A DNA stretch of 64,000 bases from Thermodesulfatator indicus DSM 15286 (lineage in GTDB: Bacteria > Desulfobacterota > Thermodesulfobacteria > Thermodesulfobacteriales > Thermodesulfatatoraceae): NCBI RefSeq assembly GCF_000217795.1, contig NC_015681.1:1851244-1915243 (forward strand), written 5' to 3'. The notes under the pieces are model-generated. The model searched no databases. It was not told the origin of the DNA and was given only the letters and a program-made list of their open reading frames with translations. This document shows, piece by piece, positions 1-64,000 of the stretch (the stretch's first letter is position 1; each line of letters starts with the position of its first letter). Made by a program: the position numbers and the translations under genes.

Positions 1-117
1 GCCTTGTGTATGGGGTTTGATCCCAAACAGGTAGCAGCTATTCACGAAATACCTAGGGAAGAAATTATCGCTCGTATTCAGAGCGAAGAGCGTCTTAAAG
101 AAAAACAGGAGGGTTAA
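1..117 (+). CDS. C-terminal end of a probable heterodisulfide reductase subunit B (partial)
   Basis: An open frame enters from the left edge and stops at 115-117, giving 38 residues. It begins ALCMGFDPKQ and continues with HEIPREE, which resembles the C-terminus of HdrB proteins (a pattern of the type LAMGLSPKELGLELHRIP). HdrB carries the cysteine-rich CCG domains that hold the noncubane FeS clusters; these lie outside the window. The stop is 2 bases before mvhD, and its last codons carry the mvhD ribosome binding site (GGAGGG). An hdr gene directly before mvhD would fit the electron-bifurcating Mvh-Hdr complex. Only the tail is visible, so another Hdr-type or unrelated subunit is possible. 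Confidence 0.5.
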   Translation, partial: ALCMGFDPKQVAAIHEIPREEIIARIQSEERLKEKQEG

Positions 118-119
118 CT

Positions 120-530
120 ATGGAATTTACACCTAACATTATATGTTTTGCTTGTCACTGGTGATGCTACGGAGCAGCAGATGCGGCAGGTGTCGCTCGG
201 TTCAAGTATCCACCAACAGTTAAATTTATAAGGGTGCCGTGTTCAGGTAGGGTAGATGTAGAGTTTGTAATGGAAGCATTAGCCAGAGGAGCCGACGGTG
301 TTATCGTTGGTGGGTGCCGTTTAGGAGAGTGCCATTATCAGGTGGGCAATTACAAAGCCAATAAGCGTTTTGAAATATTTAAAAAACTTTTGGCAGATCT
401 TGGTTTTGAGCCTGACCGTGTAAAGACCTTGTGGATTTCGGGTTCTGAAGGGCAAAAATTGGCACAAGAGGTTACGGCTTTTAGTGAACATATTCAAAAT
501 CTTGGTCCGAATCCATTGAAGGCAAGTTAG
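120..530 (+). CDS. mvhD: MvhD, iron-sulfur subunit of F420-non-reducing hydrogenase, selenoprotein
   Basis: 136 residues if the in-frame TGA at 162-164 is read as selenocysteine (residue 15). MvhD is the small [2Fe-2S] protein that passes electrons from the MvhAG hydrogenase to HdrA. The N-terminus reads MEFTPNIICFACHW-U-CYGAAD, matching the family motif C-x-W-C-x-Y-G-x-x-D with Sec in place of a cysteine. Later cysteines (PCSGRVD, GGCRLGECHY) are also those expected. The start at 120 has GGAGGG 5-10 bases upstream. A gene finder that ignores Sec would begin at 234 and lose the first 38 residues. A hairpin 18 bases after the TGA fits a bacterial SECIS. The next gene, mvhG, starts 21 bases downstream. 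Confidence 0.93.
183..196 (+). promoter_or_regulatory. Putative SECIS element of mvhD
   Basis: The mRNA can form a five-pair stem, GCGGC with GUCGC (one G-U pair), around the loop AGGU. The loop lies about 24 bases after the UGA at 162-164. Bacterial SECIS elements recognised by SelB have an apical loop with a conserved GU, 16-37 bases after the UGA, as in E. coli fdhF. The match is by eye; energy was not computed. Confidence 0.7.
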
Positions 531-551
531 ATTAATTTTTAGGAGGATCCT

Positions 552-1511
552 ATGTCCAATAAAATAAAGTTAGGGGTCTTGTTGGCCGGTGGATGTGCCG
601 GTTGTGAAATGGCCATCGTAGATCTATCTGAAAGATTACTTGATGCCCTAGAGCACCTAGAGGTTGTTTTCTGGGCGCCAACGGTGGCTGACGTGAAGTA
701 TAAAGATTTAGAGGCTATGCCAGAAGGGGCCATAGATGTAGCACTGGTGGATGGCATGGTTCGTCTCGACGAGCATGAGCATATGCTAAAGGTATTGCGT
801 GAAAAGTCTAAAGTCTTGGTGGCCTTTGGAAGCTGTGCTTCTGAGGGTTGTATCCCTGGTATGGCTAACCTTTTTAAGGCTGAAGATTTATTAAAACAGG
901 GTTATGTAGATACTTTTAGTACTGATAATCCTGATGGCATTTTGCCTCAGCCTGAGTGGAAAGAAGATGGTAAATATGACCTTACGCTTCCGCGCTTCTT
1001 AGATAAGGTTTCTCCTATATCTTCAGTAGTAGAAGTTGATTATTTCATGGGTGGATGTCCGCCTCATCCTGATTTCGTTTGGGAAGCTATTTTAGCTATT
1101 GTTCAGGGAAATCTTCCGCCAAAAGGTTCTTGGATTACCTGTGGAAAATCAGTTTGTGAATTTTGTGGGCGCAATCCTGCTATCCAGGGCCGTACTCGCG
1201 AAATGGCTAAAGAAGTCAAGCGTACCTTTGAAGGCGCTCCAGATGATGGAAAGTGCCTTTTAGAACAGGGTTATGTTTGTTTTGGCCCTTTTACCCAGGG
1301 AGATTGTAAAGCACTTTGCCCCAAAATTGGAATCCCCTGTCGTGGTTGCGGAGGTCCGCTTCCGGGAGTTAAGGATTACGGAGCCAAGGCGGTTAGTGCC
1401 CTCGGTAGCATGCTAACTGACGAAGCAGTAGAACAATTACTTAACAAATATACTAATTTGGCCCAGTTTGTTTATCGCTATTCTTTACCGGCCAGTTTGC
1501 TTAAGAAATAA
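552..1511 (+). CDS. mvhG: MvhG, small subunit of F420-non-reducing [NiFe] hydrogenase
   Basis: 319 residues, cytoplasmic (no Tat signal). MvhG holds the three FeS clusters that carry electrons from the NiFe site in MvhA to MvhD. Visible cluster cysteines are GGCAGCEMA near the N-terminus, GSCASEGC around residue 95, GGCPPHP around residue 170, and a cysteine-rich C-terminal third including CGKSVCEFCG, GDCKALCP and PCRGCGGPLP. The ribosome binding site AGGAGG lies 4-9 bases before the ATG. It sits between mvhD and mvhA in a compact operon. Length and motif order are normal for group 3c hydrogenases. Confidence 0.95.
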   Translation: MSNKIKLGVLLAGGCAGCEMAIVDLSERLLDALEHLEVVFWAPTVADVKYKDLEAMPEGAIDVALVDGMVRLDEHEHMLKVLREKSKVLVAFGSCASEGCIPGMANLFKAEDLLKQGYVDTFSTDNPDGILPQPEWKEDGKYDLTLPRFLDKVSPISSVVEVDYFMGGCPPHPDFVWEAILAIVQGNLPPKGSWITCGKSVCEFCGRNPAIQGRTREMAKEVKRTFEGAPDDGKCLLEQGYVCFGPFTQGDCKALCPKIGIPCRGCGGPLPGVKDYGAKAVSALGSMLTDEAVEQLLNKYTNLAQFVYRYSLPASLLKK

Positions 1512-1529
1512 GTTTGAGGAGGATCCTTG

Positions 1530-2999
1530 ATGAAAAAGATAACTATAGAACCGATTACCCGTCTGGAAGGGCACGGGAAGATTGCTATTTTTCTTGATGA
1601 TAATGGAAATGTTGATAATGCCTTCTTTCAGGTAGTTGAATTTCGCGGCTATGAGAAGTTTGTTCAAGGAATGCCGATGGAAGAGGTGCCCCGGACGGTT
1701 TCTACCATCTGTGGTGTTTGTCGAGGGGTTCACTTTACCGCTTCGATGAAGGCCTTGGACCAGATTTTTGGTGTAGAACCAACACCGGTGGCTAGGAAAC
1801 TTAGAGAAATTTTCTTTAATGCCCATTATGTTGAAGACCATGCTGCTATTCTTTATGCCCTTGGTCTTCCTGATTTTGTAGTTGGGCCTGAGGCTTCACC
1901 AGCGGAGCGTAACGTGATAGGTCTTATTCAGAAGGTCGGAGTGGATATAGGCCGTCAAGTACTTAAAAGACGTGGTTATGCTGTTAAAATTTTCGAACTC
2001 TTAGGTGGTAAACCCAACCATCCTGTGGCTGCGCTTCCTGGAGGTTGGGCTAAGAAGCTTTCTGAAGAAGAACGCCAGCAGATACTTGAATGGGGTAAAG
2101 AGCTGGTAGAACTTGGCAAGTTTACTCTGCAGGTTTTTGAAGATGTAGTTCTTAAGAACGAGAAGTACATGGAACTCATCACCGGCGATATGTATAAAGT
2201 GGTGGTGAATTACATGGGCGGTGTAGATGAGAACGGTATTTTAACTTCTTATTATGAGCCAAAAGTGCAAAAGATAGTTTCTCATAATGGTCAAGAGATT
2301 GGTTCCTTTACCGGTAAGCAATACCTGGATTTTATAGCGGAAAGGGTTCTCCCCTGGAGTTATCTCAAGATGCCTTATCTTAAGCAAATGGGCTGGAAAG
2401 GTTATGATGATGGTGAAGATACCAGTCTTTACGCTGTTGGTCCTTTACCTCGTATAAATATAGCTAAAGGCTTCAGCACTCCTCTGGCTCAAGAGGCTTA
2501 CGAGAAATTTTGGGATACTTTTAAAGAACGTCCTGTTCACTACATTCAAGCCTATCACTGGGCTAGGGCTATTGAACTCCTTCACGCAGCTGAACGCATT
2601 GTTGAATTAGCCAGTGATCCGGAGATTACTTCTCCTGAGACTCGTCGTCACGATTTTAACATTACTGGTGAAGGAGTGGGCATTGTAGAAGCTCCTCGTG
2701 GAACTCTCATCCATCATTATCAAACTGACGATAAGGGTTATGTGACCAATGCTAATCTTATTGTAGCAACCACTCATAATAAAGGTCCTATTAACGCGGC
2801 TATTCGGAAGGCGGCTAAGCACTTCATCAAAGAGGGCAAGGTTGATGAGGCTATTTTAAATTACGTGGAAATGGCTTTTCGTCCCTTTGACTTATGCTTA
2901 GCCTGTGCCACTCATGCTGCTGGTCCAGGCGTTACTCCTATAGAAATCTTTGTTTACGATAAAAATGGTAATCTCCAGCAGAAACTTAGGAATTTCTAG
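1530..2999 (+). CDS. mvhA: MvhA, large catalytic subunit of F420-non-reducing [NiFe] hydrogenase
   Basis: 489 residues. It binds the NiFe(CN)2CO centre and splits H2. The N-terminal signature EPITRLEGHG and the first ligand motif ICGVC (in RTVSTICGVCRGVH) are present. The second ligand motif is DLCLACATH rather than the usual DPCxxC, so proline is replaced by leucine. About 26 residues follow the histidine at which maturation proteases usually cleave. A TTG at 1527 is in frame, but the ATG at 1530 is better spaced from GAGGAGG (1516-1522). The gene ends before a strong terminator. The maturation protease is encoded about 250 bases further on. Confidence 0.95.
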   Translation: MKKITIEPITRLEGHGKIAIFLDDNGNVDNAFFQVVEFRGYEKFVQGMPMEEVPRTVSTICGVCRGVHFTASMKALDQIFGVEPTPVARKLREIFFNAHYVEDHAAILYALGLPDFVVGPEASPAERNVIGLIQKVGVDIGRQVLKRRGYAVKIFELLGGKPNHPVAALPGGWAKKLSEEERQQILEWGKELVELGKFTLQVFEDVVLKNEKYMELITGDMYKVVVNYMGGVDENGILTSYYEPKVQKIVSHNGQEIGSFTGKQYLDFIAERVLPWSYLKMPYLKQMGWKGYDDGEDTSLYAVGPLPRINIAKGFSTPLAQEAYEKFWDTFKERPVHYIQAYHWARAIELLHAAERIVELASDPEITSPETRRHDFNITGEGVGIVEAPRGTLIHHYQTDDKGYVTNANLIVATTHNKGPINAAIRKAAKHFIKEGKVDEAILNYVEMAFRPFDLCLACATHAAGPGVTPIEIFVYDKNGNLQQKLRNF

Positions 3000-3028
3000 C
3001 TGGTTTATTTTATAAAACGGCTATTTCA

Positions 3029-3053
3029 GGAGGGCCAAAAGGCCCTCCTTTTT
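3029..3053 (+). terminator. Rho-independent terminator of the mvh operon
   Basis: Perfect 8-bp stem GGAGGGCC / GGCCCTCC with an AAAA loop, followed by five T, 29 bases after the mvhA stop codon. It should end the hdr-mvhDGA transcript before the repeat and the protease gene. Confidence 0.9.
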
Positions 3054-3133
3054 ATTTTGTGAAAATGCTATATTTTGTTTTATTAATAGAAGGCTTCATT
3101 TCGCTTTAGCGCCCTCACAATAACACCACCTCT

Positions 3134-3212
3134 GTCACTGCGAGGAGGCCCGTAGGGCCACGAAGCAGTCCCTGGGATTGCTTCGGCCTCTAGCGAGGCC
3201 TCGCAATGACAG
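3134..3212. repeat. Dispersed GC-rich palindromic repeat, copy 1
   Basis: Begins GTCACTGCGAGG and ends CGCAATGACAG, so its ends are near-inverted copies of each other; inside are CGAAGCAGTCCCTGGGATTGCTTCGG and GAGGCCTCG-type arms. The same core recurs about ten times in the window, nearly always between genes. It fills most of the gap between the mvh terminator and the maturation protease. Confidence 0.85.
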
Positions 3213-3252
3213 GGTTAAATTAAAATGAAAGTTGGGAGAAACTCTTTTAAAT

Positions 3253-3720
3253 ATGGCTACCAAAAAAGTTATCCTTATAGGTATTGGGAATCCTTATTTA
3301 CAGGATGATAGGGCAGGGCTTGAAGTGGTTTCTCGTTTAAGAGAGCTAGGTTGTCCCTGGGATCTTGAAGAACTCTATACCACCGGCCTTGAATTGCTTG
3401 ACAAGATTAAAGGTTATGATGAAGTCATAATAGTTGATGCGGCTCAGTGGGGGAAAGAACCGGGCACTATAATCGAATTAAGCGGAGAGGAATTAAGGCT
3501 TCCTCATGTTTCTTCGGTTAATACCCACGCCATGACTTTAGGGCACATAATTGAGTTAGGCTACGTGGCTTTTCCTGATGAGATGCCCAAAAAATTTACG
3601 GCTTATTTGATAGAAGCCGAGCATTTAGATGAATTTTCTCAGGTAATGTCTCCTCGAATTGAAGAAGCTATAGAAAAGCTGGTTAAGCTTTTTACTGAAA
3701 TTTGGAAAAGCTCACTTTAG
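3253..3720 (+). CDS. Hydrogenase maturation protease (HycI/HyaD/FrhD family)
   Basis: 155 residues. These endopeptidases remove the C-terminal tail of the [NiFe] large subunit after nickel insertion. The N-terminus KVILIGIGNPYLQDDRAG carries the family motif GxGNxxxxDDxxG, with the first nickel-sensing acidic residue in the DD pair. DAAQWG and NTHAMTLG supply the later acidic and histidine positions. The start is the ATG at 3253, because family members begin a few residues before VILIGIGN; an in-frame TTG at 3232 would extend it into repeat-flanking DNA. Its natural substrate here is MvhA. Confidence 0.88.
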   Translation: MATKKVILIGIGNPYLQDDRAGLEVVSRLRELGCPWDLEELYTTGLELLDKIKGYDEVIIVDAAQWGKEPGTIIELSGEELRLPHVSSVNTHAMTLGHIIELGYVAFPDEMPKKFTAYLIEAEHLDEFSQVMSPRIEEAIEKLVKLFTEIWKSSL

Positions 3721-3795
3721 CGCTTGTCCTTTTCTTTTTGTTGTTTATTTTTTCTTACAAAACTATAATTACAAAACTATAAAAGGAGATTCACA

Positions 3796-4518
3796 ATGAA
3801 GGTGATATTAGCTATAGGAAGGCCTGTTCGTCTTGCGGCTGGTTTTATTAGTCCTGAGGAAAAAGGCGAACTCCTTATGAAGGAAGAAGTTGATCTTGAC
3901 GAAGGGGTGTCGGGAAAGAGCCTTTTTGATTTTAACGATTATTTTGAAGAATTTGGTATTGACTTCGATTCTCTAGAAGATTTTGAAGGAAAAGATATCC
4001 TTGGTCTTGATGTTGACAGGTTGAAAAAACAAGCTGTTTATTTGCCTTTTAGACTTCCTAAAAAAGGAGATTTGTTGTTATTTAAACGATTTTTAATAAG
4101 TGATGAAGAATTTGGTGCCAAATTTATTTTCCCTTATGATAATTTGGAACCTTCTAAATTGATTCCCTTGGTTTTTGACTTTGGTGATTTTTGTGGTGCA
4201 GAAAGCTTATTAGTGGGTTTTTTCTACATAAAGGGAGATGATAATCTGGAAGGGTTGCGAGAATTTTTGAACGTAGAGCTTAAAAAACTTCCTCGAGGCA
4301 AAGAGCCTTTATTTTTGAAAGAATTAGACGCCGCCTTGACGGAAGGGAGATTACCATTTGGCCCTAAAATTCCTGGAGAAATAAGTTTTCATCCGGCGGT
4401 TCCCCTTGAGGCAGAGTTCGAAGAACATTATGAAGTTCTCGTTATAGAGAATCGTGCCGGAGAAACCGAATGTTATTCACTGGAAATAAAGACTGAAAGA
4501 CCTATTATAGAAATTTAA
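3796..4518 (+). CDS. Unrecognised acidic protein, 240 residues
   Basis: I do not recognise this family. The ribosome binding site AAAGGAGAT is 6 bases before the ATG. The protein has no signal peptide, no membrane segment and no cysteine cluster. It is strongly acidic, with an Asp/Glu/Phe-rich stretch at residues 35-70. It reads as a soluble cytoplasmic protein with alternating hydrophobic strands (VILAIGRPVRLAAG at the start, YEVLVIENRAGE near the end). It stands alone between the hydrogenase protease and a repeat copy, on the same strand as the hydrogenase genes, with a 75-base gap before it. A hydrogenase-related role is only a guess from position. Confidence 0.7.
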   Translation: MKVILAIGRPVRLAAGFISPEEKGELLMKEEVDLDEGVSGKSLFDFNDYFEEFGIDFDSLEDFEGKDILGLDVDRLKKQAVYLPFRLPKKGDLLLFKRFLISDEEFGAKFIFPYDNLEPSKLIPLVFDFGDFCGAESLLVGFFYIKGDDNLEGLREFLNVELKKLPRGKEPLFLKELDAALTEGRLPFGPKIPGEISFHPAVPLEAEFEEHYEVLVIENRAGETECYSLEIKTERPIIEI

Positions 4519-4532
4519 CTTGCTTTAATGAA

Positions 4533-4705
4533 GTCATTAGCGATGGCATTGCGAGCGAAGCAATCCTTCTCCCGAGCGCAGCTAAGGGATCTTTTAGGCA
4601 GCTTCGGCCTCTAACGAGGAATTGCAGTGGCAGTGAGGGTTACTTCGCCTTAGCTGATTATATCAGCGATGACACTTTGTTATCTAAAAAACGCTCGCAT
4701 TAATA
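4533..4705. repeat. Dispersed palindromic repeat, copy 2 (long form)
   Basis: Contains CATTGCGAGCGAAGCAATCC, CTTCGGCCTCTAACGAGG and a tail, TTAGCTGATTATATCAGCGATGACACTTTGTTATCTAAAAAACGCTCGCATTAAT in part, that also follows the copies at 24.4 and 52.3 kb. The shared tail suggests that the mobile unit is longer than the palindrome. It lies between convergent genes. Confidence 0.75.
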
Positions 4706-4715
4706 GACTTAATCG

Positions 4716-5807
4716 TTATTTATTTTCAGGAAGGAGAAAAGAAGGCACTGGGCTTAAAGGAAGGGAAGTTTTGGGGCCTCCTTCTACTTCTAACACCTGA
4801 ACACGGTGATTGAAAAGATCAGTTATATATATACGCCCGAAGCTATCTATCATTACGTCTGAAGGATAATTAAACCAGCCGGGGTTCCAGCCTCGACCTC
4901 CAAACTCAAATTTTAGTTTACCCGTATCATAGTCATATACTAAACCGGTATGTCTCATATAATCCACTACATATATTAATTTTTTTTGGGGATCGGCACA
5001 TATTCCGCGAGGCCGGCTTAATTTACCCCCGCCACCACCTTTTTGTCCTCCCTTGAAAAGAAATTTTTCGTTATGGTCATACACATAGAAACGTCCCATT
5101 TCTTCACTAAGGAGATAAATTCTACCTTGACTGTCTACAAAAACATCCGTAATAATCGCTTCTTTTTCCGGTGTTTCAGGGGTAAATCTATCTTTAGGAG
5201 CTAAGGTTTTTATATAATTTCCTTCTTTATCTAGAACTATTAAGCCCCTATAACCTATCCCGGTAACATAGAGTTTGCCATTTTGACCTATAGCTATTGA
5301 ACGAGGATGAAAATTTTCTGCTCCTTCAAAGCCTTTTAGAAAAATGTCTTTTATCTTTATAGCGGCCGCGTTAAACACAGAAATATGAGGACGAGATTCA
5401 TAAGAACTGGTTCCCTGGCATAGATAAATATTGCCTTGTTTATCGATAGCTAATCCAGCTGGGGCAAAAACTCCTCTCCCTTTACCCATTGAAAAAATAG
5501 GAAAGAGATCAGGACTGTAAACAATTATTCTTCCCTTAGCCGTATCAACTACGTATAACTCATCCCTTCCAGGATCATAGGCCAAATATGATGGGAAAGA
5601 CAATTTGTTACCTTGATCGTCTTTATCGATAATAGCAATGACTTTTGGTTCTGCTCTTTGAGCGGTGCCTTCAAGTGCTTTTTTTAAAGCCTCTTCACTT
5701 ACCTGGTCAGTAACTTGTTGTGAATAACTGGGGGACAACCAAAAGAAAAGGCCCAGCAAAACAATAATAATTAACCATTTGCTGGGCCTTAAATAATTGC
5801 TAATCAT
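4716..5807 (-). CDS. Secreted NHL-repeat beta-propeller protein
   Basis: 363 residues. The N-terminus has a basic residue, then a hydrophobic segment (WLIIIVLLGLFFWL) ending SPSYSQQ, a likely Sec signal peptide. The rest contains NHL-type blades with the signatures YLAYDPGRDELYVVDTAKG, GLAIDKQGNIYL, SIAIGQNGKLYVTG, DVFVDSQGRIYL and DVMIDSFGRIYITDLFNHRV, as in six-bladed propellers. NHL proteins next to multiheme cytochromes are common in metal-reducing bacteria; their role is probably structural or in assembly. The start lies 5 bases after the stop of the upstream cytochrome, suggesting translational coupling. A terminator-like hairpin lies inside codons 6-20. Confidence 0.88.
   Translation of the reverse strand: MISNYLRPSKWLIIIVLLGLFFWLSPSYSQQVTDQVSEEALKKALEGTAQRAEPKVIAIIDKDDQGNKLSFPSYLAYDPGRDELYVVDTAKGRIIVYSPDLFPIFSMGKGRGVFAPAGLAIDKQGNIYLCQGTSSYESRPHISVFNAAAIKIKDIFLKGFEGAENFHPRSIAIGQNGKLYVTGIGYRGLIVLDKEGNYIKTLAPKDRFTPETPEKEAIITDVFVDSQGRIYLLSEEMGRFYVYDHNEKFLFKGGQKGGGGGKLSRPRGICADPQKKLIYVVDYMRHTGLVYDYDTGKLKFEFGGRGWNPGWFNYPSDVMIDSFGRIYITDLFNHRVQVLEVEGGPKTSLPLSPVPSFLLPENK
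5748..5790 (-). terminator. Intragenic terminator-like hairpin at the start of the NHL gene
   Basis: On the minus strand a perfect 13-bp stem (AAGGCCCAGCAAA with TTTGCTGGGCCTT, 17-base loop) is followed by TTCTTTT. It begins 17 bases after the NHL start codon and encodes part of the signal peptide. Read from the upstream cytochrome genes it has every mark of a rho-independent terminator. Confidence 0.65.
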
Positions 5808-5812
5808 ATCTT

Positions 5813-6898
5813 TTACTGAAATACACCCTTGTTAGTATGACAGACAAAACAGCCGCAATTAGTGGAGTCTCCCACGGTGCATTGAGAGTAATCCCACCTC
5901 AGAATGTCGTCGTAGGGAGTACCATGGGGCCTATGGCATGATAGGCACATAACCATATCCTGTCCTGGAGTAACAGTGGCACTAGGTCCTCCTAAAGCTG
6001 TTAGGTCAGGCCGAGCCACTGGAGCCAAAGGATTATAAACAGTGTAATTAGCATATTCTCCAGAGTTCGGAATAACTGCATCAGAAGGATGCCTTAACCA
6101 GGGAGAGCCGCCGTTTTCGTCATCGTTTTCTATATGAAAATTCCCATGACAACCGGTACAAAAAGCGGTCATAGTGTTAGCTTGGATACTCATAAATCCA
6201 CCAGTTCCTGATAAATTACCGGGTTTTCCAAAATATTCGTTGTGGTCAGAAGCACTAACTGTGGCTTCCCAATCATTGTCTTCAATTCCTTCTACTCCAT
6301 AACCTGGCGAATGAGCAGCAGCTAAGAACCTATACCAACCGCCATTTTCACCCACTACATTATTGTAATTACCATTTGGATGGTCATTGACATGGTGTTT
6401 AGGATAAAGGTGACAGCCGGTACAGCCATATTTGTTCTCTATAACAGATGGTTGGCTAAGGGTGGAATGACAGCTGTTAGTACAACTTATGGCGGCTCCA
6501 GGAGCCGCATTCAAAAAGTCATCCTGTTCATTTAAAAATACGTTGTGGCCTTTAGGGTCTCCTACCTGGCCATCGGTATTCCCAAGCCCTTCCTTTACCC
6601 ACCAAAAGTTTCCGCCAGCTAGATAATTGGTGGGGGCATTTCCACCAGTATAAAGAACTACAGGAACAATGCTATCACCCAACATATAAGTAGTAGAAGA
6701 TTCACTTGAGGAATGGCAGCCTACACAATCATATTTGGTAAGCCCCATATGAGGCCCGGATTCGCTTACTATCTGGCCATTTTGAGAGTTATGCATAGTG
6801 TGACAATTTGAACAAACTCCAGAAACACGGGCGTTTCCGTAGGAAGTTAAAGCTAAAATAGTTAAGAAAACTGTAAACAATGTGAAAAGAAATTTCAT
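5813..6898 (-). CDS. Secreted multiheme c-type cytochrome, OmcS/OmcE-like
   Basis: 361 residues with a signal peptide (MKFLFTLFTVFLTILALTSYGNA). It has six CXXCH motifs (CSNCH, CVGCH, CTGCH, CTGCH, CLSCH, CFVCH) and one CX3CH (CTNSCH). The order of features matches what I recall of Geobacter OmcS: N-terminal CxxCHTMHNS, AGGNFWWV followed by KGHNV, CTGCHGNFH before WLRHPSD, CLSCHRPHGTPYDDILRWDY, and a CxxCH at the extreme C-terminus. The C-terminal motif is CGCFVCH with an extra cysteine. It lies 50 bases downstream of a related cytochrome and just before the NHL gene. A filament-forming role is inferred. Confidence 0.88.
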   Translation of the reverse strand: MKFLFTLFTVFLTILALTSYGNARVSGVCSNCHTMHNSQNGQIVSESGPHMGLTKYDCVGCHSSSESSTTYMLGDSIVPVVLYTGGNAPTNYLAGGNFWWVKEGLGNTDGQVGDPKGHNVFLNEQDDFLNAAPGAAISCTNSCHSTLSQPSVIENKYGCTGCHLYPKHHVNDHPNGNYNNVVGENGGWYRFLAAAHSPGYGVEGIEDNDWEATVSASDHNEYFGKPGNLSGTGGFMSIQANTMTAFCTGCHGNFHIENDDENGGSPWLRHPSDAVIPNSGEYANYTVYNPLAPVARPDLTALGGPSATVTPGQDMVMCLSCHRPHGTPYDDILRWDYSQCTVGDSTNCGCFVCHTNKGVFQ

Positions 6899-6899
6899 A

Positions 6900-6937
6900 C
6901 CCCCCTCCTGTAAGGAGGGGGAATTATCTCCCCCTCC
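6900..6937 (-). promoter_or_regulatory. Hairpin with alternative pairing to the ribosome binding site
   Basis: In the minus-strand transcript between the two cytochrome genes, GGAGGGGGA pairs with TTCCCCCTCC in a hairpin at 6914-6937. Six bases later comes the ribosome binding site GGAGGGGGG (6900-6908) for the 5813-6898 gene. The same CCCCCUCC can pair with either G-rich segment, so the hairpin could free or hide the binding site. Seen by eye only. Confidence 0.5.
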
Positions 6938-6948
6938 TTTTTTCTTGC

Positions 6949-8037
6949 CTAGTATTTGTTAGTGTGGCAGGCAAAACAGCCACACTGATCACCAACTCCG
7001 CTGGAAGCGTTACAGTTAGCATAATTCCAACGCAAAATATCGGCGTAAGGAGAACCGTGGGCTCGGTGACAGGAGATACATAAAACTATATCATCACTAC
7101 CACTAAATTGAACGGTAGAAAGGACTCCACCGGTGAGATCACTACTTCCTAAAGGCGCTCCAGGCCAATAGGTACCAGCTGTCCCGAAAGGTCCAGGATA
7201 GGCCGTGTAGCCAGCGCCTGCTGCAGAGCTTAGAGCAAAATCAGAGGGGTGTCTAAGCCAGGGAGAGCCGCTACCACTATAGCTTATTTCATTTCCACTG
7301 TGGAACTGCCCGTGACACTCGGCGCAGAGGTAATTAATAGAGGCACTATCAGTTGGTGTGGTAAAAGAGGAGCGATTAACAGCGTAATATTGGTTGTGTT
7401 CACTGCTAGTAGGCTGATATTCCCAATCGTTGTCTTCAATGCCCTTGATTCCATACAAGAAACGGAAGCTTGTTCCTACAGTAGATCCGTCAATAGTGCT
7501 GTCATCAGCATGGTGAGCACCACGAATGGCAGCAAAATCGTCTTCTTTATCATGTGTACCATGACAACCATAGGTACCAGCACAGGTTAATTGTTTGCTC
7601 CAGGTAGCTTCGTTGTTAGCTAAGGCACCGTTGGCGTTAAAGCTGGTATCCCAGCCAGGAGGGGTCATCCCGATAGCACCATCTACGTTAGCTATGTTTT
7701 TAACGTTGTGTCCGCTGGCATCATCACCGTTTTTAACCCAGTAAAAGTTACCACCGGCTAAGGTATTTCCTTCAATACCAAATGTGCCATATGTCGGTTC
7801 GCTTGGACTTAGAACATAAGGAATATTATTGGTTCCAGTGTTAGTTCCCGTATGGCAACCTACACAGTCCCCGATAGTAAGAGCTCGATAAGGACCGCCT
7901 TCTACTACACTCTGTCCACCTTGCGAGTTGTGCATGGTGTGGCAATCAGCACACTGCCCTTGCACTCTAGCTAAGGTAGATTTTGGTAAAAATCCTATCA
8001 AAGTTAAACAGATTAGAAATAAAAACCAACGTTTCAT
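6949..8037 (-). CDS. Secreted multiheme c-type cytochrome, OmcS/OmcE-like, with a CX5CH motif
   Basis: 362 residues with signal peptide MKRWFLFLICLTLIGFLP. Heme motifs are CADCH(TMHNS), CVGCH, CAECH, CISCH and CFACH, plus an atypical CAGTYGCH (CX5CH) in third position. Long stretches match the cytochrome at 18876-19934: CHTGTN.GTN.IPYVLS, GNTLAGGNFYWV, GHNVK, GAHHADD and GIKG.ED..WEY. It also shares the 5813-6898 architecture, including LRHPSD and CISCHRAHGSPYADILRW. A strong ribosome binding site (AAGGAGGG) precedes the ATG. It is the first gene of the minus-strand unit, divergent from the beta-barrel operon. Probably a secreted, filament-type hexaheme cytochrome. Confidence 0.88.
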   Translation of the reverse strand: MKRWFLFLICLTLIGFLPKSTLARVQGQCADCHTMHNSQGGQSVVEGGPYRALTIGDCVGCHTGTNTGTNNIPYVLSPSEPTYGTFGIEGNTLAGGNFYWVKNGDDASGHNVKNIANVDGAIGMTPPGWDTSFNANGALANNEATWSKQLTCAGTYGCHGTHDKEDDFAAIRGAHHADDSTIDGSTVGTSFRFLYGIKGIEDNDWEYQPTSSEHNQYYAVNRSSFTTPTDSASINYLCAECHGQFHSGNEISYSGSGSPWLRHPSDFALSSAAGAGYTAYPGPFGTAGTYWPGAPLGSSDLTGGVLSTVQFSGSDDIVLCISCHRAHGSPYADILRWNYANCNASSGVGDQCGCFACHTNKY

Positions 8038-8430
8038 AACCCTCCCTCCTTAAAAAATAGATTTTTTTAGGTATTTACTATGTTTTGATAAATTATTCTG
8101 AATTAACCACCTCCTTTTTAATATTTCTTTCTAATTTTAATGATAAGACATTTTTTGTTCCAAAACTAATAAAAAATTTTTTAGAACTCCAGAATATTCA
8201 ATAAAATAAACTTAATTTGGTTCAAAAAAACCAAAAATATTCACAAATTTCCTTGATGTTTGTAACAATAAAAGAATTCTTTATTAAAAATAGCAAACTA
8301 AATATTTCAATTTTTAAGAATAAAATATTCTATAATCTCCAAATTTTTATTATTTTTTCTTTTTTTCTTAATAAAATGTTTTTTTTCACAGCTTGAGTTT
8401 TAAAGGAACAAAAGCTAATATCCCTCGCAA
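8038..8430. other. AT-rich divergent intergenic region
   Basis: 393 bases without a gene, with long A and T runs, between the divergent cytochrome units. It must hold promoters in both directions. I found no TGGCAC-N5-TTGC sigma-54 site and no riboswitch; sigma-70 hexamers cannot be chosen with confidence in sequence this AT-rich. Confidence 0.6.
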
Positions 8431-10380
8431 ATGTTTAAATTTTTTTTAGCTTTTTGGTCTATTATAGTTATTAACGTTTTTTGCTCGGCTTGGGCCCTCA
8501 ATTTTATGGGGGACTGGCGGTACCTTGAAACCAAGGACGAGCCAGAGACTCTTTTTCAAGTTTATTCGCTGACTTTGTCTTCACAGGCTACCAATAATCT
8601 CATTTTAGGTACAACTTTTAGGTATAATCGAACTTCTCAGGGGGATAGTTATAGGGAAACGCTTACACCCGTTCTCTCTTTGTCCCTACGTAATGATTTT
8701 TTTAATTTTAATGTTAGCGCTACAGCCACTGAACAACATGGTACAGAAAGTAGAGATTTATCTAGCCGTTCTTGGAATGCTGATCTTAGTTCTTCATATA
8801 TAAAAGGTATAAATTCAAGAATTTATTTTGGCCGCTCTAAACAAAAAGATGGAGCCACCTCTCATTTAATTAACCAAAAAAGTGATTATTGGGGACTAAA
8901 TTTAAGCAAAGATTTTAGAAATTTTGATTTATATTACGATTATAGGATTAGCCATGGAGAAAATTATGTTTTGAAATCTACCACTAACACTTATTCACAT
9001 CTTGTTAAATTGAACTATGCTGGTTCTTTTGATAAATTTTATTATTCATTTGGACAACAATTTAATTATACTAAAACTAAATGGCAAGCAGAACTAATTG
9101 GTGGAAAAGCCGATTTTCCTATAAATATTTCAGTAGAATGGTATATAAATAACTCTTTAGATAGTTGGGATGGTAAAAATCTTCAAGATTTTGATGATGG
9201 TATTATTGATGATGATTATCTAATTATTGATTTAGGAATAGAAGAGATAGGATTGTTAGAGTTTTATTATGATACTGTTAATTGGTATGCTATTCCAAGT
9301 AGCATAAAATGGGATATCTATTATAGTAATGACAAAATTACTTGGTCTTTGTTGGTCAGTGATGTTAGTCTTCCTTTTGATTTTTCTGGTTTAGGCTCTT
9401 TAAATTTTTCTAAAGCCCGTTATTTAAAACTTGTTCCTAAAACATTTTCTGATTTAAAATTCAATTCTCCACAATTTCGTGCTTATAAATATATTACTTC
9501 TTCTCAATATAAGACTACTTTTAAAACATATCGTACATCTTTGGCCCTTTCGTATAACTTTTCAGAAAATCTTATTTCTTCTTATTCCTTCTCTCTTAAT
9601 AGAGCCGAGCCAAGCCCTGGGCCAGATTCTAAAGATTATATACATAGTGTTTCTATTTCCTGGATTCCTAATAAATTTTTTCAGCCCACTGTTTCGGCCT
9701 CAAAGACCAAAAATATAAAAGATAAACAACCAGATTTAATTATTGATAATTTATCTTTTTCGGTTTTTTCAGATATTTTGCCTACATTGGATATTTCTTA
9801 TGGCTATACTCATACCAATGTCAAAGAAAACGATGTAAAAAAGGTTACAAATGATAATTTTAATATAAGCACTTTTGCCAAAATTTATCCTGATTTAGAT
9901 TTTAGATGGGATATCTCTATTGGAAAATCCAAAAACTACGAAAATGATTTAACTTCTAAAACATTATCTTCGCGTACTAATGCTATAGCAAGATTGAAAC
10001 CAACTATTACTACAACTTTTACATATCAGTATGATTATAGTAACAATGATTTGTCTTCTACAACTACCCATAATTTTATTTTTGATTTGAGTTGGACTAT
10101 TTCTAAGAATTGCTCATTTCATGGTTCGGAAAACATCAAATTTACAGAAGGCGAAACCAATATTAATTCTTTTTATTCTTTATGGTTTTCCTTAACTCCT
10201 AGAACTCAAATTAATTTTCAATATTCAGGTAATAGAAATGGAACTGACACTGACCAATTTTCAGGTTTTCTGTCGTGGAAAATTAGTCGATATTTATCTT
10301 TTAAGTCTAATTATACCTGGCTTAAGACAGGTGATGACACATCTTGGTCTTGGATGGTTAATTTAACGGCTAAATTTTAG
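8431..10380 (+). CDS. Outer-membrane beta-barrel (porin-like) with inserted discoidin-like domain
   Basis: 649 residues. A signal peptide (KFFLAFWSIIVINVFCSAWA) precedes a long chain of alternating amphipathic strands rich in Ser, Tyr, Asn and Thr, ending in phenylalanine (NLTAKF), as outer-membrane proteins do. Residues about 225-350 differ: LDSWDGKNLQDFDDG, IKWDIYYSNDKITW and ARYLKLVPK resemble an F5/8 type C (discoidin) fold. First gene of the AT-rich operon and followed after 9 bases by a CsgG-like lipoprotein. By analogy with MtrB and OmbB it may form the sheath of an electron conduit, or a channel for cytochrome export. Neither is proven. The ribosome binding site is weak. Confidence 0.8.
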   Translation: MFKFFLAFWSIIVINVFCSAWALNFMGDWRYLETKDEPETLFQVYSLTLSSQATNNLILGTTFRYNRTSQGDSYRETLTPVLSLSLRNDFFNFNVSATATEQHGTESRDLSSRSWNADLSSSYIKGINSRIYFGRSKQKDGATSHLINQKSDYWGLNLSKDFRNFDLYYDYRISHGENYVLKSTTNTYSHLVKLNYAGSFDKFYYSFGQQFNYTKTKWQAELIGGKADFPINISVEWYINNSLDSWDGKNLQDFDDGIIDDDYLIIDLGIEEIGLLEFYYDTVNWYAIPSSIKWDIYYSNDKITWSLLVSDVSLPFDFSGLGSLNFSKARYLKLVPKTFSDLKFNSPQFRAYKYITSSQYKTTFKTYRTSLALSYNFSENLISSYSFSLNRAEPSPGPDSKDYIHSVSISWIPNKFFQPTVSASKTKNIKDKQPDLIIDNLSFSVFSDILPTLDISYGYTHTNVKENDVKKVTNDNFNISTFAKIYPDLDFRWDISIGKSKNYENDLTSKTLSSRTNAIARLKPTITTTFTYQYDYSNNDLSSTTTHNFIFDLSWTISKNCSFHGSENIKFTEGETNINSFYSLWFSLTPRTQINFQYSGNRNGTDTDQFSGFLSWKISRYLSFKSNYTWLKTGDDTSWSWMVNLTAKF

Positions 10381-10389
10381 GAGGTGATT

Positions 10390-10959
10390 ATGAAATATTT
10401 TAAAGTCATTTTATCTCTGTTTTTATTTTTATTTATATCATCTTGTGGTTCTTCTTATGTGCAAAAGTCTTTTGTAAGGTCAGGGGTTGATATAGGATAT
10501 ATAAAAAAAGTAGCGGTTCTGACTTTCCAGAACAATAGTCAAGATAATTTTGCTGCAGAAAGATTAAGAAATATTGTAATTACTGAAATACTTTCAAGAG
10601 GTATTTTTGATGTAATAGATAAATCTTTGGTTGATACGGTTTTACTAGAAGAAGGCATAACCGAGCAAACCATATATAATAAAATTACTTTACGGAGAAT
10701 AGCAAAAAAATTGGGGGTTCAGGCCTTAATAACTGGTTCTGTTGATACTTATGAAATTGTACGTGAAGGTACCTATAGTTATCCTGTAGTGGCCATCACC
10801 TTAACCCTTATTGATGGTTCTACTGGGGAAATCGTATGGCGGGCCAGTGGTTCACTTACTGGATATAGTACTATTGGCCGAATATTCGGGCTCAAGCCAA
10901 AAGATTTGACCCAACTCAGTTTCGAGCTGGTTCAGAATCTTCTAAAACAATTAAGTTAA
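10390..10959 (+). CDS. CsgG-like lipoprotein
   Basis: 189 residues. A short signal peptide ends in a lipobox (FISSCGSS). KKVAVLTFQNNSQDNFAAERLRN, a helix, then FDVIDKSLVDTVLLEEGI, RRIAKKLGVQALITGSVDTYE and VAITLTLIDGSTGEIVWRASG follow the fold order of the CsgG / LpoB / FlgO periplasmic domain. CsgG itself is the outer-membrane pore that secretes curli subunits, but this protein lacks a visible transmembrane hairpin, so it may be a periplasmic lipoprotein cap or scaffold. The start is the ATG at 10390, 4 bases after AGGAGGTG; an in-frame GTG at 10384 overlaps the binding site. First of three CsgG-like proteins here. Confidence 0.8.
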   Translation: MKYFKVILSLFLFLFISSCGSSYVQKSFVRSGVDIGYIKKVAVLTFQNNSQDNFAAERLRNIVITEILSRGIFDVIDKSLVDTVLLEEGITEQTIYNKITLRRIAKKLGVQALITGSVDTYEIVREGTYSYPVVAITLTLIDGSTGEIVWRASGSLTGYSTIGRIFGLKPKDLTQLSFELVQNLLKQLS

Positions 10960-11069
10960 ATTTTTTAGATGTTTTTGATTGTTTTGGATAATTATTTTTG
11001 TTTTGATGTTTTTGGAGAAATTCAAGTAAAATTTATTATAAAAAGATAATACATTGTTATTTTATAAAA

Positions 11070-12554
11070 ATGAAAAATTTTTTCCTATTTATTATCATAT
11101 TTATATTGTGTTTAAGCGTTGGTAACGCTAATTCCAAAATTGTAATATTACCATTTGAAGACCTTTCGAAAGATATCAATGGTATAAATTTTGAGATTCC
11201 AACTTTAATAGCGCAATCTCTTGCAGATAACAATATAACAGTTATTACTCCAAAAGAAGTATTGCCTTTTTTGGCAGAAAATCGGATTAGATGGGTAGGC
11301 TGGCTTGATAGGATTACTGCTATTAAGTTAGCTAGAAAATATCAAGCAAGTTTAATAATGGTTGGTACTGTTACCGAAAATAATAAAAATACTTCATCTT
11401 CATCTCTAGGAATTACTGTACAGTTAATTAGGCCAAAAGACTATAGTATTGTGTGGGCAAAAACTATAGTATCTTCTTCTAAAGAAGAAGTTAGCTTTCT
11501 AGCTCTTAAAAAAGTAGATTATCATATTATTAAATACGAAGTTATTCACAATTTAATTGCTAGCTTACCTATACGTGTTAAAAAATCTATTTATGAACCC
11601 CCAGAAGTACAGATTTCAGAAGCTTTTATATCTCCTCGTAGAATAAAAGGGAACGAGAAAGTTACCTGTGCTGTACGTTTAGATATATCTGGTCCTCCCC
11701 CTAAAGAAGTTTATTTTTTCTACCAAGATAGAAAAATAAAAGCTCAAAGGAAAGATTCTCTTTATATAGCAAGTTGGAAAGCTCCTAAAAAGGAAGGTAG
11801 ATATTTTATAAATATGGAACTTTATTGGCCTGATTTAGGTCTTAAAAAGAAAATATTTTTATCTGATTTTAGAGTAGATAATACTCCTCCAACTTTAGGA
11901 CTAAAGTTATCAAAAGGGAAAAATATTAATGGAAAATTAGCTTTTAATAAATATATTTATTGTATTCCTAAATTGAAGCATCCAGAACCAATAGCTAGAT
12001 GGTTATTCGAGGTAATTGATAAAAAGTCCAAAAAGATTTTGTTTAAAGAAGATAGACCTGGCCAACTTCCTAAAAAGTTTGTTTGGAGAGGAAAAGATCG
12101 TCAGGGATATTTATTGCCAAGTGGTCTATATGTTATTCGTCTTAAAGTTTGGGATTTAGCGGGAAATATAGCCCAGGCACAAACTGAAGTTTTGTTTGTT
12201 CGTAATCCTCCTCAAATTAACTTATTAGCAGAAAAAAGAAGTGATGATAAAATTCTTCTTAAATTAAATTTTTCGAAACATTTATTACCTATCGATTATA
12301 TTAGATTAGAGATATGGGATGATGAGGGAAATTTATTAAAAGAAGTAAATATTAATGGCGAAGATCTTGAAAAAAAGAAAAATATTTTATTCCAAGTAAA
12401 AAAATCAAAAAGTATATTTTATTCATTAGAAGCTAGAGATATTATAGGTAATAAAAAAATTATAAAAAATTTTCCATTATCTACTGTTTTGATTCAAGCA
12501 AAAAAAGAAAATAAGAAAAAAGAGAAAGAAAATATATGGATAGAAGATTTCTAA
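11070..12554 (+). CDS. Secreted two-domain protein: CsgG-like N-terminus, FlgD-like Ig C-terminus
   Basis: 494 residues with a signal peptide (FFLFIIIFILCLSVGNA). Residues about 22-170 (KIVILPFEDLSKD, LIAQSLADNNITVITPKEV, IKLARKYQASLIMVGTV) follow the CsgG-type alpha/beta pattern of the neighbour. Two beta-sandwich regions follow; the second has LPKKFVWRGKDRQGYLLPSGLYVIRLKVWDLAGN in pieces, the FlgD / T9SS-type Ig signature. The last 20 residues are Lys/Glu-rich. It starts 110 bases after the previous gene and overlaps the next by 19 bases. Likely periplasmic; I infer a scaffold or gating role beside the lipoproteins. No enzyme motif is present. Confidence 0.72.
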   Translation: MKNFFLFIIIFILCLSVGNANSKIVILPFEDLSKDINGINFEIPTLIAQSLADNNITVITPKEVLPFLAENRIRWVGWLDRITAIKLARKYQASLIMVGTVTENNKNTSSSSLGITVQLIRPKDYSIVWAKTIVSSSKEEVSFLALKKVDYHIIKYEVIHNLIASLPIRVKKSIYEPPEVQISEAFISPRRIKGNEKVTCAVRLDISGPPPKEVYFFYQDRKIKAQRKDSLYIASWKAPKKEGRYFINMELYWPDLGLKKKIFLSDFRVDNTPPTLGLKLSKGKNINGKLAFNKYIYCIPKLKHPEPIARWLFEVIDKKSKKILFKEDRPGQLPKKFVWRGKDRQGYLLPSGLYVIRLKVWDLAGNIAQAQTEVLFVRNPPQINLLAEKRSDDKILLKLNFSKHLLPIDYIRLEIWDDEGNLLKEVNINGEDLEKKKNILFQVKKSKSIFYSLEARDIIGNKKIIKNFPLSTVLIQAKKENKKKEKENIWIEDF

Positions 12555-13102
12555 TTTTGATATATTTAGTCTTTTTTATAAGTGCATGTTCAAAAAATGT
12601 TCCTGAAATTAGGATAACAAAAAATTTTTCCTCAAAAACTTGTAGAGTTATCGTTTTGCCTTTTGAAAACCAAACTAAAGATCCTACAATTAATAGAGTC
12701 TTTTATAGAATATTAATTGATTCTTTAATTGAAGAAGGGTTATTTGTAGTCCCTGAAGGCCAAGTTCGCAGATTTTTTATTATGGAACGATACTTGGTTG
12801 GAGAAAATATTCCTTTAAATACAATTAAACTTTTAGCTGAGAGAACTAACACAAAAATTTTTATTGACGGTAGTATTTTAACCTATGAAAAAAATGAAAA
12901 AAATTTAAAATTAGCTTTTATAATAAATATTAAGGACGCCTATAGCGGTAAAATTTTATGTTCTACTTATCATGTTAGAACTTCTGAAGATTATAGAAAA
13001 ATACTGCATTTTGGTAAAGTTTATACTACTTCCGGTTTAATAAAAAAGATGATTAATGAGGTGTTAATGGAATGGAGACGAAAAGGACTTTTCAGTTGTT
13101 AA
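12536..13102 (+). CDS. Second CsgG-like lipoprotein
   Basis: 188 residues. A signal peptide with a lipobox (FFISACSKN) precedes KTCRVIVLPFENQTKDPTINRVFYRILID, SLIEEGLFVVPEGQVRRF, IKLLAERTNTKIFIDGSILTYE and AFIINIKDAYSGKILCSTYH. The order matches the first CsgG-like lipoprotein: strand, helix, GLFVV segment, a helix before a 'G-S-I' strand, and a D-A-Y-S-G-K turn. It overlaps both neighbours (19 and 31 bases), so translation is probably coupled. Having three paralogous domains in one operon suggests a hetero-oligomeric periplasmic ring or collar. That is inference; the family is diverse and includes LpoB-type regulators. Confidence 0.72.
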   Translation: MDRRFLILIYLVFFISACSKNVPEIRITKNFSSKTCRVIVLPFENQTKDPTINRVFYRILIDSLIEEGLFVVPEGQVRRFFIMERYLVGENIPLNTIKLLAERTNTKIFIDGSILTYEKNEKNLKLAFIINIKDAYSGKILCSTYHVRTSEDYRKILHFGKVYTTSGLIKKMINEVLMEWRRKGLFSC

Positions 13103-14742
13103 ATTTAAAAAATAGTTTAGTTGTTTTTTCTTTGTTTTATTTAATTATTATTTTTTCAAATTCTGCTTATCCTTTTTGGGGAGATAATTATCTCTTTAAA
13201 ATAGATAATAGAAAATATACTAAAGAAGATTTTCTTACTTGGTGGAAATATTGGAAGGAACCAAACATGAAATTTCCAGAGACTCCAGATCCTTTTATTG
13301 ACTGGCTTTTAATTGCAAACGAAGCAAAAAGAATGGAATTAGATTCTGATCCTCTTTATAAGCATAAAATCAGAGTATTTTTGGAAGTAAGGGGGCTATT
13401 ACTTTTAAAAAATGAGGAGGTTGATAAAAAAATAGATATTTCTCAAAAACGTCTTTGGAAAGAATATAAAACTAATTATATTCCACGTTTAAAAATAAAG
13501 GCTTTAATAACACAAGATTATAAAGTGGCTAACAATTGGAAGAAATCTATAAAAACTAAAGAGGCTTTTGATGCACTTTACGAAAAGCTAGAAAAAGAAA
13601 AAAAAGCTCGCGATTTTGGTTGGGAAAGACCTATTACTATTCCTGAGGAAATCAGAAATGAGGTTTTAAAGGCAAATAAAGATGAAATAGTTGGACCAGT
13701 CAAATATAAAAATACCTATTTTTTGTTGTTTATAGAAGATAAATTAGGGTCTGATCCTACTGATTTTAATACTGTAAAAAGAGAAATTATTAAAAAAATC
13801 CGTAAAAAAGATGAAGCTTATTATACAGAAAAGCTAATTGAAAATCTTAAAAAGAAATATAATGTCAAAATAAATTGGGATATTTTAAAACTAATATCCT
13901 TAGATACTATTCCCGAAAATTTAAAAGAAAAGACAGTTTTGGTTATTGGCGATAGAGAATTAAAAGCAATTCAGTTTTGGGAAAAATTTAAAAAAGAAAT
14001 TGACCTTAGATTTCATAAAAGGAAATTGTCTTCTGAAGACATAGATAAAATGAAACATTTCGTAATTAATACTTATATTTCTCAGACATTGACGAGTCTT
14101 GAAGCTTTAAATAGGCACTATGAAAAAGAGCCACCACTTAAGGATCTTTATGAATTTTATAAAAAACAACTATTAGTTGTCTTGTTTGAAGAAAAAATAA
14201 TTAAACCACAAATAAAAGTTACTGAAGAAGAAATGAAAGATTTTTATACTAAAAATAAAGAGAAATTTACAAGACCTTCTATGGTAGAAATTGCTGTTAT
14301 AAAAACTAGAGATCCAAAATTGATTAAAAACGTATATAAACGTATTAAACAAGGAGAGAATTTTTTCAAAATTGGAAAAGAAATCCAATTTCATACTTTA
14401 CGGCCAGAAAAGTATTTTTTAAATCAGTTAGTTCCTGAAATGAGAGATGCCATTAAGGGGTTAAAGCCTAACGAAGTATCATCTATCATTGAGTTTAAGA
14501 GAGGTGATAATACTTGGTATTGTTTAGTATATTTAATTAAACACTATCCAGAAAAAGCCCATCCTTATGAAATAGTTAAGGATGATATAAGGAGAATTTT
14601 AGAGCAGGAAAAATTTAATAGTTTAAAAAAAGAATATATTAATAAATTACGCGCTCAAACGAATATTGTTATCAATGAAAAAGAGTGGTTAAAACTCAAG
14701 CGAGAGATGATGGAGGACAATAATGTCAATTTGGCCCAATAA
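13072..14742 (+). CDS. SurA/PrsA-like periplasmic chaperone with parvulin-type domains
   Basis: 556 residues. A single N-terminal hydrophobic segment (SLVVFSLFYLIIIFSNSAYP) is a signal peptide or anchor. A SurA-type N-terminal helical region (KYTKEDFLTWWKYW) follows. Two PpiC-like regions are visible: one near residues 140-230 (RLKIKALITQDYKVANNWKKS, ARDFGWERPITI, VGPVKYKNTYFLLFIEDK) and one near 400-500 (ITVTEEEMKDFY-type helix, MVEIAVIKT, VSSIIEFKRGDNTWYCLVYLI). Sequence drift in the active-site strands suggests chaperone rather than isomerase activity. It overlaps the flanking genes. It could hold unfolded or heme-loaded cytochromes before export. Confidence 0.78.
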   Translation: METKRTFQLLNLKNSLVVFSLFYLIIIFSNSAYPFWGDNYLFKIDNRKYTKEDFLTWWKYWKEPNMKFPETPDPFIDWLLIANEAKRMELDSDPLYKHKIRVFLEVRGLLLLKNEEVDKKIDISQKRLWKEYKTNYIPRLKIKALITQDYKVANNWKKSIKTKEAFDALYEKLEKEKKARDFGWERPITIPEEIRNEVLKANKDEIVGPVKYKNTYFLLFIEDKLGSDPTDFNTVKREIIKKIRKKDEAYYTEKLIENLKKKYNVKINWDILKLISLDTIPENLKEKTVLVIGDRELKAIQFWEKFKKEIDLRFHKRKLSSEDIDKMKHFVINTYISQTLTSLEALNRHYEKEPPLKDLYEFYKKQLLVVLFEEKIIKPQIKVTEEEMKDFYTKNKEKFTRPSMVEIAVIKTRDPKLIKNVYKRIKQGENFFKIGKEIQFHTLRPEKYFLNQLVPEMRDAIKGLKPNEVSSIIEFKRGDNTWYCLVYLIKHYPEKAHPYEIVKDDIRRILEQEKFNSLKKEYINKLRAQTNIVINEKEWLKLKREMMEDNNVNLAQ

Positions 14743-16666
14743 ATTTTTTTTTAAATATTTTATTTTAAATATTATAATTTTTTTACTGATAACATCATGC
14801 GTTTCGAAGCCATCTCCTCAAAAAGCTAGAAAAAATTGTATTGATTGTCATCCTGATTTTCAAAATGTTATTAAAAAGAATGGCCCCTTTTTACATAAGC
14901 CCGTGGCTGAAAAAGATTGTAAAGGTTGTCATAGGCCACACGGCGTAATCGGAGGGGTTTTTTTAAAAGATAAACCTCCAAGGTTATGTTTTAATTGTCA
15001 TAAAAAAGATATTAAAAATTTTCAAAATAGATTTATACACAGTCCACTAAAAAAAGGAGATTGTTTTGTATGTCATGAGTATCACTCAGCTCAGAATAAG
15101 TTTTTACTGAAGCAGCCTTCTACTCAACTTTGTTTATCATGTCATAAAAGTATAGTTAAAGGAAAATTCAAACACAAAGCCTTAGATAATAATCAAGGAT
15201 GTTTATATTGTCATAGGCCTCATACAGCTAATAATAAAACCTTATTAAAAGAGAATGCATCTATTTTATGTTATTCGTGTCATAAAAATAAAACTAAACT
15301 AAAAAAATTACATTTTAATATAGATTTTAATAATAATTGTATTAGTTGTCATAATCCTCATACAGGAAATGATAAACGATTATTGAAACCTTATGTCCAT
15401 CCATTAATGGTGCAAGGAAAATGTTTTCAATGTCATATATATAAAGATAATAAGTTGGTTACTAAAAAAGATTTAACTGGTAAGTGTTTAAAATGTCATA
15501 AATTACAATCTGGTAGAAGTATACATAAACCGTACTTTAATAAAAAATGTTTTGATTGTCATGCACCACATGCTAGTTATAATATGTATATTCTTAAGGA
15601 TAGACCAGGTAAGGTTTGTATACAGTGTCATAGCGATTTTTCTAAAATCGAAAAATATAAATCTCTTCATAATCCCGTTAAAAAAGGAAATTGTTTGGCT
15701 TGCCATAAAGGTCATGTATCTAATTTTAATTTTCTACTTAAAAATAATGATAAAAAGATATGCTTGTCTTGCCATAGAGATATAAATAATAAAAAGTTTA
15801 AACATCCGCCATCTCAAAACGAAGATTGTTTAAAATGTCATCAGCCACATTGGTCAAACTTTAAAGGTTTATTAGTAGAAAATCAGAAAGATTTATGCTT
15901 TTCTTGTCATAAAAATACTTCTTTTGAAGAAGACTTATTTAGTTTGCATCAACCTTTTCAGAAAGGACACTGTACAAAATGCCATAATCCTCATTCATCT
16001 GATTTTTCAAAATTACTAATTAACAATACTCCTCAATTATGTTGGAACTGTCATGATGCTTTTAGAAAAAACTATATAAAATTAAAACAACATAAACCTT
16101 ATAAAAAAGGTGAGTGTCTTTTGTGTCACAATGCACATGCTTCTGATTATGCTTATCAGATTAATCAACCTATTTCAAATATCTGCTTTGAATGTCATAA
16201 TAATTTAGGTAGAAAGATCAAGTCTGAACCATTTGTCCATCCTCCGGCACAAAAAGATAACTGTAATAAATGTCATGACGTTCATGGGTCAAGTAATATA
16301 TGGTTTTTAAAAGAGTCTATGAATAGTTTATGTATATCTTGCCATATAGATATTTCTCAATATTGGCATGAAGGATTTCCGCATCCTCCCGCCAAACGAG
16401 AGAATGGTTGTATTAATTGCCATTTTGTTCATGCTTCCAAATATGATCATCTTCTAAATAAGTCAAGTAGTAGTATTTGTACTGATTGCCATAATATTGA
16501 TAAAAAATTAATAAAAGCTCATAATAATATTAGGCCAAATAGATCTAACTGTACAACCTGTCATAATCCTCACGGAGGAGAAACTAATAAACTCTTGTGG
16601 TCTAATCAGCATCCTCCTTTTTCTAAGGGTAATTGTACACCATGTCATGAGGGGAGGTCAAAGTGA
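14723..16666 (+). CDS. Outer-membrane lipoprotein cytochrome with 26 CXXCH motifs
   Basis: 647 residues with lipobox LLITSCVSK. I count 26 CXXCH motifs spaced about 18-25 residues apart. They alternate between a motif followed by xPH or xxH (for example CHRPH, CHEYH, CHNPH, CHAPH, CHKGH) and one ending a segment such as LLKENASILCYSCHK. This is the doubled-CXXCH family pattern, in which the extra histidine supplies the distal ligand. Such chains form long heme wires across or outside the outer membrane. The protein is Lys- and Asn-rich. It overlaps the chaperone gene before it (20 bases) and the 16-heme gene after it (4 bases). Confidence 0.92.
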   Translation: MSIWPNKFFFKYFILNIIIFLLITSCVSKPSPQKARKNCIDCHPDFQNVIKKNGPFLHKPVAEKDCKGCHRPHGVIGGVFLKDKPPRLCFNCHKKDIKNFQNRFIHSPLKKGDCFVCHEYHSAQNKFLLKQPSTQLCLSCHKSIVKGKFKHKALDNNQGCLYCHRPHTANNKTLLKENASILCYSCHKNKTKLKKLHFNIDFNNNCISCHNPHTGNDKRLLKPYVHPLMVQGKCFQCHIYKDNKLVTKKDLTGKCLKCHKLQSGRSIHKPYFNKKCFDCHAPHASYNMYILKDRPGKVCIQCHSDFSKIEKYKSLHNPVKKGNCLACHKGHVSNFNFLLKNNDKKICLSCHRDINNKKFKHPPSQNEDCLKCHQPHWSNFKGLLVENQKDLCFSCHKNTSFEEDLFSLHQPFQKGHCTKCHNPHSSDFSKLLINNTPQLCWNCHDAFRKNYIKLKQHKPYKKGECLLCHNAHASDYAYQINQPISNICFECHNNLGRKIKSEPFVHPPAQKDNCNKCHDVHGSSNIWFLKESMNSLCISCHIDISQYWHEGFPHPPAKRENGCINCHFVHASKYDHLLNKSSSSICTDCHNIDKKLIKAHNNIRPNRSNCTTCHNPHGGETNKLLWSNQHPPFSKGNCTPCHEGRSK

Positions 16667-17847
16667 GAATTTTTATATTCTTTTGTTTTTTTTCTTTGTT
16701 TTTCTTTTCCTATCCAGCTTTTTCTAAAGTAAATAATAAGCTCTGTTTTCAGTGTCATAAGTCTAATAAATATCTTCATAATAAATATATACATAAACCT
16801 ATTATTTCTAAAGGATGTTTGGAGTGTCATTTTCCTCACGCTTCTAAAAATGAAAAGTTATTAAAAAAATCTACTAATAAATTATGTTTTACATGTCATA
16901 AAAAATTAAAAAATGATTTTAAAAGTGACTTATTTCTGCATAAACCATATAAAGAGCAAGCTTGCTTAAGATGTCATATAGCTCATTCATCAAATTATAA
17001 TTTTTTACTTAAAAATGATGTGAAAGATCTTTGCTTTTCTTGTCATAAGAATTTACTTGTTAATAAGCAAAAATTTCTACATAAACCTTATCAGGATGGA
17101 AAATGTTTGTCTTGCCATAATGCTCATGTTGGATATGATGTCAGGCTTCTTAAAAAAGAAAATGGAAATTTATTATGTTATTCTTGCCATAAGAGAAATA
17201 AGAAGTTCTATGATGTCCATCTTGGCAAAAAAGAGATTAATAATTGTTTAGAATGTCATAATCCCCATATGAGTAATAACAAATTTTTGTTGAAAAATTT
17301 TGAACACAAACCTTTCGCCGAAAAAAAATGCAATATATGTCATAATCAAAAGGATAAATCTAATTCTTTATGTTTAAATTGTCATAAAAATATTGATACT
17401 ACTTTTTACTATTTTCATAATCATGCTTTAGGTGGATATCAGAAAAATTCATGTTTGATTTGTCATAGCCCACATCTTGGTAATACAAAAATTCTTCTTA
17501 AGAGTTCTCCTAAAGTATTATGTATTTCTTGCCATATTAATGCTTATGTACAAAAAGAAAATTCACTTTATGTTCATCCTAAAAGAGATAATTGTATTGA
17601 ATGTCATAAAGGACATGGGGCTAATAATCCTTCCATGTTAAAAGGTGATGGCAATCAGGTTTGTTCTAGATGTCATAAAACTCAAGGTAAATTTTCTCAT
17701 CCCGTTGGAGATAAGGTTTTAGATCCCAGAAATGGTCAGCCTATTACTTGTATTACTTGTCATGAACCTATGGGAACTAATTTTAAGTATGAATTAAAAT
17801 TGAGTGGAGAGGCTGCTTTATGTGTAGAATGTCACAAAAATTATTAA
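16663..17847 (+). CDS. Periplasmic or secreted 16-heme doubled-CXXCH cytochrome
   Basis: 394 residues, starting with GTG at 16663 just after GGGGAGG; it overlaps the previous stop by 4 bases. The signal peptide is MRIFIFFCFFSLFFFSYPAFS without a lipobox. I count 16 CXXCH motifs with the alternating pattern of the 26-heme neighbour (HKP...CLECHFPHAS, LLKK...LCFTCHKK). It looks like a shorter, non-anchored paralogue, perhaps the periplasmic partner of the lipoprotein across the barrel. The C-terminal part (PVGDKVLDPRNGQPITCITCHEP) resembles the ends of other doubled-CXXCH proteins. Confidence 0.9.
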   Translation: MRIFIFFCFFSLFFFSYPAFSKVNNKLCFQCHKSNKYLHNKYIHKPIISKGCLECHFPHASKNEKLLKKSTNKLCFTCHKKLKNDFKSDLFLHKPYKEQACLRCHIAHSSNYNFLLKNDVKDLCFSCHKNLLVNKQKFLHKPYQDGKCLSCHNAHVGYDVRLLKKENGNLLCYSCHKRNKKFYDVHLGKKEINNCLECHNPHMSNNKFLLKNFEHKPFAEKKCNICHNQKDKSNSLCLNCHKNIDTTFYYFHNHALGGYQKNSCLICHSPHLGNTKILLKSSPKVLCISCHINAYVQKENSLYVHPKRDNCIECHKGHGANNPSMLKGDGNQVCSRCHKTQGKFSHPVGDKVLDPRNGQPITCITCHEPMGTNFKYELKLSGEAALCVECHKNY

Positions 17848-18719
17848 TAATATTGTGTACATTGTTTTTTATTTCTCTGGTTTTTAAAATAGAAAAAGCT
17901 TTTTCGTATAAATTTCATTATCAATTTTCTCTTTTAAAAGATACTGATAATAGTTCTTTAAAGCAGCCTCTTTCTGTTTTTGTTGATACTAAAGTTAAAA
18001 GAATTTATGTATCTGATGCCGCTAGAAATCGTTTAATTTCTTATGATTTTGCCGGATCTCCTTTAAAAGAGTTTACCGCTGCAGGACAACTAAAGGGCCC
18101 TATCTTTATGGTTAAAGATTCTTCTGGGTGCCTTTGGATTATAGAAAGACCCCTTAATGTCTTAACCTTTGTAGATCTAAAAGCTAAAAAATTTAAGAGA
18201 CGTTTATTAAAATACAAAAATTTTACTCTTTTGCCAGCGCGACTTGCTTTGTGGAGGAATCATCTTTTTGTCTTAGATCAATTCAGCGGATTGATATATC
18301 TGGTCGACACTAATTTGATAGAGGCTAATAAGATTATTGGGCTCCCAAAATTAAAGGATTTTAAAGGTTTTATCGATATAAAAGTTAAAAAAAATAGATT
18401 ATTTGCTCTAGAAAACGGGGGAAAGCGATTGTTTGCCTTTGATTTAAATAAGGGAACTCAGCAAATATTATATTTAAAGGGGGCAAATAGTGTACTCCCT
18501 GTATCCTTTGATATTGATGACCATAATAATATCTATCTTTTAGATAGAGATTTAAAAAAGATACTAGTTTTTTCTTCTAAAGGGATTTTCAGAAAATCCT
18601 TTTTAAAAGAAGGATTTAGAATGGGACAGGTTCGTTATCCTTCTTATTTAGTAATTTCTGGATCAAGGCTTTATATAGTTGATGAAGGGAATGGAAGGAT
18701 AGATATTTGGGGGCTTTAA
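17829..18719 (+). CDS. Secreted NHL-type beta-propeller protein
   Basis: 296 residues from the ATG at 17829 (an in-frame ATG lies at 17820). The hydrophobic LLIILCTLFFISLVFKIEKAFS is a signal peptide. Blade-like repeats include PLSVFVDTKVKRIYVSDAARNRLISYDF, GPIFMVKDSSGCLWIIE, NNIYLLDRDLKKILVFSS and YPSYLVISGSRLYIVDEGNGRIDIWGL in parts. It overlaps the 16-heme gene by 19 bases and directly precedes an OmcS-like cytochrome, the same NHL plus cytochrome pairing as at 4716-6898. Function is unknown; it may help cytochrome assembly or bind the filament. Confidence 0.82.
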   Translation: MSQKLLIILCTLFFISLVFKIEKAFSYKFHYQFSLLKDTDNSSLKQPLSVFVDTKVKRIYVSDAARNRLISYDFAGSPLKEFTAAGQLKGPIFMVKDSSGCLWIIERPLNVLTFVDLKAKKFKRRLLKYKNFTLLPARLALWRNHLFVLDQFSGLIYLVDTNLIEANKIIGLPKLKDFKGFIDIKVKKNRLFALENGGKRLFAFDLNKGTQQILYLKGANSVLPVSFDIDDHNNIYLLDRDLKKILVFSSKGIFRKSFLKEGFRMGQVRYPSYLVISGSRLYIVDEGNGRIDIWGL

Positions 18720-18875
18720 GTGTTAAAGTCTAACTTTTTAAAAAAAGTATTTAGGCTCCGCAAAAGTGAATCGTGTTTTAAGTGTTTTAGAAGCGTTACA
18801 AGAAGATATGACTTACTATCATTTGTTTGCAAATACGGAGGAGAAAACAGGAGTTCAAAAATTATTTTTTATTTT

Positions 18876-19934
18876 ATGTTCTTCATAATAATAATTAACA
18901 TATTTGTTCTCCTTTATCCTTCTTCAGGTCTATCTAAAATAAAAAGTGGTCTTCCTTGTTCTGCTTGTCATACCATGCATTATTCTCAACATGGTGGAAT
19001 TTTAACAAATTGGGGAGAGTCTGGTCCGTATAAGGCGTTAGTAATTAATGATTGTCTTGGCTGTCATACTGGCACTAATGATGGAACTAATTATATACCT
19101 TATGTACTTTCAACCAGTCCTCCGGATTATTCTAATGCTGGGATATCAGGAAATACATTAGCTGGTGGTAATTTTTACTGGGTATCTCAGGGACAAGAGG
19201 ATAGAGGTCATAACGTAAAACCTTTTCCTCCCGATTCTGTTTACGGATATACTCCACCAGGTGGTAGTCCTTTGTCAACTCAGCTTTCCTGCGCAGGGGC
19301 CAACGGATGTCACGGGGATAGAAGTAAGCAGGGAGATTTTGAAGCTATTTTGGGGGCCCACCATGCCGATGATGATATTATTGATGGAAACACTGTAGGA
19401 ACTAGTTATCGTTTTTTGTTAGGAATCAAAGGATATGAAGATCCTAAGTGGGAATATAAGCCCGATGTTTTTTCTCATAACCAGTACAAAGGGGTAGATC
19501 GCATTTCAGAGACAGAAATAGATTCTTCTACTATAAGTTATTTTTGTGCTCAATGTCATGGCGACTTCCATAATGGTTCGGGCCAAATAAGTGCCGATAG
19601 TGGAGGCTTTGGGTCTCCTTGGCTCAGACATCCTACAGATTATGATATGGGGAATACCCCTAGTGATTCAGAATACCGAAACTATCCAGGAGATTATCCC
19701 GGCCCCGGAGCGACTGGTAGTAATCCTTATTCTCTTATAGCTCCAGTAGGTAGTGAAGATGTGTCTTCCCCAAAATCAAACATTTTATTTCAGAAAGACG
19801 CTATAGTTACTTGTATTTCGTGTCATAGGGCTCATGGGACACCTTATAAACATAATTTACGGTGGGATTATTATGGATGGCCACAAACAACATCAATTAA
19901 TGGTTGTAATGCCTGCCATACGGCCAAAAATTAA
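18876..19934 (+). CDS. Secreted multiheme c-type cytochrome, OmcS/OmcE-like, with a CX5CH motif
   Basis: 352 residues from the ATG at 18876, which puts the first heme at the same distance from the N-terminus as in the 6949-8037 paralogue. The frame stays open back to a GTG at 18720, but that extension has no signal-like character. GGAGGAG at 18838-18844 is far from the ATG, so the true start is unsure; a rare ATT at 18861 would be better spaced. Hemes: CSACH(TMH), CLGCH, CAGANGCH (CX5CH), CAQCH(GDFH), CISCH(RAH) and CNACH. It shares GNTLAGGNFYWV, GHNVK, GAHHADD, LRHPTD and AHGTPYKHNLRWDY with the minus-strand paralogues. Confidence 0.85.
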   Translation: MFFIIIINIFVLLYPSSGLSKIKSGLPCSACHTMHYSQHGGILTNWGESGPYKALVINDCLGCHTGTNDGTNYIPYVLSTSPPDYSNAGISGNTLAGGNFYWVSQGQEDRGHNVKPFPPDSVYGYTPPGGSPLSTQLSCAGANGCHGDRSKQGDFEAILGAHHADDDIIDGNTVGTSYRFLLGIKGYEDPKWEYKPDVFSHNQYKGVDRISETEIDSSTISYFCAQCHGDFHNGSGQISADSGGFGSPWLRHPTDYDMGNTPSDSEYRNYPGDYPGPGATGSNPYSLIAPVGSEDVSSPKSNILFQKDAIVTCISCHRAHGTPYKHNLRWDYYGWPQTTSINGCNACHTAKN

Positions 19935-21261
19935 ATTTGGTCTATTGGTTTTAGGCGCAGTTCTTCTGAGTGTTTCACTATGTTGGGCGGGAAAATATCT
20001 GGATTCTGCCCATGGCGATAAAGTATATGGTGTAAAACAAATTGATCTTTCTGATTACGCCATAGGCAACTGTGGTCATTGTCATTGGCAACATGGGTCT
20101 ATAAATGGAAACACTAGGGGGCCTTTTCCTTTTGCTTTATTTGCAACCAACTTTAATATGGCCGCTACTCAGGTACCTTATAATGTTTCTGATAATATAT
20201 GTTTTTTATGTCATAGTAATTCTTCAATTCAAGTAAACGGTATACAAAACTTTGATTATAGTAAAACTTTTGGAGGAGCTTCAAATTCTAATATTTCTTC
20301 TATTTTAGAAAGTTTTAATTTGAAAAACTTATATTCTTCCGCTTCATATCATAATCTTAAAGACATATATAATTTTGCTATTAATCAGCAATGGTCTTTT
20401 TTTAAAGAAAAGTCTAATCCCTGTGTAGCTTGTCATAATCCTCATCTAGCTAAGCGTATTAAAGCTTATCCTTCAAGTCCTGGTTCTTATACGGCGGTAT
20501 CTTTACCTATTGAAAAGAATATTTCTACTAGAAAAGAATCACACTATACTCTTTGGGGAGATGATTTAGATGAGCGAATGTCTAATTTTTATCCTGGACG
20601 TTATCAGGCTCCCTATTATTATGGATCTACAAATACTTACGAGCCAGGTGGAACTAATACGTACGACGGATCAAATCTTCCAGATTATGCTACTTTTTGT
20701 ATCGCCTGTCACAATCAATATAATGAAATTTATAGTACCGAATTAGGTCGTAATCTTCGTAAGATTGACTGGGTTTCAGAAGGTGGTGACAATATATCAA
20801 CTGTTCCATATCCTGATAAACATGGAAAAAACTCAGCCACAGGTAGTGTACATTTAAGAGAGCCATACCAATCTTCCTCTTTGGGTATATCTATAGGTTT
20901 TGTTACTTCTTGTACAGATTGTCACGAGCCTCACGGTTCACCTAATCCTTATCTACTTCGGACTCAAGTAAATGGGGTCTTAATTACCCAGTCTTTAGTA
21001 GGTGATATTGGAAATGAAATAGGTTATTTTTGCCGAGCGTGTCACAAAGATGATGCTACTTTTGGATATACAACCGAAATAAATACATGGGAATATATTC
21101 ACCACGATAGCCCAGACGCTCCTTATCCAGAACATAAGTGTAGTTACTGTCATGGTCCAGGGGGGCCGAGGAAACCACCTATTCCTTGTTTGAATTGTCA
21201 TAAACACGGTTCTAAAGACAATTGGGCACCAATATATAAAACGGGGAGGATATGTTTTTAA
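19909..21261 (+). CDS. Secreted octaheme c-type cytochrome
   Basis: 450 residues from the ATG at 19909, which overlaps the previous gene by 26 bases; the signal peptide is KFGLLVLGAVLLSVSLCWA. Eight CXXCH motifs: CGHCH, CFLCH, CVACH, CIACH, CTDCH, CRACH, CSYCH and CLNCH. The start of the mature part (DSAHGDKVYGV, YAIGNCGHCHWQHGS) is a signature I recall from secreted Geobacter cytochromes (GNCxHCHxQHAS). The spacing is irregular, unlike the doubled-CXXCH proteins. The C-terminus lacks the terminal CxxCH of the filament-like set, so it is more likely a partner or terminal reductase than a filament subunit. Confidence 0.86.
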   Translation: MPAIRPKIKFGLLVLGAVLLSVSLCWAGKYLDSAHGDKVYGVKQIDLSDYAIGNCGHCHWQHGSINGNTRGPFPFALFATNFNMAATQVPYNVSDNICFLCHSNSSIQVNGIQNFDYSKTFGGASNSNISSILESFNLKNLYSSASYHNLKDIYNFAINQQWSFFKEKSNPCVACHNPHLAKRIKAYPSSPGSYTAVSLPIEKNISTRKESHYTLWGDDLDERMSNFYPGRYQAPYYYGSTNTYEPGGTNTYDGSNLPDYATFCIACHNQYNEIYSTELGRNLRKIDWVSEGGDNISTVPYPDKHGKNSATGSVHLREPYQSSSLGISIGFVTSCTDCHEPHGSPNPYLLRTQVNGVLITQSLVGDIGNEIGYFCRACHKDDATFGYTTEINTWEYIHHDSPDAPYPEHKCSYCHGPGGPRKPPIPCLNCHKHGSKDNWAPIYKTGRICF

Positions 21262-22583
21262 GAATTTTTTTAATATTATTATTTGTTTTGTCATTTACTG
21301 TAGTTCCTTGTCATGCTTCCAGGTTAAATTTTTTCTTAAATATAGTTAATCCTACATCTGATAACATAGTTTTAAAAATTAAAAATATTTCAGTTTCTGT
21401 CAACAATGAAACTCATGTTTTACGAGACTTTCCTCAAACAATATCTTCTAGAGTTAATTTTGGACAAACCTTTTTAGGGTGGATTTCTTTTGAAAAAGGA
21501 ATAATTTCTCAAGTAACTCTAGTATTAGATGAAGTATCTATTAATGATAAAGTTTTACCTATAGAAAAAACAAAAATTACTTTGCCAGTAGATTATAAAA
21601 TATCATCCAAGAAAAGTGTCTGTTTTTTTGTTTTATGGGATGTTAAAGCTTCTTTAAAGTCTAAAAAGTTTATACCTATTTTTTCTTTAAATATTCAAAG
21701 AGTTCCGCAAAGAGGTGATAATCTTTATATATCATCTGATGATTCTTCTACTATTTTTGTTGTTCGTACAGATATTAATCGAGTAGTTGGTTCGTTATAT
21801 GTGCCTCCTGAACCTAAATCGTTAGATATTGATAGGATTAATGACCAATTAATAGTTGTTTCTGATAAATTGCGTTTATTAAGTATTATTGATATTTCTA
21901 GTTTTTGTTTAGTTGATAGTTTTGTTTTGCCTATGGTAGATTCACCACAATACTTGTCTTTTGTTTCGCGGAATTTAGTAGTTGTTACTGATCCGGTTAC
22001 AAGCAATATTTTATTGTTAGATATTCCTTCTGGAAATTTATTGGTTTCTAAACGTTTAGGCTATTCTCCTTCTGATATTTTGTTTGACAGTAATCTAAAT
22101 AAAATTTTTGTTTCTTCTCCCAAAGATCAAAGTGTCTATATTCTTTCAAAAAATTTGGATCTTTTAAATAAAATCAAAGTTGGCCAAAGCCCACGAGGAA
22201 TGGCTATTTTAGGAAAAAATTTTTATGTAGCTGATCCGGCCACGGGTATGGTGGATGTTTTTAGGATAGACTCGTGGTCTCATGTAGGCCGTATTCTTAG
22301 TGGTAGAGGAGCCGTTAAAGTTTTTTCATATATAGACCGAATATATGTTAGCAACGAAAAAGAAGGGACAATTTCGGTGATTTTTAGAGATCAGATGGCA
22401 GCCTCAAAAAAGATTAGAGTAGGGAAGCAGCCTTTTGACATGATAGCCTCCTCTAAAAGGGGATGGTTATATGTGGCTCTTAGAGGTGAAAAGGCCATAG
22501 GAGTAATAGATCTTAATTCTTTAAAGTTAATTGGCAAAATTTCTCTAGGCTGTAAACCATTTGATCTAATTTTGTCTGAATAA
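21252..22583 (+). CDS. Secreted YVTN-type beta-propeller protein
   Basis: 443 residues with signal peptide FLRIFLILLFVLSFTVVPCHA. Residues about 25-160 form an all-beta domain. A seven-bladed propeller of the YVTN / surface-layer type follows: GDNLYISSDDSSTIFVV, LYVPPEPKSLDIDRINDQLIVVS, GYSPSDILFDSNLNKIFVSS, GQSPRGMAILGKNFYVAD, VGKQPFDMIASSKRGWLYVALRG and ISLGCKPFDLILSE in parts. It overlaps the octaheme gene by 10 bases. No catalytic motif was seen; a surface or assembly role is likely. Confidence 0.84.
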   Translation: MFLRIFLILLFVLSFTVVPCHASRLNFFLNIVNPTSDNIVLKIKNISVSVNNETHVLRDFPQTISSRVNFGQTFLGWISFEKGIISQVTLVLDEVSINDKVLPIEKTKITLPVDYKISSKKSVCFFVLWDVKASLKSKKFIPIFSLNIQRVPQRGDNLYISSDDSSTIFVVRTDINRVVGSLYVPPEPKSLDIDRINDQLIVVSDKLRLLSIIDISSFCLVDSFVLPMVDSPQYLSFVSRNLVVVTDPVTSNILLLDIPSGNLLVSKRLGYSPSDILFDSNLNKIFVSSPKDQSVYILSKNLDLLNKIKVGQSPRGMAILGKNFYVADPATGMVDVFRIDSWSHVGRILSGRGAVKVFSYIDRIYVSNEKEGTISVIFRDQMAASKKIRVGKQPFDMIASSKRGWLYVALRGEKAIGVIDLNSLKLIGKISLGCKPFDLILSE

Positions 22584-22603
22584 CATATAAAAACGGGTTA
22601 TAT

Positions 22604-23662
22604 ATGAAACTAGATACGCGATATTTTTTTATATTTTTGCCTTTTTTGCTAATAATTTTTTTTGTGAATGATTTGTGGGCAAAGTCTTGTAAGGAATGTC
22701 ATCCTGATAATAAAATTGTTTCTCCTGGTGCTAGCTTTTTTCATCAACCTTTTCTTAAACATGATTGTAATGTATGCCATGGAGGAGAAGAAGTTTCCTC
22801 TAATGAGAAGAGTTTATCGAAAGCAGTTAAATGGGATAATAAACATGTATTTAGAGGAGGAAAAGCATATATTTTGCTTCCTACGACTGTAAAATCATAT
22901 GATATTGCTTTTGAAGCTCCGTCTTTAGATTTTCAGAAGATTCTTTCTTATTCAAATGCTAGTGCCTTACCTGAAGATATTGAGCCTGTAATAGAGAAAG
23001 TTTCGTTATGTAATTGGGAAAAATATCCTTGGACTGAGGCCGGAATTTGTGTTAAAACTAGCATCCCTTGTCGAGTAAGAATTGTTTGTAATGGTGTTTC
23101 CGGTTCTACTTCTGATGAAAATTATTATACATATCAAATAGTTCCATTAGCGCATGCCAAAATAAATGATTTTTACAGTTGTAAAATAGAAGCACAAACT
23201 TATGATGGACAAATTGCCGCTAAAAATTTTAAATTTAAAGCCGTAGAAGTTTCTAAAGCGAAAGATTCTTTTGCTAAAACGGTGGCTGTAAATATTTATC
23301 GTTCGCCTTTAGATGAGCCTATATTAGAAATTCAAGCGGACGGGCAACTTACGTGGCGGATTGGATTGCTTCCAAAATCAAATATAAAGATATCTAATAA
23401 GCCTAAGGATCATCCTTTAATAAAGTCAATCTCTTGGACTTCTACAAATGCTTGTTATAATTGTCATAGCAAAAATAAATTAGGAGTGATTCATCCTGTC
23501 GGTGTACCTCTAAATTATAAGATGGCTCAAAGGAATAAAGATTTACCTTTATTTAATGGTGTAATTTCTTGTGCAACATGTCATTATCCACATGCCTCTT
23601 CTAATTCTTACTTTTTACGAAAAACAGGTAAAAATTTGTGTTTGTCTTGTCACAATAAATAA
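22604..23662 (+). CDS. Secreted pentaheme c-type cytochrome with a central beta domain
   Basis: 352 residues with signal peptide FFIFLPFLLIIFFVNDLWA. Two hemes are near the N-terminus (CKECHPD, CNVCHGG) and three near the C-terminus (CYNCH, CATCHYPH, CLSCHNK). Residues about 90-260 have no heme motif and look like a beta-sandwich with cysteines. The end (GVISCATCHYPHAS...LRKTGKNLCLSCHNK) is a standard doubled-CXXCH terminus. It lies 20 bases after the propeller gene and 12 before the HAMP gene. It could pass electrons between the inner membrane and the larger cytochromes. Confidence 0.84.
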   Translation: MKLDTRYFFIFLPFLLIIFFVNDLWAKSCKECHPDNKIVSPGASFFHQPFLKHDCNVCHGGEEVSSNEKSLSKAVKWDNKHVFRGGKAYILLPTTVKSYDIAFEAPSLDFQKILSYSNASALPEDIEPVIEKVSLCNWEKYPWTEAGICVKTSIPCRVRIVCNGVSGSTSDENYYTYQIVPLAHAKINDFYSCKIEAQTYDGQIAAKNFKFKAVEVSKAKDSFAKTVAVNIYRSPLDEPILEIQADGQLTWRIGLLPKSNIKISNKPKDHPLIKSISWTSTNACYNCHSKNKLGVIHPVGVPLNYKMAQRNKDLPLFNGVISCATCHYPHASSNSYFLRKTGKNLCLSCHNK

Positions 23663-23674
23663 TAAGAGATTAAT

Positions 23675-24202
23675 ATGCATAGACGAAAGAAATTAAATCT
23701 TAAAATCAAGTGGGAACTGCAGAAATGGCTTTTAACAAGGATCTTGTTAGCTATTTTTGTGTCCGTATCTGTTGCTTTGTTAATTTTATATTTTTTTAGC
23801 CATAAAGAAATTGGAGAAAGTTTTTATAAAGCCCATTTTACAATAAAATATGTTAGTGATTTATTGTTGCCTATTATTCTATTATCAGGTGTTATCTGTT
23901 TGGCTATTGGTATATTTTTGGCTATTTTTCTGCCACAAAAGATTGCTGGACCTATTTATAGGGTAGAAGAAGATTTAAAATATATAAGAGTTAATAAGGA
24001 CTTTACTAAAAAAATATCTTTACGTAAAGATGACCAGTTTAAATCTTTAGCTCAGGAAATTAATTTGCTTTTATCAGAAATAAAAAAAGATCTTTTAGCT
24101 ATTGAAAAGAACCTTGAAAAAATAGAAAGAGATAATTCTTTTAATTCTAAATCCCAAAGTTTATCAGCTATAAAAAATATTATTAAACAATATAAATTGT
24201 GA
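23675..24202 (+). CDS. Inner-membrane HAMP-domain protein
   Basis: 175 residues. Two transmembrane segments (about 23-41, ILLAIFVSVSVALLILYFF, and 62-87, LLLPIILLSGVICLAIGIFLAIF) flank a short periplasmic loop with HKEIGESFYKAHFTIKYV. A HAMP-like region follows (KIAGPIYRVEEDLKYIRVNKDFTKKISLRKDDQFKSLAQEIN in parts), then a short coiled coil. There is no kinase or methyl-accepting domain. I recall similar HAMP-only proteins at the ends of multiheme cytochrome operons in Geobacter-like genomes. Last gene of the operon. Signalling or assembly roles are both possible. Confidence 0.78.
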   Translation: MHRRKKLNLKIKWELQKWLLTRILLAIFVSVSVALLILYFFSHKEIGESFYKAHFTIKYVSDLLLPIILLSGVICLAIGIFLAIFLPQKIAGPIYRVEEDLKYIRVNKDFTKKISLRKDDQFKSLAQEINLLLSEIKKDLLAIEKNLEKIERDNSFNSKSQSLSAIKNIIKQYKL

Positions 24203-24253
24203 ATGGAATAGCCGCAATTAGAAACTGAAATTTGTTGCTAGTTTATGCCCGCA

Positions 24254-24379
24254 TTAATAGTTATGACATTTAATACATATCTTCCCCCCAACTACATCTC
24301 CTATCAAAAGGTGATTATAAGCTGAACCATGAGGGTTATGGCAACTATTAATGGGGTCACTAAATAGGCGACAATTGAA
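24254..24379 (-). pseudogene. 3' remnant of a multiheme cytochrome gene
   Basis: On the minus strand an open stretch of about 41 codons ends with SCHNPHGSAYNHLLIGD then GGKICIKCHNY and a stop at 24254-24256. The CxxCH at the extreme end and the CHNPHG motif are typical of doubled-CXXCH cytochrome C-termini. Upstream the frame runs into the dispersed repeat and hits a TGA, and no start or body exists. This is a decayed tail of a once larger cytochrome gene. Confidence 0.7.
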
Positions 24380-24501
24380 TCATTGCGAGCGAAGCGAAGC
24401 AATCCCTGAGACTGCTTCGACCTCTAACGAGGCCTCGCAGTGACAGCGAAGGTTACTTTGCTTTAGCGATTATGTCAGCGGCGATACTTTGTCGTGTAAA
24501 A
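24356..24501. repeat. Dispersed palindromic repeat, copy 3 (long form)
   Basis: Runs from GTCACTAAATAGGCGACAA to TTGTCGTGTAAAA, so the ends carry CGACAA / TTGTCG in inverted order. The core is CATTGCGAGCGAAGCGAAGC with GAGGCCTCGCAGTGACAG. It is almost identical over its full length to the copy at 52 kb, and overlaps the start of the cytochrome remnant. Confidence 0.85.
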
Positions 24502-24503
24502 TA

Positions 24504-24537
24504 TAATTAGTGGCAGGGGAAGCCCTGCCACTAATTA
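24504..24537 (-). terminator. Terminator of nadC-thi4
   Basis: A 15-bp stem (TAATTAGTGGCAGGG with CCCTGCCACTAATTA) and a four-base loop overlap the thi4 stop codon at its end; the minus strand continues with TATATTTTAC, a modest T-rich tail. Confidence 0.8.
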
Positions 24538-25323
24538 GCTTTCTTTACGTAGGCGTTCGGTAATGAGCTGGGCTACTTTCTCTCCTGAAAGAAGCATGCC
24601 CCCAAATATAGGCCCCATGCGATAGGCACCAAAAGTGGCGTTAGCAGCCATGCCAGTTACAAAAACACCAGGATATACCTCGCGAGTATAATCAACCGTG
24701 AGGCTTTCGGCCACTTCAGCCCACATAGATTTTTCCCCAATAACTTTTCCTGTTTCCGTCTTTAGAGCAGCACCTAGCTTTTTCTGCATTACCTGGAGCA
24801 CAGCCGTTTCATGGCCGGTAGCCTCTACTACATATTGGGCTCTTACTGCCAAAGGATCTACGTGAAGGCCAGCAATTTCTGTGGCACTCCAGTTTAATAC
24901 TAGGCCTACTACTCGGTTATCTCTTACCATAACGTCTTCAACCATGATAAGATTAAATATCTTAGCTCCAGCCTGAACACATTTAGCGGCTAGGATACAG
25001 GCCACTTCTACCGCGTCTGCGGTGTAGTATTCACCACCATTCCAGGGTTCGGTGCGTACTCCTATTTCTTTTAAAAGACGGGCACCTTCTTTTTGGACCA
25101 CTATTTCGTTAAACATCATGCCGCCACCCCAGATACCACCTCCAATGCTCATGCGTCTTTCAAAAACCGCTACTTTAAAGCCTTCGCTGGCCAACTTGTA
25201 AGCGGCCATAAGCCCTGAAGGTCCAGCTCCTACTATAGCCACATCCATTTCTAAGTAGTTTGTTAATTTTTGGAAATAACGTTCGATGATTGCCCGGCTA
25301 ATTTTGATTTCGTCTAGAGCCAT
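24535..25323 (-). CDS. thi4: Thi4 thiazole synthase, histidine (catalytic) type
   Basis: 262 residues. Thi4 makes the ADP-thiazole precursor of thiamin from NAD+, glycine and sulfur. The FAD/NAD-binding motif GAGPSG lies at residues 33-38 and GGGIWGGGMMF at 61-71. In yeast and plants a cysteine (motif SCMDP) donates sulfur once. Here the matching segment is GLHVDP with His154, as in methanogen Thi4 that uses free sulfide repeatedly. The C-terminal MGPIFGGMLLSGE is typical. The ribosome binding site AGGAGG precedes the ATG. It lies 65 bases downstream of nadC, so one operon is likely. No TPP riboswitch was seen. Confidence 0.92.
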   Translation of the reverse strand: MALDEIKISRAIIERYFQKLTNYLEMDVAIVGAGPSGLMAAYKLASEGFKVAVFERRMSIGGGIWGGGMMFNEIVVQKEGARLLKEIGVRTEPWNGGEYYTADAVEVACILAAKCVQAGAKIFNLIMVEDVMVRDNRVVGLVLNWSATEIAGLHVDPLAVRAQYVVEATGHETAVLQVMQKKLGAALKTETGKVIGEKSMWAEVAESLTVDYTREVYPGVFVTGMAANATFGAYRMGPIFGGMLLSGEKVAQLITERLRKES

Positions 25324-25388
25324 TATGTCCTCCTAAATCATAGTTTTCTGCTAGAGAATTTTGCAAAATAATAAAAATTTTGAATCTA

Positions 25389-26255
25389 TCAAGAAAACAC
25401 TTCAACAATTTTTAAATTTAAATCTACAGCTGGAGCTGAATGGGTAAGCTTACCAATGGAAATTATATCTACCCCTGTTTCAGCAATTTGACGAACATTT
25501 TCTAGATTTATTCCGCCAGAGGCCTCAAGTAAGATATAGGGATTGAGGCTTTTAGCCAGAGCTACGGCCTCTTTCAATATTTTCACATCCATATTATCGA
25601 GAAGAAGGGCGTGAGCTCCTGCTTCTATGGCTTCTTTAAGTTCTTCCAGATTGCTAACTTCTATTTCAATTAAATACACATGGGGCAGATATTCTTTAGC
25701 CCGTTTTATTGCCTTTTTTACTGAACCGCAAGCCTTTATGTGATTGTCTTTTATTAAAACTCCGTCTGATAGGCCGAAGCGATGATTCCGTCCGCCACCA
25801 CAAAGAACCGCATATTTTTCAAGAACTCTAAAGCCGGGAAGGGTCTTTCTTGTATCTACAATTTTTACTGGAAGTCCTTTTATTTTTTCTACAAATTTAT
25901 AGGTATAAGTGGCCACGCCTGATAGGTGCTGTAAAAAATTGAGACAGACCCTTTCGCCTTTGAGTATGGATGTAATTTTTCCGCACACTTCGGCTACAAC
26001 TTCGCCTCTTTTTATTTTTTCAGCGTCTCTTTTGAGAGGAATAAATGCTAGATCGGGGTCGATTTCTTTAAATACTATGCGGGCTATAGGGATTCCACAA
26101 ATAATCAGGTCTTCTTTAGCTCTTATTAGGCCTTTTCCTTTTTCTTCAGGAGAAATGAGGGTGTCAGTGGTGACATCACCGTGTCCTAAGTCTTCCTCTA
26201 AAGCTTTTTTAACAAAATCTCTGTATAACAAAGGATGGGGTGGTATAGGAAACAT
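25389..26255 (-). CDS. nadC: Nicotinate-nucleotide pyrophosphorylase (quinolinate phosphoribosyltransferase)
   Basis: 288 residues. NadC converts quinolinate and PRPP to nicotinate mononucleotide, CO2 and pyrophosphate in de novo NAD synthesis. Visible signatures are EEDLGHGDVTTD near the N-terminus, LNFLQHLSGVAT, VDTRKTLPGFR, KYAVLCGGGRNHRFGLSDGVLIKDNH in parts, and EASGGI near the end. The start is the ATG at 26255, 5 bases after GGAGGG; an ATG at 26294 would add 13 residues without a binding site. It is followed by thi4, which consumes NAD. Confidence 0.94.
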   Translation of the reverse strand: MFPIPPHPLLYRDFVKKALEEDLGHGDVTTDTLISPEEKGKGLIRAKEDLIICGIPIARIVFKEIDPDLAFIPLKRDAEKIKRGEVVAEVCGKITSILKGERVCLNFLQHLSGVATYTYKFVEKIKGLPVKIVDTRKTLPGFRVLEKYAVLCGGGRNHRFGLSDGVLIKDNHIKACGSVKKAIKRAKEYLPHVYLIEIEVSNLEELKEAIEAGAHALLLDNMDVKILKEAVALAKSLNPYILLEASGGINLENVRQIAETGVDIISIGKLTHSAPAVDLNLKIVEVFS

Positions 26256-26355
26256 TTTCCCTCCGTCAAATTTATGACAGAAAAAAATTGACATTATTCA
26301 TCTTTCAAAGTTATTTTTGTTTGAAAAGTTATGCAAGCTTAAAGAGGGGTTTTTT

Positions 26356-27750
26356 ATGAGGGAATCTATCTTAGTGGTTGAAGACAATCAGATAGAAGCA
26401 GATCTCTTAGCTGAATTTTTGCAACAAAAGGGTTTTGAAGTCGATGTGGCCTACAATGGAGCTGAAGGTATTAATCGTATAGGCGAAATTTTTTACGACG
26501 TGGTTATTACCGATCTAGCCATGCCCAAGATAGGAGGGCTTGAGGTTTTAGAATATATCGTTGAGCATTCTCCTGAAACCATTTGTATTATCCTTACTGG
26601 CCAAGGGAGTATCAAAAGTGCGGTAGAAGCCATTAAAAAAGGCGCCTATGAATATCTTACCAAACCTGTAGCGTTTGATGAGTTGAGTTTAACATTGGAA
26701 AAGGCCTTAGATACTAGACGTCTAAGACGCGAAAATGAATACTTGCGGCGCAAACTCTGGCAAGAAAGCGGCTACGGAGAAATCATTGGCAAAAGTAAGC
26801 CTATGCGTCAGGTCTTTTCCCTTATAGAAAAAGTAGCTGATACTGATGCCACGGTATTAGTGCTTGGAGAGTCAGGGACAGGTAAAGAACTGGTAGCCAG
26901 GGCTATTCATGCTGCTAGCAGTCGCCGAGAAGGTCCTTTTATACCGGTAAACTGTGGGGCTATTCCTGAAGAGCTTCTTGAATCAGAGCTCTTTGGCCAC
27001 GAAAAGGGATCTTTTACCGGGGCGGTAAAGACCCGCATTGGCCGTTTTGAGTTAGCCCACGGGGGAACTATTTTTCTCGACGAAATCGCTGAGATGAGCC
27101 CAAAACTACAGGTAAAACTCTTGCGAGTACTTCAAGAAAGGTCTTTTGAAAGGGTAGGGGGCACCCGCTCTATAAAAGTAGATATAAGAGTGATTGCCGC
27201 TACCAATAAAGATTTACAAAAAGAAGTACGTGAAGGCCGTTTTAGAGAAGACCTGTATTATCGTTTAAATGTTATTCCTATTAAACTTCCTCCTTTGAGA
27301 GAAAGAAAAGAAGACATACCTCTTTTAATAGAACATTTTCTTAGCCGTTTTACTCAACGAAAAAGACGTAAAATTACAGGCCTTTCTAAAGAGGCTCTCG
27401 AATGCCTGATGAAATACCACTGGCCGGGAAATGTAAGAGAACTTGAAAATGTTATTGAAAGAATGGTTATCCTCGCCAACGGTGAACAACTTATTTTGGA
27501 AGATGTTCCAGAATACATTCTTGAACAATCGCAGTTTAATTATAAACCAGGTGTTCAAGATTTTGACATTCCAGATGAAGGGATCCATTTGCCGGAACTG
27601 GTATCTGAGTTTGAAAAAAAACTTATTATCAAGGCCCTTGAAAAAACAGGCTGGGTTAAAAACCGGGCGGCTAAACTACTCCATATCAATCGCACTACCC
27701 TTATCGAAAAAATGAAAAAGCAAAAAATTACCCGTCCTACCGCCCACTAG
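26356..27750 (+). CDS. Sigma-54-dependent response regulator (NtrC family)
   Basis: 464 residues. A receiver domain ([14 protein letters not shown]; phosphoacceptor Asp in [13 protein letters not shown]) is followed by an AAA+ domain with Walker A GESGTGKE and the sigma-54 contact loop GSFTGA (Ser for Ala). A Fis-type helix-turn-helix comes last ([20 protein letters not shown]). The HTH wording ([12 protein letters not shown]) resembles FleQ/FlrA-type flagellar regulators. The start is the ATG at 26356 behind AGAGGGG. It lies just upstream of a sigma-54 promoter and the flagellar operon, so it likely controls that operon. No kinase is adjacent. Divergent from nadC. Confidence 0.93.
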
Positions 27751-27840
27751 CGTCAAATTTTTGGCTAAAAAAAGCTTTTCTTCCTCTGTTTTTTTTCGTG
27801 TAAGCCCTCACTTGGTGTGGTTTTAGTGGAATTTCTTTTA

Positions 27841-27855
27841 GGCACACGCTTTGCA
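27841..27855 (+). promoter_or_regulatory. Sigma-54 promoter for the TPR-flagellar operon
   Basis: AGGCAC-ACGCT-TTGCA matches the consensus TGGCAC-N5-TTGCW in all but the first base, with correct spacing of the GG (-24) and GC (-12). Transcription should begin near 27866. Two sigma-54 activators flank it, one upstream and one downstream. Confidence 0.82.
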
Positions 27856-27869
27856 AAGTCTGAAAGACG

Positions 27870-29924
27870 ATGAGAGTTTTGACTAAGTTATTAATGGGAA
27901 TATTTTTTACAATACAAAACGTTATCGCGAGGCCATGCAGTGGCCGAGGCGATTTAAGACCCCTTTGCCAGTGCTCGAGACAAGGATTCCTTCGCTATAC
28001 TCGCAATGACAGTCTCAAAATTCTCATATATTTGGTGCTACCAGCCATCTTAATTTTAGGAATGTTCACCAGTAATACTTTGGCGGCTAAGGATGCGTTT
28101 TTGTGGTATCAACAGGCCAAAACTTTGTACGAAGAGGGAGATAGCCAAGGGGCGCTTGCGCTTCTAGAAGAACTCGAGCATCGCTTCCCCAATGAAAGAG
28201 CAGTTATAGCCAAAGGAAGAGTTCTTGCCGCTGAGATATATGCTTCTCAGGGTAACTATCAAAAGGTAATAGACCTCTTAAAGCCCCTTTTAAAGGAAAC
28301 AGACTTGCCTCCCAAGGCCTATCTTTTATTGGCCAAAAGTAGCGAGGCCTTGGGGTTACACAGTGATGCCTTAGTTTATATTCGTTTTCTTCAGGCCAAA
28401 TTTCCAGACGCTTTAGAGGTTTGTTCGGCTAACGTTATTGCGGCGCGAATTTTTTACAAAAGGAAGATTCCGGATAAGGCTAAACGACTGGCAGAAAAAG
28501 TTTTGGCCTCAGATTTATGCCCTCTTAAGGCTAAAGCCGAGGCTTCGTCTTTGTTGTTTAAGCTCAATGAGCCAGATAAGGTAATATCTTTCTTGAAAAA
28601 TAACCCTAAAGTTAAGGCCCTTGTTCCGGAAATCATAAAAGAACTGGCCCTTTATCATTTGAAACAAGGAAATCTCAAGCAGGCGGAAGAAGAAATTTAT
28701 GATTACCTTAACTATTCTGGCCGGGAAAAAGAAGCTCCGCCTTTGCTTTGGGCTTTAGGAGAAGTTTATTTTAATCAAAAAAAGTATAGAGAAGCCCGTC
28801 GTATTTTTGAATTAATTTTGACCTCTTGGCCTTCTGCGCCTCAGGCCTTGTTTGCTAAATTTAGGCTTTATGAAATGCGTTATCTCTTTGAAGAAAAGAT
28901 AGGTCGTTTTGATCCTCAAACAAGGCAAATCCTCTTAAACGTAATAAAGGCCCTTAAAAAGGATTATCCGAAAGCGCCTATAACCGAAGAAGCCCATGCC
29001 TTAGAAATAGAAATACTCTTAGAGTTAAAAAAGATTGATGAATGCCTTAAAAGTGCCTGGGCTTTTTTAAAAAAGTATCCTCAATCTCCTTTTTTGCCGA
29101 AGATTTTTCCTGTTCTATGTAAAGCTTCTTCCCTTTTCGAGCAAAAACTTTTGGGAGAAAAGGACTACGAAGAAGTTATTTTATTTTTTGAAAAACACAA
29201 ACCAGAGCTTGAAAAAGCTGGTTGTGGTTTAACTTTTTATTGGGCGGCTCAGGCCTATCTTTCACTCAATCTGGAAACTCAGGCTCGTTTAACTTTGTTA
29301 AAAGGGGTGCTTTTGCCACTTCCCGATGTATGGGAAAAGGATTTTAAGCTTACCCTAGCAGATCTTCTTATAAGAAATTCAGAGTACGACCTTTCTGAGA
29401 GATTTTTAAAAGAACTCCGCGAAAAATACCCAGAAATAAACAAAAATCCTTACTTTCTTTATCTTTGCGGCTTGCTCAATGAGGGTGAAGGAAAACTTAT
29501 AAAGGCCCTTAATTTTTTAGAAAAGGCTTACCATGAAACCGCTACCCCTGAAATGAAAGAAAAAATTCGTAAGGATCTCCTGAAGGTTTTGATTTCCGTG
29601 GGACGCTATCAAGAGGCCCTAGTTCTTTTAAAAGAAGCCAAGAAAGTTGATCTAGAGCTCGGCAAAGCCTTGGTTACCAAGGCCTTGAATGAGGAAAAAT
29701 ACGGCCTTTCTCAAAAAGCCCTTGCTTTTCTTTTGAAGAAGTTTCCAAAAGATCGAGAATTAAAATGGCTTGAAGGTTTGCTATTGGAGCGCCAGGGTGA
29801 AGCAGAAAAAGCACTAGCCATTTGGCAGGAAATGGCAAATGGTAATGACCTATACGGAAGGTTGGCCTCGTCATTAGTTAAAGAAGAAAAACTTGTAGAA
29901 GAGGCGCGTCAAGAGATCTACTGA
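27870..29924 (+). CDS. TPR-repeat protein upstream of flagellar genes; start uncertain
   Basis: The frame is open from the ATG at 27870 (684 residues), but codons about 19-47 are a dispersed repeat copy. The predicted sigma-54 transcript starts only about 4 bases before this ATG. A downstream start near 28032 (TTG or GTG) would give a short signal peptide (LPAILILGMFTSNTLA). The rest is helical TPR pairs: AKTLYEEGDSQGALALLEEL, GNYQKVIDLLKPLL, LARLYHLKQGNLKQAEEEI-type units, YFNQKKYREARRIFELIL, and others. Likely a periplasmic or membrane-anchored scaffold. Its last base overlaps the next gene's start. Confidence 0.82.
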   Translation: MRVLTKLLMGIFFTIQNVIARPCSGRGDLRPLCQCSRQGFLRYTRNDSLKILIYLVLPAILILGMFTSNTLAAKDAFLWYQQAKTLYEEGDSQGALALLEELEHRFPNERAVIAKGRVLAAEIYASQGNYQKVIDLLKPLLKETDLPPKAYLLLAKSSEALGLHSDALVYIRFLQAKFPDALEVCSANVIAARIFYKRKIPDKAKRLAEKVLASDLCPLKAKAEASSLLFKLNEPDKVISFLKNNPKVKALVPEIIKELALYHLKQGNLKQAEEEIYDYLNYSGREKEAPPLLWALGEVYFNQKKYREARRIFELILTSWPSAPQALFAKFRLYEMRYLFEEKIGRFDPQTRQILLNVIKALKKDYPKAPITEEAHALEIEILLELKKIDECLKSAWAFLKKYPQSPFLPKIFPVLCKASSLFEQKLLGEKDYEEVILFFEKHKPELEKAGCGLTFYWAAQAYLSLNLETQARLTLLKGVLLPLPDVWEKDFKLTLADLLIRNSEYDLSERFLKELREKYPEINKNPYFLYLCGLLNEGEGKLIKALNFLEKAYHETATPEMKEKIRKDLLKVLISVGRYQEALVLLKEAKKVDLELGKALVTKALNEEKYGLSQKALAFLLKKFPKDRELKWLEGLLLERQGEAEKALAIWQEMANGNDLYGRLASSLVKEEKLVEEARQEIY
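27923..28012. repeat. Dispersed palindromic repeat, copy 4, inside the 5' end of an ORF
   Basis: ATCGCGAGGCCATGCAGTGG ... ACTCGCAATGACAG carries the repeat arms, in the same orientation sense as the other copies. It lies in frame without stop codons within the TPR ORF, or in its leader if translation starts downstream. Confidence 0.75.
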
Positions 29925-31222
29925 TGCCAGAGACTATCTTATTGCTAGATAAAAAAGAAAAAGACTTGGCCCCATTGGCTGAAGCTCTTATGGAGAAGGG
30001 TTTGAGCCCTATCTGGGGTTTTAACCGCGAGGAGGCCTTTTCTATTTTAGAAGAGCAAGATATCGGTGCCGTGGTAGCAAATCTTGAAAATGAAGAATTT
30101 GGCCGTCTTAAAATCTTAAAAGACTTGAATTCCTTTAATCCTCTCATACCAGTCATTCTTTTGACCCAAGAAGCTGACCTTGAAGAAGCTGTTCAGGCCA
30201 TTAAGGCTGGGGCAGCTGACTATCGGCTTTTATCAACAGAGCCGGCTCTTCTGACGGAAATAATCCTTAAAGTTAAGCGTACCTATGAACCACCTGAAGG
30301 TAGTTTTATTACGGCTAACCAGAGACTCAAGTTGATTTTAGCTCGGCTAAAAGAGGTTGCAAAAAGTAAGGCCACGGTACTAATTACTGGTGAGTCTGGT
30401 ACAGGTAAGGAAGTCCTTGCCAGATTTATTCACGAAAACAGCGATAGGGCACGAGGGCCTTTTATTGCTATTAATTGTGCGGCCTTGCCGGAACATCTTC
30501 TGGAATCCGAGCTATTCGGCTATGAAAAAGGGGCCTTTTCAGGAGCCTTTACTAGAAAGCTTGGAAAATTTGAACTGGCCAATGGGGGAACTATTCTCCT
30601 TGACGAAATAACAGAAATGCCCCTTTCTCTTCAGGCCAAACTTTTGAGGGTGCTCCAAGAAGGAGAGGTAGATCGCCTAGGCGGAGCTTATCCCGTAAAA
30701 ATAGACGTAAGAGTTATTGCTACTACCAATCGCGATGTACAGGCCCTGGTTTCTCAAGGAAAGTTTAGAGAAGATCTTTATTTTCGCCTGAATGTTATTC
30801 CGGTAGAAATTCCCCCCTTGCGTGAACGGCCTGAAGACGTGAGGCTTCTGGCCCAGAAGTTTTGTGAAGAATTTTCCCAGAAGTATAACCGTCCAGTTAA
30901 AGGTTTTGCTGATGGGGTTCTTGAAAAGTTAAGTCAATATCCCTGGCCTGGTAATGTACGCGAGCTGAGAAACTTAATAGAGAGAGCGGTACTGCTAGCT
31001 CAGGGAACTTGGATAACCCTCAAAGACATTTTCCCTAAACCACTCGGGGCTAAAGGCCAGGATATGCCACTTAAGCCGCTTCGCGAAGTAGAACGAGAAA
31101 TGATAATGAAGGCCTTACGAGCGGCTAATGGAAATCGTACCCGAGCGGCAGAGATATTAGGTATAAGCGTGCGTACACTTCGCAACAAACTCCAAATTTA
31201 TCGTGAAGCAGGACTCATTTAG
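29924..31222 (+). CDS. Sigma-54 activator with degenerate receiver domain, FlrC/FleR-like
   Basis: 432 residues. The N-terminal domain folds like a receiver (ILLLDKKEKDLAPLAEAL ... VILLTQEADLEEAVQAIKAGAADYRL) but lacks the phosphoacceptor: where VVTDxxMP is expected it reads VVANLENEEFG. The acidic pair near the N-terminus is also incomplete. The AAA+ domain has GESGTGKE, and the sigma-54 loop is GAFSGA instead of GAFTGA. The Fis-type HTH ends the protein (NGNRTRAAEILGISVRTLRNKL). It starts at the stop of the TPR gene and precedes flgB by 8 bases. Probably a flagellar class regulator working without phosphorylation. Confidence 0.9.
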   Translation: MPETILLLDKKEKDLAPLAEALMEKGLSPIWGFNREEAFSILEEQDIGAVVANLENEEFGRLKILKDLNSFNPLIPVILLTQEADLEEAVQAIKAGAADYRLLSTEPALLTEIILKVKRTYEPPEGSFITANQRLKLILARLKEVAKSKATVLITGESGTGKEVLARFIHENSDRARGPFIAINCAALPEHLLESELFGYEKGAFSGAFTRKLGKFELANGGTILLDEITEMPLSLQAKLLRVLQEGEVDRLGGAYPVKIDVRVIATTNRDVQALVSQGKFREDLYFRLNVIPVEIPPLRERPEDVRLLAQKFCEEFSQKYNRPVKGFADGVLEKLSQYPWPGNVRELRNLIERAVLLAQGTWITLKDIFPKPLGAKGQDMPLKPLREVEREMIMKALRAANGNRTRAAEILGISVRTLRNKLQIYREAGLI

Positions 31223-31230
31223 GAGGGGAT

Positions 31231-31638
31231 ATGATAGGGGCAAAGCTTTTTGGTAAGACCTGGCAGGTGGTTTCAGAGGCTTTAAAAGTAAGACTTATGC
31301 GTCACGAGGTCATTGCCGCTAACATTGCCAACGTAGATACGCCTGGCTATAGTCGGAAAGATATCCCTTTTGAAAAGGTAATGGCTGCCTATCTTAAAGG
31401 TTCTCCCCCATTAAAAACTACTAATCCGCGGCATATTAAACCAGGCCTTGCTCCCGACGGTGGTATCCCCTTGGTAGAAGAAGAGCCTCCTGTTGAAGGC
31501 ACACCTAATAATGTCTCTTTAGAACAAGAGATGGCCAAGCTTTCAGAAAATAATCTTATGTATCAGGCTACCATTCAGGCCTTAATGAAAGAAATAGAGC
31601 TTTTACGCGAAGCCATAACCGAAGGAGGTAAGAGATAA
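31231..31638 (+). CDS. flgB: Flagellar rod protein FlgB
   Basis: 135 residues. FlgB is the proximal rod subunit. The conserved N-terminal rod motif ANIANVDTPGYSRKDIPFE is present. There is no signal peptide, as expected for type III-exported rod proteins. GGAGGGG precedes the ATG. Its stop codon overlaps the flgC start (TAATG). Confidence 0.95.
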   Translation: MIGAKLFGKTWQVVSEALKVRLMRHEVIAANIANVDTPGYSRKDIPFEKVMAAYLKGSPPLKTTNPRHIKPGLAPDGGIPLVEEEPPVEGTPNNVSLEQEMAKLSENNLMYQATIQALMKEIELLREAITEGGKR

Positions 31639-32072
31639 TGAAACTATTAACTGCTTTGCGCTTGGCCTCAAGTGGCCTTTCTGTTCAACGGTTGCGGCTA
31701 AATATTTCAGCTATGAATCTGGCTAATGCTGATGTTACCAGAACCCTTACCGGGGAACCCTATAGAGCCCAAAATGTTGTCGTTAGTGCTTCTCAACTTC
31801 CTGACGAACTTGAGGGAGACTTATCTGATGCTGGTCTCAAGCTGGTGACTCCCAGGGTAACTGCTATAGTGGAAGATCAGAGTCCTTTTCGTGAAGTGTA
31901 TGATCCGTCTCATCCAGATGCTGATAAACGGGGCATCGTACGCTATCCCAATGTAGATGTCCTAACAGAAATGGTAGAGCTCCTTTCTGCCTCACGAGCT
32001 TATGAAGCTAATCTCTCTGTAGTTTCGGTGACCAAGTCCATGGCCTTAAAGACCCTAGAGATACTCAAATAG
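31638..32072 (+). CDS. flgC: Flagellar rod protein FlgC
   Basis: 144 residues. Proximal rod protein with the N-terminal ALRLASSGLSVQRLRLNISAMNLANADVTRT region and the C-terminal NVDVLTEMVELLSASRAYEANLSV signature, quoted here in continuous form but recognised in parts. One base overlaps flgB, and fliE starts 11 bases after its stop. Normal length. Confidence 0.94.
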   Translation: MKLLTALRLASSGLSVQRLRLNISAMNLANADVTRTLTGEPYRAQNVVVSASQLPDELEGDLSDAGLKLVTPRVTAIVEDQSPFREVYDPSHPDADKRGIVRYPNVDVLTEMVELLSASRAYEANLSVVSVTKSMALKTLEILK

Positions 32073-32083
32073 GGAGGACTTTT

Positions 32084-32374
32084 ATGAAGATTAACGGTTT
32101 AGGAAATCCCTACGGTATAAAGAATGTTTCTAATAAGACCAGGCCTGATTCAAAGGGAGATTTTATGGATCTCCTTAAAAAAGAGATATCTTCTGTTGAT
32201 GCCGCCCAAAAAGTGGCCGCTGAAAATCTTAAAGCCTTTGCTACGGGAGAAAACCCTGACCTTACGGCTTTAACTCTTTCTCTGACTAAAGCTGATCTTT
32301 CTTTTCGTCTTTTACTTCAAGTACGTAACAAAGTGCTTCAGGCCTATGAAGAAGTTATGAGAATGCAACTTTAA
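32084..32374 (+). CDS. fliE: Flagellar hook-basal body protein FliE
   Basis: 96 residues, linking the MS ring to the rod. The C-terminal half carries the FliE pattern: ENLKAFATGENPDLTALTLSLTKADLSFRLLLQVRNKVLQAYEEVMRMQL, read as an amphipathic helix pair with V-L-x-A-Y-x-E-V-M-x-M. GGGAGG precedes the ATG. fliF follows after 12 bases. Confidence 0.93.
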   Translation: MKINGLGNPYGIKNVSNKTRPDSKGDFMDLLKKEISSVDAAQKVAAENLKAFATGENPDLTALTLSLTKADLSFRLLLQVRNKVLQAYEEVMRMQL

Positions 32375-32386
32375 TGGAGGATAAAC

Positions 32387-34000
32387 ATGGCTTTTCCGCC
32401 CCCTAAAGAGGTTTTAAAGCAACTTAAAGATTTCTGGCAGGGCCTTTCTCGTGAACAACGTATTGCGGCTATAGGAACAGTGTTGATAGTTACCCTAGGT
32501 CTTTTAGGGTTGATATACTATGCCAATAGAACCGACTGGGGGCTCCTTTATAAAGGCCTTCCTGAGGAACGCGCTGCTCAGGTCATAGACTTTCTTAAAC
32601 AGGAAAAGATTCCTTATAAAGTGGAAAGTAACGGGGCCATAAAGGTACCACGTGACAAAGTACCAGAGGTGCGTATGGCCCTTGCCAGCCACGGCATTTT
32701 GAGCCCAGATGTAACTGGTTTTGAAATATTTGACAAAAATCAACTGGGAGCCACTGATTTTCTCCAGCGGGTGAACTACCAAAGAGCCCTTGAGGGAGAG
32801 CTTGCTCGTACCATTATGAGCCTTTCTGAGGTAGAGGCAGCTAGAGTTCACCTAGCCTTACCAAAAGAAAGTGTTTTTATCGAGGACCAAAAGCCCCCAA
32901 AAGCTTCGGTTTTTCTGAAGCTTAAAAATGGGCAGAGATTGAGTAGGCGAGAAGTAGAAGGAATTGTTAATTTGGTGGCCAGTGCTGTACCAGGTCTTAC
33001 TCCTGAGCATATTACCGTAGTAGATACCAAAGGTCGGGTGCTTTACCGCCCAGAGTCTCCTGAAGAACGTCTTAATGCTGAACAGCTTGCATATCGCAAG
33101 CAACTGGAAGAAGCTTATCAGGAAAAGATTGAATCCCTTTTGACTCAGGCCTTAGGGCCGGGACATGCCATTGCTCAAGTCTCTGTAGATGTTGATTTTA
33201 CTAAAGAAGTCAGAAAAGAAGAAACTTACGATCCTGAGGGTATAGCTGTAAGGAGTGAACTTATTCAAGATAGCCAGAAAGAAGGGGGAACTGAAGGAGG
33301 AGTCCCTGGAGTCAAAGGGGCTTTGGCTAATAAAATTGAAGGTAACACCAAAGGATTTACACAGACTCAGCGAGAAACCAAAAAAAGCATTACCAAAAAC
33401 TATGAAGTTAGCAAGGTGGTGCGTGAGCAGGAGTTTTCACCTGGGGCTATTAAAAAGATATCAGTAGCGGTCTTGCTTGATGAGGCGATTCTCAATAAGG
33501 GTGCCAAGAAAGGAGAGGCTCAGGCAGCCACCAACTTGGCCGAAGAACGTTTGGCCCAGGTAGAAAAGTTGGTCAAAGGGGCCATTGGTTATGACCCTGA
33601 CCGTGGAGATCAAGTAGAAGTAAGTGTCCTTCCTTTTGAGGGTTTGGAAGAAATGAAGCCCGAATCTCCTTGGGTAGCCTATGCCGATCGATTTGCCAGG
33701 CCTTTGATTGAATTTCTCTTAGTGTTACTCTTTTTGCTTTTAGTTATTCGTCCAGTGCTTAAAACCTTTCTCAAACGCCTTGAACCTGAACCAGAACCTT
33801 TACCCGAAGAGGCGCTGCCTGAAGCCGAAGAAGAGGCGTTACCTGAGGAAGAACCCACTCCACTGCCCCAGGAAATTGCTCTCAATATTATTCATAATCA
33901 GCCAGAACGGGCAGCAGTGCTGGTCAAACGCTGGTTAGCTGAAGAGACAGAAGAAGAACGTCAAAAAGCCCTAAAGGAGGCCGAAGCCAATGCCCACTAA
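32387..34000 (+). CDS. fliF: Flagellar MS-ring protein FliF
   Basis: 537 residues. It forms the membrane ring of the basal body. Two membrane segments lie near residues 24-46 (TVLIVTLGLLGLIYYA) and 438-456 (LIEFLLVLLFLLLVIRPVL). Between them is the periplasmic ring-building region (LYKGLPEERAAQVIDFL, VNYQRALEGELARTI, VHLALPKESVF). The C-terminal cytoplasmic tail is Glu/Pro-rich and then LKEAEANAH, the FliG-binding part. It overlaps fliG by 11 bases. Confidence 0.95.
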   Translation: MAFPPPKEVLKQLKDFWQGLSREQRIAAIGTVLIVTLGLLGLIYYANRTDWGLLYKGLPEERAAQVIDFLKQEKIPYKVESNGAIKVPRDKVPEVRMALASHGILSPDVTGFEIFDKNQLGATDFLQRVNYQRALEGELARTIMSLSEVEAARVHLALPKESVFIEDQKPPKASVFLKLKNGQRLSRREVEGIVNLVASAVPGLTPEHITVVDTKGRVLYRPESPEERLNAEQLAYRKQLEEAYQEKIESLLTQALGPGHAIAQVSVDVDFTKEVRKEETYDPEGIAVRSELIQDSQKEGGTEGGVPGVKGALANKIEGNTKGFTQTQRETKKSITKNYEVSKVVREQEFSPGAIKKISVAVLLDEAILNKGAKKGEAQAATNLAEERLAQVEKLVKGAIGYDPDRGDQVEVSVLPFEGLEEMKPESPWVAYADRFARPLIEFLLVLLFLLLVIRPVLKTFLKRLEPEPEPLPEEALPEAEEEALPEEEPTPLPQEIALNIIHNQPERAAVLVKRWLAEETEEERQKALKEAEANAH

Positions 34001-35003
34001 AATAGACCCCAACAATCTTACTGGCCCACAAAAGGCGGCTATCTTTCTTCTTACCATGGGGGAAGAATTTACCGCTCAGGTTTATCAATATCTTTCTGAA
34101 GAAGAGATAAAACGTATTGGTATTGAAATGGCAAGGCTTGACTATATTCCTTCTGAAGCAGTCAAAAAAGTACTTGACGAAGCTAACATGGAAAGTCGTG
34201 AGCTTCTGGCTGATCTTACTGTTTCACCAGATGATTTCTTGCAACAAAGTCTAGTCAAAGCTTACGGTGAAAAGGGTAAAGAAATATATGAAGAGATTCG
34301 TCAAGAACTTGGCCCCAAAGTTTTTGAGAAGCTTCGCCGCCTTGATCCCAGGACGATTGCCAATTTTTTGCGCAATGAACACCCGCAAACTATAGCCATT
34401 ATTTTGGTTCATCTAGATGCTGATCTGGCCGGTCAGGTACTAGCTCATCTTCCTGAAAAATTGAGGAGTGAAGTAGTTTTTCGTATTGCCGAGCTTGACA
34501 AGGTAGATCCAGAAATAATTCAGGAAATAAGTGCTGCTCTTGAAGAAGAGCTCGAAGCCGTGGGCGGTACTTTTAGCAAGAAATTAGGTGGCGTTGAAAG
34601 AGCAGCAGAGATTTTATCACATGTAAGTCGAGACCTCGAGGAGGAAATACTTTCAGAAGTAGAAGAGGAAAACCCCAACTTGGCCGAAGAGGTGCGCAAA
34701 TATCTCTTTACCTTTGAAGACTTACTTAAAGTGGACGACACAGCTATCCAGGCCATATTAAAAGAAATTTCCACTGAGGATCTCAAACTAGCCTTAAAGA
34801 CTGCCTCTGAAGAATTACGCGAGAAGTTCTTTAGCAACATGAGTGCCAGGGCCGCTCAGCTCCTTAAAGAGGATCTTGAAATTATGGGCCCTGTCAGAGT
34901 GGCTGATGTGGAAGCCGCTCAGCAAAACATTATCAAAGTAGCCAAACGCCTAGAACAGGAAGGTAAAATTGTCTTGGCAGTAGGGGAGGATGAATTTGTC
35001 TAA
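33990..35003 (+). CDS. fliG: Flagellar motor switch protein FliG
   Basis: 337 residues. The rotor switch subunit that contacts MotA. Signatures: LTGPQKAAIFLLTMGEEF at the N-terminus, EHPQTIAIILVHLD in the middle domain, and the charged C-terminal helix region (FFSNMSARAAQLLKEDLE, MGPVRVADVEAAQQNI). Overlaps fliF and fliH. Confidence 0.95.
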   Translation: MPTKIDPNNLTGPQKAAIFLLTMGEEFTAQVYQYLSEEEIKRIGIEMARLDYIPSEAVKKVLDEANMESRELLADLTVSPDDFLQQSLVKAYGEKGKEIYEEIRQELGPKVFEKLRRLDPRTIANFLRNEHPQTIAIILVHLDADLAGQVLAHLPEKLRSEVVFRIAELDKVDPEIIQEISAALEEELEAVGGTFSKKLGGVERAAEILSHVSRDLEEEILSEVEEENPNLAEEVRKYLFTFEDLLKVDDTAIQAILKEISTEDLKLALKTASEELREKFFSNMSARAAQLLKEDLEIMGPVRVADVEAAQQNIIKVAKRLEQEGKIVLAVGEDEFV

Positions 35004-35832
35004 AATAATCAAAGGTGAAAAGGTAAAGGTTTTTAATTTCTTTGTTCCAGAGGGTTCGGAGGAGAATTTTAATTCCTTCTCTGAACTTTTGCCTGAAGAA
35101 GCCTGGCAAGAGATAGAAAAAAGGCGCCAGGTAGAGCAGGAAATACAAGAAGAAAATAAGGAAGAAAATGTCGAAACAAGAGTTAAATCCTCTTCCGAAG
35201 AAAATGAAAACCTTAAACATCAAGATTTAGATGAAAAATTAAATACAGAGGTAGAATCTTTTGATATTTCTCAGCTTTCGGTGGACGAACTTTTACAACA
35301 TCCAGAAATTTCTAAACGTATTGCCTTGTTAGAACAGGAGGCCTATGAAAAAGGTTTTGCTCAAGGTCAAAGAGATGGGGCAGCCCTGGGGAAAAAGCAA
35401 TATGAAACACTTACTAACAGGCTTTCGGCTTTAGTAACTAGTTTAGAAAAAGCTATTGAAGAACACGTTCTTTCTTTTGAGCCTCAGCTAGTTTCAATAG
35501 TAAAAACAATTGTTTATGCAATTATTCAACAAGAAGTAAGTACTAATCCTAAGATTATACAGACATCTTTAAAAGAGGCCCTTTCCCACGTGGTTGACCA
35601 AACCCGTGTACGAATCCATTTAAATCCTGATGATATGGAATTTATAGAAGACATTATGGGAGCGGTAAGAGAGGAGCTTTCACGCCTAAAAGATTTTGAA
35701 ATCATACCTGATACAAATATTGGTCGTGGAGGATGTATTTTAGAAACAGATTTCGGCTTGATTGACGCTACCCTTGAACGGCGCTTCAAAGAAATTTTTG
35801 CGGGACTAAGCGATGAAAGTGCCAGATCTTAG
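34990..35832 (+). CDS. fliH: Flagellar export regulator FliH
   Basis: 280 residues. FliH binds and restrains the FliI ATPase and tethers it to the export gate. A long Glu/Lys-rich N-terminal region is followed by the GxxxG-type stretch (AYEKGFAQGQRDGAALGKKQYE), then a VSIVKTIVYAIIQQEVSTNP segment and the C-terminal domain with IHLNPDDMEFIED. Overlaps fliG by 14 bases and fliI by 20 bases. Confidence 0.9.
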   Translation: MNLSKIIKGEKVKVFNFFVPEGSEENFNSFSELLPEEAWQEIEKRRQVEQEIQEENKEENVETRVKSSSEENENLKHQDLDEKLNTEVESFDISQLSVDELLQHPEISKRIALLEQEAYEKGFAQGQRDGAALGKKQYETLTNRLSALVTSLEKAIEEHVLSFEPQLVSIVKTIVYAIIQQEVSTNPKIIQTSLKEALSHVVDQTRVRIHLNPDDMEFIEDIMGAVREELSRLKDFEIIPDTNIGRGGCILETDFGLIDATLERRFKEIFAGLSDESARS

Positions 35833-37123
35833 CCAATTTTTAACAGCAGTTAAAAATGTTGAACCTGTTTCGGTATGTGGCCAGGTAAAAAGAGTAGTAG
35901 GCCTTGTGGTAGAGGCCCAGGGCCCCAATGTGAGTGTGGGTGGACTTTGTGAGATTGAAGTTTCGAATGGGCAAAACATTTTAGCCGAAGTAGTAGGTTT
36001 TAAAGATGAGCGGGTTTTACTCATTCCTTTTGGGGACCCAAGAGGAATAGAGCCAGGAAGTAAGGTTTATTGGCGTCGTGAAAGTGGAGTAAGGGTAGGG
36101 GAGGCGCTTTTAGGGCGAGTAATTGATGCTTTGGGAAAACCCCTTGATGGTCGAAAATTACCTCCCCTTGAAGACGTTTATCCCATACATGCTGAACCAC
36201 TTAAGCCTTTTGAGAGAGCCCGTATAGAGGAACCCCTTGATGTAGGTGTGCGGGCTATAAATGCCCTTTTGACCGTAGGGAAAGGCCAGCGTATTGCTAT
36301 CATGGCTGGCTCAGGAGTGGGGAAGTCAACGCTTCTTGGCATGATGGCCCGTCACACCAAGGCCGATGTAAACGTTATTGCTCTTATCGGAGAACGCGGC
36401 CGTGAGGTGCGTGAGTTTTTGGAAAGGGATCTTGGAGAAGATGGCCTGAAACGCTCAGTAGTGGTGGTGGCTACTTCTGATCAGCCTCCTCCCTTGAGGC
36501 TTAGAGGTGCCTATTTGGCTATGGCGGTGGCCGAATTTTTTAGAGACAAGGGTGCTGATGTACTTCTTATGATGGATTCTCTTACAAGGTTTTGTATGGC
36601 TGGCCGAGAAGTAGGGCTTGCCATAGGTGAGCCGCCTACGGCTAGAGGATATACCCCTTCTGTTTTTGCTGCTCTTCCAAGGCTCTTAGAAAGGCCTGGT
36701 CCCAGTGCAAGAGGGGGTAGTATTACAGGAATTTTTACCGTCTTGGTTGAGGGTGATGACTTTAACGAACCTGTAGCCGACGCTGTAAGGTCTATTGTAG
36801 ATGGTCACATTTGTTTAACAAGAGAGTTGGCCCACCAGGGCCACTATCCAGCCATTGATATTTTGCAAAGTATCAGCCGGGTGATGAAAGATATCGTGTC
36901 CCAAGAGCAAATTGAAGCGGCCAAAGAGTTGGTCAATATTCTTGCTATTTACAGAAAAGCTGAAGATCTTATAAATATTGGCGCTTATGTTAAAGGCAGT
37001 AATCCTCAGATTGATAGGGCCCTTAATAAAATCGAGGTCATTAACAGTTTTTTACGTCAAAATATAGATGAAAAAGCTGATTTTGAAACCAGTGTAAAAA
37101 GGCTTATAGAGGTGGTGAAATGA
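35813..37123 (+). CDS. fliI: Flagellum-specific ATPase FliI
   Basis: 436 residues. The hexameric ATPase of the flagellar type III export apparatus. Walker A is MAGSGVGKST and Walker B is DVLLMMDSLTRF; the signature IGERGREVREFLERDLG and GEPPTARGYTPSVFA are present. Overlaps fliH and fliJ. Confidence 0.96.
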   Translation: MKVPDLSQFLTAVKNVEPVSVCGQVKRVVGLVVEAQGPNVSVGGLCEIEVSNGQNILAEVVGFKDERVLLIPFGDPRGIEPGSKVYWRRESGVRVGEALLGRVIDALGKPLDGRKLPPLEDVYPIHAEPLKPFERARIEEPLDVGVRAINALLTVGKGQRIAIMAGSGVGKSTLLGMMARHTKADVNVIALIGERGREVREFLERDLGEDGLKRSVVVVATSDQPPPLRLRGAYLAMAVAEFFRDKGADVLLMMDSLTRFCMAGREVGLAIGEPPTARGYTPSVFAALPRLLERPGPSARGGSITGIFTVLVEGDDFNEPVADAVRSIVDGHICLTRELAHQGHYPAIDILQSISRVMKDIVSQEQIEAAKELVNILAIYRKAEDLINIGAYVKGSNPQIDRALNKIEVINSFLRQNIDEKADFETSVKRLIEVVK

Positions 37124-37560
37124 AGAGACCATCTAAGGTCTTGAAAACACTTCTTTGGGTAAGGGAACTTAAAGAAAGTCAGGCCCAGCAAGAGTATATA
37201 AGGGCGGAGCAAGCCCTTCTAGAGCTTAAAGAGATGCTAAAAGATATTGCCCAAAAACCCAAAGAGATTTTTAACGAAATCGAAGGAAAAACCTTTAGTG
37301 GTTCTGAAATAAAAGTTTTCTATCAGCATGTTGAACAACTTTTAGCGGAGAAAGAAAAGATAGAAGGTATTTTAGAGCGCAAGAACCAAGAGGTTGAAAA
37401 CTTAAGAAGAAAGGCTGTAGCCGCTTATCAAAAGCGACGGGTAGCCGAGGTTCTCTGGACTCGCGCAAAAGAAAAGTATCTTAAAAAGCTTATGGAAGAA
37501 GAGATGAAAACCATTGAGGATATCGTGATAGTGAGGGGAAGGCGCCATGAAAATTTCTAG
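37120..37560 (+). CDS. fliJ: Flagellar export chaperone FliJ
   Basis: 146 residues, almost entirely a charged coiled coil (KELKESQAQQEYIRAEQALLELKEM ... MEEEMKTIEDIV in parts), the expected form of FliJ, which sits in the centre of the FliI ring. Identity comes mainly from size, predicted coiled coil and position after fliI, with overlaps on both sides. Confidence 0.85.
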   Translation: MKRPSKVLKTLLWVRELKESQAQQEYIRAEQALLELKEMLKDIAQKPKEIFNEIEGKTFSGSEIKVFYQHVEQLLAEKEKIEGILERKNQEVENLRRKAVAAYQKRRVAEVLWTRAKEKYLKKLMEEEMKTIEDIVIVRGRRHENF

Positions 37561-38110
37561 GCTGATGCCGCTTATATTGTTTTTGGCTTTTTTAAAATTT
37601 GTTGTGGCGGGAACTTATTTCTTTCTTTTTCATCAAGGCAAATTTTCTTTGGCTGTGGCAGAGGCCAAAGCTGAAGCTAAAACCCAAAATGGAAATGAAG
37701 ATATTTTTTCCTGCCCCAAGGCCCTTTATGAAGCTCTTAGAATAGAAAAAGAACGCCTTGCTCAAGAAAAAGAGTCTTTGGCCCAAGAAAAGGCAAGGCT
37801 TTCTCTTCTTGAAAAACAGATTCAACGAAGGCTTGCCGCTCTCGAAAATCTGAATGAAGAAGTAGAACAGAAATTAAACGAACTTAAAGTTATCAAAACC
37901 AAACGTTTTAAGCTTTTGGTAGGGGCCTATGGAAATATGAAACCCTCTAAAGCGGCCAAGTTGCTAGTAGCTATGGAGCCAGAAATGGCCATAAAGATCC
38001 TTTCGGCACTAAAAACCGAACAAGTAGCCCGTATCCTTTCAGCCATGCCACCTGAGAAGGCGGCGTCTTTGGCAGAGGCCCTTTCCGGTCTTCCACCACG
38101 GGAGATGTAG
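37547..38110 (+). CDS. MotE-like protein with MgtE N-terminal-type domain
   Basis: 187 residues. One N-terminal membrane segment (LMPLILFLAFLKFVVAGTYFFLF) precedes a Lys/Glu-rich coiled coil (EKERLAQEKESLAQEKARLS). The C-terminus has an MgtE-N / FliG-like helical repeat (MKPSKAAKLLVAMEPEMAIKIL, QVARILSAMPPEKAASLAEAL). Proteins of this architecture sit after fliJ in many species and are called MotE or FlbB-like; they act in the periplasm with the motor. Last gene of the flagellar run here; overlaps fliJ by 14 bases. Confidence 0.8.
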   Translation: MKISRLMPLILFLAFLKFVVAGTYFFLFHQGKFSLAVAEAKAEAKTQNGNEDIFSCPKALYEALRIEKERLAQEKESLAQEKARLSLLEKQIQRRLAALENLNEEVEQKLNELKVIKTKRFKLLVGAYGNMKPSKAAKLLVAMEPEMAIKILSALKTEQVARILSAMPPEKAASLAEALSGLPPREM

Positions 38111-38180
38111 AACTTTAAGGGTTTAATGGGGTAGAAAAGCAAGTTAGCAATGGAAAAGAGAAAATATTTTGCAAAGGTCT

Positions 38181-38801
38181 CTATTTATTAATTTTTACTT
38201 TTATTAAAATATTTTGGGCGTTTTCAGTCATTTTGAGAGGCTTAACAAAGCCTTCTATCACTCCTGCCAATGTTTTCCGTACATATTTTTTAAGAGGAAT
38301 TCGCCTTCCGTTTACATAAAGGACAGCGCTTATTTCTTCTCGAGCAGCCTTAATGAGATGTTCTTCAATGAACTCGGTAATTTCTTTTATTTCTTCCAAA
38401 GAGAAATTTTTTCCATTTTCTATTGGGTAATCGGATATAGAAGCTATAAGACTTGAAACCTTGCCTTTAAGTGAGTTTTCATAAATACCTTTCTTTAAAA
38501 CTTCAAACTTTGGTATGCGGTCAACATGAGCAAAACCATCAGCTATTACTATATCGTAGCCATCGAAAATGCGGGTAATAATATAGTCAAAATTTTCATT
38601 ATCTACTTCTTGTTCTAAAAAAAGTCTTCCAAAATAAAGGCGAGCAACCGCCGAAACGTCAAGAGGTGCGAGTTGTTCACGGGGGAAAGTGACTTCCTTT
38701 AAAAGGCCAATCTTATAACCGCACTCCTTGAGTTCGGCGGCAATTTTATCGATAATTTCTTTTCTTTCTTCACAACCTATGAAAGCTATAACAGGTACCA
38801 T
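38181..38801 (-). CDS. MobB-like protein with degenerate nucleotide-binding loop
   Basis: 206 residues. MobB helps make the molybdopterin guanine dinucleotide cofactor of formate dehydrogenase. The overall pattern fits MobB: VPVIAFIGC, KECGYKIGLLKEVTF, DISAVARLYFGR-type middle, and DIVIADGFAHVDRIPKFEV (matching the MobB segment L-V-x-x-E-G-F-K-x-x-x-x-P-K-I-E-V). But the P-loop GxxGxGKT is replaced by GCEERKE, so ATP/GTP binding is doubtful. It follows fdhC by about 117 bases on the same strand. Function may be structural, or it could be a different accessory protein. Confidence 0.65.
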   Translation of the reverse strand: MVPVIAFIGCEERKEIIDKIAAELKECGYKIGLLKEVTFPREQLAPLDVSAVARLYFGRLFLEQEVDNENFDYIITRIFDGYDIVIADGFAHVDRIPKFEVLKKGIYENSLKGKVSSLIASISDYPIENGKNFSLEEIKEITEFIEEHLIKAAREEISAVLYVNGRRIPLKKYVRKTLAGVIEGFVKPLKMTENAQNILIKVKINK

Positions 38802-38849
38802 GTGTTAATCCGAGCTTTTTTATCCGCCAAAGCATCTAACGATAAGACG

Positions 38850-38905
38850 TAGTCACCGTGGCGATCTCAATCCCTTCTAGCGCAATGACAGTGTAATTTG
38901 TCGTC
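38850..38905. repeat. Dispersed repeat remnant, copy 5
   Basis: AGTCACCGTGGCGATCTCAATCCCTTCTAGCGCAATGACAG, seen in part, plus the tail TTTGTCGTCG shared with the long copies. It is degenerate and lies between fdhC and the MobB-like gene. Confidence 0.6.
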
Positions 38906-38917
38906 GTTTAATGTTCC

Positions 38918-39790
38918 CTAATTTAACTTATTTTTGAGTTTTTCGTAGTACTTGCTGTGAAGGATAGAAACTTCATCGGCAGATTTGTAGCCGGTAATCA
39001 TGCTCCAGAGAGCACCTTTAATGGCCACCATGGACATATAGATGTGAGTGAAATAAAGGGCTACAATAGCTATTCCCAATAAAATGTGAAGTAAAGTGTA
39101 AATACGAAGAGTTCCTGGAGAAACGTTAAAAAGATAGATGTAAAAGCCTGTAAAAAGCATAAAACCACCGCCTAAAGTAGCTAGCCAGAACCACATTTTT
39201 TGCCCGGCGTTATATTTTCCCGCAGGGATAGGGAACTTCTTTTTGCTAAGGTATCCTCCTAGAATGAGAAACCATTTTATATCGTAAGTAGCTGGTAACA
39301 TGTCCTTAAACCACATAATAAACATGGGTACTAAGGTGATACCGAAGCCGAAGGCAGAGATTAGATGCACATAGCGTGAGAATTTTACAAAAGTTCCTCC
39401 ACCAAAAAAATTGGCAAATATGATTATAAGCCCAGTAACCACCAAAAGGGAGAAAAATAGGGCTGCCAACCAGTGAATAACTCGGGCAAAGATGTCGTAA
39501 TAAAGAATTTGTTCGCCTTCGTGGGAAAACTTTTTAGGACCAATGATTAAATAGTGTAGAAAAAATACGCCGGGCACTCCTAATAATACCAAAAGATAAA
39601 CAAGTTTAAGCTTTGGTACGTAATTAATAAACCAGGCTGCATTTTTAGCCCAATCGCCCACAGTGGTATTGTAAAACTCTTTCCAAATATCTATGAGATA
39701 CGCTTGAGCTGGAAGGGTTTGGGCCAAAGTATGTCCGGCCATCAAAACAAACCCTAAAATAGTCAGCGTCCATAGCACACTTTTTTTCAT
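38918..39790 (-). CDS. Formate dehydrogenase cytochrome b subunit (FdnI/FdoI-like)
   Basis: 290 residues from the ATG at 39790 (GGAGG 9 bases upstream; a TTG at 39805 is in frame). The membrane subunit takes electrons from the FeS subunit to the quinone pool through two b hemes. A signal-like N-terminus (SVLWTLTILGFVLMAGHTLA) precedes four core transmembrane helices; heme-ligand histidines include those in VIHWLAALFF, YVHLISAFGFG and LLHILLGIAIVALYFTHIYMSMVAIKGALWSM, read in parts. It is downstream of fdhB in the fdh operon. Confidence 0.9.
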   Translation of the reverse strand: MKKSVLWTLTILGFVLMAGHTLAQTLPAQAYLIDIWKEFYNTTVGDWAKNAAWFINYVPKLKLVYLLVLLGVPGVFFLHYLIIGPKKFSHEGEQILYYDIFARVIHWLAALFFSLLVVTGLIIIFANFFGGGTFVKFSRYVHLISAFGFGITLVPMFIMWFKDMLPATYDIKWFLILGGYLSKKKFPIPAGKYNAGQKMWFWLATLGGGFMLFTGFYIYLFNVSPGTLRIYTLLHILLGIAIVALYFTHIYMSMVAIKGALWSMITGYKSADEVSILHSKYYEKLKNKLN

Positions 39791-39827
39791 TTTTATTACC
39801 TCCAATTTATTACCTCCAAAACAGAAA

Positions 39828-39850
39828 ATTGGGGGCTTTTAGCCCCCAAT
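39828..39850. terminator. Hairpin between fdhB and fdhC
   Basis: Perfect 10-bp stem ATTGGGGGCT / AGCCCCCAAT with a three-base loop. On the minus strand TTTCTGTTTT follows, so it may be a partial terminator that lowers fdhC expression, or an mRNA-stabilising structure. Confidence 0.6.
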
Positions 39851-39875
39851 AGCGAAATTTGTTTAAATTTAGCCG

Positions 39876-40427
39876 TTAAAGATTGCCTTTCCCACGGCGA
39901 GCAACCCGTTCTGTATATATTTCTGAAATTACGTCTGATTCTCCAGCTAACAGAGCTTTAGTAGCGCACATACCTGCACAGAGAGGAACTTTTCCTTCGG
40001 CGATACGGTTCTGTCCGTAAAGTTTCTTTTCCTCTTCGCTAAAAGTGGGAGCTGGCCCACCAGCACAGAAAGTACATTTGTCCATAACTCCGCGGGCACC
40101 AAAAGGACCGGTTTTGGGAAACTGTGGAGCACCAAAAGGACAAGCCATAAGACAATAGCCGCAACCAATACACTTGGTTTTATCGTGGAGGACTATACCA
40201 TCATCGCGCTTATAAATACATTTTGTCGGGCAGACGGCCATGCAAGCCGGATCAGAGCAGTGCATACAGGCAATGGATAAGCTTTTTTCGCCGGGTTTAC
40301 CTTCATTTATGGTTACCACCCGACGGCGATTAACACCTATTGGTAAATGGTGGCCTTCTTTACAGGCTACTACACATCCATAGCAAGCGACACAACGTTC
40401 TATATCGCAAATAAATTTCATCGCCAT
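39876..40427 (-). CDS. Formate dehydrogenase iron-sulfur (beta) subunit
   Basis: 183 residues from the ATG at 40427, with AGGAGG 7 bases upstream; an ATG at 40445 would add six residues. Four cysteine clusters for [4Fe-4S] centres: CVACYGCVVAC, CMHCSDPACMAVCP, CIGCGYCLMACP, and a fourth split cluster (CTFC, CAGMC). It carries electrons from the Sec/Mo active site in FdhA to the cytochrome b subunit. It lacks the C-terminal transmembrane helix of E. coli FdnH, so it depends on FdhC for attachment. Confidence 0.92.
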   Translation of the reverse strand: MAMKFICDIERCVACYGCVVACKEGHHLPIGVNRRRVVTINEGKPGEKSLSIACMHCSDPACMAVCPTKCIYKRDDGIVLHDKTKCIGCGYCLMACPFGAPQFPKTGPFGARGVMDKCTFCAGGPAPTFSEEEKKLYGQNRIAEGKVPLCAGMCATKALLAGESDVISEIYTERVARRGKGNL

Positions 40428-40452
40428 AGTTTTCCTCCTAATCAATAGTTAG

Positions 40453-40477
40453 ACGGAGCAGGTTTAACCTGCTCCGT
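40453..40477. other. Hairpin between fdhA and fdhB
   Basis: Perfect 11-bp stem ACGGAGCAGGT / ACCTGCTCCGT with a three-base loop. On the minus (transcribed) strand no T-run follows, so processing or stabilisation of the fdh transcript is more likely than termination. Confidence 0.55.
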
Positions 40478-40482
40478 TTCTT

Positions 40483-43239
40483 TTAAGCCTTTTTAATGCG
40501 GCAAAGAGATTCTTTTGTTCCCTGGATCTGGGTCTTTATGTCATAGCCATAGTTAGTCACTACATTGGCCGGTTCTCCAGTAGCGTAAGGTTCAAATCCC
40601 TGCGGATAGTTGCTGAGCATCGAGCGACCCATGAACATACCGGCAAAGCTGTATGGAATAAAAATAGTCTTGTCATCAACGCGTTCGGTGACTTTAAGCT
40701 TAATTTTAATGCGGCCACCCTCTGGAGATTCGATCCAGACAAATTCTCCGTCACGCAAGCCATAATCATTGGCTAGGCGCGGGTTAATCTCGGCATAAAC
40801 TTCGGGCATTAGTTCGGCTAGGTATTTGTTGCTTCTCGTTTCATCGCCACCACCCATGTGTTCCACTACACGACCAGTAATAAGTACAATGGGGAATTCT
40901 TTAGCCAGCTCTGGCTTCTGCTCACTCTTAAAGCGAGTGTAAACACGATAGTGGTCAGGCTTATCAGGATAGGTCGGATATTTTTTGATAAGGTCTGGAC
41001 GCGGTGAGTGTAGCGGCTCACGATGCTTGGGCACCGGATCAGGGAAGTTCCAGCAATAACAGCGGGCTCTCGCGTTTCCAAATGGTGCCATACCTCGTTT
41101 AATGGCCTCTTTGATAACGTTTTTGTCCGTCTTCCAGCCCGGAAATTCTGGATAACCGCCCATGATTTCACTTCCAGGGTTGGCTACTCCTTCTGCCGCG
41201 AGAAGGTTTTCTTTGCGACCATCAGGATAGGTGTATTCTGTGCCAAACCGGGCTCTAAATGGTAATCCACCCTTGGCTACTGGTTTAGATATATCGTAAA
41301 GAATTGGGGTGCCAGGGTGATTTTCTGTCCAGCAGGGCCAGGGAAGACCATAGTACTCACCATCACAAGGGCCACCTTTGGCCTGTAGAGTATCAATATC
41401 AAAGGTATGCCAGTTGTCGGTGTGTTTTTTGATGCGCTCTGGTAACCAGCCGCAAAGGCCGATGGTGAGACAGCCGTTGGCGATTTCACGGGTAACGTCT
41501 TCAGGTATTTTTTTGATGTTTTTGTAAAACTTATCCGCAAAACCAAAACGCTTGACGAATTCTTCCATTATTTCGTAGTCGGTTTTGCTATCATAAATTG
41601 GATTAACCACCTTATAACGCCACTGAGCCTGGCGAGAACTGCTGGTTACTGAGCCTTCGGTTTCATATTGAGAAGTAGAAGGCAACACATAAACATTGTC
41701 TTTTTCACACATGGCGGCGGTGGTGTTAAAGAATGGATCAATTACCACCACTAGGTCAAGCTGGTCAAAGGCCTTCTTCACTTTATGATATTGCGAAATG
41801 GATTGGGAAGATATCCCCCAGAAAACTACTGCTTTAATGGGGGTATATTGGGTTATTTTATCTTCCTGGATAACCCCTTGATACCAGCGGGCCAGGGTAA
41901 AACCAGGCTTATTCATATATTTTTTATTGTAAAATCGGGACTTAATCCACTCGTAATCCACGCCCCAGACTTTACACCAGTGCTTCCAAGCCTTGTCAGA
42001 AAGGCCGTAGTAGCCAGGAAGGGAGTGAGAAAGAATACACATATCTGTAGCGCCCTGGACGTTATCATGTCCACGGAAGATATTGGTTCCGCCACCAGAT
42101 TTACCCATGTTACCCAGCATTAGCTGTAAAATACAGCAGGCACGGGTATTTGAGCTTCCAATATGGTGCTGAGTGACGCCCATGCACCATACTACAGTGC
42201 CTGGACGATTTTCAGCTAAAAGCTTAGCAATACGCACTATCTCTTTGGCAGGCACACCGGTTATATCTTCCACTACTTCGGGTGTATAATGGGCCGCTTC
42301 TTTTTTAAGCTCTTCAAAACCAGCTACACGGGTACGGACAAATTCCTTGTCGTACCAGTCATTCTGGATGAGCTGATTGATAAGCCCCATAAGAAAGGCC
42401 GTATCTGTACCCGGGCGGATACGTACGTAATCTGTAGCTTTAGCGGCAAGTTTAGTAAAGCGCGGGTCAACTACAATTACCGGTGCGTTGTTAACTTCTT
42501 TGGCATAAAGGATATGCTGCATGGCCACTGGATGGGCCTCAGCAGCGTTTGACCCTATAAAAAAGAGAAGCTTAGAGTGACGAATATCATTGAAATTGTT
42601 GGTCATTGCCCCATAACCCCACGTGTTGGCCACCCCGGCCACCGTAGTGGAGTGTCATATGCGGGCTTGGTGGTCTATGTTGTTGGTACCCCAGAAGGCA
42701 GCTAATTTACGCTGGAGATAGGCCATTTCCGTGGAAACTTTGGCGCTTCCATTCCAATGAACAGCATCAGGGCCGTATTTTTTACGGATTTCGAGGAGTT
42801 TATTGCTGATTTCGTCAAAGGCCTGTTCCCAGGAAATTTTTACCCAGCGACCATTTTCTCTCTTAAGTGGATATTTGAGGCGCTTCTCACTATTTACCAT
42901 GTCAATGGCGCCTGCGCCCTTACAGCAATGCCCTCCACGGGAAACCGGGTGATCCTGAGCGATTTCCTGTCTTATCCAGACGTCGTTTTCAACTTCAGCG
43001 TAAATACCACATCCTACTGAACAATAGGTACAGATAGTACGAACGATTTTGGACTGACTATAAGGAGACTTTTTGCTCTTAGCCTCAGCCTCTTTACTCA
43101 AACGACCACTTAAGGCTAGCCCTGTAAGGGCTGTAACAGCCGCCGCAATCTTCATAAAAGAGCGACGAGCCACCTTGGGGTTTAAGGTAAACTTTTTGCC
43201 TGACGGGGCCCTTTTAGAGATCAATTTTCTGGCCGCCAT
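40483..43239 (-). CDS. Formate dehydrogenase catalytic (alpha) subunit, selenoprotein
   Basis: 918 residues when the in-frame TGA at 42655-42657 is read as selenocysteine (residue 195), joining two open frames. FdhA oxidises formate at a Mo or W bis-pterin centre. A Tat signal (ARRSFMK, Arg25-Arg26) sends it to the periplasmic side. The [4Fe-4S] motif CTYCSVGCG ... CCKG follows. The Sec motif QARI-U-HSTTVAG matches FdnG-type N-HARV-U-H. Molybdopterin-binding stretches (GGGTNIFRGHDNVQGATD, GRVVEHMGGGDETRSNKYL) are intact. AGGAGG precedes the start. A SECIS-like hairpin follows the UGA. Part of the operon from 45900 down to 38181. Confidence 0.95.
42627..42641 (-). promoter_or_regulatory. Putative SECIS element of fdhA
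   Basis: In the minus-strand mRNA, UGGCC pairs with GGCCA around the loop GGGGU, starting 13 bases and with its loop about 18 bases after the UGA. Position and the GU in the loop fit bacterial SECIS elements. Found by eye. Confidence 0.65.
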
Positions 43240-43259
43240 GAAAACACCTCCTAGTTTTT

Positions 43260-43442
43260 TTATCTTCTTAGAGTTTCGTAATACTTGCGAAAGGTCTCTG
43301 TTTCTCTGTAAAGCACCTCATTTTGAGAGCCGGTCTTCACTTTATTGGCCTTGGCTTTATTTGAGCCCAAAGCCAAAACCGCTCCAGCTACTACTATTGC
43401 TTTTTTGATAAACGAACGCTTGCCATCGTCTATCTTTGGCAT
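43260..43442 (-). CDS. Small Tat-signal protein of the formate dehydrogenase region
   Basis: 60 residues. GKRSFIKKAIVVAGAVLALGS is a Tat-like signal with a single K-R-S-F pair (K-R rather than R-R). It matches the short 'formate dehydrogenase region TAT target' proteins that lie next to fdhA; their function is unknown. GGGAGG precedes the ATG. fdhA follows after 20 bases. Confidence 0.78.
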   Translation of the reverse strand: MPKIDDGKRSFIKKAIVVAGAVLALGSNKAKANKVKTGSQNEVLYRETETFRKYYETLRR

Positions 43443-43497
43443 AAAAAACCTCCCTTCTTTTGTTTTAATGGCTTTATTTTGAACTTATCGACAAACT

Positions 43498-44100
43498 TTA
43501 TCCTTCGGTTAAAAATCTCTTTTCAAGCTCTAGGTAAGACCTCAATACTTCGGCACACTTTCTGTAAAAACTGGATTTTTCTTCAGAGGTAAGCCTTTCA
43601 TACGCCCCTTCCGCACAAGGTAATAAAAATTTTTCAAAAATATTTTCTAAGTGTTTAAAATATATATTATCTTTACAGGATTTTTCAATCAAAATTATCA
43701 TCAGATCTAGCAAAAAAACTAGGGAGTCTTCTGATTCTTTAAAATTTTCACTTCTCGTTATTCCTAGTTCGTTTAAATTTTTACGTAATTTGGCCAAAGT
43801 GGGCCCTATGGCTTTACCATCTATGAAATAAGAAGCGGTCAAGACAAGAGGTTTTTCCCGGGTTGGGTTTACAAAAAGTTCATAGTATTCTTCTTTTAGT
43901 TGATCAGGGTCTGTCTTTTTTAAAAATTCTTTTAGGCCTAATAAGGCCTGGTCTAAGGGTTCGAAGTCAGTCTGGCCAGCAATTTTTTCAAGGACTTTAA
44001 GCCAGGTTTCTCTCTTTTCAGGAGTTGGTTCTTCTAGGAATAGAGATTTCAAAAAGTCGAATAAGAATATACGAGCGCGGTCTATTTCTGAAAGTTGCAT
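43498..44100 (-). CDS. TorD/DmsD-family redox enzyme chaperone
   Basis: 200 residues, all helical. These chaperones bind Tat signal peptides and hold molybdoenzymes until cofactor insertion. LKEEYYELFVNPTREKPLVLTASYF matches the TorD core (E-Y-x-x-L-F and the A-S-Y-F/Y segment); LVFLLDLMIILI and the C-terminal cluster fit. The start is one base past the stop of the polyferredoxin gene (TAAATG), with GGAG upstream. Its client is probably FdhA. Confidence 0.85.
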   Translation of the reverse strand: MQLSEIDRARIFLFDFLKSLFLEEPTPEKRETWLKVLEKIAGQTDFEPLDQALLGLKEFLKKTDPDQLKEEYYELFVNPTREKPLVLTASYFIDGKAIGPTLAKLRKNLNELGITRSENFKESEDSLVFLLDLMIILIEKSCKDNIYFKHLENIFEKFLLPCAEGAYERLTSEEKSSFYRKCAEVLRSYLELEKRFLTEG

Positions 44101-45900
44101 TTAAACTCCTTTTTCAAGCATTTTTATGGCTCGGCAATCTTCACAAAGTTCAAGTATCTCCTCAAGATCTTTTAAACGCCCTTGGGCCTTCAATAGTTCT
44201 TTTACCTTTTCGATGCTCTTTTTAGTGCCAAAAATTTTGCCACAGTTTCGGCAGCGAGCTGGGTCACTTTTGGCCAGTGTTTTGGTTTGTAAAAAGCCTT
44301 TTTCCAGGCGAAGGCCTTTAGTTAACTCAAGAACCTTTTCAGGGCAGGCCACCAGGCAGGCGCTACAAGCTATACATTTTATTGGAGTAAAAATTAAGGC
44401 AAAGTCTTCCTCATTGGCTGAAAGGGCCCCTATACGACAAACATTTAGGCAGGCACCACAAAGGGTGCAACCTTCTTTGGCGGTAACTTCCCCAAAAGAG
44501 TCATGTTCTAAAACAATCGGAATTTCTTTGTTGATAGAAATAAGGAAGGCGAGAACTTCTTTTAATACTTCCCTGCGCTCTTTTATCCCCTCAGGCAGAG
44601 AAAAGAATTCTTTTAAGGGGTTTTTAGGCGGTTTTTCTAAGGAAATAGTTTTGAATTCTTGAGGTAAAAGAATTTTAAAAGGCTCTTTTCCGCTGAAATG
44701 GTGGGCAATTTTATTGGCAAAGGCGAGTTCCTTTTCAATGCCAAGTTTTTTTTCGGCAACCAAATAAACTTGAGAGGCGCCGCGAGCCCATAAATATAGA
44801 AGATGAGCACTGTTAAGTGCTCTTGGCTCTCCATATTCAATAAAAATGTGCTCGGGGAATTTCTCTTTATTACGAAACCACCAAAAGGTTTTCAAATCTT
44901 CTTCGTGAGCCAAGATAACCCGGCAATTTTTAAGAGAAAGCTCACCGAAATATTCAAAGAAACTTTGGTCTTCAAATGGAGAAAAAACGACGGCTCCTGT
45001 AGGGCAGACACTTATACAAGTTCCACAGCCATTACATTTGAAATGGTCTATTTGAAGACCATCGTCTATTTCTTTTATGGCTTTTTCAGGACAAGCTTCT
45101 AAACACAAACTACAACCGGTTTTTAAATAACTTATGTGCTGACAATTTTTAGGCTTCTGTTTAACTAATTCAACGACTTCGTGTTCTCCCTGAAGGGCCA
45201 AAAGTTCATCAAAATTTTCAAAGAAAAATATACCGTCCTGGTCTTTTGGAAGTTCTATTTTTGTTTCTTCGAGGAAGAGCAGGTAAGGAGCTTTGAGTTC
45301 AATACTTTCAAAACGATTGAAGTCAATGGCTCCTTCTGGGCAAGCTTTAACACACTCTAGGCACAGGTCGCAGCGAGTAAAATCTACTTGAAGGTCGGGT
45401 AGTATAGCTTCTTTTGGGCAACTTGGCCCACAGATTCCACAATAAGTACATTTTTCTTCCTCTATAGGTAAGCGCCTAACAAATTCTACAAGGTAATTTT
45501 CTTTACTCTTTGAGACTTTGATATCCTGGGCAACAGGATGGGTGAGGGAGGGAGTTCCTAAAGAAAGAGTAAAAAGGTCTAAAAGTCCGCCGTAAATATA
45601 CTCAAATCGTGTAAGCTTTTCGGGCTCTTTTGAGAGAACAATAATTTTTCCTTTTTTATTTACCGTATAAGACTTTACCCAATTTTCTTCAAAACGTTTT
45701 TTTTCGAGAATGGCTATTTTTTCGAGAAAGAACCTGTCAAAGTCGCCCAAGGAAGCATTTACACGTAAAGTGGGCGAAAAAAGATGATTTTCATCGGGAA
45801 CTTCGCAGGCAAAGGCCCCAATTAGCAGAGAATTCGAGCCATCCTCGCCTTCGCTGAGAGATAGAGTGTTGTGTTCTTTTTTTAAGTAAAAATATTTCAT
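44101..45900 (-). CDS. Polyferredoxin-like iron-sulfur protein of the formate dehydrogenase operon
   Basis: 599 residues. Cysteine clusters in order: CTYCGICGPSCP, CDLCLECVKACP, CSLCLEACP, CNGCGTCISVCP, CTLCGACLNVCR and CIACSACLVACP, plus a C-terminal CRNC ... CEDC pair that looks like a zinc or rubredoxin-type knuckle. This suggests five to six [4Fe-4S] centres. It lacks a signal peptide, so it is cytoplasmic. It opens the fdh operon. Related multi-ferredoxin proteins accompany TorD-type chaperones and formate dehydrogenases in sulfate reducers, but the function here (electron relay or maturation) is not established. The ribosome binding site is weak. Confidence 0.82.
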   Translation of the reverse strand: MKYFYLKKEHNTLSLSEGEDGSNSLLIGAFACEVPDENHLFSPTLRVNASLGDFDRFFLEKIAILEKKRFEENWVKSYTVNKKGKIIVLSKEPEKLTRFEYIYGGLLDLFTLSLGTPSLTHPVAQDIKVSKSKENYLVEFVRRLPIEEEKCTYCGICGPSCPKEAILPDLQVDFTRCDLCLECVKACPEGAIDFNRFESIELKAPYLLFLEETKIELPKDQDGIFFFENFDELLALQGEHEVVELVKQKPKNCQHISYLKTGCSLCLEACPEKAIKEIDDGLQIDHFKCNGCGTCISVCPTGAVVFSPFEDQSFFEYFGELSLKNCRVILAHEEDLKTFWWFRNKEKFPEHIFIEYGEPRALNSAHLLYLWARGASQVYLVAEKKLGIEKELAFANKIAHHFSGKEPFKILLPQEFKTISLEKPPKNPLKEFFSLPEGIKERREVLKEVLAFLISINKEIPIVLEHDSFGEVTAKEGCTLCGACLNVCRIGALSANEEDFALIFTPIKCIACSACLVACPEKVLELTKGLRLEKGFLQTKTLAKSDPARCRNCGKIFGTKKSIEKVKELLKAQGRLKDLEEILELCEDCRAIKMLEKGV

Positions 45901-46040
45901 ACCGACAAAATCTTTATAGTTTTTTTATAAATTATGACAACTTGTATTTAAAAAGATTAATTATATTTAGGGGTAGATGTATAGTCTTTTTCTATAAATT
46001 TTTTAAATAAGCGATTTTATTGACAAATTTTATTTTAAAA
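45901..46040. other. Start of a 544-base intergenic stretch
   Basis: The gap 45901-46444 has AT-rich sequence up to 46040, which must hold the fdh promoter on the minus strand, then a repeat-bounded element to 46430. I found no sigma-54 site or other motif in the AT-rich part. Confidence 0.5.
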
Positions 46041-46430
46041 GAGACTTTTGCAAAATGTTATACTTAAAGAGACGGCTTCGCCCATACGGGCTCGCAGTGA
46101 CTACATGGTGGATGGCCAATGGCTGAGGGCTACTGGTAATATCCCGGAGACTGCTTCGCCTGTCCCAAGCGTAGCGAAGGGATCTTCCTATTGACTCCTA
46201 GCCGTGACAGAATGGTAAATGGCTCTCACTTGCCATTTCTCACCTCTCACTTTTCACTTCTCACTCATATTTACCAGAAGCCCCGCAGGGCCGACGGAGT
46301 GGCCCAGCAGGGTCATTGCGAGCGAGCTGTGGCGAGCGAAGCAATCTCAGGGCCGAAATAACGCTCTCGCGAGGCGAAAGTCTCGCCGTAGCGATCAATC
46401 CATGTTTTTTTGAATTTTGCAAAGGTCTCT
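46041..46430. mobile_element. 390-bp element with terminal inverted repeats (MITE-like), contains repeat copy 6
   Basis: The left end AGAGACTTTTGCAAAAT and the right end ATTTTGCAAAGGTCTCT are inverted copies with one mismatch in 17. There is no transposase frame. The inside holds dispersed-repeat arms (CTCGCAGTGAC, CATTGCGAGCGAG, CGAAGCAATC) and low-complexity stretches such as CTCACCTCTCACTTTTCACT. The right end is 15 bases from a start codon. Confidence 0.75.
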
Positions 46431-46444
46431 AAGGAGAGATAAAC

Positions 46445-46936
46445 ATGCAACGGATAAGCATGATTTAGGGCGCAATTTTGCTGAGTTATCTTGCCGTTTT
46501 AGGAGTAATTAGCTCTCAGGCATCAGAAACACGGTTAAACGGAGAGTCTTCTTCTCAACTAGAACCTGGAATATACAAGCCTTCTGTTAAATCCGAGAGA
46601 TCAGGAAAAGTTACTTATAATCCAGTCAAAAAAACCGTAGCTGATATTTTAGCTAATCCTGTCTATCACGAGATAGTAGAAATTGAAGGTGTAATAGAAA
46701 TTCATCTCGAGGGAAACGAATATCTTTTCAATGATGGTACAGGGCGGATTGTAATAGAAGCTGGCCCTCCAAGGTTTCATCGCGTTGTTCTTCCAGTGGG
46801 AGAAACGATAACCGTGATTGGCCAAGTTGATTTTGATGATGGCAAGCCCGATTTAGATATTTTTAAGGTTATTTTACCTGATGGCCGAGAAATAAACGTT
46901 CGTGGACCAGGAAGGCCTCCCTGGGCTGATCACTAG
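46445..46936 (+). pseudogene. OB-fold (BOF/YgiW-like) periplasmic protein gene with in-frame amber codon
   Basis: A good ribosome binding site (AAGGAGAG) precedes the ATG at 46445. The frame MQRISMI is followed by TAG at 46466-46468, then continues GAILLSYLAVLGVISSQASE, which completes a perfect signal peptide. The rest matches YgiW/BOF proteins: ADILANPVYHEIVEIEGVI, YLFNDGTGRIVIEAG, ITVIGQVDFDDG. If translation resumed at TTG 46475 or 46478, a 152-residue protein without the basic N-terminus would be made. Either a recent nonsense mutation or a sequencing error. The MITE-like element lies directly upstream. Confidence 0.7.
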
Positions 46937-47841
46937 TTTGGCTGGCTGGCCTCAACGCGGGTGTGCTTGTCTGAATCATCGAATGGATCTAAGTGGATGG
47001 TTATCTCCCATCTTTTATCTGGGTCTATGCTTCTGATTTTTTCTTCTACTAAGTCTGAAATGTGATGGGCTTCTTCTAAAGAGATGTCCCGAGAAAAGAC
47101 TAGATGAACATCAACAAAATTGAAAGGGCCAGCTTTTCTCGTTTTTAAAAAATGATAGTCCGTAACTTTCGGAGTGGTTTTTATAATTTCAATAATTTTT
47201 TCTATAATTTCGTCTTCCAGAGAAACATCCATTAGGATCAAAATACCTTCTTTAATGAGCTTAGAAGCTGAATAAATGATATAAAAGGCAATTAAAAGGC
47301 CAAAAATGCCATCAATGGCGTAAAATTTAGTAAAATGTACAATTAAGAGAGAAAGAAGAACGGCAGAGTTGGTAAAAAGGTCTGTTTTATAATGGAGTGC
47401 CTCTGATTTTATCACCAGATTTCCTGTCTTTTTGGCCACAGACTCTAAAAAGAGTACCAGACCTGTAGTAATTAGAATCGAGATAACCATAACAACTAAA
47501 GAAATACCTAGATTGGTTACTGGCTCTTTATGGATAATTTTTATTATTCCTTCATACGCTATAAAAAGACCTGAAGCTGAAATGATTAAACCTTCTATCA
47601 CCGCAGCGAGGGCTTCTATTTTCCCTAGGCCATAATTGAACTTTTCATTAGGAGGTTTTTCCGCGCTATGAATGGCAAAATAATTGAAAATGGAGACAAA
47701 AATATCAAGGATAGAATCAACTGCTGAGGCTAAAACAGCTACTGAACCGCTCACTAGCCCAATAATAAGCTTAATAACTACTAAAAAAGTAGCTACAGTA
47801 CTCGCTATAACAGTGGCTTTTTTTTGAAGGGAGAATTCCAA
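46933..47841 (-). CDS. Cation diffusion facilitator (CDF) transporter
   Basis: 302 residues with six transmembrane helices and a cytoplasmic C-terminal domain. It exports divalent metals (Zn, Fe or Mn) against protons. The metal site is Asp42 and Asp46 in AVDSILD (helix 2) and His/Asp in LHYKTD (helix 5), the D-D / H-D set of FieF-type members. The C-terminal domain has FVDVHLVFSRDISLEEAHHISDLVE, read in part. Convergent with and overlapping the disrupted OB-fold gene by 4 bases. Confidence 0.92.
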   Translation of the reverse strand: MEFSLQKKATVIASTVATFLVVIKLIIGLVSGSVAVLASAVDSILDIFVSIFNYFAIHSAEKPPNEKFNYGLGKIEALAAVIEGLIISASGLFIAYEGIIKIIHKEPVTNLGISLVVMVISILITTGLVLFLESVAKKTGNLVIKSEALHYKTDLFTNSAVLLSLLIVHFTKFYAIDGIFGLLIAFYIIYSASKLIKEGILILMDVSLEDEIIEKIIEIIKTTPKVTDYHFLKTRKAGPFNFVDVHLVFSRDISLEEAHHISDLVEEKIRSIDPDKRWEITIHLDPFDDSDKHTRVEASQPN

Positions 47842-47994
47842 GGCTACTCCTAATTAGGTTTGTTTTGTTATAAAGTTTGTTAAATCTACAAACATTCCAA
47901 TTTCATTAATTTTTTACATGACAAAAATAGATTTGCGACGACAGTTAAAAGAATTGTCGTCTCTTTGAGTCATTAACATAAATAAAAGCTTATA

Positions 47995-48254
47995 GAGACC
48001 TTTGCCAAATTTAGAAGCAACTATGTTGCTTCACGACAAGGATAAGGAAGGCTTCGACTACTGGGCGCAGCCTCGCAATTACTCTTTCTTTTTGTCACTG
48101 CGAGCCTTTACTTCCTTTGTCACTGCGAGCGGAGCGAAGCAGTCTTTTCCTCCATCTACCATCAGCCACCAGCCATCGGCCATCTGCCATTTAGTCACTG
48201 CGAGCCCGTATGGGCGAAGCAGTCTCTTAAGTATAGCATTTTGCAAAAGTCTTG
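47995..48254. mobile_element. 260-bp element with terminal inverted repeats (MITE-like), contains repeat copy 7
   Basis: The left end GAGACCTTTGCCAAAT and the right end ATTTTGCAAAAGTCTT are near-inverted copies of each other and match the ends of the 46-kb element. TTATA occurs on both outer sides, a possible target duplication. The inside has GTCACTGCGAGC arms and GGCGAAGCAGTC. No protein gene is visible, though a 96-residue frame made of repeat runs through it. Confidence 0.72.
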
Positions 48255-48269
48255 TTATAGGACTTTTTA

Positions 48270-50870
48270 TTATTTTATCACGAAATTTATAAGTTTATTG
48301 GGCACAAATATGACTTTTCTTATCTCTTTTCCCTCTACGTGACGCTTGACTTTAGGTCTTGAAAGAGCCACTTCCTTAATTTCTTCCTGAGATGTACCAG
48401 CTGGCACTTGGATCTGGTCTCTGAGTTTTCCGTTAACCTGAATGGCTATGGTTACCTCTTCAGCTTTTAAGGCTTCTTTGTCAGCTTCAGGCCACGGCGC
48501 GTTGGCAATAAGGCCATCTTTCCCTAGTGCTTCCCATAGTTCTTCGCAGATGTGTGGTGCTACTGGTGAAAGTAAAAGGAGAATAGCCTCTACCGCTTCC
48601 CTCATTACCGGCCAGAACAGGGCTTCTTGGCTGGCGTCTTTTCCTAGCGTGTCGTAGCAGGTGTTTACCAGCTCCATTATTGCGGCAATAGCCGTGTTAA
48701 ATTGATAGCGTTTTTCTATATCTTCAGTGACTTTGGCTATGGTTTGGTGGGTTTTGTGCCTCAAGTCCCGTAAAGTTTTAGGTAAGTCATCTTGCTTTCC
48801 GGCATATGCCTTTACTTTTTTAAGTTCTTCTAAGTTTTCCGTAACCAACCTGAAAACCCGTTGCAAAAAGCGGTGGGCCCCTTCAATGCCAGCGTCACTC
48901 CATTCAAGGTCTCTTTCTGGAGGAGCGGCAAAGAGCATGAAAAGACGTACTGTGTCTGCGCCGTAGCGTTCAATCATGGCGTTTGGATCAACTACATTGA
49001 GTTTGCTTTTAGACATCTTTTCAAAACGGCCAATGGTTACCTTCTCTCCACAGCCATCTCTTAGGCAACGGCCGTCTTCTGAAACTTCTTCCGGATAAAG
49101 CCAGCCGTGTTTGGGGCAACGATAGGTTTCTTTAATAACCATGCCCTGGGTAAGAAGCCGCTCAAAGGGTTCGTCAAAGTCAAGATAACCAAGATCCCGT
49201 AAAACTTTAGTGAAAAAGCGGGCATAAAGCAGGTGAAGTATGGCGTGCTCAATACCGCCGATATATTGATCCACTGGAAGCCAATAGGAGACCTTTTCTT
49301 TATCAAGCGGTTCTTCGGAGTGGGGGCAGGCAAAACGGGCAAAATACCATGATGATTCCACAAAAGTATCAAAGGTGTCTGTTTCACGGCGAGCCTCACG
49401 TCCACATTTAGGGCAGGTAGTTTTAACGAAAGACTCAAGCTTGGGTAGAGGTGAGCGGCCGTGTTCGTCAAGCTCGGCGTCAAGAGGCAGTTTAACCGGG
49501 AGATTTTCGATCTTTTCAGGCACAATGCCGCAGTGTTCACAATAAATTATCGGAATAGGGCAGCCCCAGTAACGCTGGCGGGAAACACCCCAGTCCCGCA
49601 GGCGATAAGTCACTTTGCCACGGCCGAGGCCATTTTCTTCAAGGTAAGCGGTAATCTTCTTTTTGCCCTCTTCGTTTGGGAGGCCAGAAAAAGGCCCTGA
49701 GTTTACCATTATACCTGGACCCTCATAGGCCTCTTTCATGTTTTCAGGAGAAAGTTCCTCGCCTTCAGGCTGAATGACTACTTTTATGGGAAGGCCATAT
49801 TTTTGGGCAAATTCAAAGTCTCTCTGATCATGAGCAGGTACGGCCATTACCGCCCCGGTGCCGTATTCCATGAGCACGAAGTTGGCGGCAAAAATTGGAA
49901 TTTTCTCTCCGGTTAGAGGATGTATGGCATAAGCGTTTAAGAAAAGGCCTTTTTTCTCAAAAGTGCCTTCTTCAATCTGCCGACGCTCACGTCTGGTCTC
50001 CTTGAGAAATTCTTCAAATTTGGAGAAGAGTTCAGGGTCTTTTTCAGCCAGTTTTTTGGCCAGCGGATGTTCAGGTGAAAGGCTCATGAAGGTTACCCCG
50101 TATAAGGTATCTGGCCTGGTGGTAAAGACGGTAATTTTTTCGTCAAGGCCCTCTATAGGAAAGTCTATTTCTGCACCTTCGCTTTTGCCTATCCAGTTTA
50201 TCTGCATGGCGAGGACCTTTTCTGGCCACTTGCCCCGGAGTTTTTCAATATCTTGCAAAAGTTCTTCGGCGTAAGCAGTGATGCGGAAAAACCAGCCGTC
50301 CATTTCTTTTAGCACCACTTCTTCGCCACAGCGCCAACAACAACCGTCTTCTACCTGCTCATTGGCAAGCACGGTCTGGCAGCTTTCACACCAGTTCACC
50401 GTAGTTTTTTTACGATAGGCCAGGCCCCGCTCAAGCATTTCAATGAAGAAGCGCTGCTCGTGGCGGTAATAGTCCGGGTCGCAGGTGGCCAATTCACGGT
50501 TCCAGTCATAAGAAAGCCCCAAGCGTTTTAGCTGATTGCGCATGTAGGCAATGTTTTCATAAGTCCACTTAGCAGGATGGGTGCCGTGTTTAATGGCGGC
50601 GTTTTCTGCCGGCAAGCCAAACGCGTCCCAGCCCATGGGGTGAAGCACATTAGCGCCACGCATCTTGCGGTAGCGGGCCAAAACATCACCAATGGCGTAA
50701 TTTCTCACGTGACCCATGTGTATTCGCCCGGAGGGGTAGGGGAACATTTCAAGTACATAGTACTTCGGGCGTGACTTGTCACCATCAATGGCGGCAAAGG
50801 CTTTGCTTTCTTCCCACTTCTTTTGCCACTTGGTTTCAATGTTAGCAAAATCGTACTTTGGGCGAGCCAT
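48270..50870 (-). CDS. leuS: Leucyl-tRNA synthetase
   Basis: 866 residues, class I synthetase charging tRNA-Leu. The HIGH motif is [15 protein letters not shown] and the KMSKS motif is [12 protein letters not shown]. The editing domain (about residues 220-410) contains [13 protein letters not shown] and [16 protein letters not shown] zinc-ribbon pair of CxxC motifs (CESC, CWRC) is present in the N-terminal part and CEHC ... CPKC in the insertion. Starts 16 bases after icd. Confidence 0.97.
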
Positions 50871-50886
50871 GGGCCAGGCTTCCTCC

Positions 50887-52113
50887 TTAAAGCTCTTTTA
50901 TTTTTTCCACTACGTATTGGCCAAATTCGGAGCATTTAACTTCTTTGGCACCTTCAATCTGGCGGGCTAGGTCATAGGTGACTACCTTTTCCTGAACAGC
51001 TCTGGAAATACCTTCCCAGATAAGATCTTTCACTTCACGCCAGCCGAGATATTCAAACATCATAGCCCCTGAAAGGATAACGGAACTGGGGTTAACTTTG
51101 TCAAGCCCAGCGTATTTGGGAGCAGAGCCGTGGGTAGCTTCAAACACGGCGTAGCCGTCACCAATGTTTGCACCAGGTGCCAGGCCAAGGCCTCCTACCT
51201 GGGCGGCGAGAGCGTCAGAGATGTAGTCGCCATTTAAGTTAGGCATAGCGAGCACATCGTATTCCGCAGGTCTTAACAAGGCCCACTGGAACATGGCGTC
51301 GGCAATGCGGTCGTTAATGAGAATTTTGCCTTCAGGGAGTTTGCCGTCATGCTTTTCCCAGAGTTCGTCTTCGGTAATAGTGACTTCGGAAAATTCTTCT
51401 TTGGCTAGCTCGTAGCCCCACTTGCAGAAGGCCCCTTCGGTGTATTTCATGATGTTTCCTTTATGCACCAGGGTTACACTTCTGCGCCCGTAGGTTAAGG
51501 CGTACTCAATGGCTTTACGCACGTGGCGCCTAGTGCCAAAGCGGCTTATGGGTTTAATGCCTATCCCTGAGTCCTCTCTAATTTCTTTACCCAGTTCGTC
51601 TCTGATAAAGTCAATAAGTTTTTTGGCTTCAGGCGAGCCAGCTTCCCATTCAAGGCCCGCGTAAACATCTTCAGTGTTTTCTCTGAAAACGACCATGTCA
51701 ACTAATTCAGGGTGTTTCACCGGGCTTGGCACGCCTGGCACCCATTTTACCGGACGCACGCAGGAATAAAGGTCAAGCACCTGGCGAATAGTTACGTTTA
51801 GACTGCGAAAGCCTCCACCAACAGGAGTGGTTAAAGGGCCTTTTATAGAGACTACGTGTTCTCGCATAGCCTGAATAGTCTCTTCGGGAAGGTAGTTTCC
51901 GGTTTCTTTGTAGGCCTTTTCGCCAGCGAGGATTTCCTTCCAGTGGACTTTGCGTTTTCCTTGATACGCCTTTTCCACCGCAGCGTTCCATACGGGAATG
52001 GCTGCTCGCATAATGTCTGGCCCGATACCGTCTCCTTCAATATATGGAATTATAGGTTCATCTGGGACAATGAGTTTGTGGTCTTCAGTGAGCTTTATTT
52101 TTTCAGGGGCCAT
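50887..52113 (-). CDS. icd: Isocitrate dehydrogenase (NADP-dependent type)
   Basis: 408 residues. It converts isocitrate to 2-oxoglutarate in the (possibly reductive) TCA cycle. Signatures: [18 protein letters not shown], the phosphorylation-site region [41 protein letters not shown], and [29 protein letters not shown] in parts. The coenzyme segment ([17 protein letters not shown]) resembles NADP-type enzymes. A good ribosome binding site (GGAGGAAA) precedes the ATG. First gene of an icd-leuS unit. Confidence 0.95.
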
Positions 52114-52201
52114 AATTTCCTCCTTTTTTGGGGATCAGAGTCATTTAAAACACGTTTTTAAAAGGCTATCAACTATAAAGCCCATATAAAGCTCAGTCCT
52201 T

Positions 52202-52374
52202 TTATTAATTGTGTCACTAAATAGGCGACAAGAGCGGTCATTGCGAGCGAAGCGAAGCAATCCCTGAGACTGCTTCGGTCTCTAACGAGGCCTCGCAGTG
52301 ACAGCGAAGGTTACTTTGCTTTAGCGATTATGTCAGCGGCGATAATTTGTCGTGTAAAAAACACTCGGATTAAT
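52202..52374. repeat. Dispersed palindromic repeat, copy 8 (long form)
   Basis: ATTAAT, then GTGTCACTAAATAGGCGACAA at the left, and TTGTCGTGTAAAAAACACTCGG followed by ATTAAT at the right, quoted in parts; the middle is nearly identical to copy 3. With the ATTAAT ends it is about 173 bp. It fills the icd-slipin gap (52114-52527), which otherwise has only AT-rich sequence. Confidence 0.85.
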
Positions 52375-52527
52375 ATATGAAATTTAGAGTTATAGAAATT
52401 TTAGACAGGGGAGGCGGGGCTGCCTTAATTTTTAGTAATTTAGCAATAAAACTTAATAAAAGATAGCTATCGAATAGAGAACAGGTTATAAATAAATTTA
52501 AAAAATACAAGGAAGTTAGGAGGACCT

Positions 52528-53277
52528 ATGAATATTCCCATAACGTTTGTGGTAATTTTTGCCATTTTGTTTTTGGCCTCAGCGGTAAAGATTCTCAAAG
52601 AATACGAAAGGGCTGTGGTTTTTCGTTTAGGACGTTTAATAGGTGTTAAAGGCCCGGGTATTATCATCTTAATTCCCTTCATTGATAAAATGGTAAAAGT
52701 GGATTTACGGACCATAACTCTTGATGTTCCTCCTCAGGAGGTAATCACTAGAGACAACGTCTCTGTTTCAGTAAGTGCCGTGGTGTATTTTCGGGTGGTT
52801 GATGCCGCTAAGGCAGTGGTTCAAGTGGAGAATTATTATTTTGCCACCAGCCAGCTTGCCCAGACAACTCTTCGTAGCATTTGTGGCCAGGCTGAACTTG
52901 ACGAGCTCCTGGCCGAGCGAGAGAAGCTCAACATGAAGATTCAGGAAATCCTTGACGCTGATACTGAACCCTGGGGAGTCAAGGTCTCCAAAGTGGAGAT
53001 TAAAGAAATTGACCTTCCAGATGAGATGAAACGGGCCATGGCCAAACAGGCTGAGGCTGAAAGAGAAAGACGTTCTAAGATTATTAACGCCGAGGGTGAA
53101 CTCCAGGCCGCGGAAAAGCTGCTTCAGGCCGCCAAGATGATGGAGGAATCTCCAATAACCATTCAGCTACGATATTTGCAAACCTTAAGAGAAGTAGCGG
53201 CAGAAAACAATTCAGTAACTCTTTTCCCCATTCCTATAGATTTCTTCAAGGCCTTTCTTAAAAAACACTCAGATTAA
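52528..53277 (+). CDS. Slipin / stomatin-like SPFH membrane protein
   Basis: 249 residues. One N-terminal membrane helix ([19 protein letters not shown]) precedes an SPFH domain ([46 protein letters not shown], in parts) and a coiled coil ([22 protein letters not shown]). These proteins scaffold membrane microdomains and often pair with an NfeD protease partner; none is adjacent here. AGGAGG precedes the ATG. A hairpin follows its stop. Confidence 0.93.
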
Positions 53278-53283
53278 TTTTTA

Positions 53284-53303
53284 GGGGGCACAACTGTGCC
53301 CCC
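53284..53303 (+). terminator. Hairpin after the slipin gene
   Basis: Perfect 8-bp stem GGGGGCAC / GTGCCCCC with an AACT loop, 6 bases after the stop. The following T-run is short (TTGTG), so termination may be weak. Confidence 0.6.
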
Positions 53304-53308
53304 TTGTG

Positions 53309-53500
53309 AGGCTTCGCCTGCAGCCGAAGCAATCTCTGAGACTGCTTCCCTCCGCTCGCAGTGACAATAAGAGGGGATCATGGCGAGGCCTCGTTAGAGG
53401 CCGAAGCAATCCCGCAGCTAAGCAGTCCAGAGATCCCTTAGCTGCACTCGGGATAGGGACTGCTTGTCGGCCCTTCGTGCTTCTCACAGTGACAAAAAGA
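53309..53500. repeat. Dispersed palindromic repeat cluster, copy 9
   Basis: Two to three overlapping copies: GAGGCTTCGCCTGCAGCCGA, CGAAGCAATCTCTGAGACTG, CGCTCGCAGTGACA, GGCGAGGCCTCGTTAGAGGC and CTTCTCACAGTGACA. Lies between convergent genes. Confidence 0.8.
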
Positions 53501-53544
53501 GTTATCGTTGGGTCCCGCAAGGGGGCTGCGGCCTAACTAAAGCT

Positions 53545-54138
53545 CTATTTCCTATTTTGGCTTGCTTGGATCAGTATTTGATAGACCTCTGAAGGTCTTT
53601 TGCCATTTAGTTTGGCAACTTCCTTCAGACTAATCTGTCCAGAAGGAACTTCTAATCCGTGTTGTCTCAAAAGTTCCACAGCGTCGCGCGGACGCATGCC
53701 AAGCCGCATGGCAATATCTCTCAAAGGCATGAGCTCAGCGTGCGGCACCGGTGGTGGAGTGGTGGGTTTTACCCAGGAGTTTTTAATCTTTTCTTGAAAT
53801 TCCAGGAGATAATTTATAGGTGGTATGTATTTTACCGCCATTACTAACAATACCAAAGAAACAAGGGTGGTAATTACCGCCGGGTTAGCTGGAGAAAGCT
53901 TTTCTTTCACGTATTTAACAAATGGGCGCCAGTTCAGATAAAGGTGCCAGAATCCAAAAATTAACATTAGAATCCCGAAAACAATGTGTAACGATTGCCA
54001 TTGGTCTTTATCAAGGCCAAGTAAGGTCCATCCTGTCCAGTAGGCCACGCGGCCATGGGGCATAATAAAAAGCACTATCCCGGTTACGAGCATGGCCATT
54101 AATGACCAAAATAAAAATAAACTCACGTATTTGCGCAT
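53545..54138 (-). CDS. Membrane protein of the DUF4405 type with paired helical motifs
   Basis: 197 residues. Helices near residues 5-27 (VSLFLFWSLMAMLVTGIVLFIMP), 45-67 (WQSLHIVFGILMLIFGFWHLYLNW) and 84-105 cross the membrane; conserved histidines in helix two (LHIVFG, FWHLYLNW) could bind b heme. A cytoplasmic tail has two similar helical units, LRDIAMRLGMRPRDAVELLRQHG and LKEVAKLNGKRPSEVYQILIQA, read in parts. Shares a base with the regulator gene before it. Likely part of the same system as the sensor kinase. Confidence 0.72.
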   Translation of the reverse strand: MRKYVSLFLFWSLMAMLVTGIVLFIMPHGRVAYWTGWTLLGLDKDQWQSLHIVFGILMLIFGFWHLYLNWRPFVKYVKEKLSPANPAVITTLVSLVLLVMAVKYIPPINYLLEFQEKIKNSWVKPTTPPPVPHAELMPLRDIAMRLGMRPRDAVELLRQHGLEVPSGQISLKEVAKLNGKRPSEVYQILIQASQNRK

Positions 54139-55484
54139 CAGTTTCCTCCTTTGCTAGGTTTTTTTAGGCCGTGTTTGGCCATTTTATAGCGTAATACCCG
54201 TTCACTTATACCCAGTAGATCTGCGGCTTTGGTTTGTACCCAGTTGGCCTTTTTTAAGGCCTCAAGAATCATTTCCTTCTCTATCTGGGCTAGGCGTTCT
54301 TCAAGGGGGCCAAGCTTGGTGGCCTTAAAACGTTTGAGTTCTTCGGGAAGATCTTCAGGGGTAACAAGAGAACCTCGCGCTAACGTTACCGTGCGCTGAA
54401 TTATATGTTCTAACTCTCTGACATTTCCTGGGTAGGGGTATTTGATTAATATATTCAGGGCTTCAGGAGAGAATTTGACTGGTCTAAAGGCATATTTTTT
54501 TATAAAAAACTCTATTAGCGCTGGTATATCTTCTTTTCGATGACGAAGAGGCGGTATCTTTATTTCAAAGACATTAAGGCGATAGTAGAGATCTTCTCGG
54601 AAACGGCCTTCTTCGACCATAGCTTTTAAATCCCGATTGGTAGCGGCAATGACTCTCACATCCACTTCTTTTTCTCGTTCACTACCAAGACGCATTATCT
54701 TTGATTCTTGTAGAACCCTTAAGAGCTTGGGTTGAATGGAAAGGGGCATTTCGCCTATTTCGTCAAGGAATATGCTTCCCTTGTGGGCCAGTTCAAAACG
54801 GCCGCGTTTTGATTGGGTAGCGCCAGTAAAGGCTCCTTTTTCATGGCCAAAAAGTTCAGACTCAAATAAGGTTTCCGGAATAGCCGCACAGTTTACCTCT
54901 ATAAACGGGCCTTGAGCCCTATCGCTTAGCAGGTGTATCAAGCGGGCAATAAGTTCTTTGCCTGTCCCCGTTTCACCAGAAATGAGAACTGGCCACGGAG
55001 TTTTCGCCACCCTGGCCACCATAGAAAGGACTTCTTTCATCTGTTTGCTTTCAGCAATTATCTTTAAGGGTAGCTCCTTTTTCTCTTCTAATTTTTGGAT
55101 AACTTCTTCAGCTTCTTGGTTAGTGAAAGTTTCTTGTTCTAAACGTTTTATACGCGAAAGCAGATCGTCTAAATTGATTGGTTTTTCAAGAAAATCATCC
55201 GCTCCGAGTTTCATAACTTTTACCGCGGTTTCCACTTCTCCATAGGCTGTAATCATAATAGCTCTTACTTTCGGGTTTATTTCTTTCAATTTCGCCAGTA
55301 ACTCTTCTCCTGTAAGTTCTGGCATTTTTTGGTCAACCAAAACCAGCCATATTGGCTCTTTTTCAAATATTTCAAGAGCTTCTTTAGGGTTAGATGTATA
55401 ACAGACGTCGTACCCTTGTTTTTCTAAAAAGCCTTTTATTAGCTGGCACTGAATTTCTTCATCATCAACTATGAGTATCTTCAT
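54138..55484 (-). CDS. Sigma-54-dependent response regulator (NtrC/ZraR type)
   Basis: 448 residues. A receiver (ILIVDDEEIQCQLI; phosphoacceptor in LVLVDQKMPELTG) and an AAA+ domain with Walker A GETGTGKE and a canonical GAFTGA loop, then a Fis-type HTH (NWVQTKAADLLGISERVLRYKM). It overlaps the kinase gene by 20 bases. A sigma-54 promoter lies upstream of the small-protein gene at 57490-58017, its likely target. Confidence 0.95.
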   Translation of the reverse strand: MKILIVDDEEIQCQLIKGFLEKQGYDVCYTSNPKEALEIFEKEPIWLVLVDQKMPELTGEELLAKLKEINPKVRAIMITAYGEVETAVKVMKLGADDFLEKPINLDDLLSRIKRLEQETFTNQEAEEVIQKLEEKKELPLKIIAESKQMKEVLSMVARVAKTPWPVLISGETGTGKELIARLIHLLSDRAQGPFIEVNCAAIPETLFESELFGHEKGAFTGATQSKRGRFELAHKGSIFLDEIGEMPLSIQPKLLRVLQESKIMRLGSEREKEVDVRVIAATNRDLKAMVEEGRFREDLYYRLNVFEIKIPPLRHRKEDIPALIEFFIKKYAFRPVKFSPEALNILIKYPYPGNVRELEHIIQRTVTLARGSLVTPEDLPEELKRFKATKLGPLEERLAQIEKEMILEALKKANWVQTKAADLLGISERVLRYKMAKHGLKKPSKGGN

Positions 55485-56997
55485 TGGATATCCTCGGTAA
55501 GTGAATTTCTATCTTAAAAAGATTATCATTGGTGATTTCAGCGTAAACCTCTCCATCATGAGCTTTGATAATTTTTTTAACTAAAGCTAGACCTAACCCC
55601 GTTCCTTTTGTTTTAAAAGTGATGTAAGGATTAAAAATTTCCTCAAGTTTATCTTTAGGTGGTAATTCTCCTGAATTTTTTATAGTTAGAATGACATTTT
55701 TATCTTGTGGTTTAAGAGAAATTATTATGATACCACTTTCTTTTATAGCTTCTAAAGCGTTTAAAAGCAAATTTTCTAAAACTTGTAATAATAACTCCCT
55801 ATTCCCCAGAACAAATACTTTTTCTAAATCTTTATATAGTTTTATTTTCTTGTCTTTTAAGGATAATTGATAGCGATCAAGGATTTCTAAAATAAGAGAG
55901 GATAGTTCTACTTTTTCTTTATTAAAATTCTTCTCAATCCGTACATAGTTTAGTAAAGAATCTATTGTTTTAGTTGATTGTAAAAGAGACTTGTTTAGTA
56001 GTTCTAATAGCTTAAGTTCTTCTTGAGATAAGTTTTTCGCTTCTTTTGTTAACCTTTGTAAAGCTAAAGATATGTTGTTAATGGGATTTTTAATTTCATG
56101 GGCAAGAGTTGCTGCTGCTCTTCCAAGGGCTACTTCTTCTTTCTGTTGGGCAAGGCTCTTTTCGTAGTCTCTAATGTTTTCTAAATAATTTTTTTGGAAG
56201 AAATAAAAGATAATAGTCAATATTAAACCGACAAAGGAAAGACTAATTGACAAAAATAAGTAACGTTCTCTAAGTTTTTTTTCTAAAAGTTCTAAGTTTT
56301 TGGCTTTTAAGTAAACAATTATAGTTTTATTTTGAAATGGTATTTCTATTTTAAAGTCTTTCTTGTAAAGAGAGACTTTTGGCTGATCTATTTTATGAGG
56401 GATAATTTCCACGGAACGGACATTAGGAAGCTTGGAGATACGATTGATAATACCCTCAACTGATATTTTTTCATAAAATGGCTTAATATTTTCAACCCTG
56501 GAACCTATTACAACTCTTTTTAGAGAAGATAAATTTTCTGTACAAAACATAAATAGATTATATTTTTTGATATAAATCAAATTGTTATGACACTTGATGT
56601 CTTCTGGTAACCATCCTTCAGGTACGGAAAGAATTTCTCCATTTTGTCTTTCAATAAGAACTCCAGCAAGTCCGTTTTCTTGAATAAAACCTAATAGTTC
56701 GTCAGGAGATAAAGGTTCTATAGAATCGAGATAATCAAGAAAGGAAACAGTATTAGAAAGAAAATGATAAAGAATGTTTTTTATTATTTTTTCGGCCAAT
56801 GATCCTGTTTCCACATTGAGACGAATTACTTCTGTAAGTGTATAAGAATCTTGGCGTACGTGTTCTACAAAAAATTTTTCTATTTCTTGGTGATGAAGAT
56901 AAAAAGATAGATTTAAAAGGCCAAATAACACAATGAAAAAAGCCAGATTGATTTTCCATAAAGAAAGTTTACCTACCGCGTCCTCCACCATGTCCAC
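55465..56997 (-). CDS. Membrane sensor histidine kinase
   Basis: 510 residues. Two membrane segments (about 15-33, INLAFFIVLFGLLNLSFYL, and 247-266, FLSISLSFVGLILTIIFYFF) enclose a periplasmic sensor of about 210 residues. The H-box is LAHEIKNPINNISLALQRL, the N-box LLNALEAI, and the G-box GTGLGLALVKKIIKAHDGEV, quoted in parts. No PAS domain was seen. The start overlaps the upstream gene by 29 bases, in its homopurine tract. Partner of the NtrC-type regulator at 54138-55484. Confidence 0.92.
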   Translation of the reverse strand: MDMVEDAVGKLSLWKINLAFFIVLFGLLNLSFYLHHQEIEKFFVEHVRQDSYTLTEVIRLNVETGSLAEKIIKNILYHFLSNTVSFLDYLDSIEPLSPDELLGFIQENGLAGVLIERQNGEILSVPEGWLPEDIKCHNNLIYIKKYNLFMFCTENLSSLKRVVIGSRVENIKPFYEKISVEGIINRISKLPNVRSVEIIPHKIDQPKVSLYKKDFKIEIPFQNKTIIVYLKAKNLELLEKKLRERYLFLSISLSFVGLILTIIFYFFQKNYLENIRDYEKSLAQQKEEVALGRAAATLAHEIKNPINNISLALQRLTKEAKNLSQEELKLLELLNKSLLQSTKTIDSLLNYVRIEKNFNKEKVELSSLILEILDRYQLSLKDKKIKLYKDLEKVFVLGNRELLLQVLENLLLNALEAIKESGIIIISLKPQDKNVILTIKNSGELPPKDKLEEIFNPYITFKTKGTGLGLALVKKIIKAHDGEVYAEITNDNLFKIEIHLPRISNEDTHS

Positions 56998-57439
56998 CGC
57001 CTCTTTCCCTTCCTCTTTCCCTTCCTCTTTCCCTTTCCCTTTCCTTTTCCCTTCCCCTTCGTTCCTGCCTATGCCATTCCTTCCGGACGCCCCTTGACCA
57101 TTCCTTACGAATACTTTTTCGTAATCTCTTTCTTACGCCGGTAAAATCTCCTCTCTTTTTAATAATTACATTTTTGGCTAAAAATTGGCCGTTAAATGTT
57201 TTAATAAGGCGAAACCTTATTATATCTCCTGGATAAAGGGGTTTATTACATTCTTCTAAAAGTACTTTGATTCTTTTAGACCTATGGTTTTCATCAAAAA
57301 AAAGAACAATGGCACTTTTGGGGCAAGGGAAGAGCATCAATACTTTCCCTTCAATTTCAACCCCCTCTTCAAAAGTTTGAGCTTTAAGAGGGCTAATAAG
57401 TACCAAATAGATTAATAAGCTAAAAATTAAAGTTTTCAT
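56969..57439 (-). CDS. Secreted OB-fold-like protein with Arg/Glu/Gly-rich tail
   Basis: 156 residues from the ATG at 57439, giving the signal peptide MKTLIFSLLIYLVLISPLKA; a start at 57511 would add 24 residues that cross a terminator. The mature part looks like an OB-fold (VEIEGKVLMLFPC, KRIKVLLEEC, YPGDIIRFRLIKTFNGQFLAKNVII). The C-terminus is low complexity: Arg and Glu repeats, then GGGHGGGRGR, encoded by a 61-base pure-purine tract. It overlaps the kinase start. Function is unknown; perhaps periplasmic metal or envelope sensing. Confidence 0.65.
   Translation of the reverse strand: MKTLIFSLLIYLVLISPLKAQTFEEGVEIEGKVLMLFPCPKSAIVLFFDENHRSKRIKVLLEECNKPLYPGDIIRFRLIKTFNGQFLAKNVIIKKRGDFTGVRKRLRKSIRKEWSRGVRKEWHRQERRGREKERERERGRERGRERGGGHGGGRGR
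57000..57060 (-). repeat. 61-base homopurine tract
   Basis: On the plus strand 57000-57060 is only C and T (units such as CTCTTTCCCTTC). On the coding strand it is AG only, encoding the Arg/Glu/Gly tail of the small secreted protein and ending just before the kinase start. Such mirror-like tracts can slip or form triplex DNA. Confidence 0.85.
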
Positions 57440-57452
57440 AAGCACTTTTACT

Positions 57453-57475
57453 AAAAAGCCCCGCTTTTGCGGGGC
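57453..57475 (-). terminator. Terminator between the two small secreted-protein genes
   Basis: 7-bp stem GCCCCGC / GCGGGGC with a four-base loop (57458-57475), followed on the minus strand by TTTTT. It should end most transcripts of the 57490-58017 gene, leaving read-through for the downstream genes. Confidence 0.85.
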
Positions 57476-57489
57476 CTTTTGGTTCATTA

Positions 57490-58017
57490 TTAGTTGGAAT
57501 AACGCCAGCATTGACCTGGGCCATAACCCATGCCTCTACCGTAGCCGCGCCCCTGACCAGGACCATAATACTGATTACCACTTCCCTGGTTCATTTGCAT
57601 CTGTTGACGGCCTCTATTTTTCCATGGGCCACCCCGCCAAAGAGGCCTTCCGTCCTCTCCCCTTAAAACAATGGTCTGGCCAGATACCGTAATTTTAGTA
57701 GCAACGATTCTGGTAGTCCCGTTAGGAAAAGTCACTTCGTAGCCTTCTACCGTAATGTCTTCGCCTACTGTGGGGTAAGGGACTCCCATTTGCTGCCAGT
57801 ACCACCTGGGGCCAATGCCGTAAACGGTAACTACTCCTTGATCTGTTTCAATTTGTAGCCCTTGGCTGGCAGGCCAGGGCACGGCCTTAACCACTCCGGT
57901 AATTGTTACCGGAGTTCCCGAAAGGATGTAAGGCACTGCCGGTGGGTTGGGATTCTGGGCCCACGCTCCTCCTACCATAAACAAGCTAACTACCATAGCC
58001 AAAATTAATTTCCTCAT
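57490..58017 (-). CDS. Secreted OB-fold-like protein with Gly/Gln/Tyr-rich tail
   Basis: 175 residues with signal peptide LILAMVVSLFMVGGAWA. The mature domain (VTITGVVKAVPWP, GLQIETDQGVVTVYGIGP, VGEDITVEGYEV, RIVATKITVSG) looks like an OB-fold. A tail rich in Gly, Gln, Asn and Tyr (YYGPGQGRGYGRGMGYGPGQ) follows. AGGAGG precedes the ATG. A consensus sigma-54 promoter lies 40 bases upstream. By layout it recalls the Zn-response protein ZraP beside ZraSR, though the sequence is not related as far as I can see. Confidence 0.72.
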   Translation of the reverse strand: MRKLILAMVVSLFMVGGAWAQNPNPPAVPYILSGTPVTITGVVKAVPWPASQGLQIETDQGVVTVYGIGPRWYWQQMGVPYPTVGEDITVEGYEVTFPNGTTRIVATKITVSGQTIVLRGEDGRPLWRGGPWKNRGRQQMQMNQGSGNQYYGPGQGRGYGRGMGYGPGQCWRYSN

Positions 58018-58056
58018 CTCTTCTACCTCCTTGTTTTATTTTTACTTCTTACTAAC

Positions 58057-58072
58057 TGCAATGTGCGTGCCA
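58057..58072 (-). promoter_or_regulatory. Consensus sigma-54 promoter
   Basis: Read on the minus strand: TGGCAC-GCACA-TTGCA, a full match to TGGCAC-N5-TTGCW. It is about 40 bases before the start codon of the small secreted protein at 58017. The sigma-54 activator at 54138-55484 is the obvious candidate regulator. Confidence 0.9.
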
Positions 58073-58189
58073 TTTTAAAAATCTGGAAAAACTAGCAATC
58101 CCAGGAGATTTTCTAAAAAGTCTAGTAATTAGTTCGACAAAAAGAACAGTTCGACAATAGTGTCGAGGGTCATGTCAGCGTCTTACTAA

Positions 58190-58460
58190 GAGGTTTCGGG
58201 CTCGCCGTGATTCTTCGTGTCTCTGCGAGGCCTCGTCAGAGGTCGAAGCGGTCTTCAGAGATCTCTTAGCTGCGCTCGGGAGGATTGCTTCGCTTCGCTC
58301 GCAATGACAATGTGAGGAAGCTCGCAAGATTGTAAGAAAGTTTGTAATGACAATGTAAGGAAGCCTGTAATGACAATGTTAGGAAGCCCGTAATGACAAC
58401 ATAAAGAAGCTCAATGGCGATGTAAGAAACTCGTAATGACAGAGTAGAGATAGAGCCCGC
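58190..58460. repeat. Dispersed palindromic repeat (copy 10) followed by a degenerate ~23-bp tandem repeat
   Basis: 58190-58310 has GCGAGGCCTCGTCAGAGG, CGGGAGGATTGCTTCGCTTC and CTCGCAATGACA. From there to about 58460 units like TAATGACAATGTAAGGAAGC recur about six times with drift and changing length. Nothing else is seen in the 58073-58499 gap. Confidence 0.75.
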
Positions 58461-58499
58461 AATGAGCCAAAAGGATTGCTATCTTTTTGCTATCAGCCG

Positions 58500-59174
58500 T
58501 TACGCCAAAATTACGGCGATAATTCCCGTGAGAAAGATGCCGTCAAAGGTCCCTGCGCCGCCAATGGAAGCCACCGGGGCTTTGAGGCGGTTTATATCCC
58601 TTAGATGCAAGATGTCCGCGCCAATGAGGGTGCCAAGCGTTCCTGAAATATAAGCAACTACCGGGGCTTTGTCTGGGGAAATAACCAGGGCTATAAGAGC
58701 AGCGGCTAACGGTGGGATAAACATGGGGATAGCTATTCCTATGCCTGGTACAGGACGGGCTAGTTTGTAACATATAAAAGCCACTATAGCGGTGGCTATA
58801 AGTGGACTGATAAAAAGACCATTTTGTACCATGAGATATAAAGAGACAAAAACGGGGATTACGCATCCACCAACGTTTACAGCTATTATCGTATAACTTG
58901 GCTCTCTTACCCGAGGAATTACATAGCGTATGCCGAAAAAGGTAACCTCTACTTCTTCAGGATAAAGCTCACGGTCCCTTCTAATTTTTTTAACGGGAAT
59001 ATTTATATTGCTACCTATTAGCGAACCGAATAAAAAAATAAATACTTGGCCAGCCGTTAAACCAAGTTTGCTGGCCGCTATTGTTATTAGGCCAATATGG
59101 ACGAAAATAAACAATAAAAAGAGTAAGAAAAGAAAAAGAAAGAAAAATAAGATAGCAAAAGGGCTAAATATCAT
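58500..59174 (-). CDS. DUF1614 family membrane protein
   Basis: 224 residues with about six hydrophobic helices, beginning with a Phe/Leu-rich run (IFSPFAILFFFLFLFLLFLLFIFV). The C-terminal part has ISGTLGTLIGADILHL and GGAGTFDGIFLTGIIAVILA, which I recognise as the DUF1614 signature. Function is unknown. It overlaps tsaE by 11 bases. Confidence 0.82.
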   Translation of the reverse strand: MIFSPFAILFFFLFLFLLFLLFIFVHIGLITIAASKLGLTAGQVFIFLFGSLIGSNINIPVKKIRRDRELYPEEVEVTFFGIRYVIPRVREPSYTIIAVNVGGCVIPVFVSLYLMVQNGLFISPLIATAIVAFICYKLARPVPGIGIAIPMFIPPLAAALIALVISPDKAPVVAYISGTLGTLIGADILHLRDINRLKAPVASIGGAGTFDGIFLTGIIAVILA

Positions 59175-59586
59175 TTTTATCCTCTATTGTTATAAGTCTT
59201 TCACTGGGGCCTATTATTTCAAAGTAAACTTTAATGGCTTTGTCAAAGAAAAAAGGAAGTCTTTCACTCCATTCTATCACCAGAACACCTTGTTCAGCCA
59301 GTTCTTCAAGGCCTAAATCGTAAACATCTTCAGGCTCGAGACGATAAAGGTCCACATGATAAAGGGGAACACGCCCAGGATACTCATTTATAATAGCAAA
59401 AGTTGGGCTCTGGACATAATAATCTTTAGGCACTCCAAGACCCCGCGCCAATCCTTTAACAAAGGTGGTTTTTCCTGCTCCAAGATCACCAAAAAGAAAG
59501 ATTACATTCCCACGAGATAGCTTTTGCCCCAGTTCTTCAGCCAGGCGTTCTGTTTCTTCAGGGCTTTTTGTTCTAAAACTGGCCAA
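59164..59586 (-). CDS. tsaE: tRNA threonylcarbamoyladenosine ATPase TsaE
   Basis: 140 residues. It powers the TsaBD complex that makes t6A37 in tRNAs. The Walker A FGDLGAGKTTFVKGLARGLG and SPTFAIINEYPG, then YHVDLYRL and VLVIEWSERLP are the family motifs. Overlaps nnr by 14 bases. Confidence 0.95.
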   Translation of the reverse strand: MASFRTKSPEETERLAEELGQKLSRGNVIFLFGDLGAGKTTFVKGLARGLGVPKDYYVQSPTFAIINEYPGRVPLYHVDLYRLEPEDVYDLGLEELAEQGVLVIEWSERLPFFFDKAIKVYFEIIGPSERLITIEDKNDI

Positions 59587-61141
59587 GGTTTTTCCTCACC
59601 ATTATTTCTTTGATGGCATTGGGCAAAGTTTCCGCTACTTCTTTAGCTACAAACCCAAACGGCCCTTTACGTTTAGCAAGAATATCAGCGGAAAGCCCAT
59701 GTAAATAAACTCCTAGAGAGGCAGCTATAAAAGGTTCATAGCCCTGGGCTAATAAAGCTGTTATGAGGCCGGTTAAAACATCACCTGTTCCTCCGGTAGC
59801 AAGCCCAGGATTACCCGAGTAGTTAACCGCTTCCCGACCATCTGGGCTTGCCACTACCGTGGCAGCACCTTTAAGGACAACAATGCTTTCTGTTTCCTTG
59901 GCGGCCAGACGAGCTATTTCAAGGCGATTTTCCTGTATTTTTTCTTTAGAAATATCAAGGAGTCTGGCAAGCTCTCCCGGATGAGGCGTTAAAATGCGAG
60001 GGGCCTGGGCCCGACGTAGGTGAAAGACTTCTCCGGCTAGGGCCGTAATAGCGTCAGCGTCTATTACCGCGGGGATATCAAGGTGAGCTACCAACCTATG
60101 AACTAATTCAAAGGTTTCCCGATGGATGCCAAACCCAGGCCCTATGGCCACGGCTTTCTTGTCCCGGCAAAAGGAGATAATTTTATCAAAGGCCTGGTAA
60201 GAAAGGCTTTGAATATCGGTTTCTTCTTCTAAGGGAAAGGTCATGGCTTCGGTAAGAGTAGTTTCAAAAATGTGATTAAGGCTTTTAGGGCATATCAGCG
60301 TAACCAGGCCTGCTCCTCCCCTTAAAGCCCCAAGGCAGGTGAGTATGGCCGCGCCTGTTTTACCAGAAGAACCGGCCAATACAGCCACATGGCCGTAAGT
60401 CCCTTTGTGGGAGTCAGGCCCTCTCGGCTTTAAGTGATTGGCCGCCCAGCTCTCATTCAATAAAAAACGCGGGGGAGCAAGTTCGGCTATAACCCTTTTG
60501 GGCATGGAAATATCAACTATTTTAAGCTCACCTACGTAATGGCGGCCGGGATAAATCACCTGGCCTACTTTGGGAAGGGCCATAGTGGCGGTAAGCGAGG
60601 CTTTTACGGCAATTCCTAAAGGCCTTCCCAGGTCTGCCGAAAGGCCCGAGGGGATATCCACAGCTACTACGGGTTTTTCGCTCTGATTTATAGCCTCAAT
60701 AGCAGCGGCAAAATGGCCTTTTACTTCGCGCTCAAGGCCGGTGCCAAAGATAGCGTCAACTATCAGGCCCGAGGCCTTTATTTCTTGTTTCAATACAGAA
60801 ATATCGTTGTTTACCAAAAATAAAGGGATTTCCATTTTTTTTATTATTTGAAGGTTGACGAGGGCATCTCCTTTAAACTTTTCAAAAGGTGCCAGGCAAA
60901 ATACCTTTACCGGAAAGCCCTTTTGGGCAAGGTGCCTTGCGATAACAAAGCCGTCTCCACCGTTATTACCCGGCCCACAAATAATTAGGGCACCTTGAGA
61001 AAGAGAGGGCCTAAAATATTCAAGAATTAATTCGGCTGTTCCTCGACCGGCATTTTCCATAAGAACCAGGCCGGGGACGCCAAACTCTTCAATGGTGTAG
61101 CGGTCAAGGGCCTGCATTTCACGGGCGTAGACTAGATTCAT
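59573..61141 (-). CDS. nnr: Bifunctional NAD(P)H-hydrate epimerase / ADP-dependent dehydratase
   Basis: 522 residues. Repairs damaged NAD(P)H hydrates. The N-terminal YjeF_N epimerase (about 1-215) shows CGPGNNGGDGFVIARHL; the C-terminal dehydratase (about 225-510) has VAVLAGSSGKTGAAIL, ILTPHPGEL and NPGLATGGTGDVLTGLI with the catalytic Asp. Full length for the fused form. Confidence 0.95.
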   Translation of the reverse strand: MNLVYAREMQALDRYTIEEFGVPGLVLMENAGRGTAELILEYFRPSLSQGALIICGPGNNGGDGFVIARHLAQKGFPVKVFCLAPFEKFKGDALVNLQIIKKMEIPLFLVNNDISVLKQEIKASGLIVDAIFGTGLEREVKGHFAAAIEAINQSEKPVVAVDIPSGLSADLGRPLGIAVKASLTATMALPKVGQVIYPGRHYVGELKIVDISMPKRVIAELAPPRFLLNESWAANHLKPRGPDSHKGTYGHVAVLAGSSGKTGAAILTCLGALRGGAGLVTLICPKSLNHIFETTLTEAMTFPLEEETDIQSLSYQAFDKIISFCRDKKAVAIGPGFGIHRETFELVHRLVAHLDIPAVIDADAITALAGEVFHLRRAQAPRILTPHPGELARLLDISKEKIQENRLEIARLAAKETESIVVLKGAATVVASPDGREAVNYSGNPGLATGGTGDVLTGLITALLAQGYEPFIAASLGVYLHGLSADILAKRKGPFGFVAKEVAETLPNAIKEIMVRKNLGQF

Positions 61142-61180
61142 AACTCAACTCCCTTTTAGAATTGGCAATATTTAAACCTA

Positions 61181-62551
61181 TTATTTTGTGAAAGAAAATT
61201 CTATTACCAGAGCTTTTTGATTTTTGTCTTTAGGCCCTAAGTTTTCCGCTATTGCCAGCCCAGGGATGCCGATAATCTGGCCGTCTTTTTCAATAACTGG
61301 CCATAGGCGACGTTCATCATGGGTGAGTCCGTGCTCCCAAAAAATTTTTTTTAGTTTCTTACGGCCAGAAAGTCCAGCAAGCCTAATGCGGTCACCTGGT
61401 ATGGCTGAGCGCACTATCAACGGAAATTCAATTTTTTGAGGGTCAAGCACAAGGGCCCCTTTAGGGGCTTCCTCTGCTCGGGCGTAGTAAACCCGAAGGA
61501 CAATTTTATTAGGAAGAATGTATTCGCCTGTCCCCGAAATTTCTTCCCTAAAAGGCTTAACAGGGGCTTCTATTTTTTTGAAAACAAGCCTTCCAGGCTC
61601 TCGTCTGGCGATAAAGCCACCGGGCAAGTTAATGTTTCCTCGGGTTTTGCCAGTAAGAAGGGATTCAATTTGTTCTATGTGGCTTAATCTTATGCGGAAA
61701 AGCGGTACCCCTATAGCCTTTAACGCTTCAAGATACATGCGCCTTCTAAGTACCAAAGGCACATTAACAAGTCCTCTTACACTTAAATGGAAAGCACCGG
61801 CTTCTCTTCGGCCGTGCTTTTGTAGCTTTTCAAGGGCTAAGCAACCTAAGAATTCTTCTTCTTCAGCTACCAGAAGGGCCGTCCGTTTAAGGCATCCTTT
61901 TACATTTTTGTGAAAGTGTTTTTCAAGAAAAGGGATAAGCAAATGTCGAACCCGATTTCTTAAAAAGCGAGGATCCTCATTACTAGGGTCTTCTATATAA
62001 GGAATATTTTCTTTTTTGAGGAAATCTTCTATTTCTTCGCGAGAAACCATGAGAAGAGGCCTTATAAAAATGCCTCCCCTTTTAACCGGGATACCAGCAA
62101 GCCCACGCCTACCAGCCCCTCTTATAAAGCGAAGAAGTACTTCTTCGGCTAAGTCGTCAGCCTGGTGGGCAAGGGCTACTCTATTTAACTCATATTCCTC
62201 GGCAATTCTTTCAAAAAAGCGATACCTAAGTTCTCGCCCGGCTGCTTCAAGCGAGATCTTTTCCCTTTTGGCATAAAGCTTTACAGGAGCTGCTGCTAAA
62301 ATAAATGGAAGTCCTAGTTTTTCTGCGTATGATTTGACAAATAGGGCTTCCTTTAAGGATTCTTTGCGCAAGCGGTGGTCATAATAGGCCACGAAAAGGT
62401 CGAGTTCAAGTTCATCTTTTAAGGCCAAAAGTACGTGAAGTAAGGCCATAGAATCTGGCCCGCCTGAGACCGCTAAGAGTACTCGCTCCCCACCAGAGAG
62501 AAGGCCAAATCTTTCTATATCTCGCCTGACCTTACGAATGAGTTTTGACAT
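61181..62551 (-). CDS. tilS: tRNA(Ile)-lysidine synthetase TilS
   Basis: 456 residues from the ATG at 62551; an in-frame ATG at 62590 would add 13. Makes lysidine at C34 of the AUA-reading tRNA-Ile. The PP-loop AVSGGPDSMALLHVL starts about residue 25; ALAHQADDLAEEVLLRFIRGAGRRGLAGI and the C-terminal domain (GDRIRLAGLSGRKKLKKIFWE), read in parts, are typical. Overlaps the stop of the upstream coiled-coil gene. Confidence 0.94.
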   Translation of the reverse strand: MSKLIRKVRRDIERFGLLSGGERVLLAVSGGPDSMALLHVLLALKDELELDLFVAYYDHRLRKESLKEALFVKSYAEKLGLPFILAAAPVKLYAKREKISLEAAGRELRYRFFERIAEEYELNRVALAHQADDLAEEVLLRFIRGAGRRGLAGIPVKRGGIFIRPLLMVSREEIEDFLKKENIPYIEDPSNEDPRFLRNRVRHLLIPFLEKHFHKNVKGCLKRTALLVAEEEEFLGCLALEKLQKHGRREAGAFHLSVRGLVNVPLVLRRRMYLEALKAIGVPLFRIRLSHIEQIESLLTGKTRGNINLPGGFIARREPGRLVFKKIEAPVKPFREEISGTGEYILPNKIVLRVYYARAEEAPKGALVLDPQKIEFPLIVRSAIPGDRIRLAGLSGRKKLKKIFWEHGLTHDERRLWPVIEKDGQIIGIPGLAIAENLGPKDKNQKALVIEFSFTK

Positions 62552-63254
62552 AATCAAGGATAGCTTGGGACTTTTCTCGATAGCGGCCAAAGGCCTCTTT
62601 GGCCAGAGAGGTTAGCTCTTTTTGGACTTCTTTTAAAGGGGGAAGAAGGGGGATATCTGGTAATAGTTCTTCAGGAGGCGTAATTTTTTTGAACTCCATT
62701 TTTTTTTCAAGTTTGGCGGTGGATTCGTCTAAAGATGTTTGTCCTAGATCAGCGTACTCCGAAGAGGAATCAAGGCTTTTTAGAAAATGCATTATTTCGC
62801 TGAGATTATATTTTTCTTTGAAGATTTCGATCTCGTGGTTGATGACCTCGGCCTCAACTTTAAGATCCTCAAGAGTTTTGTGATATTCTTTTAAGGTTTC
62901 ACATAGTTTTTCATAACAGTCTAAAAATAAATTTTTGTAACGCCCTTTGGAGGTAAAGCCTCTTAGGTGAAAACCAGAAAGAGATTCAAGAGAGGGTTCT
63001 TTTTCCTGAAAGTAGGCCTCTTTTAGACCGGTTATTTGAAGAAATCTGTTGATAAATTCTTTATCTTGATGGAGAAGAAGGTAAAGACGCCCAAAAGCTT
63101 CTTCAAGCTTAGGAATAAATTTCTTTTTGACTTCTTCTACTTTTCTAAAATAGTTTTCGGTGTCTTCTTCAATTACTCTTCTGGCGCTAAAATAGCGTTC
63201 GGCAAGGTCTCTTTTAACTTGATAGGCTAAGGCCTTGGCTACATCTTCTTCCAT
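62532..63254 (-). CDS. Unrecognised helical / coiled-coil protein, 240 residues
   Basis: I do not recognise a family. It is helical and strongly charged (EDTENYFRKVEEVKKKFIPKLEEAF, TLKEYHKTLEDLKVEAEVINHEIEIFKEKY in parts), with a basic end and no signal peptide or cysteine motif. It is cytoplasmic. It overlaps tilS by 20 bases and is divergent from cbiB. Co-transcription with tilS is likely. Confidence 0.7.
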   Translation of the reverse strand: MEEDVAKALAYQVKRDLAERYFSARRVIEEDTENYFRKVEEVKKKFIPKLEEAFGRLYLLLHQDKEFINRFLQITGLKEAYFQEKEPSLESLSGFHLRGFTSKGRYKNLFLDCYEKLCETLKEYHKTLEDLKVEAEVINHEIEIFKEKYNLSEIMHFLKSLDSSSEYADLGQTSLDESTAKLEKKMEFKKITPPEELLPDIPLLPPLKEVQKELTSLAKEAFGRYREKSQAILDYVKTHS

Positions 63255-63288
63255 GCTAATATGGTGAGTCTTTTTGGAGCAGACGTCA

Positions 63289-64000
63289 ATGGTTAATTTA
63301 CCAACACCATTAATTATATTGCTAGCCTTTGTTCTCGATTTATTATTCGCAGACCCTCAGGTGCGCTGGCATCCTGTACGTGTGATAGGTCAAGTAGCCG
63401 AATTTTTTTGTCGTTTTTTCTATTCGCTGGGAAGACTTGGCGGCCTTCTCACTTTATTGTTTACCAGCATCGTTTTTGTAGGGGGGGTGTCTTTCACCGT
63501 TTGTCTTTTTCCACCTTTGGAAATCCTTTGGCTTTATTTTTTTATAGCCCCCACTTCCCTTCAAAAAGAGGTACTGAAAGTGGCTGAAGCCTTACAAGAG
63601 AACATCTCTTTGGCCAGAAAGAGGCTTTCTTTTTTAGTGGGGAGGGAAACTAAAAACCTTGATACATCTCAATGTGTGCGGGCTGCAGTAGAAACACTTG
63701 CAGAAAATTTCACCGATGCCCTGGTAGGCCCGCTTTTCTGGTATATGGTGGGCGGTATTTATGGGGTAGCCTTTTACAAAGTTTGTGAGACTCTTGATTC
63801 CATGTATGGTTACAAGACCAAAAAGTGGCTTAGATTCGGCTACTTCTCCGCTAAGTTTGACGATATTCTTAATTTTTTGCCAGCCCGATTGGCAGGCCTT
63901 TTTATTGTATTAGCTTCAGGTCTTACAGGGCAAAATTTATGGCGAGCTTTTAGGACCATGCTGGCTGATGCTCATAAACATGATTCCCCTAATTCGGGCT
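63289..64000 (+). CDS. cbiB: Adenosylcobinamide-phosphate synthase CbiB/CobD (5' part, cut by window end)
   Basis: 237 codons are visible from the ATG at 63289 (GGAG 9 bases upstream). An integral membrane enzyme that attaches aminopropanol to adenosylcobyric acid. Motifs: LDLLFADPQVRWHPVRVIGQ near the N-terminus (family D-x-x-x-G/A-D-P-x-x-x-x-H-P-V-R), ARKRLSFLVGRETKNLDTSQCVRAAVETLAENFTDALVGPLFWY in parts, and DSMYGYKTKKW near residue 180. The window ends at HKHDSPNSG, the start of the conserved A-x-x-D-x-x-x-H-x-S-P-N-S-G region. Divergent from the tilS group. Confidence 0.95.
   Translation, partial: MVNLPTPLIILLAFVLDLLFADPQVRWHPVRVIGQVAEFFCRFFYSLGRLGGLLTLLFTSIVFVGGVSFTVCLFPPLEILWLYFFIAPTSLQKEVLKVAEALQENISLARKRLSFLVGRETKNLDTSQCVRAAVETLAENFTDALVGPLFWYMVGGIYGVAFYKVCETLDSMYGYKTKKWLRFGYFSAKFDDILNFLPARLAGLFIVLASGLTGQNLWRAFRTMLADAHKHDSPNSG

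Follow-up and report, generated by a model that had tools for sequence, protein, structure and literature searches.

The junction between two OmcS-related multiheme cytochrome genes and an NHL beta-propeller gene of Thermodesulfatator indicus carries a terminator-like hairpin that falls within the signal-peptide codons of the NHL gene. Its stem is conserved in relatives through compensatory changes, its position is tied to the stop codon of the upstream cytochrome gene, it is absent from the examined NHL homologs that lack that cytochrome, and in one lineage it has been replaced by a different hairpin. Because the paired shape is kept while the letters change, these bases probably have a dual role, encoding a secretion signal and also limiting the amount of the second protein. 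The reading that we favor, with considerable confidence given the comparative sequence data, is that the hairpin works as a leaky intrinsic terminator for the cytochrome mRNA, over which the NHL frame extends, and that it keeps NHL expression below that of the cytochromes; we infer that the hairpin terminates transcription, that termination is partial, and that its purpose is stoichiometry.

The hairpin and its neighboring genes

The window is a 64,000-nucleotide stretch of the T. indicus genome, which consists of a single contig of 2.32 Mb. The features of the junction are collected in Table 1. A sequence-only reading had described a 13-bp stem with a T-rich tail, in the sense orientation, within the first codons of the NHL gene and 3' of two cytochrome genes, and this description was confirmed. 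The NHL open reading frame starts 5 nt past the stop of the adjacent cytochrome, and the hairpin begins 22 nt past that same stop.

Table 1. Features of the cytochrome-NHL junction, in window positions
Feature	Position	Strand	Basis or remark
NHL beta-propeller gene, 363 aa	4716..5807	minus	ORF; NHL repeat PF01436, E 2.1e-19
Signal-peptide-like N-terminal stretch of the NHL protein, MISNYLRPSKWLIIIVLLGLFFWLSPSYSQ		minus	judged by eye
T-rich tail, TTCTTTTGG	5739..5747	minus	directly 3' of the stem; TTTTCTTTT with the two outer A-U pairs open
Terminator-like hairpin	5748..5790	minus	codons 6-20 of the NHL ORF; covariation and synonymous nulls
Hairpin right arm, TTTGCTGGGCCTT	5760-5748	minus	
Hairpin loop	5777-5761	minus	17 nt
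Hairpin left arm, AAGGCCCAGCAAA	5790-5778	minus	
Multiheme c-type cytochrome, OmcS-related family	5813..6898	minus	directly upstream of NHL; family profile matches OmcS 6ef8, E 3e-26
Second hairpin, cytochrome-cytochrome spacer (6899-6948)	6912..6939	minus	T tail on the plus strand here
Second cytochrome, same OmcS-related family	6949..8037	minus	first gene of the presumed operon

The hairpin has several features of an intrinsic terminator. It is a stable, G+C-rich RNA helix of 13 pairs (7 of them G-C; stem-loop energy, -21.4 kcal/mol) that is conserved, and its stem is followed on the sense strand by a U-tract (TTCTTTT or TTTTCTTTT) that is interrupted and is poorer in the related loci L004 and L005. 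The loop is 17 nt long, and those of the embedded relatives span 6 to 19 nt; a short loop of 3 to 8 nt is usual in Rho-independent terminators but not strictly defining. A consensus terminator scan allowing loops of 3 to 8 nt did not list the NHL hairpin with its 17-nt loop. On the sense strand, a 111-nt stretch folded to -29.3 kcal/mol (z -2.35), with 4 of 200 shuffles equally good, and 66 nt of the plus strand gave a fold z-score of -5.3. A search at gathering thresholds returned no known RNA family within positions 1 to 20000 of the window. The two 11-nt arms of the hairpin, at this kind of spacing, occur at a single place in the whole genome, which rules out a repeated or mobile hairpin.

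The assignment of the upstream genes to the OmcS-type cytochromes is based on sequence homology at the profile level. OmcS (PDB 6ef8) was the sole solved protein confidently matched by a profile of 12 members of the cytochrome family (E 3e-26), whereas the upstream cytochrome searched as a single sequence against solved proteins gave no match at E 0.1. The alignment was built without the cytochromes of loci L009 and L011, the latter being cut by a contig end, and the AlphaFold2 model made from its 12 rows had a mean pLDDT of 32, too poor for use. The likeness to OmcS, the Geobacter nanowire cytochrome (6ef8, 6nef), is a family match over profile positions 42 to 363; OmcS forms nanowires, whereas the window cytochromes are likened to it by profile and are known here from their sequences. 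The match fits the suggestion of the sequence-only reading that many cytochrome subunits may be made per NHL protein, and a subunit that polymerizes would presumably be needed in a different amount from its accessory protein.

The hairpin follows the cytochrome stop codon across relatives

Homologs of the NHL protein were found in 20 of 60 close genomes (E 0.001), in 12 of 41 genomes of the order (E 1e-50), and in 23 of 395 genomes of an even sample of the phylum, the T. indicus genome being included in each count. A contig scan with the NHL protein gave 2 loci, and the order of genome G089 gave a match in 1 of 6 genomes, at a locus already in the set. The locus set comprised the 29 distinct loci with an NHL match of E 1e-50 or better; weaker matches (L002, L017 to L030, and others) were left out, and L003 and L031 proved to be the same DNA, identical over 2,800 bases.

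A cytochrome of the same kind lies directly upstream of the NHL gene at 13 of the 29 loci, namely, all 12 from the order and L034 from another family, and these cytochromes end in CGCF(V/A)CHT. All 13 junctions contain a hairpin with a T-rich tail, starting 8 to 48 nt past the cytochrome stop. At seven of them, the hairpin lies inside the NHL signal-peptide codons, at a distance from the stop of 22 (L001, the T. indicus locus), 23 (L003, L004, and L005), 8 (L006), 21 (L007), or 48 (L034) nt. At the other six, all of family f3, it is intergenic, carries a T6 to T8 tail, and has the NHL start downstream, the distances being 20 (L008 and L009), 28 (L010), 24 (L011), 26 (L012), and 9 (L013) nt. 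The hairpin thus begins 8 to 28 nt past the stop at 12 of the 13 loci, L034 being the one at 48 nt. Since the intergenic hairpins of f3 lie at a similar distance from the stop, it is the cytochrome gene, rather than the NHL start, that the position of the hairpin tracks. In a tree of the loci, the seven embedded and six intergenic cases fall on separate sides, which corresponds to one change, in either direction.

Hairpins were compared by the d'Aubenton-Carafa terminator score, on which embedded hairpins scored -8 to 54 and intergenic hairpins 46 to 71. The embedded hairpins are mostly weaker, and 2 of the 7 fall below the cut-off of zero (L004, -5.4; L005, -7.9), as would be expected if coding compromises them or if leakiness is wanted. 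At the 16 NHL loci without that cytochrome upstream, one of which (L046) has a different 10-heme open reading frame in its place, no comparable hairpin was found (best scores, -27 to -86), and a stricter filter left a weak hairpin at L045 only (-7.8 kcal/mol).

Beyond the 13 junctions, the phylum holds 23 further OmcS-type loci, one per genome, of which 5 have a hairpin scoring above zero within 110 nt of the stop. An NHL-type open reading frame lies near 8 of the 23, in a search that recovered 7 of 7 known pairs as a positive control. These eight frames precede the OmcS-type gene, and seven of them stand behind another heme protein; at the start of those seven, no terminator-like hairpin was found (best scores, -31 to -79). 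The eighth NHL-type gene, that of L088, starts at the edge of the stretch, so that its start is incomplete. The absence of the hairpin from distant NHL genes indicates that it goes with the cytochrome-then-NHL order and not with NHL genes generally. Seven loci from other families (L096, L097, L103, L105, L107, L109, and L110) have the order heme protein, NHL, OmcS type, the reverse of that in the window.

The cytochrome-cytochrome spacer also contains a hairpin at six of the seven loci of the embedded type. In L003, from the closest relative, T. autotrophicus S606, it has a sense-strand T7 tail and a score of 36; the scores are 24 in L007, 11 in L006, 1 in L005, and -20 in L034. The L001 spacer stem is strong and has no sense T tail, and for L004, inspection of the DNA by eye shows a stem. 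The C-rich arm of the strong spacer hairpin in the window could also pair with the Shine-Dalgarno sequence AGGAGGGGGG just 5' of the cytochrome gene that is second in transcription order.

Covariation and coding constraint in the embedded stems

The arms of L001, L003, L004, L005, and L006 can be aligned by codon, with length changes confined to the loop and made up of whole codons, and the five stems form one helix in which 68 of 70 cells are paired. Both sides have changed in 5 of the 14 pairs, and RNAalifold predicted the same 14 pairs. None of 500 shuffles reached the observed percentage of pairing, number of two-sided cells, or covariation score, at least as many two-sided pairs arose in 17 of 500, and at least as many pair types in 54 of 500; because the rows are few (five) and L001 and L003 are close, these are not probabilities. 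Sliding the partner by one column lowered pairing to 56 to 64%. The sequence-only reading had named conservation by compensatory change in related genomes as a check, and both the alignment of the five stems and the RNAalifold prediction bear it out. The stems include six G-U cells, one of them beyond a mismatch, versus no A-C cells, which favors a sense RNA as the paired molecule. Within the helix, third codon positions lie opposite one another, leaving room for silent compensation, and at pair 14-34, second and first codon positions are joined and have changed on both arms. A protein-bound DNA palindrome is an unlikely identity for the element, given that the loop varies from 7 to 19 nt among the five aligned stems and that G-U pairs are used.

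The NHL protein of L007 groups with that of L006 (support, 85/89), but L007 lacks the stem common to the five aligned loci. Slightly past the place of that stem, still within the signal-peptide codons, L007 has a different hairpin of 17 to 18 bp (-35.4 kcal/mol), and its left arm, TTGGGCTTC, aligns by eye where the others have their right arm, CTGGGCCTC; the former right arm seems to have become the new left arm. That L007 keeps the feature and swaps the hairpin argues that termination is conserved, rather than the sequence. The genome with L007 (G005) belongs to the genus of the window, but the NHL protein encoded there clusters with one from a different family (L006), which may reflect transfer or an old paralog.

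In a synonymous null that kept the peptide and drew codons by local usage (3,000 recodings per locus), an equally stable hairpin with a tail score of at least 2.3 arose in 0 recodings of L001, L003, L005, L006, and L007, in 4 of L004, and in 220 of L034. A terminator score as high was reached in 10 recodings of L001, 16 of L003, 18 of L004, 4 of L005, 0 of L006, 0 of L007, and 41 of L034. At L034, where the NHL start is ambiguous, the hairpin is weak (-8.0 kcal/mol); its energy is not significant against the null, and its score is marginal. The double constraint of coding and pairing proposed in the sequence-only reading is visible in these nulls.

As a background, hairpins were sought in the first 105 nt of 430 genes, which a simple longest-ORF rule had called in 464 kb of the T. 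indicus genome. Six had a hairpin of -12 kcal/mol or lower with a T tail, one of which resembles an intergenic terminator with the gene start called too far upstream, and two, the NHL gene and a comEC-like gene, had one of -18 kcal/mol or lower. The comEC-like gene (L049:5045-7240, plus strand; genome positions 170045-172240) has a hairpin of -29.7 kcal/mol in its first codons, over GLFLAWERAF; this region is unevenly kept, with scores at six loci of 19, 5, -42, 15, -46, and -9.

A proposed leaky terminator and alternative readings

In the favored mechanism, a leaky Rho-independent terminator would end many transcripts of the cytochrome operon about 65 to 75 nt past the last cytochrome stop. 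In this lineage, the NHL frame opens between that stop and the hairpin, which places stem and tail in NHL codons: the charged residues that begin the signal peptide are encoded by the left arm, Leu-Gly-Leu in its hydrophobic core by the right arm, and Phe residues by the U-tract. Because the terminator lies 3' of the NHL start codon, a full NHL message must read through it, and transcripts from a promoter 5' of that codon would still meet it, so that NHL expression would be a fraction of cytochrome transcription set by read-through. Against this mechanism count the long loops, the interrupted tail, the two embedded scores below zero, the weak L034 hairpin, and the modest sense-strand z-score. 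It would also have a cost, since terminated transcripts would contain the NHL start codon but no stop codon for that frame. The E. coli results reported in PMC4824070 offer precedents: terminators within the first 100 bp of coding regions function, and a terminator 30 bp past an AUG, behind another gene, retained most of its efficiency. In the same account, terminator efficiency climbs with distance from a stop codon until about 27 to 30 nt, and by analogy the 22 nt at the window junction would lie in the tunable range.

That tuning by a stop codon closer than about 27 to 30 nt (PMC4824070) also bears on a refinement of the leaky terminator, possible though doubtful, in which the ribosome leaving the cytochrome gene re-initiates 5 nt further on, at the NHL start codon, and thereby sets read-through. 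A ribosome in the first NHL codons would cover the left arm and let the polymerase pass; otherwise, the hairpin would form and transcription would end. The geometry permits such gating at L001, L003, and L005, where the stem lies 22 to 23 nt past the cytochrome stop and 17 nt past the first base of the NHL ATG, and the Shine-Dalgarno sequence is weak (-5.3 kcal/mol or weaker) at five of the six embedded loci with a plausible NHL start, L034 being excluded. The exception, L004, has a strong one (-10.2), the spacing of the NHL start varies (L004, 9 nt; L006, 1 nt; L007, 29 nt), the intergenic versions manage without gating, and in the E. coli work of PMC4824070, initiation 30 bp before a terminator cuts efficiency by only about 10%. 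Somewhat more doubtful still is the full form of this idea, in which the signal-peptide codons are a translation-gated terminator read through only upon re-initiation by a ribosome leaving the nanowire-type cytochrome gene. A single dual-use stretch of about 45 to 55 bases would then determine how much cytochrome is made per accessory protein; it would have persisted across families and, in L007, been rebuilt once out of its own right arm.

The remaining readings do without termination. The hairpin might protect the 3' end of the cytochrome mRNA or serve as an RNase processing site, the NHL mRNA being fully made, then cut and lost; the persistence of strong stems where T tails are poorer (L004 and L005), like the strong T. 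indicus spacer stem with no sense T tail, would suit this, but T residues follow the stem at 13 of 13 loci, as T6 to T8 at the six intergenic ones, and we consider it unlikely. That the hairpin merely hampers initiation of NHL translation is distinctly less probable: it is near the start codon, and at L006 begins at the presumed TTG start, but such a block would need no T tail, and the f3 hairpins start 48 to 78 nt upstream of the presumed NHL start. Least credible is chance, or a by-product of signal-peptide codons, in which Leu-Gly-Leu-Phe gives CTGGGCCTTTTC. The peptide does dictate part of the right arm, and the first codons of the comEC-like gene of the same genome hold a similar hairpin; however, the synonymous nulls, the two-sided changes, and the absence of the hairpin at the 16 control loci speak against it, and the comEC region scores above zero at three of six loci, its own genome included.

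The preferred leaky terminator has partial counterparts among known systems. The six intergenic relatives are of the kind of the intra-operon Rho-independent terminators described in PMC4824070, which coordinate the expression of the genes of one operon, and which they resemble in having a hairpin and U-tract some 20 to 30 nt past a stop codon within a presumed operon. Unlike the terminators described there, the NHL hairpin sits in the coding sequence of the next gene and encodes part of its signal peptide. It shares with the pyrBI-type attenuators, as presented in PMC4824070, a terminator within approximately the first 100 nt of a translated frame, but the NHL frame encodes a full secreted-type protein instead of a leader peptide. 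RNA 3' ends internal to open reading frames, as reported for E. coli in PMC7815308, are likewise terminator-like sites inside genes; those are mapped RNA ends in one species, whereas the NHL hairpin is known from sequence, with compensatory conservation across species and families. Among the open-access titles and abstracts listed, none dealt with a terminator in signal-peptide codons or with this junction.

A terminator-like hairpin within a gene is readily written off as noise; the NHL hairpin has comparative evidence behind it. One operon junction retains a terminator-like hairpin, whether intergenic or inside a signal peptide, and the embedded bases covary under protein constraint. If the hairpin does terminate, the junction would be a clean natural case in which to study how protein coding and an RNA signal are maintained together, and to ask whether the amount of a nanowire-type cytochrome relative to an accessory protein is fixed by read-through.

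Elsewhere in the window, positions 18879-19928 of the plus strand hold a third member of the OmcS-type cytochrome family (E 3.9e-102 with the family profile). Two similar intergenic stretches, at 3126-3210 and 4540-4640, are of the GCGAAGCAATCC / CTTCGGCCTCTAGCGAGG type and by eye have the appearance of copies of a short dispersed repeat.
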